From Xylogone sp. PMI_703 (Eukaryota > Ascomycota > Leotiomycetes): DNA of 64,000 nt. The translations under genes were made by a program, and so were the position numbers. Location: the NCBI GenBank assembly GCA_021399445.1, contig JAJTUQ010000014.1, positions 62,001-126,000 on the forward strand, given 5' to 3'. Positions within the stretch are counted from its first letter, which is position 1. Each line of letters begins with the position of its first letter. The notes beneath the pieces are model-generated. The model did no database searches. It was not told the DNA's origin and saw only the letters and a list, made by a program, of their open reading frames with translations. Positions 1 through 64,000 of this stretch are shown piece by piece.

Positions 1-552
1 CTTAAGACATTATTAGTCTTGAGAATAAGTTTTTAAGAATTATTTTATCCTAAAATCTCTGAGTTTTTAAGATTTTGGTAATAATTTAATTATTATATAA
101 CTAAGATCTGAATAATAACTTAGTTATTTATATATAACCTAGTTAATTTATAATATTATTTTCTTCTTAAATTAATGTTATCTTATTACTTAAAGATAAT
201 CAATAAGAAATTTTATTATTAATTAATTTCTCCTTTTTATTTATTATATTTTCTAAACATAAATCTTTTTCTTTTATTCTTAATCTTAAGGTTAAAAAAT
301 ATAAGTTTTTTTTGTTTATATTTTAATGTAAGAAAAAAGAATATCTTTATTTGATTTTCTTAATAAAGAAATTTCTTTTTGTTAAAAAAATAATTCTTTA
401 TTTGTTTTAAGGAAAAAAAAGTTATAAATAACTTTATTAATTCCTTGAAATCAACTAAATATTCTGAATATATTTATTATAGATATATTTATAATATTTT
501 TATAATATACTAAAAGATTTAAATTTTATTACTTTAAAATGTTAAAAGTTAG
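1..552. other. AT-rich RIP-degraded DNA, no gene
   Basis: Very AT-rich sequence with no readable gene in either strand. By position it should correspond to the 3' end of the old minus-strand Gypsy relic to its right, but I could not align it convincingly with the other copies. It runs directly into a target-site duplication (GTTAG, 548-552) of the solo LTR. Confidence 0.5.
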
Positions 553-902
553 TGTTACGAACCTAAGTCTCCACCTAGGTCCTACAGCGGGTATAGGTAT
601 ATACTAGGTCATAAGGGGTTGGTGAGAGCTCGGGGATCAGTGTAATATAGTATATGATCATAACTACAATTGTATGGGTAACAATTTGTATTGTAAGTTA
701 AGCACGAGGCTCCTATCTACTGAGAACTACATAAGTTTATATAGACTATGAATTATGCTGGATCATCTGGATCCTCTGGATCCTCGCAATGATCCCAATG
801 ATCCCAATGATCCAATCACGTGACCTCGGATTACTGTCGGGTTCTCTGTGTAGCTTCGCTACCGAGCCTCAGGCCCAACATCATCCTTGTAGGTTCGTGA
901 CA
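553..902 (-). repeat. Solo LTR, family B (TSD GTTAG)
   Basis: A 350-bp LTR with terminal inverted repeats TGTTACGAACC and GGTTCGTGACA, flanked by a perfect 5-bp duplication GTTAG (548-552 and 903-907). Orientation is minus, judged from the shared core promoter motif, which reads GAGCCTCGTGCTTAACTT on that strand. It holds two head-to-head arrays of 9-bp GATC units (about 759-813) and a CACGTG E-box. It has retained far more G and C than its surroundings, so it is younger than the relic it sits in. A solo LTR with matching TSDs implies LTR-LTR recombination after insertion. Confidence 0.9.
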
Positions 903-1777
903 GTTAGAAAAAAAGGAAAAAATTATTATAATGAAAATCTTACAACTATAAAAACAAAAACAAATGTTGAAAAAGTATAAAGATGAGTTAGTCTGACGAG
1001 GACTAAAGTTCTTAGACAAATTTAATATAATAAAAAAGAAAGAAAAAATAGAACAAAAGAAAAGAAAGTATTATGATTAATAAAAAAAAGCTCAAACAAA
1101 GATAAGTTCTTTTAATACTTTCTTCTCTGAGATTAATTTATTTATTTATATTAATATTCTGTTTAATAAAATCTAGTTAACTTTATCTGTTTATATTTCT
1201 CCAGAAACTTATTAGAATTAGTAAAATATTCTTTTAGTTCTTATATATTTAACTATTTATACTTTTCTTATTTCTTTTATTTAATTAAATAATATTTTTT
1301 TATTAACTTATTATTTAAGATTTCTTTAATTTTTTATTTTTTATTTAAATTTTACTTTAATTTTAAATCTAAAATTAATAATAATCCTAGTAATACTTTT
1401 TCTAATATAATTATATAAAATATAAAATATATTTATATAATATTAAAAAGTTTTAGTTTATATATCAGATTTCTCAGTTTCTTTTTGATTTTGTATAAGT
1501 TAATCTTTTTCTAGTTTAATTTATCGTTTAATCTTATTGTTTTAATAAATTTACGAATAATATAAACTTTATCTCTTTTTTTAAGTTCAGGTTTTATATT
1601 ATGTTTTTTATTATAGTATTTTTATTATATATTTTTGCATAAACTTAATATTATATTTTAAATAATTATAAATTTTTTTTAACTTGTCTATTTATTGTTT
1701 AACTATTTTAAAAATGTTTTTTATTTCTGTTTTTATAAAATAAGTTTAGACTTTATAATTATAATTTATAAAAAAAG

Positions 1778-2376
1778 TGTTACAACTCCGTAAGGTTGTG
1801 ACAAGTGGCCTGATTATATGGCCTTTATAACTGTCACTTTAGTTAAATAAGTATAAGTTAAAATAGTTACCAGGGACCTTGTTATAGTATCGTTAGTATT
1901 ATCGTATAATTAGTATTAGCGAAAAGATAGTACAAGTTCAACATTAATACTATAAAAAGAGTTGTACAAACTAGGGAATAATATTACTAAAAATATAATA
2001 TTAACCCTTTAGTTGTACTAGTTAAGTAGTAATATTATCGGAGAAATAGTATTACTTTTCTGCTTATATTAGCTATTTACTCGTACATGTAAAAAGTTAA
2101 TACTAACAGTTAAGCGAACATCTAGATTAGATAAGTGGATCCCATGGATTTTATAGATCCTAGAAAGATCAATAAGATTAATAAGACTCAAAGGAAATTT
2201 ACTCTTTATATAAGTAGATAAATTCATAGTAGATAAGAGCTTCGTGCTTAACTTAATTAATTTATAGTATATTTACATTTTATAATAAAGTTCTACAATC
2301 TAAGTTTTACTTGTTTCCTTGACCTTTTAAGCTTATTATTTAAGTAATAATTACCTCTTAACGTAAGAACATTACA
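1778..2376 (+). repeat. Solo LTR, family A (TSD AAAAG)
   Basis: A 599-bp LTR starting TGTTACAACTCC and ending GAACATTACA. It is flanked by a perfect 5-bp duplication AAAAG (1773-1777 and 2377-2381). It interrupts the old minus-strand Gypsy relic: the host sequence on either side rejoins to match the uninterrupted copy near 30,480-30,530. The core promoter motif (AGAGCTTCGTGCTTAAC) gives plus orientation. Confidence 0.88.
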
Positions 2377-4092
2377 AAAAGATATAACTTTAGTAATTTT
2401 GTTCTTTATATTATTATATATTAATTATATTATTAATAAAAAGTTTTTCTAATTTGATTATTTATAATCTATATAATCTATATAACAATAAAGATAAACT
2501 CTTATAATCTAGTTGATTTGTTCAGTTTAATTATTTATTTGAACTTATTCTTTTATAGTAATTTTTCTTTTAATACTTAATCTTTTGTAGATTACTTCTT
2601 AGAATTTTGACATAAAAAGTTTATCTTTATTTAAAATGATTTCTGATAAAATATTATATTCTGTAATAACTCTAAAAATCATAATTTCTGTTAAATTCTT
2701 TGTTGTTTATGTTTTTTTATATAATAATATAATAAAGTATTTTGTAAGTTTATTTACTATAATAAAGATCAAGTTATAATAATCTTTATCTAGTTTATTA
2801 ATACTTTTTGATAAGAGTAATCTTATAATAAAATCTCATAAAATAAAAGTCTAAGGTTTTTTAAGTAATTAAAGAAGTATTAATTGTTTTATAAACTTCT
2901 TGAAATTTTAACTTTATAACAAATATTATAATTATTAATAACTTTAATAACTTTTTGTTAAAGTTTAAAGATAAAGAATTCTTGTTATAGTTTATTTTTA
3001 GTTTTAATAATTCCTTAATAACTATATATAGATAATTTATGTTATTTCTTTATAAACTCTTGAGTAATTATTAACAGAATAAATATCTTTTTATTTTTTA
3101 GCCAAATATTTAGAAATTCCTAGTTCTTAAGTTATCTAACTTCAGGATTCTGAAAGATTTTTGTCTTTTTTATAATAATTACCTTTAGTCTTTTTAATTA
3201 TTCCTTATCAATAACTTAAGTAACTATTAATACTTATATATAATTAAAACATAAAATATTATTTTCTTTCTTAAATATAATAAATTCTTGTTTTGAATTT
3301 TTTTATATATAGTTTAATTATCTGTTTAAAGTATCAACTTTAGTATTCTTTATTCTTTAAATATAATAACTTCTAAAATTGTACTATATTAACGTTTTAT
3401 ACTAATATATTTGTTTTCTGTTAAAATCTTTAATAATCATAAAAGTTATAAGATTCTTATAGTTTAATAATATTTTAAACTAATGTTTAATATTTTATAA
3501 ATAAACTTTTTAATACTTATAATATTTTACAATAATCAAGAATTCCTTATCATAAATATTATAATTTAGTTTTATTAAAATAAACTTTCAAGAATAAAAG
3601 GTTATTAATTTTTATTAACCTTTGTTATTCTTCTGTAACAAAACCTCTTTTAACACTTTATCTGAAGTATTTATTTTTAGTAAATATAATTTCTTGAAAT
3701 TAGTATAAATTAGTATTTTGTCTTTATTATACTGATTTTTAACTTTTTGGAAAACTTTTTCTTGTTTTTTATTTTAAGTAAAAAATACATTTTTCTTTAT
3801 TAATTTTGTTAATAAGTTAACTTTTGCCGAATAATTCATTATATAATGTTTATAATAATTTATAAGTTTATTAAACTGTTAAACTTCTTTGATTATCTTA
3901 AGTATAGATTAATCTTTGATAACTTTAACTTTCTTTAAATTTATTCAAAATCTTATATCTGAAATTATTTTATCTAAAATTTTATTTCTATTATATTAAA
4001 CTAATATTTAACTAATTCATACTTTATATTATTATTAATCAATACCTTAAGTATATTATTAATATATTTTATATATTTTTTTAATGTCTTAA

Positions 4093-4709
4093 TGTCACGA
4101 CCCCGCAAGGTTATAACAATAACCTGAGTATAAAGTCTTTATAACCATTATCTCAGTTAAATAAGTATAAATTAAGATAGCTATTAAGGACCTAGTAATA
4201 ATATTATTAATATTATCGTATTACTAATACTAACGAAAAAATAGTATAAGTTCAACATTAGTATTATAAAAAGAATTATACAAACTAAAGAATAATATTA
4301 TCGAAGTTATAATACTAATCCTTTGATTACATTAACTAAGTAATAATATTATCAGGAAAATAATACTACCTTTCTGCTTATGTTAACTATTTGCTTGTAT
4401 ATACAAAAAGCTAGTACTAATAAATAAATAAACATATAATAAATAAGACTAAATAAAATCCCTTGGATCCAGGACCAGATAAAATCTCTTGGATCCAGGA
4501 CTATAAAGATCCAGGTGAATCTAGTCACTAACATATACTATATAAATAGATAATTTTACTATAGATAAAAGTCTTGTACTTAACTTAATTAATTTTCAAC
4601 ATACTTATATTTCATAAATAAAGTTCTACAATTTAAGTTTTACTTGTTTCTTTAACTTCTTAAGCTTATTATTTGAATAATAACCAAACCTTAACATAAG
4701 AACGTTATA
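4093..4709 (+). repeat. 5' LTR of the 4093-11,428 element
   Basis: It starts TGTCACGACCCCGCAAGG and ends AACGTTATA (final CA mutated to TA). It contains a duplicated CTTGGATCCAGGAC block at 4463-4503, then the shared TATATAA core promoter region around 4530-4590. Confidence 0.88.
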
Positions 4710-7700
4710 CTTTAAGCACTATTATCTCAGAAGTCCCACAGATTAAGTAAAAATGAGTTAACAAAGAAAATCTTTAGTTATTATCAAACCTGAAGAATTA
4801 TCTTAAGGAAATGATAAGGAAAAAAATACTAAGATGAATAATAAGAAAAACAAAAAGAATAAAGACAATGACGACTATTACGGAACCCCGAAAGTTCAGT
4901 TACTTAACTAATTTAATAAAACTTACTCTAAGTTCATCAAGTACAAGTTACAAGCTATTGTATATCTCTATTTCAATAAAACAAAATTTGATATTAAGGT
5001 TAACTAAATTCTATGGATTGTCTTGTACCTGGACAGTACTACTTTCTACTGATTCTAATCATACCTCCTGAATTATTTGACCACTGATAATAAGACCAAA
5101 TGTTAGCAGATGATAATAAACATTTTCAGTAATATGAAGAAATTCTGGAATAATTTCAAAATAATATTTAGGATTATAAATAAAGTAATTAATATGAAAC
5201 GTAAACTAAAGAAGCTTAAGCAAAAGGGTATTATCGTTGACTACATCATTAATTTCCGGAAACTGGAAATAATAATCTAATATAATAAAGAAACTAAAAT
5301 AGACTTATACTATAACAAGTTAAAGAAAGAGATAAAAGATAATATTATTAGAATAAATAAAAAGCCAAAGACTTTTAATAATTTAATCAGTAAAATTATT
5401 ATCTTTGATAACTAAAACTTTGAACAAAAGTTAAAAAGAAACTTAAGACAAACTTACTTCAACAAGAAAGAACACAAAAAATCTCACAAGAAAAAAGAAA
5501 TAATTAATATAAAAACCGTCGAAAGAAATCAAAAAAACAGATAGTTTAACAAAAAAAGAAAAAGCAAAAAAAAGTTTAACTTTACTTTTGAACAATATAA
5601 AAAACGTAAAAAAAAGAAATTTTGCTTCAAATATGGACAAGCTGAATATTAAACATCAGAATATAATAAGAAAGTTAAAAAAAAATCCAAGAAAATCAAA
5701 ACAATTTCAATAATGTCCTCAGTAAAAAATTATAAGTCCTATGACTCAAGTAATACTCTGATGACAAGTTAAAACAACTTTGATAAGTTACCTAAAGACC
5801 TTAAGGATTAATCAGTAGACCAGATCTTATAAGTTTATTCAACAGAAAACTTCACCAAGGAAGTTTACTATAATACCAAGAGTATAACATCTTCAGGAAT
5901 CTTCTCTCTTACAGTAAATAAGCTAAACATATTAATATCCGCCATAGAAGAAATAAAACAACAAGGCTTAAAAGTTACTAACCCCGACAACTTTCCTCCA
6001 AAGAAATATTAAAACATTACTGACCTACCAGATCTTTTCCTTCCAGGACAAGTTAAGGAAGAACCAAGAATCCGTAAAGAGTTTCAGGACAATTTTCATC
6101 AAATAAAATAAGAATCCCCGAAAAGAAAAGAATATACCAAAATTTCATTAATATATTCCTTATTTACAATATTTAAAGAGTCAAAACCTAACCAAAGACA
6201 AACAGAAAATTCTTTTAAGAAAGTCTTCTGAGGCTCAGAGCTTTTTAACTATATAAAACGTAAAGATTTTATAGCCTAGCCTTATTAAACCAACAAACCA
6301 CAAATAAACAAAAAGATAATACTAATTAATATAACTTTTTATTCTGACGAAAATTATATAAAAACCTAAAAATTAGTCAAAAAAAATATCCTTTAAAATA
6401 TATTACTCCAGTAAAACAGACTTCTTCAGTATAAAATATAAAAACTAAGAATAATAATTAAGGTCATATAAATTAACTTTGAAAAAATTATTATCAATGA
6501 TTTATATTATAATGACTTAATATTTTATTCTTTGGGAAAAAACTTATGACTACTTAAACAGGATTTTTCTGTATAAATTATATACTACAAAGACAAAAAA
6601 AATATATACTAAACTAAGAAAAAAGTATATCAAGAAATGACATTTTATATAAAACACCAAGAATAACGTTATAACTATAAGATAAATTATTATTATAAAT
6701 TTAACAATAAATAAATATTTCTTAAGAAATATATTAATAACTTATATAACATAAACAAACCCAAGAAATAAATCTTACTATAATTAACCCAAGAAGAAAA
6801 ATTTAATACTAAATTTATATTAAACATATTTATAACAAAAAAAAAACATTATTTGTTTAAAAATCAAGTTTAATAATAAAAAACTTAAAACAATAATAAA
6901 CTCTAGAAACCAGATCAACCTTATATCACTTAAGATTACTAAAGTATTAGAAGTTTTTATAGAAGTTTTTAGTTAACTTTTATAAATAACTAATAATTTT
7001 ATTAACAAAAAAAGAAATATTTACCAAAACCAAACTCTTTGTTATAAAAATTAATAATCATTAAGAGAAGATTTAATTCGAGATTTTAGTCCTAGGAAAA
7101 GAAAACATTATCCTAAAATAACCTTGGTTAAAGTTCCATGACCCAGACATTAACTAAAAAACTAAGGAATTAACATTTAAATATTACTGTAACACTGTAC
7201 TAAAGAAATGATCAGTATAAAATGTTTTTGCTGTTGAAACAACTCAAGATGACCTCCAAAACTAATTAAATACTCTTCCTGAAGAATATCAAGATTGTTA
7301 CAAATTATTTATTCTATGACCAAAAGATATAACTTTACCTTCATACAAAAAATAAGACTACAAAATTTCTCTCCAAGAAAGTACAACCTTTTCATATAAA
7401 CTCATTTACAGAACTAATCTTACAAAAGATAAGATCCTGAAAAAGTGATTAGACAAATAGACCATGAAGAGTTTTTACAGAGAATCAAGCTCTTCGTGAA
7501 GAACGTCATTGATATAAGTGCCGAAACTAGATAACCCTCGGAGAAAACTATATAAAGATTACAGAAATTTAAACTATAAAACTATAAAAAACAAATACTT
7601 ATTACTTCGTATTAACAATATACAAGATATATTCATTAAAACCAGATATTTCACAAAATTAAACTTCATTACAAGATTCAACTTAATAAGGATCAAGGAA

Positions 7701-10200
7701 AAACATAAGTAATACATTACTATTCGAATTAAATATAAACTTTATGAGCTTTTAATTATACCTTTTAGTCTAACAAATAATTCAGCAACTATACAAAAAG
7801 TAAATAATACAATTTTAAGACTATATTTAGATCACTTTATAATAGTATACTTAAATGATATCCTAATTTATTCTAAGACATTAGAAAAACACAAATAGTA
7901 TATTTGTACTATACTTAAAACATTAATTAATAACGACATAAAATGTAAATTAGTTAAATATTAGTTTAATATAACAGAAGTGAAATTCCTAAGTAAAATA
8001 GTTTCAGACAAAAGATTCCGAATAAACTCAAAAAAGATAAAAGTCATTAAAGAATGATTTACTCTAAAGATGATCAAAAAAGTCTAATAGTTTAACGGAC
8101 TTATCAATTATTATAAATGTTATATAACAGTTTACTCAAAGATAGCTAACCCATTGACAGAATTAACGAAAAAAAATATACTTTTTATTTGAGAAAAAGG
8201 ACAAGAAAAAACTTTCCAAGAAGTTAAAGATCAGTTTAATGAAGACAAAATACTGACTTATGCCAATCCCAGAAAACTATACTTACTGAAAACAGATATC
8301 TCAGGTAAAATATTGAATAAAATCTTGTCATAAAGAGATGACAAAGAACATTAAAGACTAATAACTTTTTACTCTCGAAAGTTTATTCTAGTTAAGTTAA
8401 ACTATAATATCTACGAAAAAGAACTTTTGACTATCATAGAATACTATAAGTACTAAAAGGTTTATTTATATAATACTAAATATTTATTCAAGATTTTATT
8501 AAACTACAAAAATTTAATAACTTTTATGACTACTAAAAATCTTAACAATAAACAAATACATTAATACAAAACATTAGTATAATATAATTTCAAGATTTGT
8601 TATATCCAAAGATCAAAAAATGTTAAAGCTGATACTTTAAGCAAATAACCAAATTACATAAAAAAAGTTCTAAACAAGAATTCACTATATTTAAAAAAGA
8701 AAACAATACCTTGTACTTTAACCATATATAAATATTAACAATTATACAGATTATTGACGAAGAATAATTAAAAAGGATTAAGTTAATCATTATAAAAAAG
8801 AAAGAAATCTCTAAAAATCCCAAGACTAGTTAACTCAAGGATCAAGAATTTCCGGGCATTTAGCTAAAAGACAAAAAAGTATTCATTCTATTAATAATTA
8901 CCCAGAAATTTGTAAAAGAACAACACAAATTACTTATATATAGTCACCAAGAAATCACTAAGACCAAAAACAAATTATAACGAAAATTCTTTATCTTTAA
9001 ACTCTAACAAGAAATCACTAAAGTTATCAATAATTACAATATTTGTCACAAAACTAAAATATCAAGAAAAAAGTCTATAAAACAATTAATACTTCTTCAG
9101 ATATTAGAAAAACCTTAGACTTCTATTTTATAAGATTTTATCACAAAATTATCCTCATCAAGAAATATTAACAGACTAGATAAAGATTACTATAACTTAA
9201 TTCTTATCATAATAAATAAATTTACAAAATATTTTATCATATTATTATAGAAAAAAACATAAATAACCAAAGATTTAACAGAAATCATGATTTCTAGAGT
9301 TATAACAAACTATAATATTCTGACAAAAATTATTTTGAACAAAAATAAACTTTTTACATCAAAATTCTGAGAAATAATCTACAAAAGATTAAGTATTAAA
9401 AGAAAAATCATTACGAAAAATAAGCTCAAACAGATAAACAACCGAACAAGTCAATCAGATTATAAAAATTTATCTTCATTATTACATAAATTATAAATAA
9501 TCAAATTAAAAAAATCTTTTACTAATAACATAATTAGTATATAATAATACAAAAAGTAAAATTACTAAAGTTATACTTTTCTTTACGAATTATAACTATA
9601 AAGCCTAAACCTACTTTATAAAAACAAAAATAAAAAACATTTCTAAGATAGTTGAACAATGAGTAAATGAACTGGAAAAAATCTACAATCATTTAAAGTA
9701 TAACATCAAATTTATATAAGAATATATTAAAAAATACTATAATCAAAAGTATAATATAAAACTTAAGTATAAAGAAAAAAATAAAGTTTATATTATCTAC
9801 AGATTTATCAAAATAACAAAACCGAGCAATAAATTAGACTAAAAAAAGATTAGATTATACAAAATCAAAAAAAAACTAAAAAATCTAATATATAAACTAA
9901 AACTCCTTAATATTATACAAATATACTTAATATTTTATGTAACTATACTAGAAAAAACATCACTAAGATTATTACTAACTCTAAACTTAAAACTAAAATA
10001 AGATTCAAACATAAAATGAAAAATAAAAAAAATCTTAAATAATAAATTAATAAGAAATAAGAAATAATACTTAATCAGATAAAAAAAATAAAAAGAATAT
10101 AAATAGTTAAATATCTAAAAACTAAAAAAACATCTTACTAATTCTAATAAACTCCTGGAAAAGTACAAACAGACAAAACAAGCCAGTATAAATCAAACAG
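4710..10200 (+). pseudogene. Broken gag-pol of the 4093-11,428 chromovirus
   Basis: This is a dead Ty3/Gypsy polyprotein. A CCHC zinc knuckle of Gag is at 5623-5664 and reads C-x2-Y-x4-Y-x4-Y, with later Cys and His positions replaced by Tyr as RIP predicts. A protease segment lies near 6890-6950. The RT box reads YLNDILIYS at 7848-7874 (YLDD expected). RNase H follows (about 8270-8550) and then integrase (about 8830-9560). The chromodomain-like tail is at about 9990-10,170, recognisable by the YLIR...K...LN pattern that matches YLVKWKG...W in chromoviruses. Most stops are TAA or TAG at positions where sister copies keep CAA or CAG. No frame is long enough to be functional. Confidence 0.8.
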
Positions 10201-10720
10201 AACATTAGTATAAACAACGAAATCAACGTCAAAATCTCGGAAAAGCTAACCTTGGCCTAATGAATAATTTCTGTTTACTATAACGCCTCGTCTTCTTTTA
10301 CTTTTGTTCACTTTTCTCTTTTTCTTCTTTAACATCTAACTTATCCAAAAAATAAAGATTACAACAAACCATTTTAGCTTTATACTCGTCGAATAAACAT
10401 TATTACTTTCATAAACAAAGAATCTTCATCATAACGTTTTCTTCTTCCTCTTTCAATTTCTTATATTATTTATCAATAACTTCTTAACCCTTAATTAAAG
10501 TAATCTTTATATTATAATTAGTATACTTTTTTTGAACATACTTTATATAACAAAATAACTTATTAAAGTCAACTAAACACTTATGACCCTCAGTTTTACA
10601 AAAAGAACAAAAAATCATTTCATCGTTAATATTATCAAGATAACAAACTAAACAAATATATTTGTAATCCTTCCTTGACTTTTCGGTATCTATAAATTTA
10701 AGTTAACACTTTAAGGACAT
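10150..10720 (-). pseudogene. Antisense reading frame with paired CxxC motifs (aORF copy 1)
   Basis: The frame runs on the strand opposite to gag-pol. It begins with an ATG at 10,720, 90 bp inside the 3' LTR, as in the other family A copies. A RIP-type stop (TAA) occurs at codon 6. The next readable part contains CLVC, then CSFC, then KTEGHKC. This gives C-x2-C-x11-C-x2-C-x6-C, a shorter loop than in the other copies and without the third Cys. Near the end it reads CCNLYFLDKLDVKEEKEK, which matches the tail of the copies at 42.4 kb and 61.2 kb. The function is unknown. The conserved tail and position argue for a real, formerly coding gene of the transposon. Confidence 0.5.
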
Positions 10721-10810
10721 AATGAAAAAGAAGGAAAATTTAAATTATTATAAAATCTTTTATATCTTAATTATAAACTTCAGGACAAAGCTAAACTAAA
10801 AAGAGGATAA

Positions 10811-11428
10811 TGTCATAACTTTGTAGAATTATGACAAATAACCTGAGTATAAAACCTTTATAACTATTACCTCAGTTAAATAAGTATAAATTAAGATAGT
10901 TATCAAAGACTTGATAATAATATCGTTAATATTATCGTATTACTAATATTAACGAAAGAATAGTACAAATTTAACATTAATATTATAAAAAGAATTATAT
11001 AAGTTAAAAGATAATATTATCAAAGTTATAATATTAATCTTTTAATTACATTAACTAAATAATAATACTATTAAGAAAATAATACTACTTTTCTGTTTGT
11101 ACTAATTATTTGCTTATACGTACAAAAAGTTAGTATTAATAAATAAATAAGCATATAACAAATAAGATTAGATAAGATCTCTTGGATCTAGGACTGGATA
11201 AGATTTCTTGGATCCAGGACTATAAAGATCTAGGTGAATCTAGTTATCAACATATATTATATAAGTAAATAGTTTTACTATAGATAAGAACCTCATACTT
11301 AACTCAATTGATTTTCAGCATACTTACATTTCATAAGTAAAGTTCTACAATTTAAGTTTCACTTGTTCCCTTGACCTCTCAAGCCTATTATTTGAGTAAT
11401 AGCTAAACCCTAACGTAAGAACATTACA
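10811..11428 (+). repeat. 3' LTR of the 4093-11,428 element
   Basis: It starts TGTCATAACTTTG and ends GAACATTACA, 618 bp. It carries the same duplicated CTTGGATCTAGGAC block as the 5' LTR and differs from it mainly by C/T and G/A changes. Confidence 0.88.
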
Positions 11429-12459
11429 CTTAGAATAAATCAAAATATTATTCAAATATATTATTATAAAATAATCTAGATATAATCTCAAGATTATATT
11501 ATTTACTTTTTGTATAATTATTAATATATTTGTCAAACCAAAAAGTATAATTAATAAATTATAAAGTTTATATTTCATTTGAATAATAATTATTTATTTA
11601 TGACTTTTTTTTATTTTAATTAGATTAAATCTTATAATAAAGTTTAATTTCGTGAAATACTTTATTTTAACAAGTATATTCTGTATTTTATTAATATGAA
11701 ATAATAAATATTGATTTTTTATAGTTTTGTTATTTAAATTTTTATAATCTTTATATAATTATTCTCTAAAATTATCTAATTTAAGTATTTATATTAATAA
11801 TATTCTAGTTAAAAAGTTTAACTCTTTATAAAAACTTTTCGTTATTTGTTTATCTAATTACTCTCTTAAGATTATGTCTTTAACAAGATTTATATTATAA
11901 ATAAGTCTATACGATAATATTATATTTTCTTTAAGAATTATTTCGTAATTTTATTCTTTATATAATAATAAAGTTATATCTTTTGGTCATAAAATAAATA
12001 ATTCATAATAATCTTAATATTCCTCAAAAAGAATATCTAGTTAACTCTAAAGATTATCCTGAACAATGTCGATAATATAAATGTTTTATACTAATTATTT
12101 TTTCGAAGTTATTTTATAATAACATTTAAATATTAGTTTCTTAGCTTTCTAATTAATATTCAAGTCATAAAACTTTAATTAAGATTACTCTAAGATTATA
12201 TCTTTTTTTCTAAGGAAAAAGACTTCAAATTAGATTTTCTTTTGATAATTCTTAATTTTTATAACTAAAAAATAAATTTAATAAATACTTTTTCTTTCAC
12301 GACAAATCTGTCTATTATCTAGAAATACTTATTAAAAACTTTAATTTATGTATTTAACTTTTTAGTAATTTAAAATAATATAAAATTAAGTTAACTTCTT
12401 AAGTTTATTAATACTTTAAGGGTTTTATTACCAAATTTAATATTCAAGCAAATAATTAA

Positions 12460-13555
12460 AATTATTTAATATAATAATAATAAAAAGTTTAAAAAAGCCT
12501 TTTTAATTATATTACATAAATATAAGATTTGAGTAATTAATAAAACTCTTAGATCTCTTTAAACTTAAGGTTTTATTGAACAAGCTAATAAAGTTAAATA
12601 TAAATTAAAAACTTAAAAAATAAATAATGAGTTTATTAAGTAAAAAGATAACTTGATTAAAGTAATATTTATAATTAATATACAAAAGTATTCAACAATT
12701 AATTGTATACTTATTGAGTTATTATTTAAAGACTAAGGAATATACTTTAATTAGTTTAATAATAAAAAATATAAAGATTTTATTATTAAAATCTCTTAAG
12801 AAAATCTTATATAACCTCTGATTTTTGAGTCAGATTTAAAGTTTAATATAATTATTAAATCAGTCAATATACTAATTAACTCTTAATTGTTGAATAACTA
12901 ATCTGAAGTTTAATTAAAGGTCGATTTTGAGATTAAATTATATATTAATTCTAAGGCTTAATCAGAGACTAAATCTGAAATCAATTCCGGGATTGATTCT
13001 AAAGCTAAATTAAAGATTATTGTTTAATTAGAAACTAAATTAAATACTTAATTAACTTTTAACTCTATAATTCAAAAAGCTCAAGAATTAACTCAAAAAG
13101 CAAAAACTAAAATAGTTCAAAAATACTTTAAAAATTACTATTTAAACATTTTAATATTAAAAATATTATAACATTAAAAATTCTAAGAGAAAATAAGACT
13201 ATAACTAATAGTCAACGTTTATATATATATATATATATATATTAAAAAGTCTTATTCATATAAATATAAAGTTATTACTAAATATAAGGTTATCAAACGT
13301 TTGATACTAACTAAGTAATTAAGAGTAATCTCTGAAGTTTTATAACTAAGTATAATTATACCATAAACTACTAAATAGATTATTTTAATAATAGTTACTG
13401 AAAAGGTTTCAACAAATGATCAAATTATAACATTTTACTAATGTAAAGGTTTATATAATACCAAAAGATATTATTATTATAAAGAAGGTCAAAATTGTAT
13501 AATATATTATTAAAAAAATAAGTATGATTATAGTTAATTATCAAAATTAACAATC
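12460..13555 (+). pseudogene. Relic of an integrase-type transposase with Cys-rich C-terminus
   Basis: Plus-strand degraded coding sequence unlike the Gypsy families around it. An early segment reads EQANKVKYKLKT. A second (about 12,673-12,745) reads IQKYSTINCILIELLFKD, which resembles the integrase C-terminal core consensus (N-x-S-T...P-x-E-L-L-F). A third, at about 13,080-13,125, reads IIQKAQELTQKAKTKIVQKY. A Cys-rich end at 13,430-13,510 reads C-K-G-L-Y-N-T-K-R-Y-Y-Y-Y-K-E-G-Q-N-C, where Tyr at regular positions suggests former Cys. From memory of family layout this resembles Ginger/KRBA2-like integrase transposases with a CXC-type tail. The identification is tentative. It ends exactly where the AT-rich block gives way to normal composition. 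Confidence 0.4.
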
Positions 13556-13601
13556 TGTTGAAATATCCTGGCTTTCCTGGCATGTCCCCTCGTACCTCGT
13601 C

Positions 13602-13622
13602 GTCATGTGATTATCACATGAC
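13602..13622. repeat. Perfect palindrome at the AT/GC boundary
   Basis: Two 10-bp arms, GTCATGTGAT and its exact reverse complement, around a single T. Each arm contains CATGTG/CACATG, an E-box-like hexamer. It lies about 50 bp inside the island. Confidence 0.6.
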
Positions 13623-13884
13623 TTCCTCGTTTAGCTTAGCTCATCTTGCTTCCACTTCACCTTGTATTGTAGCTCTCGTAGTACTCTATATTCTACAATA
13701 CATTACGGTTTACCCCATTTCCTGCTTCCATCCAACACAATCTGTACTAAACAGGCTTTAGTAAATAAGAGTTCCAAAAGGAAGTGTACAAGGGAAGATA
13801 CTATAGGAAATGTTATTATATTGAATTGATAGTCATATTAATAGTCAAATTAAGAGTACAGTTGAGAGATATATTAGACTATAA

Positions 13885-13985
13885 GCCGGCCGATTAGCCA
13901 ATGGGCCAGTATATACGCAAATACAAAATATTGAGTTATAGGCTAGCCGCTTGGGCAATGGGCCGGCCGATTAGCTAATGGGCCA
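13885..13985 (+). repeat. Direct repeats containing GGCCGGCC and CAATGGGCC
   Basis: Two near-identical 24-bp copies starting GCCGGCCGATTAGC lie at 13,885-13,908 and 13,962-13,985 (one mismatch). A related half unit (GCTTGGGCAATGGGCC) lies between them at about 13,949-13,964. Origin unknown. Confidence 0.6.
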
Positions 13986-14423
13986 TATTAGTCTACGGGC
14001 CGGAACATATATTTTAACTATATCATAATTTTAGTATAATCTTATGTTCCCTGCGATCCCCCTCTAACTTCTACTACTTTTACACTATTATTACTTTAGT
14101 TAATTAACTGTCATAACTCAGCGGCCATAACAGGTTACGTAAGCAAGTGAGTACACCATCAAAACTAGCAGCGAATAGAGTCTCAATACTATACAATTTA
14201 TATGTGTAGTAGCCTAATCCCTGCGCCATAACCGCTGACATCTGGAAAGTAAGTGCGAGTGCACACAGTGGTTTGTATATCCGCTATTATTAGTTGTCTC
14301 TCACGTCCTAGAGTAGAAGGAATGTACGAGCCAGATGAAAGACGATGCAGCGTTACGGAGGTACATGACCGCTAATGTGTTTGTACTGTTCTGACCAGGC
14401 TATTGAAATGAAGGTAAGTACGA

Positions 14424-16269
14424 CTATAGAAGTGACCATGGGTTTGGCAAGAATCTTATTACTACTTGGAAATACGCTTCATCAAATGACGGAGTGCAGG
14501 CGATCATATAGCTTCTCTTTTCAGTTTCTGCGTGTACGAGCACATATGAAGATAAGTTATATAGACCAGGATGGAATGTGCTAATTGAATAAATATTATT
14601 TAAACTTTGATTAAAACAAAGCGATTTTAGTACACTGTACTTACTTGAAAATTAACGCTAATGCCTGGTGTTGGTTAACCACACTTAAAGTGTATCCAGA
14701 GACGATCCAGGTAAAAGTGCTTTTCTGTTTCTGCGTATAAACACTATACGAGACGGTAAGGCCTGCATACATATCTGCCTCTTTTATTATTTCTTGTAAT
14801 CCTTTTGGATATGGCACACCTGCGCGTTTCAACTTTGTTAATGCAGTAAGTTGAAGGTCCAATATTGATGTTGCCGTTGTCGCGAAGAATAGCTCCGCCA
14901 CGCAAGCCGAAAGGCTCGAAAAAGCCAACTCGTCCATTTTTAGGGCTTTATTGGAGAGCGAGTGATTTATAATACTAGTGAACGTGTTATGCCATGTCTG
15001 AATATCCGCAAGAATGTTGTGTGAACAAGATATAATATTCTCAATGATATCTCGACGGCCTTTTAGTTCTAAAACCCCGTTTGCCTCGACGTTATGATGA
15101 TTTATTTCGTTAAGGGCTTTCCACAGCGACAGAACGTCAAGGCCTATTGTGATCAGTCGTTGTAAGGAGTTACAACCATATGGGTATTCGTCTAACCATG
15201 CCGGTCTCTTCCATTCTTGATCGCAGAGAAATGAATGTTGTCGTCGAGCTAAACACCGTAAATACTATATAATGTTATCATTAAGTTATTAAAAAGAGTT
15301 ATTATATCTCATACTTCAAAGCCTCGGAAATCATACAACATATGCCGTGTCATAATATTACGGTGGTTATTTACCCCAAGTCGATGTAGCATTAAACCTG
15401 CTCCACGTAAATGGTTTTCAAAGCCATATGTGGAGCCATTAGCCACAGCCTCCAAAGATTAGTCTAATCAGTGTAAAAGATTAATATTAATTGAAAACAC
15501 ACCTCGTAGACTGAAGCAAGAAGTGTTGCTCCTACAAGTCTGAGAACAACATCCTCGGATAACGTCTGCTGATTCACCAATTGAGTTACCTGATGTTGAA
15601 ATTGGCGTAGTATATGATGATAAAATCTCATCGCTTGTATGGAAAGATCACGGGATTGAAGCTCGATTCCATAAAGGCTAAGAGATAGTGCCAGAAGAGA
15701 GTTCTCGAGAAATTGCGTTTTTTCTAAAGTCGCTATTTCGCACGTGCGGACGATATATTCTTTACAGAGAGAGTTACCTTCCGCTGGACGAAAAAGATCC
15801 TGATCCAATTCATGAAAAGCCGCGCGAGGTCGAATAAAAGGAACGTAATGAGCTGGAAGACCGCCTATAAAAGCTGCGGAGTATTGAGATGCATTGTTCA
15901 TCGGGGGGAGGATCGATAAGTGTTGCGGACGCTTGAATAACGTGGCTATTTTTGATGTTGGTTTCTTGACATCCACAGTAAGTCAACTTTCTAGATCACA
16001 TATATATATATCTGTTTGAAATTCACTACCTCAGCATTCTGATCCGAAAGAACTGAGCCTTGTTGCCCATCTTCAAGGAACCGGGCAACTAAGCTATACC
16101 CGGGGCATATGACGCCAGACCTAACACATCGGGCACATGGATTCTGGCCATCACACTATGATTCCCACTAGTCAGTACACCAGCCAGCCTCGGGGCCGAT
16201 TCCTATCCTAACCTTCACTTTTCGTCTGCGACAGTTCTGACACTTCTTCACACTGTACCCACGGCCCAT
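14424..16269 (-). CDS. Zn(II)2Cys6 transcription factor, fungal regulatory domain
   Basis: Likely nuclear DNA-binding regulator of 518 residues from six exons: 16,269-16,213, 16,155-16,030, 15,964-15,503, 15,449-15,315, 15,264-14,645 and 14,580-14,424. All five introns (50-65 bp) are GT-AG and keep phase. The zinc cluster is at residues 10-36, C-x2-C-x6-C-x5-C-x2-C-x6-C, beginning CQNCRRRKVK. An intron falls just before the third Cys, a common place in this family. The rest is a helical region with LASVYEAVANGSTYGFENHL in the middle, typical of fungal-specific TF domains of the Fungal_trans_2 kind (family assignment from memory). The last intron is supported by a consensus GTAAGT donor; reading through would stop after TTCAAG and lose a plausible C-terminal 52 residues. 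The gene points away from the monooxygenase and lies about 2.9 kb from it. No breaks are seen. Target genes cannot be told from sequence. Confidence 0.88.
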
Positions 16270-18125
16270 ATTTTCCTGCGTTTGGAAGAGTCGGGGCAAC
16301 AGTCAATCTCAGAAGAGACTGAAGAAGGGCCAGCAGACCACTCTAAATAGACTGATAAAAGAGAAAGTATGGGTTGATGCTGCCTGGGGGATGGACTGAA
16401 TTAGAGAATATATCTAGCGAAAGAGTCAAGAGCTTACTTCGGTTATGGCTGACTGCGATTATTTACGGCGGACTGTATATAACCGCAAAATTTTACTTGG
16501 TGTTTGAGTCTGAAGCACAGTAATGGGTGCCAGGTGATGGTCACTCGTTGATGCTTTGGGAGACTGGCTTTTGCCGGTATTCTGGAGTTTTCTACCGTGC
16601 AGTGCTCTGTAACTCGTCAAGATCTGAGATATCTATTGCGACATCTACCCTTTAATTTCCGCGGGCTAAAGTTGAAGAAAGGCAAGTTGTTCTCGGCCTT
16701 CTCTGCCATGCCACGGTTCGCTTAGCTCTGAATCATTTTGCTGCAACGTACGTATCCATACGCAGAAAGTAAATGCGATGGCAGTGAGATACTTATAATA
16801 GAACTCTCTGCATAAGCAGCTTAGGTAAATCTAGCTGCCAGCCACAGAGTAAGCGCAGAGATCATCAGCGGCCAATTATCGTATTAGGCAGATTTATTAG
16901 CAAAAAGGAAAGAGAGAAAAAATAACAGTCCCACTTTAATGCAGTTAGCATAACCGACTACGGATACTTAGTACGTGTTTTCTGCCGGCCAAAACTTAGT
17001 AATCATAATCATGTGATAACTATCAACTCTGTCAAATCAAAAAGGGCGCTAAATTAGGCATGGGGCACTACACCATTTCTGATTTCTATTCGAATGTGAC
17101 AGATCTTTGTCACGATCGAACAGTAACGTAAGGACTTTACCAGATTGGGAGCGGCAGCTTTTGTCCGTAAATTCTTTTTGGGCGTAGCAAGGCAAAGGCC
17201 CCTGGCGGGCGGTAAGTCGTAAATGTCTCCATATATTACTATATACAGTAAGCTCTGTGTATTTTTTTCTCTGTATTTCCGTTTGCTAAAACTGTCTATT
17301 ATATTTAAGTATGAAGTAGTAAGTTAACTTATTGTCAGGCTGTGGTGGAATACGTAACAGCACGTACAAACAAAACTAAGACCTGCAGGTGGACGGAGGT
17401 ACTTTACAATAAAGGCAGACAGCACTCTAAACACAACACAACGCTGTTGGGGATACTAAGGAGGAGATGAAATGATGGCAACATATATCGGCACTGACTG
17501 CTAATCCTCGAATGACCGGGGTTGCGAATCCTTCTAATAATAGAGATGACGATATCAAACATATTACGAACTTTGAGAAGTAGTTATATATCGGCAGAGC
17601 GCTCTTCAATAACTACAAGGGCGCTAAAGAACCGTTAGTCTAGGTGTGACTGCACACACTAGCAAAGTTGGTACGAGGAGCACAGCGTATCCGTTCGGAG
17701 CCTCTGTGGAATATAATTAAAATTAGCCTACCTAGTTTGGATCTGCTTTAAGGTCGATTACATTGATATTATTGAAACTACATTTGCCGACACAAATCCC
17801 TAAAGACGTGATCTTGAGAATAGAGGGCTTAGATTGAGTAATAGACGATGTCAAATAGAGCCTGACGTAATGTAGATTAATCCCAAGAGAATAACTCACC
17901 AATGCATCACAAACTCGCAAGGAATTGTAATACATTTTACGAATAGCTCTTGCCCATTTTCGTACATCGCACTTGCCACCGACTTATCAGGGACAACCCG
18001 TCGGGTGGTATGAAACGCGAGACAGTGCCAAGACGGGAAGTGATCAATGAGAACAGGTGACCAGTGGGACTAGGAGATGCAGTTGACTGATGGTAGAATA
18101 GTACAAGGTAATTACGTATCACAGC
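16270..18125. other. Intergenic region without a supported gene
   Basis: Normal base composition, but frequent stops in all frames. I see no intact gene. The start serves as the upstream region of the minus-strand regulator. A short hydrophobic coding-like scrap at about 16,432-16,512 is listed separately. Confidence 0.5.
16432..16512 (+). pseudogene. Possible remnant of a fungal membrane protein
   Basis: An open stretch reading RLWLTAIIYGGLYITAKFYL and then VFESEA looks like a transmembrane segment followed by the (Y)LVxE(C/S)F motif found at the C-terminal end of a large group of fungal integral membrane proteins of unknown role. Nothing on either side extends the similarity, so it would be only a fragment. 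Recognition is from memory of the motif and could be chance. Confidence 0.25.
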
Positions 18126-18982
18126 TTACAAGAAATTTATATCGGGGGACTATCCTTCGGTTCTGCACCACTCGCAAAGTTCACTAGAACGAATTCTCCT
18201 TTGTGCCGCTTGGAATCATCCGAAATGGCTACATGCTCCGGCCACGCGGATCCCAAGATCGACTATGCAACCCCCGTCGACTATGTGTACGTTAGGCGAA
18301 GTCTTTCTGTCAGCTCTGAGCATATTTTGGGAATCCCCCTCGGATCTGCTGGAAGTTAGGATGGCCTCAGAATCAAAAGAAACTATGTGTGGTTGGATGA
18401 AGGATCAGTAGATGAATGGCTAGGCTTTTGCGCCGTTCCATTTATGTTCCTTCTCATATAACTGGGGTAAACTTATCAGTTCTATTACGAGCATTTCTAG
18501 TTCCGTTTTTGGTGGAACTGTGGCCTACTTACTATCCTGATGCTATTCACAACACTACCATGAGCTGGCGAGGCCGAAGGAGCCCCAGGATCTTGTCGAA
18601 ACATTACATTTTGAACTTATCCTAGAAATCCGTAAATTTCTGGCCTGTTCATTCTACCATTTCGGATCCCCCGAGAACAACCCGATCGAGAAAGCGATCA
18701 TTCGATCATTCCTGGTCCGCGAGGCCCAGCTTCACGGAAGCTACTATTTGATTCCAGCCGGTGAAAACGGCATTCCGGTAAACGGAGGGAAGAACGGATG
18801 AAGAGCATGCGAGATTTACACAGACATACTGTACTGTAGAGCAGGAACTAATGACGGAGCGAATCAATATTAACGAAGGAAGCTCTATGAAAAATGCACT
18901 ATGGAAGAGATTCAAGGGATTCCGAGGATGCAGCCTTCATTCCGAATTATCATTGCAAGGTTCTTTGCTAGGCTATCTCTGA
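18126..18982 (+). pseudogene. Unrecognised coding-like remnant with frameshifts
   Basis: Three consecutive plus-strand open frames together look like a broken gene: 18,126-18,359 (77 codons, containing HADPKIDYATPVDYVYVRRS), 18,541-18,801 (86 codons, containing ELILEIRKFLACSFYHFGSP) and 18,797-18,982 (61 codons, containing RFTQTYCTVEQELMTERINI). The last two overlap by 5 bp and are joined by a -1 or +2 shift. The residue mix looks like real protein, with amphipathic helices, but I do not recognise a family. The gap 18,360-18,540 has stops in every frame and no convincing intron. It could instead be a gene with introns I did not resolve. Confidence 0.35.
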
Positions 18983-19004
18983 GGAGGAGTCCCCTTTCGG
19001 CGTT

Positions 19005-19045
19005 GGGGCCGGCCGGGCTTAGCGAGCCGGGCCCGCTGGGTTGGT
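19005..19045. promoter_or_regulatory. GC-rich CCG/CGG cluster upstream of the monooxygenase
   Basis: A short, very GC-rich stretch about 110-150 bp before the monooxygenase ATG contains CCGGCCGG and two GAGCCGGGC-like units. Zn2Cys6 proteins bind paired CGG triplets, so this is a possible operator for one of the neighbouring regulators. That is inference only. Confidence 0.25.
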
Positions 19046-19155
19046 GGGAATGTACCTATTTATGTAGTAAACTGTCGCTTTAAGGTGACCTGAAATTGTC
19101 CATATGATTAAATAGCGGCTTGTGTTTTAGGCCAATTCGAAGATACAGAGAAGAG

Positions 19156-21400
19156 ATGACATCTGCGGAGACATTGTCCAAAATGAATGCTGTCCAGCCC
19201 AAGTTTGTCGCTAACCCGGACGCCTGGATCAGGGCTGCTGATGACTATGATGTCCCAATGCACAGTCTGAATGATCCAATGGAAAGGAAAGTCAGAGCAA
19301 TAAGTATTGGAGCAGGCTTTGCTGGAATCATGATGGCGTACAAGATCGACACTATGTGTGAGAATGTAGAACATGTAGTCTATGACAGGAACCCTGAGCT
19401 AGGTGGAACATGGTATGAGAATAGGTACCCTGGGTATGTGCTGCCTGAACAAAGAATGCATGGATGAGTAGATGATTAAAACAAGTGTTAGATGCGCGTG
19501 TGACACTCCGGCACACGGGTATACTTTCCCATGGGCACCAAATCCGAATTGGCCCAGGTTTTTGTCCTACAGCAAGGACATCCTCCAATATATGAACTGG
19601 GTTGCAGATACTTGTGACCTCAAGAAGTATATCCAGTGCAACAGGCAAGTCGCTGGTTGTTACTGGGACGATGAGAGTGGCAAATGGAAAGTCCACGTAC
19701 AAATTGTCGAGCCCAAGAAAGACTGGGGTTCGATTGAGCCACTCAAAGTTATTGGCGATTTCTGGGATGAATGTGATATTCTCTTTCATGCAACTGGCCT
19801 ACTGAACAGATGGGACTATCCGGATATACCCGGTCTCAAAGATTTTAAAGGACGACTGGTGCACACTGCTGGCTGGCCTGACAATTATGGAGAGAATGAA
19901 TGGAAAGGTGATAACGTTGTTGTGATTGGAAGCGGCGCTAGTTCCATTCAAACTGTTCCTACAATGCAGGTGAGGGTTGTTAATCATTCGATCCGTCTAG
20001 TTTCACTGACCTTTTGCCTGGAAGCCACACGTGAATCATATGGAAGTTTTTGTAAGAACTCCTGTCTGGTTCATTCAAATCATCGACAACTTTGGCAATA
20101 ACTACGAATGTAAGTCCATCTCATCATACTCTAACTATTGCTTACATGGTGTTAGACTCCGACGATGAAAAGGAAGGCTACCAACGGAACCCTGTAGCAC
20201 TAGTGAATCATATAAAGGAAATTGAAAATGCTTACAACGGGAGATATAATCACAACATTAACGGATCTCCGGAGCAGACAAACATGATGAAAGCCACAGA
20301 AGCTCGCATGAGAGAACTCATCAAAGATGATAGGCTGTTTCAAGGTATAAAATTTCTCCATCTGAATAGCAAATTCTAACCAGCGGCAGGATTCAAGCCT
20401 GCTTTCCCGGTCAATTGTCGTAGACAGACACCTGGTGATCCATATATGAATGCTATACAACAACACAATGTTAATGTACGCTTTACCGGCGTACAGCGCA
20501 TCACTCCTGATGGAGTCGTGGGAGATGATGGCGTCGAAGTCAAGTGTAATACAATCGTCTGTGCCACGGGTTTTGACGTTTCTCATCGTCCCCGCTTCCC
20601 TGTAGTGGGAAAGAATGGAGTCGATTTGCGTGAAAAGTGGAAATACTATGCGGAGGCATACTTTGGGCTAGCATGCCCCGACATGCCCAACTGGATTACT
20701 TTTCAGGGACCAAATTGGTATCTAACCTACTTGGGTGGTTTGGGACGACCGCTGATATTCTCTCCTTCAGGCCGGTTGCCGCAGGAAGCATCATGGGAGC
20801 TTATGATGCAAATGGAAATTATGCCATTCAATGCATCAAGAAGTTGCAAAATGAAATGGTCAAGAGTTTCGTCCCAAGACAAGACGTCACAGACCAATTA
20901 AATGAACATACGCAAACGTGGGCTAGGAAGGTCGTCTGGGGACTCGATTGCCGGTCATGGTAATATTCAACTAGCTCCTCTTAGTTTACATGACTGATAA
21001 ATCTTGTATAGGTACAAGGACCCGAAGACAGGTAGACTTAGGTTCGTAGAAAGAAATGCCTTCATCAATCTGAATCTACTAACTTCATACTTAGGGCTAT
21101 CTATGCTGGTTCATCTCTTCATTATTCGGAGATGATCAAGTCTCCGAGGTGGGAAGATATGGAAATAGAACATTTAAATGTAAGACTGGTACTTTTGAGG
21201 CCAGAAGGCTTGGCACCTTCTTTGATAGTTGCTAATAGTATATGGTCTAGAAACGCAATATGTTTGCATTCATGGGTATTGGGAGACATTACGCACAGAG
21301 CCCAGAAGGTAAAGCAAAGGGTATCGATGTGTCACCGTACACAAACATCCGTAACGTCGATATGAGGCTATTTCCAGACTGGCAAAAGGGAAGCCCATAA
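19156..21400 (+). CDS. Baeyer-Villiger monooxygenase (FAD/NADPH)
   Basis: Predicted 603-residue flavin monooxygenase that would use NADPH and O2 to turn a ketone into an ester or lactone. Nine exons: 19,156-19,433, 19,492-19,969, 20,025-20,109, 20,156-20,344, 20,390-20,717, 20,771-20,959, 21,012-21,041, 21,095-21,179 and 21,251-21,400. The eight introns (45-71 bp) are GT-AG and phase-consistent. FAD-binding GAGFAG is at residues 52-57. [12 protein letters not shown] is at 86-97. The Baeyer-Villiger fingerprint F-x-G-x3-H-x3-W-P is at 211-222. The NADPH-binding G-S-G-A-S-S is at 239-244 and the ATG motif at 402-404. All key residues are present and the length suits the roughly 600-residue fungal type, which includes secondary-metabolism enzymes (for example the aflatoxin and austinol pathways; from memory). 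It lies between two Zn2Cys6 regulators. The ATG at 19,156 is the first in frame. Substrate unknown. Confidence 0.93.
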
Positions 21401-22151
21401 TGCAGATGTCACGATAGCAAATGGGTGAGCTAAGCAAATGGCCTTTGGAAGAGGGTCGGCGGGTGGGCATTATATATGTCGTGCATACAATATGTGCTAG
21501 AACGCAGTACATGTGGTGTCAGGTTGTATATAAAGGGTATCCCGGAGGTAGAACAGAATTGAGCTGTTCACTCTATCACACATTTGCAATACTATCTCTC
21601 GTAGGGTGCTTGAAGAATTATGCGTTGAAGTCAACAATCACACAAGCAAGCTACTTAATCTATTTGTCAAGGAATGTTAAATCACTCAACATATGTGGCT
21701 CCATTTACTTTAAAATCTTAAAGTGGAGTTTGAGTAATCAGCGGTTTAAAGCATATTCTAAACCATACCAAACACTTAAAACAAACACAAACTAGCGTAG
21801 TTTGATCTCACCGGGACGGACGGCGTGGCCGCAGTGTGGTGACTACCAAGTAATTCTGTAGTGCCATAGCGAACCCCGCCAGCATTTGGCTCGACATCGA
21901 CCAAGTAACCCTTATTTTAGGCGTCATCGGCTTTGATCAGGAGCCCAGCGAGGCTCGCGCTCATGGCCCGCTCAAAGGCGGCCTTCTACTGCGACCGAGC
22001 TACAGGCACCCTACAACTACAGGGCTTGACAGCCTACGTTTATAGGGCCTAACGACCTACGATGACAGGCTGTTATGCCTTGTAATTATGATCATTGTAT
22101 CCGTAATTATAAGCAGTTAAGCCTTATAGTTATAGACTATTATGCGTTGCG
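21401..22151. other. Intergenic region with degenerate short repeats near its end
   Basis: No gene seen. From about 22,020 to 22,146 the sequence is built of loosely repeated units of about 23 bp, recognisable by (A)TAGGGC...CCTACG and later AGGCTGTTATGCCTT. The solo LTR begins directly after it. Confidence 0.4.
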
Positions 22152-22496
22152 TGTAACGATCCTGCAAGGATGTACGGCTTGTACAAGGGTGAGTACGACT
22201 GTATTCTAGGATAGCGGAGTATTGGGACACGGTAAGAGGTGTTACTAATAAGGACTTAATGAGTTAAGAACTTATATTGAAGTTGAGCACGAGGCTCCCA
22301 TCTAAGAAACTATCTGAGTTTATATAGATAAAGAAATATGTTGGATCATCTGGATTATCTGGATCATCGCCATGATCCCAATGATCCCAATGATCCAGGT
22401 CACGTGCCGTCACGTGACCATTGATTATGTCAGGTTCTCTGTGCAGTTCCTTCTACCGAGCCTCAGGCTTTCCATAATCCTAGCTGGGTCGGAACA
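22152..22496 (-). repeat. Solo LTR, family B, hardly RIP-mutated (TSD TTGCG)
   Basis: A 345-bp LTR starting TGTAACGATCC and ending GGGTCGGAACA. It is flanked by a perfect 5-bp duplication TTGCG (22,147-22,151 and 22,497-22,501). It matches the family B LTRs at 553, 54,914 and 61,364, but keeps its C and G residues. The U3 part holds three CTGGATYAT units facing three ATGATCCCA units and an inverted pair of E-boxes. The core motif GAGCACGAGGCTCC on the plus strand gives minus orientation. Confidence 0.92.
22398..22419. promoter_or_regulatory. Inverted E-box pair in the LTR U3
   Basis: GGTCACGTG and its exact reverse complement CACGTGACC are separated by CCGT. CACGTG is the core site of fungal bHLH factors such as Pho4 and Cbf1 (established knowledge). 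A single CACGTG remains at the same place in the 553-902 LTR. Confidence 0.45.
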
Positions 22497-22573
22497 TTGC
22501 GGTTATAAACTGCAAAAATTTGTAAGTTAACTGTTGTGTTATATCATAAGCACAATCAAGTATTTTTGAATAA

Positions 22574-22832
22574 TCAAGTTCAACAATTACAAACGTTGTG
22601 CAATTATTACAGCACAAATCCAAAAGATTCAAAAAGCTAGTAGCCAAAAATGGCTTATTAACAATAGATAAAGCTCAACAAACAGTTCAATCAAATACAG
22701 TAGTTCCGGAAGTAGTAGTAAAGTCAAATCTTTCAATGTCTGAAAGTGATTTGTCAGCACCATAGCGGCGGCCACTAGAGTGCTCAGAATGTGGAATTGT
22801 AAAGCATAAAGGCATAAGTGCCCTAATTTAGC
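22574..22832 (+). pseudogene. C-terminal scrap of a transposase-like protein with zinc knuckle
   Basis: One plus-strand frame is open for 63 codons and then runs on past a TAG at 22,763-22,765. It reads VVQLLQHKSKRFKKLVAKNG early, then an acidic Ser-rich linker, then C-S-E-C-G-I-V-K-H before the end. C-x2-C-x4-H followed by a lost fourth ligand resembles the zinc knuckle at the end of several fungal DNA-transposase and retroelement proteins. Too short to name the family. Confidence 0.35.
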
Positions 22833-22950
22833 TGGCTACTAAGTATATAACAATATAGGTGGTTGTGGTTGAATATTTGGTATTGCATATTGAAGTGGCG
22901 GGGGAAGTGACCCGACCGACTTGGAATTACGTTAACCGAGTAAATATTAA

Positions 22951-23583
22951 GGGCCTGTTTGGTTTCGGATTTTGACCTTATTTTGCCCACTTTTATGAAC
23001 TGAACGCTGAATCCAAACACCCCCATGCTCATTTTCGGCTAATCCCTGAATGATCCCCTGCTAGTAAGATTTATCCCTTGCTAGCGAAATTAGCCCTGGA
23101 GGACCCATTTTAGGCCAGGGTGTTCATTTTGGGCTTTTTTCGATAGTGGGTAACAAAATCCCAGAATTAGGTCAGACCTAATTCTGAGCTTATTTTGATG
23201 CTCATTTTGTGATCTTTTAGGTAATATATCAACGAATATTACTTTTTTGAGTTTAAGCTCTAATATTCAAATAATATTGAAGAGTTACCTCTTTATATGA
23301 TGATATCATAATTTTAGAATTTTACATAAATTGTATAAAATTATATAAAGAAATATGTACACAAAAATAATACCTAAAAAATAAAGTTAAGATTTATCTG
23401 TATAAAATTTTATAAATTAATAATATAAATTATTCATAACTATAAATTTAACTATACTTAATACGTATAAGCTAATTTTGCTTAATTTAGTAGTTTTAGC
23501 GTTACACTAAATCAAAATGCCAAGCAAAAGGCGAGTAAAATCCATTTTCAAACTGAACTGAAAATCCGAAACCAAACAGGCCC
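22951..23583. mobile_element. MITE with perfect 23-bp TIRs and TAA duplication
   Basis: A non-coding element of 633 bp bounded by perfect 23-bp inverted repeats beginning GGGCCTGTTTGGTTTC (22,951-22,973 and 23,561-23,583). It is flanked by TAA on both sides (22,948-22,950 and 23,584-23,586). A 3-bp TWA-type duplication and G-rich TIRs are typical of PIF/Harbinger MITEs (established knowledge). The interior is AT-rich and codes for nothing. Confidence 0.85.
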
Positions 23584-23594
23584 TAACTAACTTA

Positions 23595-24135
23595 GGGTAT
23601 ACTTAAATCCACTTGGGCGCGTTTTTATCAACTTGACACAGACCACTACATGAACACTACAGCTGACATCGGCACCACGACGCGTTCGATTTGGCATAAG
23701 TTTAATTGATTTTTTGGTATAACTCTAAATATTAAGGACGGGCTTCAGGCGTACCGCACAGTATGAGCTGCACTGTACGGTATAGGCTGCACTGTATGGC
23801 TAACACCCTACAGGCTCAGGCCCTACAAGGCTTCGCTTACAGGGCCTCAGACCTGTAAGCAAGCTGAAAAGAGCCAACGGCCGTAGGGCGTTGGCGATAC
23901 GGTACAGCCTATAACTACTGTACGGTGTACCTTATACAGTACAGTATAATATATACTATAAAATTTTTACACTTTATAGTATTATTCGTGTGTATACATT
24001 AGTATGCCTAAAACGTGCTTGTGTTTTGGTTATTCATAGTTATAGCAAAATATGCTCCAGTGTCGGTCGTACGCGTGTAAAGTGGTCTGTGTCAAGTTGA
24101 TATAAGAACGCGCCCAAGTGGATTTAAGTATACCA
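23595..24135. mobile_element. MITE with about 50-bp TIRs and 8-bp duplication (hAT-like)
   Basis: A non-coding element of 541 bp. The left end begins GGTATACTTAAATCCACTTG from its second base, and the right end is its reverse complement. Similarity of the ends continues for about 50 bp to AACTTGACACAGACCACT. Both sides carry the 8-bp duplication CTAACTTA (23,587-23,594 and 24,136-24,143). Eight-bp duplications are the hallmark of hAT elements. The middle contains further palindromic CACTGTAYGG and CCCTACAGG-type segments. Confidence 0.85.
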
Positions 24136-24310
24136 CTAACTTAATGGCCAATGTAATATTATTATACATAAAAATCAACAAAGTTATTATGCTATACAAT
24201 GTACATGTACTTCAGCCCAACCACTGCGACATTAATCCTTGACAGGCTCACATGGTCGGGATTTATGTAAATTCTGCTAGCTACCCCGCATACTTCGCAT
24301 ACTCCGTACA

Positions 24311-24324
24311 CCCCGAACGCGGGG
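24311..24324. promoter_or_regulatory. Inverted CCCCG/CGGGG site before the second regulator
   Basis: CCCCG, spacer AACG, CGGGG lies 81 bp upstream of the ATG of the regulator. Zn2Cys6 dimers commonly bind inverted CGG triplets, so autoregulation or control by the other factor is possible. Unproven. Confidence 0.3.
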
Positions 24325-24404
24325 TAACATCCGAGGTCCTCACATCTTATTAAATTGTTACGACTCTAACCATCTTGTCGTCGCGAGCTTCAATCTTGGA
24401 TATT

Positions 24405-26752
24405 ATGGCTAGTACTGGCAATCAATACGACGACAGACTCATCAAACGCATCCGTCAAGCATGCACCAACTGCAGGTCAGTTTGCCTCCGGTATCCCCTT
24501 TCCTCTCCTCACCTAACCTCTCCGTCAAGACGCAAGAAAGTGCGATGCTCTGGCCAACGTCCAATCTGCTCGTCCTGCCGCCATCTCTCACAAGAATGTG
24601 ACTATTCCACGGGACCAAGTCTTGCCATGACGCAACCATCCCAGGTTAGTAGTCTCCAGTACGCTTGCGTGTTGCTTGTTGAGAGAGAAACGATGATCTC
24701 TGACAATTTCTAGGACGTCCTATTTAGCAGAGTGACCTCTCTAGAAGCGCAGCTAGCTCAACTAGCTAGCACCCTGCAGAGGTTTGTGGAAGCGATTAAC
24801 AATGTGTAGTGGGCACGTATTTATCATCTCTTTACTTTTAGTCAATCCCAGAATAATATGGCTGCCTCGCAACAACAACGACCGCTTCTTTTTAATTCAG
24901 CAGCAACTTTCGGTGAGCAGAGACACTCTGTACCCCCTTCCGCCGATAAGTGAGTGTTCCTTACTTAACACCATCACGAAAACGATGTTAATCTCGGCCT
25001 AGCGTCAATTCAGAGCTTCCGTCCGCTGTGATCCAGTCTGCCGTTGATGACTACTTCAACCATTGTCATAATCAGCCGTACTCTCTTTTTCAAGAACAAA
25101 GGTTCCGCAGGCGCATGGAGATGGGCCTTGTGCCACGCTATCTGCTTCTGGTTTTCTTGGCCTGTGCCATACGTGCCTCCACCAATCTGTTCCTACACGC
25201 TAGGGAGCGTGATATGGCGGATAGTTATAGGCGCGAATCTTGGAAATTAATGATCGCAAGATGGCAAGAAATCAATGAAGAAACGGAAGTCGGCGTTATC
25301 CAGGCACTGGCCCTGCACTGTATCCTGGATCTTGCAGGTACGTTCCTTGGGATGTGTTATGTTTTGACGCCTGCGAATTAACTGGGGCAGAGGGCAAACG
25401 TTACGGATTTTGGATCAAGATTGGACTTGCGGTTCGCAACTGTCAGGATCTGCGTTTAATGCTTGAGCCTAGTACAGACTTGGACTCAGTTGATCAGGAA
25501 GAGAGAAGACGGGTTTTTTGGTCTATCTACGTTTTGGACAAATTTGCAGCCTGCGAGAGAACAAGACCTTCAGCCATTGCTGACGACGACTGCCATGTTC
25601 AATTTCCTAGCGACGAAGAGTTCTTTCGCCAAGGATTATACCAAAAGAGCTGTCATATGGACCTCATTCGATCAACTGATTGGACCATGAACGCCGACAT
25701 TAGTCAATTCGGCCTACTTGTCATACTCTCATCAACTCTGGGACGGTGTGCGAAGTACAATCTGCACGAGCAAAATTACAAATCTGAAAAGGCGCCCTGG
25801 GACTCTACGTCGGATTTTGCAGTGATCAACTCCTTCTTATATCTGGTGGAATCTAACTTCCGCATGGAAGAATCCCTGAAGACCTTGGTTACAAGAGAGT
25901 ACACAAAAAATGGTGTTATAGACCAACAACGGGTAGGACATCTCATATTATCACGTACGGTGTACCACCTCTGTAGACTCCTCTTGCATCATCCCCTGCT
26001 CCTTCTACGAAGAGCAAATGAACTCCTCGACCGAGCTCCTACAAGCTTTTTCCGCAGTGTTCTACAATCCTGCCGAGAATACGCCGCTACTCTCGTGACC
26101 CTAATCCGAGACGCGATAGACATACGCTGCGCAGTATCTAGTCCTTTCTATGCTTACTGCGTATTCATAGCTGGCACAGTCCGCTGTCTCGATCTTGACT
26201 CCGATGTCGAAATGGTCAAAGTCGAGGCGTCAAAGGATTTTGAATTTACAAGAAACTTTATATCTGAGCTTTCGAAACAGTGGAAAACAGCAGGCTCAAT
26301 GGTACGTCGGTGCTACATACATTCTATCCACGTCATAGGCTAATCCAGCATAGTCCAAGTCTTTGGAAGTCTTTCAGACAGAGTGTTCAGCACATTGCGG
26401 CCTAGTGCGTACTCCTTTCACAATCGAAACTTGCGACATCACCACTGCGGGACATTTAGCTCGCCTGATGGACCATGGACTCTTCGGCAGTCCTGACGTC
26501 CGCAGTTTTAGCCCGGAAGCTGAAACTGCGAAGTCTCCATCGAGAGTCTGGACACCAGGCACTTCAAACTTTCAGGATTTGTCTGAAAGTCCCTTAGCAC
26601 ATCCCGAAAATGGACCCGTCTTAGTTCAGCAAAGGAGCGATGTAGCTTATCATTCTACGAATCTAGCCTACGGCGACTCATTCTTCTCAGACTCTGATCC
26701 ACAGGATGTCTCGCCCTTGTCGCATTTCCTGTTAAGTCAGGAATTTTCGTGA
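24405..26752 (+). CDS. Zn(II)2Cys6 transcription factor with Fungal_trans domain
   Basis: Predicted 668-residue nuclear regulator from seven exons: 24,405-24,475, 24,530-24,644, 24,714-24,781, 24,842-24,949, 25,003-25,337, 25,391-26,301 and 26,354-26,752. The six introns (52-69 bp) are GT-AG and in phase. The zinc cluster is at residues 20-47, C-x2-C-x6-C-x6-C-x2-C-x6-C, with RKKVRC after the first intron, which again splits the cluster. A leucine-rich coiled coil (VLFSRVTSLEAQLAQLASTL) follows at about 64-83 and should mediate dimerisation. The middle region (about residues 130-420) has the pattern of the PF04082 fungal TF domain, including the tell-tale EERRRVFWSIYVLD. The Ser/Asp-rich end, finishing FLLSQEFS, may be an activation domain. 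The gene is uninterrupted. It ends 715 bp before the retrotransposon block. Confidence 0.9.
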
Positions 26753-27466
26753 ACCTATCATTAAATCCTCTTGTACTTATACATAGCCCAGGGAGTCATA
26801 CCATTAAATGGGAAACTGCAAAAAGAGCGTCAGCTGTGCTACGGTCAAAAGCTATAACAACAGAATAATATAACGCGAAGTAATAGATGTGTATAGCAAA
26901 CTGTAAAATCGGATACTATTCGTTATGTGGCACTTGGTGTTTTCCTCTAATCGTCGGCTCTCTTCGCTTAATCAGCCTTCATTTCTAGTCGTCGCCTCCT
27001 AGTCGGTGGACGTGAGTGTGACAGCAAAGTGAGTGTGACACTTTATCTTTTTGTACGCGTTTCGCATAGTAAAAAATAATTAATTTCATCGCACTACCAC
27101 AACAACATTAACCCTTAAACTATCACAATAGCATACCCAATGTTTACCTTAATTTAACACCGTATTTTAGAAGCCGGAGAATGGCTTTCCGAAAACCCTA
27201 ACGAGAGCTTTTCCGTTGACAAGTAAGATATTCAGCCGGTTAACTTTGGCTATGGCCAAAAAGCGGGGTACTCTATTCAGTACCAAGCATAAACAGCATA
27301 GTGGCCAGAATTGAATATTGATAATTGCCCAAGGGTAAGCTGTTCATGCTTATATTAAGTTGTTACTCGAAAATAGCTAATTGCTTACCAAAGATATCAT
27401 ATTCAGTGTTATCTGCCATGTATGTAATGAAGCTAATTAACCTTCTTTAACTATAAGTTAGTTTTG
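26753..27466. other. 3' flank of the island, no gene
   Basis: No coding region seen. It contains a short direct repeat GTGAGTGTGACA (twice near 27,011-27,042). Normal composition continues to the exact insertion point of the retrotransposon block at 27,472, where the GAAGT duplication begins at 27,467. Confidence 0.5.
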
Positions 27467-27471
27467 GAAGT

Positions 27472-28042
27472 TGTAATGTTCCTACTAGGGTCTGGGGTAT
27501 CTATCACACAAATGATAGATGAAGGTAAAGGGCAAGAGAATAACTTCACAGTGTAAAGGCTTGTTACTATGAAATGCAGGTATCCTGTAAATCAATTGAG
27601 TTAAGCACGAGGCTCCTATTTATGGCTTAACTACATTCTTTATATAATAGTTAAAAGAGATAGTGACAGTCCTGGATTAGTCCGATCTTTACTGATCGTG
27701 GGATTAGTACGATCAGCGCTGATCTTACTGATCATCTTAGCTAATCCAGGTGCTTGCTTAATTACTAATATTAGCCTTTCGCACGTACAAGTAAATAGTT
27801 AGCACAAGCAGAAAGGTAATATTAATTTTCTGATAATACTATTCTATAATTTGTATAATTTTTCTTATAATACTAATGTCGAACTTATACTATCCTTTTA
27901 TTAATATTAATAATGTAATAATATTAACAATATTATAACTAGGTCTTTAATAGCTATCTTAATTTATACTTATTTAACCAAAGTGTTAACTACAGAGACT
28001 ATAGAACCTAGTCATTTGTTATAACCCTGCAAGGTCATAACA
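27472..28042 (-). repeat. 3' LTR of the outer 27,472-49,213 element
   Basis: A 571-bp LTR in minus orientation, ending on the right at CATAACA before the purine tract (CTATCCTCTTCTTAG). Its U3 holds the inverted CCTGGATTAG (27,671-27,680) and CTAATCCAGG (27,741-27,750) around several GATC units. Confidence 0.88.
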
Positions 28043-28133
28043 CTATCCTCTTCTTAGCTTAGTTTTGCCCTGAAGTTTATAATGAAAAGTATAAGAAATC
28101 TCGCAAAAATCTAAACTTCTTTTCCTTTTCATT

Positions 28134-28684
28134 ATATCTTCAAAGTATTCAGTTACTAAAGAGTATATTGATTTAAAAAAGTAAAAGATTTTGGTAATCA
28201 AAAATTATAATAAATTATATTCTTAAATTAAATTTACAAGAATTTTAATATTATTTCTGTATTCTTTTTGTAAAAAGAAAAAACTAAATTATATTATAAC
28301 AAAAAGTTCTTATCATTATACAGAATGTATAAAAGCCCAGGATTATACGAAATATAATATTCTTCCTTTAAGTTCCGAGGAATAAGATAAGATAACCTGT
28401 AAAAAAGCCTAGCTAAAAACTAATCATAAAAAAGCTTTAGTTAAATTTCTTTGGCTTAATATATAATAATAACAATTCTGGTCTTATGTTAATGAAATAT
28501 TCCAGAAAAAGTTTAGTATTTTAGACAAATTAAATATTGAAAAAAAGAAAGAAAAAATCAAACAAGAACAAAAAGAAAAAGAAGTTCTAAGATAAGTAAC
28601 ACTTATTTAGTAAACAAAAGTTAATCTTCTTAAAGTTTTCTTTTTTGACGTTAATTTACTTACTTATATTAATATTCTTTTTAA
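28134..28684 (+). pseudogene. Antisense frame of the outer element (aORF copy 2)
   Basis: Runs opposite to pol and starts at an ATA (ATG in sister copies) 91 bp from the 3' LTR. The middle reads Y-S-F-C-K-K-K-K-L-N-Y, then eight residues, then Y-T-E-C and, eight residues later, Y. If Tyr stands for RIP-mutated Cys, the spacing is C-x2-C-x6-C-x8-C-x2-C-x8-C, the same as in the copy at 42.4 kb. The lysine-rich tail is cut by the insertion of the 28,690 element. Confidence 0.5.
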
Positions 28685-28689
28685 CAAAG

Positions 28690-29274
28690 TATAACGTTCC
28701 TACTAGGATATGGGGTTGTCTATCACTCAAATGATAGACAAAGGTAAAGGGCAAGAGAATAACTTCACAAGGCTTAGGATAGTTATTATGAAATGCAAGT
28801 ATATTATAAATCAATTAAGTTAAGTACGAGGCTTTTATCTACTGTGAAATTATCTACTTATATAATGAAGATTAGTATATTAAGTATATTAGTTATACTT
28901 TATACTCAATATACTGGATATACATCTTATGTAATTACTTATTTATTAATATTAATTGTTTATATATATAAACAAATAATTAACATAAACGGAAAAGTAG
29001 TATTAATTTCCTGATAATATTATTACTTAGTTAATATAACCAAAAGGTTAATACTACAACTTCAATAATATTATCCTTTAACTTGTATAACCTTTTTTAT
29101 AATATTAATGTTGAACTTATACTATTTTTTCGTTAATACTAATAATGTAATAATACTAATAATACTATAACCAGGTCCTTGATAATTGTCTTAATCTATA
29201 TTTATTTAACTAAAGTGATAACTATGAAAGTCTTATAATCTAGTCATTTATTATAACCTTGCAAGATTATAATA
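28690..29274 (-). repeat. 3' LTR of the 28,690-35,996 element
   Basis: 585 bp, minus orientation, begins TATAACGTTCC (TGTAACG in unmutated copies). Its U3 holds the TTAGTATATTAAGTATA type of variable block. Confidence 0.88.
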
Positions 29275-29364
29275 CTATCCTTTTCTTAGTTTAATGTCAT
29301 CTCGACACTTAAAGTTATAATTATGAACTTTTTCCCAAGAACTAAACTTTCCTTTCCTTTTATC

Positions 29365-29960
29365 ATATTACTTAAATATAAGTCTAATTACGAAGAATAC
29401 ATAAAGAAAAGGAAAATGATAAAGAATTCTGGTTATTTTATAGTTTTTAAGTGTTATTACTGTCTTGTCAACAATAAAAAGTGTTATTATAGTCCTTAGT
29501 CCATTAAATATAATAAATATATTTATCAAAATAGAAAGTACGAACTTGATCCGAACATAGATAAGTTAAAATGTTTGGTCGAAGAGGAGGAATGTCTTAA
29601 ACAAAAAAAAAGAAAGCTTTGGCTTACATAACCTGTTTTCGCAAATTGTAAAAGTTAATCAAGACAAAAGATCATAATATAATTATTTAAAGCGTTTTTA
29701 CGATAAAAGAACTAAAGAAGATCGAAGAACAAGAAAGGAAAGAAATAAAAGAGAAAGAGAAACTCGAACAGGAATAAAAGGAAAATAAGACATTATAACA
29801 AGTGAAAACTACTTAGTCAGTAAAGGCAGGGCTCTCTGGGGCCTTCCTCTCTAAGGCTAAACTACTTATTTATACTAATATTCTTTTCGATGAAACCTGG
29901 TTAACTTCATTTGTTCATACTCCTCCAGAAACTTATTAGAATTAGTAAAATATTCTTCTG
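29365..29960 (+). pseudogene. Antisense zinc-cluster-like frame (aORF copy 3)
   Basis: On the strand opposite to pol, starting at an ATA (ATG in the copy at 62,963) 91 bp from the 3' LTR. It reads KCYYCLVNNKKCYYSP, then a stop (TAG, from CAG), then SIKYNKYIYQNRKYELDPNI. With Tyr for lost Cys the spacing is C-x2-C-x6-C-x8-C-x2-C-x6-C. A long charged coiled-coil-like tail follows (for example KEDREQERKEIKEKEKLEQE) and then a segment, YTNILFDETWLTS, shared with the other copies. Gal4-type zinc clusters have this spacing, but the basic loop is only partly present. Function unknown. Confidence 0.55.
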
Positions 29961-32900
29961 GTTCCTAAGTATCTAACTATCTGTACTCCTTTCATTCCTT
30001 CTATCTGACTAAATATTTTTTCTTGTTCTTTACTAACTTGTTATCTAAGATTTCCTCGACTTCTTATTCTATATTTAAGTCTTATTCTAACTCTAAATCC
30101 AGAGTTAATAATGATCTTAGGAATACTTTCTTTAGTACAGTTATATAAAATACTAAATATATTTACATAATATTAAAAAGTTCTAGTTTATATATTAGAT
30201 TTCTTAGTTTCTTTTTGATTTTGTATAATTTAATCTTTTTCTAATCTAATTTATTATTCAGTCTTATTGTTTTGATAAATCTACAGATAATATAAACTTT
30301 ATCCTTTTCTTCAAACTTAAGTTCTATATTATACTTTTGATTATAGTACTTTTTCATATATTCTTGTATAAATTTAATATTATACTTTAAGTAATTATAG
30401 ATTTTTTCTAATTTGTCTACTTATTGTTTAATTATTTTAGAAATGTTTTTTATCTCTGCTTTTATGAAGTGGATTTGGGCTTTGTAGCCATAATTCGCAA
30501 AAAAAGGTATAACTTTAGTAATTTCGCTTTTTGTACTATTATACATTAATTATGCCATTAGTAAAAGATCTTTCCAATTTGACTACTTATAATTTATATA
30601 ACAGTAAAGATAAATTCCTATAATCTGGTTGACTTATTTAGTCTGTCTGTCTGTCTGAGCCCATTTTTTTGTAATAATTTTCTTTTTGATGCTTAATCTT
30701 TTGTAGATTGTTTCCCAGAATTTTGATATAAAGAACTTATCTTTGTCCAAAATAATTTTTATTAAAATATTATAGTCTACTATAATCCTGGAAATCGTAA
30801 TTTCCACTAAATCCTTAGTTATCTATATTTCTTTTTATGATAACATAATAAAGTACTTCATAAGTCTATTGACTATAATAAAGATTAAGTCATAATAATC
30901 TTCATCTAGTCCATTAACATTTCTTAATAAGAATAATCTTATGATAAAATCTTATGAAATAAAAGTCCAAGGCTTTTCTGATATCTGAAAAAACATTAAT
31001 TATCCTACAGGCTTCTTTCTTGATGTTCTAACTTTATAACAAACATTGTAATTATTAACGACTTTAATGACTTCTTGCTGAAATTTAAAGATAAAGAATT
31101 CCTGTTATAGTCTATTCTTGGTCTTTGTGATTCCTTGATAACTATATATAAACAATTTGTATTATTCTTTCACGAATTCCTGGGCGATTAATAATAAGAT
31201 AAATACTTTCTCATCTTTCAGCCAAATGCCTAGAAATTCCTAATCTTCAAACTAGCCAGCCTCAAGATCCTTAAAGATTTCTTTCTTTTCTGCAATAACT
31301 AATTTAATCTTTTCTAACCATTCTTCATCAATAACTTATATGACTATTAATATTTATATATAATTAAGGTATAAAATGTTATCTTCCTTTTTAAATATAA
31401 TAAATTCTTACTTAAAACTTCCTTTTATGTAGTCTGGTTGTTTACTTAAAGTATTAACTTTAATATTCTCTGATCCTTAGATATAACAAATCCTGAAATT
31501 GTATTATACTAATGTTTTGTACTAATACACTTATTTACTATTAAGATTTTTAATAATCATAAAAGTTATTAGATTCTTATAATCTAATAAAATCTTAAAT
31601 AAATGTTTAATATTACATAAATAAACTTTTTAATACTTATAATAATCTACAATGACCAAAAGTTTCTTCTCATAAATGTCATAATTTAACTTTACTAAAA
31701 TAAACTTTCGAAAATAAAAAACTACTAGCCTTTAACGTCCTTTGTCATCCTTTTATAACAAGACTCTACTTAACACCTTACCTAAGGCGTCTGTTTCTAG
31801 CAAGTATGATTTCTTAAGATCAGCATAAACCAATATTCAGTCTTCATCAAACTAATCTTTAACTTCTTGAAAAGTTCTCTCCTACCTCTCTTCCCAAACG
31901 AAGAGTATATCTTTCTTCATTAATTCTATTAATAGACTGGCTATCTTTGAGTAAGTTATCACATAATATCTATAATAATTAACAAGTCTATTAAACTACT
32001 AAACTTCTTTGACTGTTCTTGGAATAAACCATTCTTTAATAACTTTTACTTTTTCCAGATCTATTCAAAATCCTTTGTCCGAAATTATTTTACTTAAAAA
32101 CTTCACTTCTGTCACATTAAACTGACATTTAGCTAACTTACATTTTATGTCATTATTAATTAATACCTTAAGTACAACACGAACATATTATTTATATTCT
32201 TCTAATATCTTAGAATAAATCAAAATATTATCTAAATATACTATTACAAAATAATCTAAATACAGTCTCAAAATCATATTATTTACTTTTTACGTAATTA
32301 TTAATACATTTATTAGACCAAAAAGCATGACCAATAATTCATAAAATCCATATTTGGTTCGAATAATAATATACAATTTATGTCTTTCCTTGATCTTTAT
32401 CAAGTTAAATCTTATAACAAAGTTTAATTTCGTAAAATATCTGGCTTTAATGAGTATATCTTGTATATTATTAATACGAAATAATAGGTATTTGTTTTTT
32501 ATAGTTTTACTATTTAAATTTCTGTAATCTTTATATAGTCTTCCCTGGGGGTCGTCTGACTTTAATGCTTATATTAATAGCATTCTCCACAAAGAGTTCA
32601 ATTCCCTGTAAAAGCTCTTTGTAGTTTGTTCATCCAGTCATTTTCTCAAGATCTTATCTCTGGCAAGATTCATTTTATAAATAAGTTTATATAAAAAGGT
32701 TACATTTTCTTAGAGAATGATTTCGTGGTCTCATTCTTTGTATAAAAGTAAAGTTATATCTTTTGGTCGTAGAATAAATAACTTACGATAATCTTAGTAT
32801 TCTTCTAGAAAAGTGTCTAGTTTATTCTAGAGGTCATCCTGAATAAGTTTAACAGCAAAAACATCTTACGTAGACTATTCTTTTGGTCCAGTGTTACAGT

Positions 32901-35400
32901 AACATTTAAATATTAATTTTTTTATTTTCTAATTAATATTTAGGTTATGGAATTCTAACCAAGGTTATCTTAGGATAATATTTTCTTTTCCAAGAGAAAA
33001 AACCTCAAACTAAATTTGTTCTTGGTAATTTCTAATCCTTATAATAAACAGTTTAATTCTGGCGAATACTCTTTCTTTTATCAATAAGTTATTAGCTATT
33101 CGTAAGAGTTGATTATAGACTTCAGTCTATATATCTATCGTTTTAACAACTTGTAACAAGATTAAGTTAATCTAGCTTCTCGAATTTACTAAAGTTCTAA
33201 AGTTTCCGTTACTAAACTTAATATCTAACCAGATGATATTTCCTTCGTTAGCCATAAACATATCAAAAGTGAATTCTGTATTAAATTCTTCTTCTTGAGT
33301 TATCTAAGGTAATACCTTCTTTGCTCTAAGCTTTCTCAGATTAAACAGGTTATCGATATACTTCTTAAAAAACATCCATTCATCATTAAACTCATAATAA
33401 TAATTTATCCTATAATTATAATATTATTCTTGATATTCTATATAAAAAATTATTTTTCAACATATTTCCTTCTTGGCCTAGTACATCTTCTCTTGGTCTT
33501 TATAGTATATAACCTAGGCATAAAAGTCTTGTTAAAGTAGCCATATGTTTTCTCCCAGAGAGTAAAGTACCAGGTCATCATGATATAATTTATTAATAAT
33601 GATTTTTTCGAAGTTAGATTATACAACTTTAATTATTATTCTTAATTTCTATATTTTATATTAAAAAAGCCTATCTTGCTAAAGTAACATATCCTAGAAA
33701 ATATTTCTTTTGACTAATCTCCAGGTTTTTATACAACTTCTATCAGAGTAAAGAATTATTTTAATTAATATTATTCTTTTACTTACTTATAACTCATTTG
33801 TTTAGTAAAATTAAGCAATAAAATCTTCTTGTTTTATGTAGTTAAAAAGTTCAGAATCTCAGAAAATTTTCTGAAAAGATTCCTTTATTATTTTTTGATT
33901 AAATTCTAATACTTTAAGTATTGTATATAAAGAATACACTGGTGAAATCCTAGCATATCCTTTTCTTTTCGGTAAATCTTATAATATAACACTAAACATT
34001 AGTTCATTAATGTCTGTTTTAATTAGGGTTTCCTTGACTTGTACTTGATAAAATGTATTTTTCAAGTCTAATGTACTAAAGAATTTAGGCCTGGTTTCTT
34101 TATGAGTCATTAACACTCTTTTTATAGTCCTTGGGGAAAGGGGATCTAGTAAGTTGATTATATCTTAGTATTCTTCAGAGAGGAAATTGTCAAAGTGAAT
34201 AACTTTCAAGTTCTGTTGCTTTACTTCTTCTGTAATTGATATTAAGACATTTAACTTATTTATAGTTAAAGAAAAGACTCCTAAAGATATTATATTTCTG
34301 GTATTATAATAAACTTTTGTTGTAAGGTTTTCTGTAAGAAAAATTCATAAGATTTAGTCTATAGACTAATTTTTAATATTCTTTGGTAACTTGTCAGAGT
34401 TATTCTTTCTTACTAATAGGATATTCTCTGAATTATAAGATTTATTATCTTTGGTCAAAGATATCATAAACACAGTCTTAGCTTCTTTTGGCTTTCCTTT
34501 GTCCTTGTTATTGTATTCCTGGGCAGTATGTCCAGCTTATCTATATTTATAGCAAAATTTCCTTTCTCTCCTTTCTTTATATTGCTCAGAAGATAAGTTA
34601 TATTTATTTTTTCCTTTAAGTAATTCTTTATTATAGTTCTTGGGACTTTGTCTTTTTCTTCCTATAATCTTATTAAAGTTCATCAGGTCTTTTTGATCAT
34701 CAACGTAACTTTTTCGTTTATTTGTCTATAAGAAGTAAAGAATTCTTTTTTTCTTTTCTATATATTATTTATATTAAAAATTATCAATTTCCTTAGCCTT
34801 CTTCATTTGTTTTAGTAAAGTGTCCAAGCAAAGTTTAATTCGAGCCAATTTGTCCTTAATTATTTCTTTAAGTCCTTTGTAATACTAAAACATAAAAACT
34901 CCATTCTCTTAGTTAATTAAATTATTTAATTGCCTGAATCTGGTATTATATATTATTATAAATCCAGTTTACTTAAAAATATATAATTATTGTTTTACCT
35001 TATCTATTTCATGAAAGTTACTAAAAACTCTTTTTAATTCTTTTTCAAAATTGTCAATAAATTTGAAAATATTGATAATATCCTGTTATTTATCCTCATG
35101 TCCTAGTGAATATTTTTCTGTATTCTTAGTATATAGAAAGATTTATTATAATACTTCATTATCAAAGTAAAAGATTATCTAAATAATCTTTTCGAAATTA
35201 CTCTTGAATATTTACTTATGTAAAGATAAGTAAAAGTGAACCTGAAACAGAAATATCTTTAGCTTAATCCTCTTGTTATAATACTTTTTGATCTTTCTTA
35301 ACTTAAGTTTCTTTTCTATGAAGTTAAGTTACTAGTTCTGGTCTACTCCAGGAACTAGAAATACTAATGATTCTCTAGCCATAATACTTTTGAGTTTCTA
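29961..35400 (-). pseudogene. Broken gag-pol of the 28,690-35,996 chromovirus
   Basis: Minus-strand polyprotein with many RIP-type stops. The Gag zinc knuckle lies near 34,520-34,565 and still shows C...GH-x4 with Tyr at other Cys positions. RT, RNase H, integrase and chromodomain follow toward lower coordinates in the normal Ty3/Gypsy order, and match the copy at 41.7-49 kb along their length. Confidence 0.8.
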
Positions 35401-35411
35401 AGTACTTAAAG

Positions 35412-35996
35412 TATAATATTCCTATTAAGATATGAGGTTATTTATCACTTAAATGATAAACAAAAGTAAAGGACAAAAGAATAACTTCACAAGGCTTAAG
35501 ATAGTTATTATAAAATACAAATATACTGTAAATCAATTAAGTTAAACATAAAGCTCTTATCTACTATGAAACTATCTACTTATATAATAAAAGTTAATAT
35601 ATTAAGTATATTAGTTATACCCTATACTTAATATACTACATATACACCTTACATAATTACTTATTTGCTAATACTAACTGTCTACATATACAAATAAATA
35701 ATTAGCACAAATAGAAAGGTAATATTAATTTCCTGATAGTATTATCACCTAGTTAGTACAACCAAAGGGTTAGTATTACAACTTCGATAATACTATCCTT
35801 CAGCTTGTACAACCCTTTTTACAGTACTAATGTTGAACTTGTACTATCCTTTTGCTAGTATTAATAATATGATAATACTAGCAATACCATAACCAGGTCC
35901 TTGATAACCGTCTTAATCTATACTTATTTAACTAAGGCGATGGCTATGAAGGCCCTATAATCTGGTTGCTTATTACAACCTTGCGGGGTCGTAACA
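35412..35996 (-). repeat. 5' LTR of the 28,690-35,996 element
   Basis: 585 bp, minus orientation, right end GGGTCGTAACA with little RIP. The inner edge is followed by the hairpin-like sequence seen beside other family A 5' LTRs. Confidence 0.88.
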
Positions 35997-36001
35997 CAAA
36001 G

Positions 36002-39000
36002 CTTAGTTAACTTTATTTGTTTATACTCTTCCAGGAGCTTATTAAAGTTAATAAAGTATTCCTCTGGCTTTTATATATTTAACTATTTATATTCTTCTTA
36101 TTCTTTTTATCTGATTAAATAATATTATATATTTTTTATTAACTTATTATCTAAGATTTTTTTCATTTCTTATTTTATATTAAAATCTTATTTTAGTTTC
36201 AAGTCCAGAACTAATAACAATCTTAATAATATTTTTTTAATATAACTATATAAAATATAAAATATATTTATATAATATTAAGAAATTTTAGTTTATATAT
36301 CAAATTCTTTAATTTCATTTAATTTTATATAAGTTAATTTTTTTTCTAGTTTAATTTATTACTTAGTTTTGTTATTTTAATAAATCTGCAGATAATATAA
36401 ACTTTATCTCCTTCAAGTTTAGGTTTTATATTATACTTTTGATTATAATATTTTTTAATTTGTTTATTCATTATTTAACTATTTTAAAAATATTTTTTAT
36501 TTTTATTTTTATAAAATAAATTTAAACTTTATAATTATAATTTACAAAATAAGACATAATCTTAATAATTTTACTTTTTATGTTATTATATACTAATTAT
36601 ATTATTAATAAGAAATTTTTCCAATTTGATTATTTATAATCTATATAACAACAAAAATAAACTTTTATGATCTGATTAACTTATTCAATTTGACTATCTA
36701 TTTAAGTTTATCTTTTTATAATGATTTTTCTTTTAATGTTTAATCTTTTATAAATAACTTTTCAGAATTTTGATATAAAAAGTTTATCTTTATCTAAAAT
36801 AACTTCTGATATAATTTTATATTTTATAATAACTCTAAAAATTATAATTTTTACCAGATCTTCTATTATTTATATTTCCTTTTATAATAATAAAATAAAA
36901 TACTTTATAAATTTATTATTATAATAAAAATTAAGTTATAATAATCTTTATCAAGTTTATTAATACTTCTTGAAAAAAGTAATTCTGTAATAAAGTCTTA
37001 TAAAATAAAAGTTTAAAGTTTTTTTAGATATCTAAAGAAATATTAATCATTTTATAAGTTTTTTCTTGATATTTTAACTTTATAACAAACATTATAATTA
37101 TTAACAACTTTAATAACTTTTTGTTAAAGTTTAAAGATAAAGAATTCTTATTATAACTTATTCTTGGTCTTAATAATTTTTTAGTAATTATATATAAATA
37201 ATTCATATTATTCTCTTACAAATTCTTGAGTAATTATTAATAAGACAAATATTCTTTTATCCTTTAACTAAATGTTTAAAAATTCTTAATCCTTAAGTTA
37301 TCTAGCATTAGGATTCTTAAAGATTTTTGTTTTCTTTATAATAACTATTTTTATTTTATTTAACTAATCTTCGTCAATAACTTATATAACCATTAATACT
37401 TATATATAATTAAAATATAAAATATAATTTTCTTTTTTGAATATAATAAATTCTTACTTTAAACTTTTTTCTATATAATTTAATTATTTGCTAAAAGTAT
37501 TAATCTTAACATTTTCTATTCTTTGAATATAACAAATCCTGAAATCATATTATACTAACGTTTTATATTAATATACTTGTTTTTTGTTGAAATCTTTAAT
37601 AATCATAAAAGTTATTAAGTTTTTATAATCCGAAAAGATCTTAAATTAATATTTTGTATTACATAAATAAACTTTTTAATACTTATAATACTTTACAATA
37701 ATCAAAAGTTTTTTATCATAAATATTATAATTTAACTTTACTAAAATAAAATTTCAGGAATAAAAAGTCATTAATCTTCATTAACTTTTGTTGTCTTTTT
37801 ACGACAAAACTTCTTTTAATACTTTATTTAAAATATCTGTTTTCAGTAAATATAATTTCTTAGGATTAATACAAACTAATATTTTGTCTTTATTATACTG
37901 ATTTTTAATCTTTTAAAAAGTTTTTTTGGTTTCTTATTTTAAACAAAAATATATTTTTCTTCGTTAATTTTATTAATAAACTAATCTTTGTTGAATAATT
38001 CATTATATAATATTTATAATAATTTATAAATCCGTTAAACTATTAAACTTCTTTGATTATTCTAGAGATAAACTAATCTTTAATAACTTTAACCTTTTTT
38101 AGGTTTATTTAGAATTTTGTATCTGAAATTATTTTACTTAAAAATTTTACTTTTATTATATTAAACTAATATTTAACTAGTTTATACTTTATATCATTTT
38201 CGATTAATACTTTAAGTATAATATTAATGTATTATTTATATTTTCTAGTATCTTAGAATAAATTAAAATATTATTTAAATATATTATTACAAAATATTCT
38301 AGATATAATCTTAAGATTATATTATTTACTTTTTATATAATTATTAATATATTTGTTAAACCAAAAAGTATAATCAAAAGTTTATAAAATTTATATTTTG
38401 TCTAAATAATAATTATTTATTCATAATCTTCTTTGATTTTAATTAGATTAAATTTTATAACAAAATTTAATTTCGTGAAATACTTTACTTGAATAAATAT
38501 ATTTCGTATTTTATTAATATGAAGTAATAAATATTAATTTTTTATAATACATTGTTTAAGTCTTTATAATCTTTATATAATTATCCTTTAAGGTTATTTA
38601 ACTTAAGTACTTATATTAATAATATTTTAGTTAAAAAACTTAATTTTTTATAAAAAAATTTTATTGTCTGCTTATTTAATCATTTCTTCAGGATTTTATC
38701 TTTGGTAAGATTTATGCTATAAATAAACTTATATAATAATGTTATACTTTCCTTAAGAATAATCTTATAGTCTTATTCCTTAGATAATAATAATATTATA
38801 GTTTTCGGTTACAGAATAAATAACTTATAATAATCCTGATATTCCTTAGGAAAAAAGTCTAATTGACTTTAAAGATTATCTTGAATAATTTCAATAACAT
38901 AAATATTTTATATTAATCATTTCTTTAAAGTCATTTTATAATAATTAAATATTAGTTCTTTGGTTTTTTAATTAATATTCAAATCATGAAACTTTAATCA

Positions 39001-41298
39001 AGGTTATTTTAAGATTATATTTTCTTTTCGGAAGAAAAAGACTTTAAATTATATTTTCTCTTGATAATTCTCAATTTTCATGACCAAAGAATAAGTCCTA
39101 ATAAATATATCTTTTTTTACAAAAGATCTGTCTGTTATCCAAAGACATTTGCTAAAAGTTTAAATTTATACATTTAACTTTTTAGTAATTAAAGATAATA
39201 TAGAATTAAACTAACTTCTTGAGTTTATTAATATTTTAAGGTTTTTATTATTAAATTTAATATTTAGACAAATGACTTTTTTCTTTCTGGTTATAAATAT
39301 ATCAAAGATAAATCTTATATTAAATTCTTCTTTTTAGGTTATCTAAAATAATACTTTCTTTGTTTTAAGTTTTCTTAAGTTAAATAAATTATTAATATAT
39401 TTCTTGAAAAATATTTATTTATAATTAAACTTATAATAATGATTAATTCTGTAATCATAAGATTTTTTCTATTGTTTTATATAAAAAGACAATTTTTAAT
39501 AAAGTTCTTTCTTTATTCAATAAGATCTTTCTTCGTCTTTATAATAAATAACTTATACATATAGATCTAACTATAATAATCATACGTTTTCTCTTATTAA
39601 ATAAAGTACTAAATCATTATAATAAAGTTTATTAATAATAATTTTCTTGAAATTAGTTTATATAACTTTAATTACTATTCTGAGTTTTTATATTCTATAT
39701 TAAAAAAATCTTTTTCCTTGGATTAATATATTTTATAAAATATTTCTTTTTATTAATCTTTAGATCTTAATATAGTCTTCCTTTGGTGATATAAATATAT
39801 TAATTAGTACTAAATTTTTTTTACTTATAACTAATTAATTAAGTATAATAATAATATGAAATTTTTTCGTTTTATATAATTAAAGAATTTAGAACTTTAG
39901 AAGATTTTCCGAAAAAAATCTTTCGTTAAATTTTGATTTAATTCTGACTTTCTTATTATTATATTATAAGAAGTATATATAGATAATATTTATACTTGTT
40001 CTGTTAAAGAAGGATTTTACTCTTAGGTTATTAATACTTTACTAATCTCTTTGTTAAACGTTAGACTAAACAAGTTAATAATATTTTAGTATTCCTTAGG
40101 TAAAAAGTTATTAAAATAAGTGATTTTTAGCTTATTTGTTATAAAGGAGAATATTTCTCTTATTAGTTTTTTAATATTATAATAAAGTTTTATAATTAAG
40201 TCCTTTGTTAGAAAGATTTGTAAAATTTGGCTTATTAACTAATTTTTAATATTTTTGGATAATTTATCAAAATTATTTTAACTTATTATTAAGAAGTTAC
40301 TTAATCTATAAGATTTATTATTTTTTACTGAAAATATTATAAATATAATCTTTATTTCTTTAGATTTTCTTTTATCTTCCTTATAATACTAAGAAGTTAT
40401 ATACTTACCCTATTTATATTTAAAACAAAGTTTCTTAGATTTTCTTTCTTTATATTCTTTAAAAATAAAATAAAAAACTTTTTTTCCAGAAGATTTTTTA
40501 CTTTTCTTTTGATTATTATATCCTTTTCCTTGGCTTTTTGTATTCGTTATCTGGTCAAAGTTTATCAGGTCTTTATAGTTATCAGTATAACCTTTTCGGT
40601 AATTCTAGAATATATAAAAAAATTTTCTTTTCTTTTTTATTCTGTATTTATACTAAAAATTATTAATTTCTTTTATTTTTTTTATTTGTTTAATTAATAT
40701 ATCAAGATAAAGCCTAATTCTGGCTAATTCATCTTTAATAACTTTTTTAAACTTTGATAATACTAAAATATTAATACTTTATTCTCTTAACTTATTATAT
40801 TATTAAATTATTTAAATTTCGTGTTATAAACTAATATAAATTTTGTTTATTTTAGAATATATAATTATTATTTTGTTTTATTTATTTTATAAAAGTCTCT
40901 GAAAATTTTCTTTATCTTTTCTTTAAAATTCTTGAATAAAATAAATAAAATAATAATATCTTATTATTTATTATTATAATCTTCTGGATAGTTTTTGAAG
41001 TTTTCTATATAAAGAAAAACTTATTATAGTATTTCTTTTTCTAAATAAATAAATAATCATATAATCTTCTGTAGTTTATTCTAGAACTTATTTAAATATA
41101 AATTTAAATATAAATAAACACAAAACTTAAAAGTCTTTAATTTAGATTTTTTTCCTTTAAAGTTTTTAATTTTTCTTAAGTTTAGTTTTTTCTTAATAAA
41201 GTTGATTATTTCTTGGGGCCTGACCTCTGGCTACTCTTAGAGTTATAGATTTAAAACTTTTTTAGCTATAATATCTTTGAGTTTTCTAGTACTTAAAG
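36002..41298 (-). pseudogene. Main gag-pol part of the outer element
   Basis: Heavily RIP-mutated minus-strand gag-pol of the outer 27,472-49,213 element. The zinc-knuckle region is near 40,405-40,440, the RT region near 38,220-38,400, and the integrase/chromodomain end near 36,020-36,250. Almost every frame is closed within 60 codons. Confidence 0.75.
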
Positions 41299-41736
41299 TA
41301 TAATATTTTTATTAAAGTTTAAAGTATTTATTATATAAATAATAAATAAAGATAAAGGGTAAAAGAATAACTTTATAATATATAAGTTTATTATTATGAA
41401 ATATAAATATTTTATAAATTAATTAAATTAAACACAAAGTTTTTATTTATGGTTTAATTATATTTTTTATAATAATTAAAAAGATAATAATAATCTTAGA
41501 TTAGTTTAATCTTTATTAATCGTAGGATTAGTATAATTAATATTGATCTTATTAATCTTTCTGGATTATAACAATTAATGTTAATCTTACTAATTGTCTT
41601 AGTTAATTCAGGTACTCGTTTAATTATTAATATTAATCTTTTATATATATAAATAAATAATCAGTATAAGCAAAAAGGTAATATTAGTTTTCCGATAATA
41701 TTATCCTATAGTTTGTATAATTCTTCTTATAGTACT
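41299..41736 (-). repeat. 5' LTR of the outer element, first part
   Basis: The LTR is split by the 41,737-49,040 element and continues at 49,046-49,213 (606 bp in all). Its last five bases, GTACT, are the duplication of the inner element. Confidence 0.85.
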
Positions 41737-42342
41737 TGTAACGTTCCTACAAGGGTATGGGGTTATCTATCACTCAAATGATAGATGAAGGTAAAGGGCA
41801 AGAGAATATCTTCATAAGGCTTTAGGGTAGTTACTATGAAATGCAGGTATACTGTAAATCAATTGAATTGAGCACAAAGCTCCTATTTACTGTAAGTTCT
41901 ATCTACTTATATAAAAAATGAATTTCCTCCGAGTCCCATTAATCCCATCGATCCTCCTGAGATCCATGGGATCCATGGGATCCGCTTATCTAATCCAAGT
42001 ACTCATTTAATCGTTAATATTAGCTTTTTGCACGTATAAGCAAATCATTAGTACAAGTAGAAAAATAATACTATTTCTCCGATAGTATTACTATTTAACT
42101 AGTACAACTAAAGGATTAGTACTATAATTCCGATAATACTATCCTTTAACTTATACAACCTTTTTTATAATATTAATGTTGAATTTGTACTATTCTTTCG
42201 CTAATATTAATAATATAATAATATTAGCGATACCATAACCAGGACCCTGATAACCATCTTATCTTATACTTATTTAACTAAAACAATGATTATAAAAGTT
42301 TTGTACTTAAGTCACTTGTCACAACTTTACGAAATTATAACA
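41737..42342 (-). repeat. 3' LTR of the 41,737-49,040 element
   Basis: 606 bp, minus orientation. The U3 variable block is of the CCCATTAATCCCATCGATCC type with repeated GGATCCATG, unlike the blocks in the copies at 4.1 kb, 28.7 kb and 63 kb. Confidence 0.88.
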
Positions 42343-42432
42343 CTATCCCCTTCTTAACCTAGCTTTGTCTTAAAGCTTATAATTAAGACATAAAAATCCT
42401 TACAACAATTCAATTCTTCCTTCCTTTCCATC

Positions 42433-43060
42433 ATGCCCCTTAAACGTAGTCTTGAACAGAGTTATAGTGAAACAGTGCAAAAGAGAAAGAAAGAAGCCCA
42501 TCCCGAGCTGATTTCAAAAGTCCAAACTTCCAGTATTAAAATGTTTTCTTGCAATTATTATGAAAAGAAGAAACTAACATGTTTCATAACTCTGGATTCT
42601 TTACAATACAAGGAATATATTAAAGCTAAGAATAACACAAAGTATAATATTCATGATTTTTTTTCAGTAAACTAGGAAGCTTTAGTGGCTGAAGAACAGA
42701 AACTTTCTCAAGAGTAAGAAGAGACCCAGAAAAAAACTTTAAAAACACAAGCAAAACTACTAAAGTTAAACCGTCAGAAAGAATAGTTTCACTTTCGAGC
42801 TGTAGAGATATTACATTATAGTTTAAAGAATATAGATAAGTTAGATACTGTTGAAGAAAAAAGAGGCTCAAGAAAGAGAAGGAAAAGGAAATGTTACAAC
42901 AATCAGAAACTACTCAGCTGGCGGAGACTAGGCCTTTCGAGGCCTTCCCCTCCGACGCTGATTTCTTTACTTATACCGATATTCCGTTCAATCTGTCCTA
43001 GCTTACTTCGCCTGTTCGTACTCCTCCAGGAGCTTATTAAAGTTGATAAAGTATTCTTCT
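42433..43060 (+). pseudogene. Antisense zinc-cluster-like frame, best-preserved start (aORF copy 4)
   Basis: An ATG at 42,433, 91 bp from the 3' LTR, opens 80 codons opposite to pol. The start is basic (MPLKRSLEQSYSETVQKRKK). The cluster follows: C-N-Y-Y-E-K-K-K-L-T-C, eight residues, Y-K-E-Y, eight residues, Y. This gives C-x2-C-x6-C-x8-C-x2-C-x8-C when the TAY codons are taken as former TGY. The frame closes at a TAG at 42,673 but continues in frame past three RIP-type stops (TAG/TAA for CAG/CAA). There it has a coiled-coil-like part (EEQKLSQE...) and the tail SLKNIDKLDTVEEK, also seen in copies of both families. After a frameshift a last shared segment reads DADFFTYTDIPFNLS. No function is known. 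Confidence 0.6.
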
Positions 43061-46000
43061 AGTTCCCAGGTATCTAACTATCTATATTCTTCTCATTCCT
43101 TTTATCTGACCAAGTATTATTTCTTGTTTTTTATTAATTTGTTATCTAAGATTTCTTTGATTTCCTATTCCATATTTAGGTCTTATTCTAGCTCTAAATC
43201 TAAAACTGGCAATGATCCCGGGAATACTTTCTCTAGTATAGTTACATGAAATACTAAGTATATTTATATAATATTAAGAAATTTTAGTTTATATATCAGA
43301 TTTCTTAGTTTCTTTTTGATTTTATATAATTTAATCTTTTTTTAGTCTAATTTATTGTTTAGTCTTGTTATTTTGATAAATCTACAGATAATATAAACTT
43401 TATCCCTTTCTTTAAGCTCAAGTTTTATATTATACTTTTAATCATAATATTTCTTTATGTATTCTTGTGTAAATTTGATGTTATACTTTAAGTAATTATA
43501 AATTTTTTCTAATTTGTCTACTCACTGTTTAGTTATCTTAAAAATATTTCTTATTTCCACTTTTATGAAATGAATTTAGGTTTTGTAACCATAATTCATA
43601 AAGAAAAATATAACTTTAGTAATTTTACTCTTTACATTATTATATGCTAATTACACTATTGATAAAAAATCTTTTCAATTTGATTATTTATAATCCATGT
43701 AATAACAAAGATAGGCTCTTATGATCTGGTTTACTCATTTGATTTGACTGTCTGTCTAAGCCCATCTTTTTGTAGTAATTTTTCTTTTGATGCCTAATCT
43801 TTTGCAAATTATTTCCCAGAATTTCAATATAAAGAACTTATCTTTGTCCAAAATAATTTCTGCTGAAATATTATAGTCCACTATAACCCTGGAAATCATA
43901 ATTTCCGCTAAATCCTCGGCTGTCTATGTTTCTTTCTATGGTAATATAATGAAATACTTCGTAAATCTATTGACTATAATGAAGATTGAGTTATAATAAT
44001 CTTCATCTGGTCTGTTAGTACTTCTTGACAGGGGTAATCTTGTGATGAAATCCTACGAAATAAAAATCCAAAGCTTTTCTAGTATCTGAAAAAACATTAA
44101 TTATCTTACAGGCTTTTTCCTTGATGTTCTAGCTTTATAACAAATATTACAGTTATTGATGACCTTAATGACTTCTTACTGAAGTTTAAAAATAAAGAAT
44201 TCCCATTATAACCTATTCTTGGTTTTTGTGATTCCTTGATGACTATGTGTAAATAATTCATATTGTTCCTTTACAAACTCCTGGGTAATTGCTGGTGAGA
44301 TGAATATTTTCTTATCTTTTAGCTAAATGCCTGGGAATTCCTGATCTTCGAGCTAACTAGCCTCGAAATCCTTAAAAATTTCTTTTTCTTCTATAATAAC
44401 TAACTTAATCTTTTCTAACTATTCTTTGTCAATAACTTGTATAATTATTAATACTTATATATAATTAAAGTATAAAATGTTGCTTTCCTTTTTAAACATA
44501 ATGAATTCTTGCTTAAAACTTCCTTCTATATAGTCTAGTCGCTTGCTCAGAGCATCAGCCTTAACATTCTCTAATCCTTGGATATAATAAATCCTGAAAT
44601 CATATTATATTAATGTTTTGTACTAATGTACTTATTTATTGTTAAAATCTTTAGTAATCCTGAAAATTATTAAATTCTTGTAATCCAATAAAATCTTAAA
44701 TGAATATTTAATATTATATAAGTAAACTTTCCAATATTTACAACAATTTATGATGGACAAGAATTCCTTTTTGTAGATGTCATAGTTTAACTTTGCTGAA
44801 ATAAACTTTCGAGAGTAGAAGGCTACTGGCCTCCAATATCCTTTGTTATCCTTTTGTGACAAGACTCTATTTAATACCTTACTTGAGGTATCTGTTTCTA
44901 GTAAGTATAATTTCTCGGGATTAGTATAAGTCAGTATTCAGTCTTTGTCGAACTGATCTTTAACCTCTTGGAAAGCTCTCTCCTGCCTCTCTTCCTAAAC
45001 AAAGGATATATCTTTTTTCGTTAATTCTGTCAATGGGCCAGCTATCTTTGAGTAAGTCATTATATAATGTCTATAATAATTAACAAGTCTGTTAAACTAT
45101 TGGACTTCCTTGACTATCTTTGGAATAAACTATTCTCTGATAACTTTTACTTTTTCTGGGTCTATTCGGAATCTTTTGTCCAAAACTATTTTATCTAAAA
45201 ATTTCACTTCTATCGTATTGAACTAATACTTAACTAATTTACATTTCATGTCATTATTAATTAATACCTTAAGTATAATACAAATATACTATTTATGTTT
45301 TTTTAATATCTTAGAATAAATTAAGATATTATCCAAATACATTATTACAAAATAATCCAAATATAGTCTCAAGATCATATTATTCACTTTCTACATAATC
45401 ATTAGTATATTTGTCAGACTAAAAGGTATGACCAAAAGTTCATAAAGTCTATATTTGATTCGAATAACAATATACTACTTATGTCCCTCCTTAATCCTTA
45501 TCAAGTTAAACCTTATAACGAAGTTTAATTTCGTAAAATATCTAACTTCAATAAACATATCTTATATATTATTAATACAAAGTAATAAATATTTATTTTT
45601 TATAATTTTACTATTTAAATTTCTATAATCTCCACATAGTCTTCCCCGAGGGTCATCTGGCTTTGGTGCCCATATCAATAATGCTTTTCATAAAGAACTC
45701 AATTCTCTGTAAAAGTTCTTTATGGTCTATTCATCCAGTCACTCCTTCAGGATCTTATCCCTGGCAGGATTTGTTCCATAAATAAGTCTATATAAAGGGG
45801 TTATACTTTCCTGGAGAATGATTTCATAGTCCTATTCTTTGTATAAAAGTAAAACTGTATCCTTTGGTCATAGAGTAAATAACTTACGACAATCTTAGTA
45901 TTTTTCCGGGAGAATGTCCAGTTTATTCTAAAAGTCATCTTGAGTAAGTTCAATAATAAAAACATTTTGTACAAATCATTCCTTTGGTCCAATACTATAA

Positions 46001-48407
46001 TAATATTTAAATATTAATTTCTTTATTTTCCAGTTAATATTTAAATTATAGAATTTTAACTAAAGTTATTTTAAGATAATATTTTCCCTTTTAAAGAAAG
46101 AAACCTTAAACCGGATTTATTTTTTATAATTTCTAATCTTCATAATAAAAAGTTTAGTTCTAGTAAACATTCCTTCCTTTGTTAATAAGCTGTTAACCAT
46201 TTGTAAAGGTTAATTATAGACTTCAGTCTGTGTGTTTATTGTCTTAGTAACTTATAGCAAGATTAAGTTAATCTGGCTTCCCGAATTTACTAAGGCTTTA
46301 AGGTTTCTGTTGCCAAACTTAATATTTAACCAGATAACTTCTCTTTCGTTAGCCATAAATATATCAAAAGCAAATTCTATATTAAATTCCTCTTTTCGAG
46401 TCATCTGAAGTAATACCTTCTTTGCTTTAGGCTTTCTCAGGTTAAACAGGTTATTAATATACTTCTTAAAGAATATTTATTCGTCGTTAAACTCATAATA
46501 ATAGCTTATCTTATAACTATAATATTACTTTTGATACTTTATATAGAAAATTATTTCTTGATGTACTTCCTTTTTGGCCTAGTACATCTTCTCTTGGTCT
46601 TCATAATACATAACTTAAGCATAAAAGTCTTGTCGGAATAACTATATATTTTCTCCCAGGGAATAAAGTACTGGGTCATTATAGTACAGTTTACTGATAA
46701 TGATTTTTTCGAAGTTAAATTATATAACTTTAATTACTGTTCTTAATTTCCATATTCTGTACTAAAGAAGCTTATCTTGCTGAAGTAATATATCTTAAAG
46801 AATATTTCTTTTAATTAATCTTTAGGTTTCTACATAACTTTTGTCAAAGTAAAAAGTTATTCCAACCAATATCATTCTTTTACTTACTTATAACTCATTT
46901 ATTTAATAAGGTTAGACAATAAAATCCTCTTGTTCTATATAATTAAAAAACTCAAAACCCCAGAAAACTTTCTGAAAGAATTCCTCTGTCATTCTTTGGT
47001 TAAGTTCTAATACCTTGAATATTGTATATAAGGAATACACTAATAAAATTCTAACATGTCCTTTTCCTTTCAAGGATTCCCAGTCAATTTGATTAAAACT
47101 ACCCTGAAACTCTTCTCAAATCATCAATTCTTCCCTAACTTGTCCTAAGAAGAATAAGTCCAACAAGTCAGTAATATCTCAATATTCTTTTAGAGAGAAA
47201 TTGTCAAAGTTAGCAATTTCCAAGCCTTATTATTCTACTTTCTCCATAACAGACATTAATATATCTAACTCACTGACAGTAAGAGAAAAGACTCTTGAAG
47301 ATATCATACTTTTAACATTATAATAAACTTCTGTCATAAAATCTTTTATAAAAAATTTTCGTAAAATCTAGTTTACAGACTAATCCTTAACATCTTTTGG
47401 TAATTCGTCAGAGTTGTTTTATCCTACCAATAAGGCGTCACCTGAATCATAAGATTCATGATCTTTAGCCAAGGACACCATAAACACAGTTTTGACTTCC
47501 TTTAGCTTTCCTCTGTCCTTATTACCATATTCCCAGGCAATATATCTGGCTTGTCCATACTTGTAGCAGAGCTTCTTTTCTCTCCTTTCTTTGTATTGTT
47601 CAAAAGTCAAATTATACTTATTTTTTCCTTTGAGTAATCCTTTGTTATAGTTCTTAAGACTTTGTCTTCTTCTTCCCATAATCTTATCGAAGTTTATTAA
47701 GTCCCCTTAATCATCAATATAATCTTTTTGTTTATTTGTTTATAAAGAGTAAGGAATTCTTCCTTTCCTTTCTATATATTATTCATATTGAAAATTGTTA
47801 ATCTCCTCAGCCTCCTTTATTTACTTGACTAATGTATTTAAGCAAGGTTTGATACAAGCTAATTCGTCCTTAACGGATTTCTTTAACCCTTGGCGATACT
47901 AAAACATCAATACTTTATCCTCTCAGCTAGTCATATTATTCAGTTGTCAGAATTTGGTATTATAAGCAAAAACAAAGTTAATCTGTTTCAAGGCATATAA
48001 TTGCTATTCCGCCTTATCTGTTTTATAAGAATCCTCGAAAACTCTTTCCATTTCCTCTTTAAAACTCTTGAAGAATACAAATAAGTTGATAATATCCTAC
48101 TATCTTTCTTCATCTTTTTCGGTAAAATTCTCGAAGTTCTCTACATATGGCAAAGCTTATTATAACACTTTTCCTTCCAAGTAAGTAAATAACCATATAA
48201 TTTATTAAAAGTCATTTTGAAACTTGTCTTTATACAGATTCAAATATAAACAAGTTCGAAACTTAAAAAGTTTTAACTTAAACTTATCTTTTCTAAAACT
48301 TTCGATCTTTCTTAAGTCTAGCTTTCTTTTAATGAAGTTGGTCGTCAAGTTAAGGCTAGCCTCAGGGGCTTGAGGGTTCTATTGTGAAGACAAGTCTCCG
48401 GCCATGG
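43061..48407 (-). pseudogene. Broken gag-pol of the 41,737-49,040 chromovirus
   Basis: The minus-strand Gag starts at an ATG at 48,405 (MAGDLSSQ, then a TAG at a former CAG). The Gag zinc knuckle is open within 47,419-47,679 and reads CYKYGQARYIAWEY, a CCHC box with one Cys, the His and the last Cys turned to Tyr. RT lies around 45,250-45,480. RNase H is open at 44,632-44,862 and includes the characteristic WRPVAFYSRKF...LNYDIY. Integrase follows, then a chromodomain-like end near 43,030-43,200 (EILDNKL...QYLVR). The integrase end overlaps the antisense frame. Confidence 0.82.
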
Positions 48408-48410
48408 TAC

Positions 48411-48434
48411 CTTCGAGTTTCAAGGTGCTCAAAG
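48411..48434 (-). other. Hairpin next to the 5' LTR, where a primer-binding site is expected
   Basis: Reading on the minus strand, CTTTGAG directly after the LTR can pair with CTCGAAG 10 bases later. The same arrangement follows the LTR at 50,056. No TGG-type tRNA primer site is visible. Confidence 0.4.
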
Positions 48435-49040
48435 TGTAATATTCTTACAAAGGTATGGGGTTATTTATTACTCAAATAATAAATAAAGATAAAAGGCAAG
48501 AGAATATCTTCACAAAACTTTAGGATAATTACTATAAAATGTAAGTATACTATAAATCAATTGAATTAAGTACAAAGTTCTTATTTATTATAAGTTCTAT
48601 TTACTTATATAAAGAATAAATTTCCTCCGAGTCCCATTAATCCCATCGATCCTCCTGGGATCCATGGGATCCATAAGATCTGCTTATCTAATCCAGGTGC
48701 TCGCTTAATCATTAGTACTAACTTTTTGCACGTATAAACAAATCACTAATACAAGCAAAAAAGTAATATTATTTCTTTAATAGTACTACCACTTAACTAG
48801 TACAACCAAAGGGTTAATACTATAATTCTAATAATATTATCCTTTAGCTTGTATAACCCTTTTTATAATACTAGTGTTGAACTTGTACTATCTTTTTGCT
48901 AGTACTAGTAATGTGATAATACTAGTGATACTATAACCAGGACCCTGATAGCCATCTTATCTTATACTTATTTAACTAAGGCAATGGCTATAGAGGCCCT
49001 GTACTTAAGTCGCTTGTCACAACCCTGTGGGGTCGTGACA
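48435..49040 (-). repeat. 5' LTR of the 41,737-49,040 element
   Basis: 606 bp, minus orientation, with intact right end GGTCGTGACA. Same U3 block as its partner. Confidence 0.88.
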
Positions 49041-49045
49041 GTACT

Positions 49046-49213
49046 AATGTCGAGCTTGTATTATTCTTTCGTTAATATTAATAATATAATAATATTAACA
49101 ATATTATAATTAAGTCTTTGATAATCGTTTTAACTTATACTTATTTAACTAAAGTGTTAATTACAGAGACTATAAAACTTAGTCATTTGTTATAACTTTG
49201 TGAGGTTATAACA
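49046..49213 (-). repeat. 5' LTR of the outer element, second part
   Basis: Continues the LTR interrupted at 41,736 and ends GGTTATAACA before the duplication GAAGT. Confidence 0.85.
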
Positions 49214-49218
49214 GAAGT

Positions 49219-49465
49219 AATAAGAGAGTTAATTATATTTTTATAAGATTAAGATTAAACTAATAACGTAAAATAAAGTTATAACCTAAGATTATAAAAA
49301 TATAAAAGATTAGTTTAAATAGTATAAAACTATTATTAAGTACTATAATATTTATAATAAAGATCTTTATAACCTTGATAAATCTAGGTTTAAGATTAAG
49401 TATTTTAAAAAGGTAGAAGTATTAATTCTTATAAAAATCACTGAAGTAAGTCTTTCCTTTTTGTA
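49219..49465. other. AT-rich spacer between two retrotransposons
   Basis: About 250 bp of non-repeat DNA left between the two blocks. It was contiguous with the gene island before the 27,472-49,213 insertion, but is far more AT-rich than the island side. No gene. Confidence 0.6.
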
Positions 49466-49470
49466 TTTTG

Positions 49471-50055
49471 TGTTACGACCCTGCAAGGTTGTAACAAGCG
49501 ACCGGATTATAGGGCCTTCATAACCGTCACCTTAGTTAAATAAGTATAGATTAAGATAGCTATCAAGGACCTGGTTATGGTATCACTAGTACTATTGCAT
49601 TACTAGTACTAGCGAAAGGATAGTATAAGTTTAATACTAATATTATAAAAAGGGTTGTACAAACTGAAAAATAATATTATCAAAGTTATAATACTAACCC
49701 TTTAGTTGTACTAACTAAGTAATAATATTATCAGGAAATTAGTACTACCTTTCTGCTTGTGTTAACTATTTACTTGTACGTACAGACAATTAGTATTAGT
49801 AAATAAGTAATTACATAAAGTATATATTTAGTATATTAAGTATAAAGTATAACCAATATACTTAATATACTAATCTTCATTATATAAGTAGATAATTTCA
49901 TAATAAATAAAAGTCTTATACTTAACTTAATTAATTTATAACATATTTGCATTTTATAATAATTATCCTAAATTTTGTGAAATTATTCTCTTACTCTTTA
50001 CCTTCGTCTATCATTTGAGTAATAGATAACCTCATATTTTAGTAAGAATATTATA
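49471..50055 (+). repeat. 5' LTR of the 49,471-63,638 element
   Basis: It starts TGTTACGACCCTGCAAGG and ends AATATTATA. The first 200 bp keep many C and G residues, and the second half is more mutated. The U3 has the TATATTAAGTATAAAG type of variable block. Confidence 0.9.
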
Positions 50056-50080
50056 TTTTGAGTACCTAAAAACTCAAAGG
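50056..50080 (+). other. Hairpin at the 5' LTR junction
   Basis: TTTGAGT (50,057-50,063) pairs perfectly with ACTCAAA (50,072-50,078), directly after the LTR and just before the Gag ATG at 50,085. This is where a tRNA primer-binding site would normally lie, and none is visible. Self-priming, as known for Tf1 of fission yeast, is one possible reading. Confidence 0.4.
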
Positions 50081-50084
50081 TACT

Positions 50085-53000
50085 ATGGCCAGAGAATCAT
50101 TAACACCCCCAGCTCCTGGAGTAGACCAGAACCAGCAACTTAGCTTCATGGAAAAGAAGTTTAAGTTAAGAAAGATCAAGAAATATTATAGCAAGAAGAC
50201 TAAGCTAAAGATATTTCTGTTTTAGGTTTATTCTTATTTATCTTTATATAAATAAATATTTAAGAATGATTTCGAAAAGATTATTTAAATAATTTTTTAC
50301 TTTGACAATGAAATATTACAATAGATTTTTCTGTATACTAAGAATGCAGAAAAATATTCACCAGGACATGAGGATAAATAACAAAATATTATCAATATTT
50401 TCAAATTTATTAATAATTTTGAAGAAGAATTAAAAAGAGTTTTTGATAACCTTTATGAAACAAATAAGGTAAAATAACAATTGTATGTCCTTAAGTAAAT
50501 TAGATTTGTAATAATATATAACATTAAATTCAGGCAATTAAGTAATCTAATTAATTAAAAGAATAAAGTTTTTATGTTTTAGTATCACAAAAGATTTAAG
50601 GAAATGGTCAAGGACGAATTAGTTCGAATTAGACCTTGCCTGGACACTTTACTAAAACAAATGAAAGAGACTAAGGAAATTAACAATTTTCAATATAAAT
50701 AATATATAAAAAAGAAAAAAGAATTTTTTACTCTTTATAAACAAATAAACGAAAAAGTTACATCAATGATCGAGAGGACTTGATAAATCTCGATAAGATT
50801 ACAGGAGGAAAAAGACAAAGTCTTAAAAACTGTAACAAAAGATTACTCAAAGGAAAAAATAAGTATAATTTATTTCTTGAATAATACAAAAAAAGGAGAG
50901 AAAGGAAATTTTATTACAAATATAAACAAGTCAGACATACTGCCCAAGAACATGATAACAAGGACAAAGGAAAGTCAAAAGAGGCCAGGATTATATTTAT
51001 AATATCCTTGGCTAAAGATAACGAATTCTATAGTTCAGAGAATACTTTATTAATAAAAAGGAATAACTTTGACAAGTTATCAAAAGATGTTAAAAATTAG
51101 TCCATGGACTAGATCTTATGAATTTTTCTTACAGAAGATCTTACAACAAAAGTTTATTATAATATTAAAAGTATAACATTTTTAAGAGTCTTTTTTCTAA
51201 CCATGAATAAGTTAAATATCTTGATATTAATTACAAAAAAAATAAAATAACAGAACTTAAAAGTTGCTCACTTTAACAATTTCCCCCCTGAGGAATACTA
51301 GGACATAATTAACTTACTAGATCCTCTTTCCTCAAGGACTATAAGAAGAGTATTAATGACTTGTGAAAAAACTAAACCCAGATTCTTTAATATACTAAAC
51401 TTGAAAAATGTATTCTATCAAGTATAAGTCAAGGAAACCTTAATCAAAACAGATACCAATGAACTAGTATTTAGCACTATATTATAGGATTCACTGAAAA
51501 AAAAGGGATATGCTAGGATTTCATTAGTATATTTTTTATATATAATATTTAAAGTATCAAAACTTAACTAAAAAATAATAAAGGAATCTTTTCGGAAAAT
51601 CTTCTGGGATTCTAAGTTCTTTAACTACATAAAACAAGAGGATTTTATTGCCTAACCTTACTAAACAAATGAGTTATAAGTAAATAAAAGAATAATATTA
51701 GTTAAAATAACTTTTTACCCTGATAAAAGTTATATAAAAATCTAAAAATTAGTCAAAAAAAATATCTTCTGGGATATATTATTTTAACGAGATAAACTTC
51801 TTTAGTACAGAATATAGAAATTAAGAACAGTAATTAAGGTTATATAGTTTAACTTCGAAAAAATCATTATCAGCAGATTATACTATAATGACCTAGTACT
51901 TTACTTTCTGGGAGAAAATATATAATTACTCTGACAAGATTTTTATGCTTAAGTTATATATTATGAAGACTAAGAAAAGATATACTGGGCCAAGAAAGAA
52001 ACATATCAAGAAATAATTTTCTATATAAAATATTAAAAACAATGTTATAACTATAAGATAAGTTATTATTATGAGTTTAACGACGAATGGATACTCCTTA
52101 AGAAATGTATTAATAATCTGTTTAATCTGAGAAAGCTTAAAACAAAGAAGATATTGCCTTAAATAACTCAAGAAGAGGAATTTAATACAGAATTTATTTT
52201 TAATATATTTATGGTTAATGAAAAAGACGTTATCTGGTTAGATGTTAAGTTTAGTAATAGAAACTTTAGAGCTTTAATAGATTCAGGAAGCCAGATTAAC
52301 CTAATCTTGCCACAAACTACTAAGACAATAGACGTACAGACTGAAGTCTATAATCAGCCCTTATAAATGACTAATAATTCATTGACAAAGAAAAAAGTGT
52401 TCACCAGAACTAAACTATTTATTATGAAAATTGAAAACCACCAAGAATAAATCTAGTTTGAAGTTTTTTTCTTTGAAAAAGAAAATATTATCTTAAGACA
52501 ATTTTGGTTAAAATTTTATAACTTAAACATTAATTAAAAAACAAAAAAATTAACATTTAAATGTTATTATAATACTGGACTAAAAGAATAGCTTACACAA
52601 AATGTTTTTATTGTTAAATTTACTCAGGATAACTTCTAGAATAAATTAAATATTCTTTTGGAAGAATACCAAGATTATCGTAAATTATTCACTCTATGAC
52701 TGAAAGATATAACTTTACTTTTACATAAAGAATAAGACCATAAAATCATTTTCCAAGAAAGTGTAACTTCTTTATATAAACTTATTTATAGAACAAATTC
52801 TGTTAAAGATGAGATCCTGAAGGAGTAACTGGATGAACAGACTATAAAGAGCTTTTACAGAGAATTAAGTTTTTCATGAGGAATATTATTAATATAAACA
52901 CTAAAGTTAGACAACTCTTAGGGAAAACCATGTGGAGATTATAGAAATTTAAACAACAAAATTATAAAAAACAAATACTTATTACTTCGTATTAATAGTA

Positions 53001-54908
53001 TACAAGATATATTCATTAAAGCTAGATATTTCACGAAATTAGACTTTGCCACAAGATTCAACTTGATAAAGATCAAGGAAGGACATAAGCTGTACACTGT
53101 TATTCGAACCAAATATAGACTTTATGAATCATTAATCATACCTTTTGGTCTAACAAATATATTAGTAATTATACAGAAAGTGAGTAATATGATTTTGAGA
53201 CTATATTTGGATTATTTTATAGTAATATATTTGGATAATATTTTGATTTATTTTAAAACATTAGAAAAATATAAGTAATACGTTTATGTTATACTTAAGA
53301 CATTGATTAATAACAATATAAAGTGTAAGCTAGCTAAATGTCAGTTTAATGCGACAGAAGTAAAGTTTTTAGGTAAAATAGTTTTGGACAAAAGATTCTG
53401 AATAGACTTAGAAAAAGTGAAAGTTATTAAAGAATAATTTATTTTAAGAATGGTCAAAAAAGTCTAGTAGTTTAATGGACTTGTTAATTACTATAAATAT
53501 TACATGATAACTTACTCAAAGATAACCAGCCTGTTAACAGAATTAACAAAGAAAAATATATTCTTTATTTAGGAAGAAAAGCAGGAGAAAGCCTTCCAAG
53601 AGGTTAAAGATCAGTTTGATGAAGACTGAATATTGGTTTATATTAATCTCAAAAAACCATACTTACTAGAAACAGACACTTTAGGTAAAATGTTAAATAA
53701 AGTCTTGTCATAAAGGGATAACAAAGGACGTTAAAGGCTGGTAGTCTTCTATTCTCGAAAGTTTATTCCAGCAAAGTTAAACTATAACATTTACAAAAAA
53801 AAACTCTTGGCCATCATAGATTATTATAAACATTAAAAGGTTTATTTATATAATATTAAACATTTATTTGAGATTTTATTAGACTACAAAAATTTAACAA
53901 CCTTTATAACTACTAAAGATTTCAACAATAAACAAGTACACTAGTATAAAACATTAATATAATATAATTTCAAGATTCGTCATATCCAAGGATCAGAGAA
54001 TACTAAAGTTAATGCTTTAAGCAAGTGACCAAACTACATAAAAAAAAGTTCTAAGCAAAAATTTACTATATTTAAAAAAGAAGACAACACCTTACACTTT
54101 AATCATACATAAGTATTAACAGTCATATAGATTATTGACGAAAAATGACTAAAAAAGATTAAGTTAATTACTACAGAAAAAAAAGAAATCTCTAAAAATC
54201 CTGAGGTTAACTAACTTAAAAATCAGGAATTTCCAGGCATTTGGCTAAAGGACAAAAGAATATTCATCCCATCATCAATCACCCAAGAGTTCGTAAAAGA
54301 ACAACATGAATTACTTATGTATAATCATTAAAGAATTACAAAGACCAAGAACAGATTACAACAAAAATTCTTTATCTTTAAACTTTAACAAAAAGTCATT
54401 AAAGTCGTCAATAATTATAATATTTGTCATAAAGCTAAAATATCAAGAAAAAAGTCTATAAAATAATTAATATTTCTTTAAATACTAAAAAAGCCTTGAA
54501 CTTCTATTTCATAGGATTTTATCACAAGATTACTTTTATCAAGAAATGTTAACAGACTAAATAAAGATCATTATGACTTAATCCTTACTATAGTTAATAA
54601 ACTTATGAAATACTCTATTATATTGTTATAAAAAGAAATGTAAATAATTGAAGATTTAACAAAAATCATAATTTCCAGGGTTATAATAAATTATAACATT
54701 TTAGCAAAAATTATTTCAGACAAAAATAAATTCTTTATGTCAAAATTCTGAGAAACAATCTATAAAAGATTAAGTATCAAAAGGAAAATTACCACAAAAG
54801 GATGAGCTCAGACAGACGGACAGACTAAGTAAATCAACCAGATCATAAAAGCCTATCTTTGCTATTATATAGATTATAAACAGTCAAATTAGAAAAATCT
54901 CTTATCAA
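50085..54908 (+). pseudogene. Broken gag and 5' part of pol, 49,471-63,638 chromovirus
   Basis: The Gag ATG at 50,085 opens 46 codons (MARESLTPPAPGVDQNQQLS at the start) before a TAG. The zinc knuckle at about 50,910-50,955 still has its His (RHTAQEH). The protease active-site triad D-S-G is intact at 52,280-52,288 within ALIDSGSQINLI. The RT box reads YLDNILIY at 53,228-53,254, inside a 71-codon open segment. RNase H follows at about 53,650-53,960, then the first half of integrase up to the family B insertion. Stops are mostly RIP-type. Confidence 0.82.
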
Positions 54909-54913
54909 TAATA

Positions 54914-55249
54914 TGTCACAAAGCACACACAGACAATGCCAGGCCTGAGGCTCAGTAACAAGACTACACAGAAAACCTGACATAATCTGTAACAGGGGGA
55001 TCACGTAATAGACCCAGAGGACCCAAGGAGTCCAAGAGGTCCAAGAGTATTTCATACAATATATAAACTCAGATAATTCTTAAGATAAAAGCCTCGTGCT
55101 CAACTTATAATACAGATTATTACTTATATAATTATAGTTATGATCATATATTATATTATACTGATCCTTACATTTTTACCAACCCCTTTACAACTTAGTA
55201 TATATTTGTATACTCTATAAGACCTAAGTAAAAGCTTAAGTTTATAACA
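54914..55249 (+). repeat. 5' LTR of the family B element
   Basis: 336 bp, TGTCACAAAGC...TTTATAACA. It holds one 35-bp GACCCAGAGGACCC unit (55,011-55,045), and a TATATAA core followed by AAGCCTCGTGCTCAACTT. Confidence 0.88.
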
Positions 55250-55298
55250 CTTTGAATATTATTTAAAAAAAATTAAGATCAAGTACCCCTAAAACACT

Positions 55299-58200
55299 AT
55301 GACAAGCCAGCAAGCAGGCTTTATGTCAAAGATAAAGTATATAACACTAGACCCTGTGCCAGGCCCTATATCAACGCCAAACTCACCTTCATCAGATAAT
55401 AATAACGATAAAGAACAAGAATTCTTACAAATCATCTTATTACCAAAATTACTTAAGATAACAACATTAGCCAAATTTAACAGAAATAGATCCAAGTACA
55501 AAGTTTTCAAAATACAAACTTGTTTATTCTTGAAATTTAACGAAGCCATTTTCAAGAATAAATAGGACTATATATTCTAGGTTATTATATACTTGGAAAA
55601 AGATATATTCAAACTTCTGTTACTATATATAGAGAATTTTTATAATATTATCAAAAAAAAAAAAAACAGATAACAAGAAACGACTAACTTATTTAAAAGT
55701 CTGAACAATTTCTGGGACAAAATAAATCAACTGTTCGATAGTATGAATAAAAAACAAAAAGCTTTCAGATAGTTAAATAAGCTCAAGCAAGCAAGATTAG
55801 TACAGAATCACAATACAAAGTTCTGTATATTAACTCTTCAAGTAGACTAAGATAATAAAGTCCTGATATACTATTATAAAGAAAACTTTAAAGATGTAAT
55901 AATAGACAAGATAATATAACTAAAACTAACCCTAAGAAGCTTAAAAGAACTCATGAAAAAAGTTATTAAAATAAATAACTATTAGTAAGAAAAACACCAA
56001 ATAAAAAAAGATAAAACAATAAACTAAAACAACAAAAAACAAAACTCTGAAAAAAAAAACAAAAAATCCAAGAGAAACCTTAATACTATAAATTAAAAAA
56101 CAAATACAATCTTCAAAAAAGATCTTAAAAAAAGAAAAAAGTACAACTTAATACTAGAACAATGGAAAAAATACAAAGAGAAGAATTTGTATTTCAAATA
56201 TTATTTATTTAAGTATATGATTCATGAGTACAACAAGGACAACAAGCTCAAGGACAAACAGACCAATAATACAGAAGAAATAAGACAAAAACCAGAGTAT
56301 AAAGAAAAAAGTAAGAAAATAATATTCACAGAAATCAACATGATTATCACCCCGGAAGAAGAAAAAACATTTACAGAAGCAAAGGCCAAGATAGAGACCA
56401 AAGCAGAATAGCAAATAATAAAAAAAGTAAAAAAGATAACTTACTTTAGCTTAAAAACTTAACCAGAGAACAATAAAGATTTGTCAATCAGCTAAATCTT
56501 GTATAAATATCCTGTATACACAAAGGATAACTTGGAAGAAGAACAAGAAAATAATAATATAAAGACATATAATAATGCCCTGATAAAAGAGACTAAACCC
56601 TGGCTCATTGATATACTAGACTTCAAAGAAGCATTTTTTAGAACAAGAGTTAAAGAAGACCCAGTCAAAAAGAAGGATTTAACCCCAGAATTCACCAAGA
56701 AGACTTTCAAATATAAAAATATACTAAAAACATTAAAAAGGGCATTAAGGAATACTATATAATATTTACCAGAAGAAACAAAGGACTAGTTTAAGACGAT
56801 AAAAGAACCAACAGAACCAAGCCCTAGCCAAGCCACGAAAAGCAAGACACCAGAATTAATACTAATAACTAGAAAGTCACATAAATTAAATAAGAACCTT
56901 GAGCATTCAGGAGCCCCTGAAACAAGCAAAAGGATAATACTCATAAAAATTAAAGAAGACCGAGAAAGTCAACGTAAGATATAATCTATAGTAAAATAAC
57001 AACAAGAATAAATAGAACCATACCTAGCTAAAGACGAAATCATAGACTTCGGAACAATCATAAAAATCATATCCAGGTCTTACTACCACCTAAGCTTAAA
57101 CTTACTCCAAGAAGGAACATAATACATCATTATACCACTGATAATGAAATCACTAACATAGAAAAATCTCCTAAATGCATAAACAGTATAGATAGAAACA
57201 AAGGACAAGACTATATGAACCAAAGTTATATCTGACAGTAAATAGTTTTACCACAAGATATACATATTACAATAAAGTTATAAAATAAGAAAACAATATA
57301 AGTTCAACGAAACCATAAACCTTTAGCACAAAGATAACTTTAAGAAAGAGTATACTAAAACAAATACAGTTTTTGGAAGTTCTTTTTTGATAATACCCAT
57401 TAAGTTAAAAAGACAAAATTTAATAATAATGTTTGATAATAATAATATAATCAACCTTATTACACCTGAAACAGTCACTCAATTAAGACTAAATACTAAA
57501 GTTAAAAGAAAAAGTTACCTTATCAAAATAATAAACAGATTAAGTACTTTTTCTCAAGTAAAAATAAAGACTAAGCCATTAATGATAAAAATATCCAGAG
57601 AAAAAACGGAAATCATATTTGACATATTATATCTAAGTAAATATAAGATAATCATAAAAATGTTATAGTTCAAAAACTATAATCTATAAATAAATTAAGA
57701 AATAGACCAGATAATGGGATTTAATAAGATAAATAGTTTATGACTAACTAATTTACTAATATAAATAAACAATGTAAAAATAGCATTAATGTTATCTGCA
57801 GAATATTAGAAATATCAGAAACTATTCGAAGAACTATTAAACACAAAGACTTTATTACCAAGAAAACCTTAAGACTATCACATATACCTAAAAGAAAGAA
57901 CTCATTTATTATATTACTGACTATATACGATAAACAAAGAACAACGACAAGTTTTACGAGAAAAACTAGATCAGTTGTTAACAAAAGGACATATCAGACC
58001 TTCAGAAACATTATATAAAACATTAATAATATATGTTCTAAAGAAAAGACCAAAGAAATGGAAAATGATTATAAATTACCAAGGACTAAACGATATTATA
58101 ATCAAAGACTAATATCTGATATCACTTATCTCAGACTTACAGAAAAGATTAACAGATGTTAAATACTTCATAAAGTTAGATTTCTGGACAAAATTCATCT

Positions 58201-60720
58201 AGTCAAGATCATAGAAAAAGATAAATAAAAGATAGTATTCAGAACATATTATAAACTGTTCGAATACCTAGTTTTGTCAATAAGATTTACCAACTCACTT
58301 ATAATATTCCAAAGAATAATGAACTATATACTTATACTATACTTGGATATGTTCATCATAGTCTATATTAATAACTTATTGATTTACTCCAGAATATTGG
58401 AAAAATATAGAGAAAACGTAAAAAAGATTTTATAAATTTTAATAAATAATGACATATAATACCAGTTATACAAATATATATTCCATTAAACAGAAGTAAA
58501 ATTCTTAGAATATATAATATCAGAAGAAAGATTCCGAATAAATCCACAGAAAATAACTAACATAAGAAAATAACCTGATCCAAAGAACGTCAGAGATATT
58601 CAAATATTCAAGAGAATATATAACTTTTATCAAAAATATGTCCACAAATTCTTGGATATTATTATACCATTAGACAACTTAACCAAGAAAGATCAGGAAT
58701 TCAAATTCAAAAGTAAAGAATAAAAAGTATAACAAAGGCTTAAAAACTAGTTCAATAAAGGAATAATCTTAACAATATTCCAAGCAAGACTACTAATTAA
58801 AGTCAAAGCAGACATATCGAATAAAGCATTAAAAACAGCCTTAAGCTAACTGTACTTTAATAAAAGATAAAGACTGATAACCTTTCACTCAAGGAAGTTT
58901 TTCCTTACAGAAAGGAATTATAACATTTATGATAAGGAATTATTAGCTATAGTAAACATATTCAAAACCTAGAGAGTATATCTCTTAAGATCAAAAGTAA
59001 AAGTACTTACAGATCATTATAACTTAAGATATTTCATTAATACCAAAATATTAAACGTTAAACAAACTAAATAATCAGAAGAACTCACATAATATAACTT
59101 CAAAATAAGGTATATTAAAAGAACTAAGAACATTAAAATAAATATACTCAACAAAAAACCAGATTACATAAAAAAGGTTAAACCAAAAACTAAAACTATC
59201 TTTAAAGAAGAAAAAAATAAAACATTAATATATAATTATTTAGCCCAAGGGACTGAAGAATAAGAATTCGACATAGAATAAACGAAGAAGATAGTCCAGG
59301 TCATTAAGCATAAAATCAAGGAGGCCAAGGTATTATTTCAGGAATTAAGTCTAGACAACAAATAGGAAAAATCCATCGAGGAACTAGGAATATGGTTTTG
59401 CAACGAGAGAATTTATATACCATAATCTTTAGCTAAAAAGTTTGTCAAGTATATATATGACTCATTATTATATAAACATCAAAGAATTGCAAAAATACAC
59501 AAATTTCTCAGTCTAAAGTTTTATATACTTAAGTTATAGAAAATAATATAAGAAGTTGTCAAAGTATATAATATATACTATAGAACAAAACTAACATAAA
59601 AAATCATGTACAGATTATTATAACTATTAGAAATACCAGAAAAACTATAAAAATCAATAACAATGGACTTCATAATAAACTTATCATTATCACTAAATGT
59701 AAATAACAAGATCTACAACAAAATATTAATAATCATGAATAGATTAACTAAGTATAAGATTTTCATACTATGGAAAGGTATTTATACAATAGAACAGTTA
59801 GCAAATGTGTTTATGAACAGAGTATTTATAATATTTAGATTTCCAAAGAAAATCATCTTTAACAGAAACAAGTTATTTATATTAAAGTTTTGGTAAATAC
59901 TTATTATTATAATAAAGATTAAAACTAAAATAGTTACCAAAAGATAAACACAGACTAACAAAAGTACTAAAAGACTAATCCAGATACTTAAGCAATACTT
60001 TAGGACATATATTAACTACCTACAGAATAATTAAATTAAACTGTTACCAATAGTATAATATATATATAACAGAACAAAGTATAATAATACATAAATATCA
60101 TCTTATTATATAAATTTCGGAAAAGAAATAAATATAATATACTTATAGAAAAAGACACTTAATATAATAATAATAATAAAAGAAAGAGTTAAGCTTATCA
60201 AGGAAATACAGGCAGTTATACAACAAAACCTAAAAGAAGTCAAAGAAAGAATGAAAAAATACTATAATAAATAATATAAAATAAAACTTATATTTAAAAA
60301 AAAAAATAAAGTATATCTTTTACGAAAATTCATCAAAACTAAAAGACTAAGTGAATCACTGGATTTTAAGAAAATAAAACCACTAAAAATTGATAAAGTT
60401 TTAGGACAAATAACATATAAACTAAAATTACCCAAAAATACTAAAATATATTTAGTTTTTCATGTTGTTATATTAGAACAAATATTACCAGAAACGTTAA
60501 TAATCATATATCTAAAAGTAAAAAATCTTAACCCAGAAAAGGAATATAAAATAAAAAGTGTAAAAAGACAAAAGATCTTCAGGAAGAAAGTTTAATATCT
60601 GATCAAATAGAAAGAATACCCAAAGTCAGAAAATACTTAAGAACTAGCAGAAAAACTCAAGAACACTTAACAGAAAGTTTAGGAGTTTAAAGCCAAATAC
60701 ATTAAATTAAATCGTCTAGC
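55299..60720 (+). pseudogene. Broken gag-pol of the family B chromovirus
   Basis: The Gag ATG at 55,299 opens 88 codons (MTSQQAGFMSKIKYITLDPV at the start). The knuckle region is at about 56,180-56,240, reading Y-F-K-Y...M-I-H-E-Y, a C-x2-C-x4-H-x4-C box with Cys and His turned to Tyr. The protease motif at 57,435-57,443 is D-N-N instead of D-S-G. The RT box at 58,364-58,390 reads YINNLLIYS. RNase H lies near 58,870-59,050. The integrase core is open at 59,663-59,896 (MDFIINLSLSLN...), and a chromodomain-like end lies at about 60,540-60,690 (YLIK-stop-KEYPKSENT). Many stops elsewhere, so it is not functional. Confidence 0.82.
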
Positions 60721-60779
60721 ATTAAGTCACCAGAATAAATTTAGTCAAAAACCCCAAGAAAATTGTCAATCTGGAAATT

Positions 60780-61160
60780 CGAGAAAACAGAGTTACCCAG
60801 AGAAGTTATAACTATATGATCAAAACTTTCTTACTTAACATATTCTTTTTCTTCAGTAATATCCAGCTTATCTAAAGTCTTCAAACTACAACAAATCATC
60901 TCTTTAATATATTTCTGTAAAAACTTTTTTTATTTCCTTAAACAAATTAGGCAAATAATATTGTTAGCCATAACCTGAGCAGCCTTCTCCTCCTCGGCCT
61001 CGAAGCAAGCTTCTTCCTGATCTAAGGTTTCCCAAGAAATTATAAAGATACTTTCATTATTGTATATTTAATAGTATAAAACATACTCATTATAACGATT
61101 CAACTCAGGAATCATCTTATAAACCTTGTCATTACAGACATAAAAAACACAGGAAGACAT
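60780..61160 (-). pseudogene. Antisense zinc-cluster-like frame in family B (aORF copy 6)
   Basis: An ATG at 61,160 on the strand opposite to pol, 203 bp from the 3' LTR. The first 30 codons contain C4, Y7, Y14, Y23 and Y26, with Y33 beyond a stop. If Tyr replaces Cys, the spacing is C-x2-C-x6-C-x8-C-x2-C-x6-C, the same as in family A. After a stop come an acidic Ala/Glu-rich stretch (ACFEAEEEKAAQVMA) and the tail CCSLKTLDKLDITEEKE, close to the family A tail. The agreement between two different families is strong evidence that this was a real gene. Confidence 0.55.
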
Positions 61161-61363
61161 TTTAACTCTGTAAGACTAGATATAAGTAAAAAGATTTATA
61201 ACTTTTTACAATTTTCATAATTTTTTCTTTTTACTTATTCACTTTCTTTAGAATATAGATATTTAAATAATATGATGGAAAAGAAAGAAAGTTTAAAGAA
61301 CAATAAAATTGTTTTTACTCTAAACTTAAGCTTCAGGATAAAGCTAAACTAGAAAAAGGATAA

Positions 61364-61769
61364 TATTATAAAGTATATATAGACAATGCCAGGCCTGAGA
61401 CTCGGTAACAAGACTACACAGAGAATTTAATATAGTCTATGACAAGAGAATTACATAATAGACCTAGAGGACCCAGGAAGTCTAAGGAGTCTAAAGACCT
61501 GGAGGACCCGGGGGGTCTAAGAAGTCCAAGGACCTGGAGGACCCAGGGGGTCCAAAAGGTCCAATAGTATTTTATATAGTATATAAACTCAAATAGTTCT
61601 TAAAATAAAAACCTTATACTCAACTTATAATACAGATTATTACCCATATAATCATAGTTATGATTATATACTATATTGTACTGATCCCCGTGCTCTCACC
61701 AACCCCTTTACGACTTAATATATACCTGTACACTCTATAGGACCTAGATAAAGGCTTAGGTTCGTAACA
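61364..61769 (+). repeat. 3' LTR of the family B element
   Basis: 406 bp. The start is mutated (TATTATAAAG against TGTCACAAAG) and the end GGTTCGTAACA is intact. It is longer than its partner by exactly two 35-bp units. Confidence 0.88.
61461..61565 (+). repeat. Three 35-bp tandem units in the family B 3' LTR
   Basis: Units at 61,461-61,495, 61,496-61,530 and 61,531-61,565 begin GACCTAGAGGACCC or GACCTGGAGGACCC. The 5' LTR of the same element has only one unit. Confidence 0.9.
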
Positions 61770-61774
61770 TAGTA

Positions 61775-62440
61775 TAACTAGTATATAATAACATAAAAAG
61801 TAAAACTACTAAAGTTATGTCTTTCTTTGCGAATTATGGCTACAAAGCTTAAACCTACTTCATAAAAGTAAAGATAAGAAACATTTCCAAGACAGTTAAA
61901 CAATAAGTAAACAAATTGGAAAAAATCCACAATTACTTAAAGTATAACATCAAATTTATATAAGAATATATAAAAAAGTATTATAATCAAAAACATAATA
62001 TAAAACTTAAACTTAAAAAAAAGGATAAAGTTTATATTATCTGTAAATTTATCAAAATGATAAAATCAAACAATAAATTAAATTAGAAAAAGATTAAACT
62101 ATATAAAATCAAAAAGAAATTAAGAAATCTGACATATAAACTAAAACTCCCTAACATTATATGAATATATCCAGTATTTTATATAACTATACTAAAGAAA
62201 ACACCCCCAAGATTACTATTAACTCCGGATTTAAAACTAAAGTAAGACTTAAATATAGAATAAAAAGTCAAGGAAATCTTAAATAATAAGTTAATAAAGA
62301 ATAAGAAAAAATACTTAATCAGATAAAAAGAATGAAAAGAATATAAATAATTAAATACTTAAGAACTAAAAAAACATTTTACTAATTTTAATGAACTTCT
62401 GGAAGAGTATGAATAAATGAAGTCAACCAGACTTTATCAA
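61775..62440 (+). pseudogene. 3' end of pol of the 49,471-63,638 element
   Basis: The integrase C-terminus continues after the family B insertion. A chromodomain-like segment lies at about 62,250-62,410 (KEILNNKLIKNKKKYLIR, then LNT...EL). RIP-type stops interrupt it. Confidence 0.75.
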
Positions 62441-62963
62441 AAGGAACATCAGCATAAACAAACAACTTAGCCTTAGAGGAGAAAACCCCAGAAAGCCCTG
62501 TTTTTGCCAGCTAGGTAATTTTTACTTATTATAATACTTTGTTTTCTTTTTATTCTTGTTTAAGTCTCTCCTTTTCCTCTGTTTCTTTCTTTTCTCGTTC
62601 TTTGATCTCTTTTAGTTCTTTTATCGTAAAAATACCTTAAATAATCATATTATAACTTTTTATCTTGATTAACTTTTACAGTTTATAAAGACAAATTATA
62701 TAGGCCAAGACTTTCTTCTCCTTTTGTTTAAGATGTTCTTTCTCTTTGACCAAATGCTTTAACTTATTTATATTCGGATTAAACTTATACTTTTTACCCC
62801 GACAAATACATTTACTATACTTAATGGACTGAAAACTGTAATAACACTCTTTATTATTGACAAAGTAATAATAATACTTGAAAATCATAAAATAACCAGA
62901 ATTCTTTATCATTTTCCCTTTTTTCATATATCCTTCGTAATTAGACTTATACTTAAGTAACAT
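62440..62963 (-). pseudogene. Antisense zinc-cluster-like frame (aORF copy 5)
   Basis: An ATG at 62,963, 91 bp from the 3' LTR, opens 95 codons opposite to pol (MLLKYKSNYEGYMKKGKMIK). The cluster reads Y-Y-Y-Y-F-V-N-N-K-E-C, eight residues, Y-S-K-C, six residues, Y. That is C-x2-C-x6-C-x8-C-x2-C-x6-C with four of six Cys turned to Tyr by TGY to TAY. A coiled-coil-like stretch (KLKHLVKEKEHLKQKEKKVL) follows. Beyond the stop the frame goes on with KELKEIKEREKKETEEKERL and a segment YADVPFDKVWLTS shared with the copies at 29.4 and 42.4 kb. It is the longest open antisense copy in the window. Confidence 0.6.
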
Positions 62964-63053
62964 AATAAAAAGAAAAGAAGATTTGGTTCCCGGGAAGAAG
63001 TTTATAACTATAACTTTAAACGTTAAAACAACATTAAGCTAGGAAAGGGATAA

Positions 63054-63638
63054 TGTTATAACCTTACAAGGTTATAATAAGTGACTAGATTATAAAGTTT
63101 TTATAGTTATTACTTTAGTTAAATAAATATAGATTAAGACAGTTATTAAGGACCTGGTTATAATATTACTAATATTATTACATTATTAGTACTAATAAAA
63201 GAATAATATAAGTTTAACATTAATATTATAAAAAGAGTTATATAAGTTGAAGGATAATATTATCAAAGTTATAATATTAACCCTTTGATTATACTAATTA
63301 AATAATAATATTATCAGGAAATTAGTATTACCTTTCTGCTTATACTAGCTATTTACTTGTATATGCAGACAACTAGTACTAACAAATAAACAATTACGTA
63401 AGATGTATATTCAGTATATCAAGTATAAAGTATAACTAATATATTTAATATACTAACCCTCATTATATAAATAAATAGTTTCATAGTAAATAAGAACCTT
63501 GTACTTAACTCAATTGATTTACAGTATACTTGTATTTCATAGTAACTATCCTAAGCCTTGTGAAGTTATTCTCTTGCCCTTTACCTTCGTCTATCATTTG
63601 AGTGATAGACAACCCCATATCCTAGTAAGAATGTTACA
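63054..63638 (+). repeat. 3' LTR of the 49,471-63,638 element
   Basis: 585 bp, TGTTATAACC...GAATGTTACA. Same length as its partner and the same U3 block. Confidence 0.9.
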
Positions 63639-63643
63639 TTTTG

Positions 63644-63868
63644 TATAAAAGAACGTCTTTTCTAATATTAATAACTTTATTCTTTAAATCTTAAAAACTA
63701 AAGATTAATTACTATAATTAAAATTATATATACAAATAGAAGAAGTCTTATCTTACTAATAATTATTGTTTAAGGTAAATATTATATAAGTTCTTAATAT
63801 AATAAAAGCAAGTTAAATAGTCTAGAGTTAATTAAATTGACTAATAATAGTTATATAACTAATTATGT
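63644..63868. other. AT-rich spacer, no gene
   Basis: About 225 bp of AT-rich non-repeat sequence between two insertions. Nothing recognisable. Confidence 0.5.
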
Positions 63869-64000
63869 TGTTATAATATAGCTAAAATTACAGAAGACCT
63901 GAGGCTCGACAGACGAAAACATTGTATAAAGAACTTAACATAGACCAGGATCTCGTAACTAAGTATTATGTAATAAGGATTATTAAGATCATTAGGATCA
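63869..64000 (+). repeat. Partial family B LTR, cut by the window end
   Basis: It begins TGTTATAATATAGC and continues with GACCTGAGGCTCG, which aligns base for base with the reverse complement of the solo LTR at 22,152-22,496, allowing for C/T and G/A changes. The rest lies outside the window. Confidence 0.75.

What the first reader, a model, noticed from the sequence alone, without database searches (positions are those of the whole stretch)
42433..43060. Antisense gene with Gal4-type zinc-cluster spacing in both chromovirus families
Every full-length chromovirus here has, between pol and the 3' LTR, a frame on the opposite strand. Five copies (28,134; 29,365; 42,433; 62,963 minus; 61,160 minus) keep the spacing C-x2-C-x6-C-x8-C-x2-C-x6/8-C once TAY (Tyr) codons are read as RIP-mutated TGY (Cys). 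The copy at 10,720 minus keeps paired CxxC motifs with different spacing. The better-preserved copies continue into a charged coiled-coil-like stretch, and copies of both families share the tail SLK-x-x-DKLD-x-x-EEK. Such conservation across diverged elements suggests a selected protein. A DNA-binding, retroelement-encoded zinc-cluster protein could act in self-regulation, targeting or capture of host promoters. Function is inference.
Basis: partly seen in the sequence, partly recalled or inferred. Interest (0 to 1): 0.85.

Follow-up and report, generated by a model that had tools for sequence, protein, structure and literature searches.

The report
Retroelement-encoded antisense Gal4-type DNA-binding protein
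Fungal retroelements here carry, back to front at their 3' end, a gene for a small Gal4-like protein that is kept by selection and comes in distinct versions, each paired with its own repeats beside the element's promoter, as if each element family had its own private switch.

The parts
42433..43037 (+). antisense Zn-cluster gene, RIP-mutated copy, class 1 (type B); stops inside
42913..44559 (-). 3' part of chromovirus pol of the same element; its end overlaps the antisense gene (integrase and Chromo Pfam matches were seen in the intact relative L028)
41739..42342 (-). 3' LTR of that element (bounds approximate); 5' LTR at about 48435-49040
   Evidence: LTR ends read from intact copies
42006..42226 (.). 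17-bp phased array of TAGTACTA-like palindromes in the LTR (bounds worked out from offsets)
41914..41998 (-). repeat block of class 1 (GGATCCCAT type) just upstream of the TATA box: candidate operator (bounds worked out from offsets)
28134..28685 (+). antisense gene copy, class D (end approximate); candidate operator about 27646-27749 of GATCAGT type (narrow margin: 0.80 to class D, 0.74 to the next)
29365..29930 (+). antisense gene copy, class E; pol on the other strand 31458-29824; candidate operator about 28866-28930 of GTATA type; 17-bp array about 28943-29163
62391..62963 (-). antisense gene copy, class E; candidate operator about 63398-63462; 17-bp array about 63164-63384
60750..61160 (-). 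antisense gene copy of the second, distant family (pol 59138-60799 plus); 35-bp repeats of GGACC/GGTCC type at 61460-61564, no 17-bp array found
10147..10720 (-). antisense gene copy, class H; candidate operator about 11155-11258 of GGATCCAGGACC type; 17-bp array about 10925-11145

Best explanation
The frame is a real gene of a Ty3/Gypsy chromovirus, read from the 3' LTR side against gag-pol. Its protein has a basic N-terminus, a Gal4-type Zn2Cys6 domain, a long helix (likely a dimerising coiled coil) and a short acidic/aromatic tail that overlaps the end of pol. Shown here by sequence: the open frame in natural copies, the conserved cysteines, constraint on the frame, the predicted fold, the repeats beside the TATA box and their pairing with the antisense class. 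Inferred: an antisense transcript from the 3' LTR; a dimer that binds the repeats just upstream of the TATA box of its own LTRs and sets sense transcription of its own element and close kin. I think an activator or anti-silencing role more likely (about 2:1) than a repressor, because Zn2Cys6 proteins are mostly activators (recalled), the sites lie where an upstream activating sequence would, and the tail is acid- and aromatic-rich with a nearly invariant Trp. The discrete gene/operator pairs would be the result of diversification of self-specific control.
Confidence: 0.55

Rival explanations
1. Repressor / copy-number control: the antisense protein binds the same repeats but shuts down sense transcription of its own class, like a phage repressor with its immunity region.
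For: Discrete gene/operator classes on a shared backbone resemble immunity modules; an antisense gene with its promoter in the 3' LTR resembles HTLV-1 HBZ (listing and a passage; that HBZ opposes the sense promoter is recalled).
Against: Acidic/aromatic tail and the activator habit of Zn2Cys6 proteins (recalled).
Confidence: 0.25
2. The protein acts elsewhere (host promoters, integration targeting, RNA or particle accessory role), and the repeats by the TATA box are minisatellites linked to it only by descent.
For: Class lineages also differ in the gag N-terminus; GATC-like cores recur in several families with different Zn clusters; tandem repeats are common in LTRs (recalled).
Against: Between the two variable blocks lies about 300 bp with few transversions (0-5 per 50 bp), so simple linkage needs strong conservation or repeated exchange there; in the more distant families 14 of 17 places again have a tandem array above 15 shuffles upstream of the gene, at least eight running into a TATA-like box, with family-specific units.
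Confidence: 0.2
3. The selected feature is antisense RNA (dsRNA, silencing) and the protein is incidental.
For: Antisense transcripts of retroelements can act as RNA (review PMC7264820, passages).
Against: Constraint is codon-specific: omega 0.24 in one frame only, third positions freest; cysteines are among the most conserved columns in other fungi.
Confidence: 0.04
4. RIP artefact or chance frame.
For: RIP makes many Tyr codons; 115 of 124 matches in the genome carry stops.
Against: Open, unmutated copies with real cysteines; homologues in other fungi; shuffles give no hit.
Confidence: 0.01

Closest known systems
brtn of Boty-like retrotransposons, Botrytis cinerea (Zhao et al. 2011 Virology 417:248; seen only as a citation and in passages of PMC7264820, PMC8365987, PMC4227169, PMC5987419)
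   Same: Additional antisense gene between pol and 3' LTR of a chromodomain-bearing gag-pol element, in Botrytis and Sclerotinia; two B. cinerea proteins (P0027, P0055) belong to the family found here.
   Different: The passages I saw name no domain and no function, and mention no allele classes or operator repeats. The paper itself is not held, so I cannot say that it lacks them, nor compare the BRTN sequence.
Fungal Zn2Cys6 transcription factors (GAL4, PUT3, HAP1, LAC9, LEU3)
   Same: Six-cysteine spacing, predicted fold, zinc domain followed by a long helix, acidic tail.
   Different: Encoded by a retroelement in antisense; only about 200 aa; weak Pfam score; no CGG enrichment in the LTR.
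VANC anti-silencing proteins of VANDAL transposons, Arabidopsis (PMC5735166 abstract and one results section; PMC10398659 abstract)
   Same: Element-encoded protein whose targets are short motifs in tandem repeats of the element's own noncoding DNA; proteins and repeats both diversify fast between related elements.
   Different: Not an LTR element, plant, DUF1985/DUF287 proteins; binding and loss of methylation were shown there, nothing of the kind here.
HTLV-1 HBZ (abstract start in the listing; 3' LTR antisense promoter from a passage of PMC7264820)
   Same: Antisense gene of a retroelement read from the 3' LTR, coding a DNA-binding regulator.
   Different: bZIP, not Zn2Cys6; retrovirus; no relationship implied.
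Antisense aORFs of plant elements (Grande gene23, RIRE2, Retand, PvRetro13; review PMC7264820, passages)
   Same: Antisense ORF between pol and 3' LTR; the Grande product is nuclear.
   Different: The review says that no clear similarity to other proteins was described, except an SMC domain in PvRetro13; no Zn cluster is mentioned (the word zinc does not occur in it).

Membership tests
Zn2Cys6 (Zn_clus, PF00172) | CX2CX6CX5-12CX2CX6-8C spacing | tested here: met
   P0001 fits (2,6,8,2,8). 52 of 77 proteins carry a six-Cys motif of this general kind; 44 of the 52 have x6 between the second and third Cys and 42 fit the spacing strictly. 25 of 77 lack it: 17 are under 140 aa without the N-terminal part, 8 are longer, several with Tyr at Cys places. 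The six Cys are invariant in the 52-row set, but that set was chosen for the motif
Zn2Cys6 (Zn_clus, PF00172) | Pfam score over the curated cut-off | tested here: inconclusive
   P0001 11.8 bits against 21; domain alone 17.6 bits; best member E 2.1e-4, its bits not seen; two members are called Zn(2)-C6 fungal-type in UniRef
Zn2Cys6 (Zn_clus, PF00172) | Zn2Cys6 fold | tested here: inconclusive
Zn2Cys6 (Zn_clus, PF00172) | binds two zinc ions and DNA | not testable with these tools
   needs protein chemistry
brtn-type antisense gene of Boty-like elements | antisense, between pol and 3' LTR of a chromodomain Ty3/Gypsy element | tested here: met
brtn-type antisense gene of Boty-like elements | sequence similarity to BRTN | not testable with these tools
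   BRTN sequence and paper not held; two B. cinerea proteins match the family
VANC | VANDAL transposon with DUF1985/DUF287 protein | tested here: not met
   LTR retroelement with integrase and Chromo matches; no such Pfam family among those listed for P0001 or among the 25 shown of 38 for the 31 members
HBZ | basic leucine zipper | tested here: not met
   no bZIP family among those listed; C/EBP coiled coils match the profile in PDB only at E>=1.1

The most novel reading that the evidence does not exclude
Fungal chromoviruses carry a self-recognition module: an antisense-encoded Gal4-type protein and a cognate repeat operator beside the LTR's TATA box, which diversify together into discrete specificities and move as exchangeable blocks on a shared pol/LTR backbone, so that each element class commands only its own promoter, comparable in logic to phage immunity regions or VANC anti-silencing.
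Probability: 0.42. Interest if true: 0.9.

Novelty: new variant of a known kind. Interest (0 to 1): 0.8.

Why it matters
Antisense ORFs of LTR retrotransposons have long been described without a function (review PMC7264820, passages). A Gal4-type DNA-binding domain plus a covarying candidate operator gives a concrete, cheap test for one fungal family. If true, it shows a retroelement that runs its own sequence-specific regulator in a RIP-rich genome, a route by which elements could control themselves, escape silencing or bring nearby host genes under that control through scattered LTRs.

Tried and rejected
The 17-bp array as the cognate site: it is the most regular feature of the LTR (12 GTAC cores in 13 registers; AGTACT pairs at 17-bp spacing 191 times in the genome against 9 at 18 bp and 4 for the reversed pattern), but it hardly changes between elements whose Zn clusters differ strongly and was not found in the distant families, so I do not propose it as the class-specific target.

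Rows dropped: of 85 places, 23 lacked the array anchor and were left out of the contingency (other families, interrupted or truncated copies; listed); one of these, L064, is probably a chance match in a host gene. Two of the 62 fell off the diagonal: L063 had been anchored on a neighbouring LTR and carries an E-type block at the expected place; at L040 the end of a class-1 LTR directly abuts a fragment of a class-H antisense gene, which I read as an insertion and count as the one miss. Three assignments rest on little: window 28,134 (0.80 against 0.74), L026 and L041 (block cut short). In one search several rows with large pol divergence are interrupted copies or shifted alignments, and the window appears more than once. 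Searches use loci that partly cover the same genome places; I use counts of columns or of column-and-base events.

Full report
What is there. The window lies in a 50.1-Mb, 25-contig fungal genome. The frame at 42,433 plus begins about 90 bp from the 3' LTR of a Ty3/Gypsy element and runs against pol, whose end it overlaps. A protein search of the genome with the intact relative finds 124 matches, a lower bound. Four, on four contigs, have a 100% identical open frame of 209 aa; three of these loci measure 44-45% G+C and the four copies have different flanks. 115 of the 124 matches carry stops; at least one of the rest (C20:6401292, L064) is probably a chance match in a host gene. The adjoining pol frame of the intact copy matches integrase and Chromo Pfam models.

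More than chance. Relatives outside this genome: 30 proteins at E<=0.01 for the single sequence and 73 with the profile among the 7,993 candidates that were scored; the hosts named there are Lachnellula arida, Hymenoscyphus albidus, Rutstroemia sp. and Botrytis cinerea. 52 of the 77 proteins in hand (query and relatives) show a six-Cys motif.

Selection without RIP. RIP causes transitions only (recalled), so I counted transversions against the intact copy. In 87 distinct alignments, columns with a transversion in the part of the ORF that does not overlap pol fall 34/15/50 over codon positions 1/2/3 (of 167/166/166); the 400 bp upstream give 11/14/15; pol, as positive control, 8/2/26. Counting each column and base once, over 57 contributing loci, the antisense frame gives 75 nonsynonymous and 56 synonymous changes, omega 0.24 (0 of 500 permutations reach the synonymous count); the other two frames give 1.01 and 2.93. 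Zn part and coil give 0.22 and 0.21; the overlap with pol 0.58, not significant. The permutations treat sites as equal and events as independent, which they are not by descent.

A variable block on a shared backbone. Compared with the intact copy, uninterrupted elements differ in pol by 0 to 0.007 transversions per site, while the antisense-only stretch falls into steps: 0.000, 0.143-0.157, 0.169, 0.222 and 0.239-0.285. The LTR differs by about 0.007-0.018 in most class-1 copies and by 0.05-0.07 in D and E, there mainly in the repeat block described next. In 50-bp bins the change is abrupt: 0-2 per 50 through pol, up to 22 of 50 in the antisense gene, 0-2 per 50 again in the 17-bp array (the copy at 28,134 is cut off in pol and was not comparable there). 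So the gene has an older and separate history than the DNA on both sides; exchange between elements is the simplest cause. A like mosaic shows in proteins of other fungi: of 1,378 pairs among 53 full-length proteins, 16 have last 50 residues at least 75% identical, and nine of these are 48% identical or less in the N-terminal part (P0022/P0027 0.92 against 0.40; P0030/P0037 0.82 against 0.28; several pairs share members).

A second variable block: the candidate operator. Between the 17-bp array and the TATA box the LTR holds short repeats of distinct types: GGATCCCAT (class 1), GATCAGT/ACTGATC (D), GTATA/TATAC (E), GGATCCAGGACC (H). Repeated 6-mer pairs exceed dinucleotide shuffles in each (28 against 7.7; 41 against 6.9; 18 against 6.8, P 0.019; 19 against 3.7); 6-bp palindromes exceed them only in class 1. 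Assigned on purine/pyrimidine code, operator class agrees with antisense class in 60 of 62 anchored places as computed and 61 after inspection (38 class 1, 9 D, 6 E, 8 H); the remaining one looks like an insertion junction. Antisense types A (15 places) and B (23) were merged after the fact: they share operator type and, in better copies, the Zn-cluster residues EKKKLTC and APDSLR; by transversions the Zn part differs less (11 in 117 bp) than the N-terminal part (16 in 111) and the coil (43 in 250) between L028 and L037. In the distant families 14 of 17 places have a tandem array above 15 single-base shuffles; in at least eight (L062, L072, L073, L077, L078, L079, L095, L098, read by eye) it runs into a TATA-like box; its unit differs by family, GATC-like or GGACC/GGTCC.

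The 17-bp array. The intact LTR (607 bp) has 12 GTAC cores in 13 registers spaced exactly 17 bp and eight TAGTACTA (shuffle mean 0.1). The same period appears in the window copies at 28,134, 29,365, 42,433, 62,963 and 10,720 and in L061, L065-L068 and L074-L076; it was not the leading period in 61,160, L062, L069-L073 and L077-L080.

Against the reading. A third variable block exists: the N-terminal gag/leader part differs between the B and E copies by 7-19 transversions per 100 bp over its outer 600 bp, while two E copies are identical there by transversions. Classes may therefore be old linked haplotypes with a homogenised middle. Four classes are few independent cases. No expression data exist here; a Monilinia transcript similar to Pol and BRTN is reported (PMC5987419, one passage).

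Literature. An antisense gene, brtn, in Boty of Botrytis, also Sclerotinia, is in print (title seen in reference lists; passages of PMC7264820, PMC8365987, PMC4227169). My searches with zinc terms and on brtn or self-regulation listed no paper that reports a Zn cluster or an operator for such a gene; of these I saw listings, plus passages of the papers named, and the original paper is not held. VANC of Arabidopsis (PMC5735166 abstract and one section, PMC10398659 abstract) is the closest working analogue that I met.

Mechanism. Shown by sequence: gene, constraint, domain by motif and model, repeats and pairing. Inferred: antisense transcript from the 3' LTR, dimer, binding at the repeats, control of sense transcription, activation more likely than repression.

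Noticed in passing
window 42006-42226 and the LTRs of kin; L028:2241-2847: 17-bp phased array of palindromic GTAC cores in the LTR, almost free of transversions between elements of different antisense class; perhaps a binding array for some other factor.
   Followed up: partly
window 47800-48430 against 34800-35330: N-terminal gag/leader region is a third variable block between the B and E copies, identical by transversions between two class-E copies.
   Followed up: partly
L031-L034 (four contigs): Four copies with identical open antisense frame, not RIP-mutated, with different flanks: recent activity in a RIP-rich genome.
   Followed up: no
L040 about 380-900: An LTR end of a class-1 element directly abuts a fragment of a class-H antisense gene: one element appears to have inserted into another's antisense gene.
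   Followed up: partly
window 14000-27000: G+C-richer island between AT-rich blocks with a broken FAD-monooxygenase-like gene (19120-20963, read by eye) and a fungal transcription factor gene with a Zn-cluster-like start (24375-26752, read by eye; relatives of its 25354-26343 frame carry PF04082).
   Followed up: partly
window 758-1191: Remnant of one more antisense gene with 9-bp repeats of GATC type nearby at 758-813.
   Followed up: no
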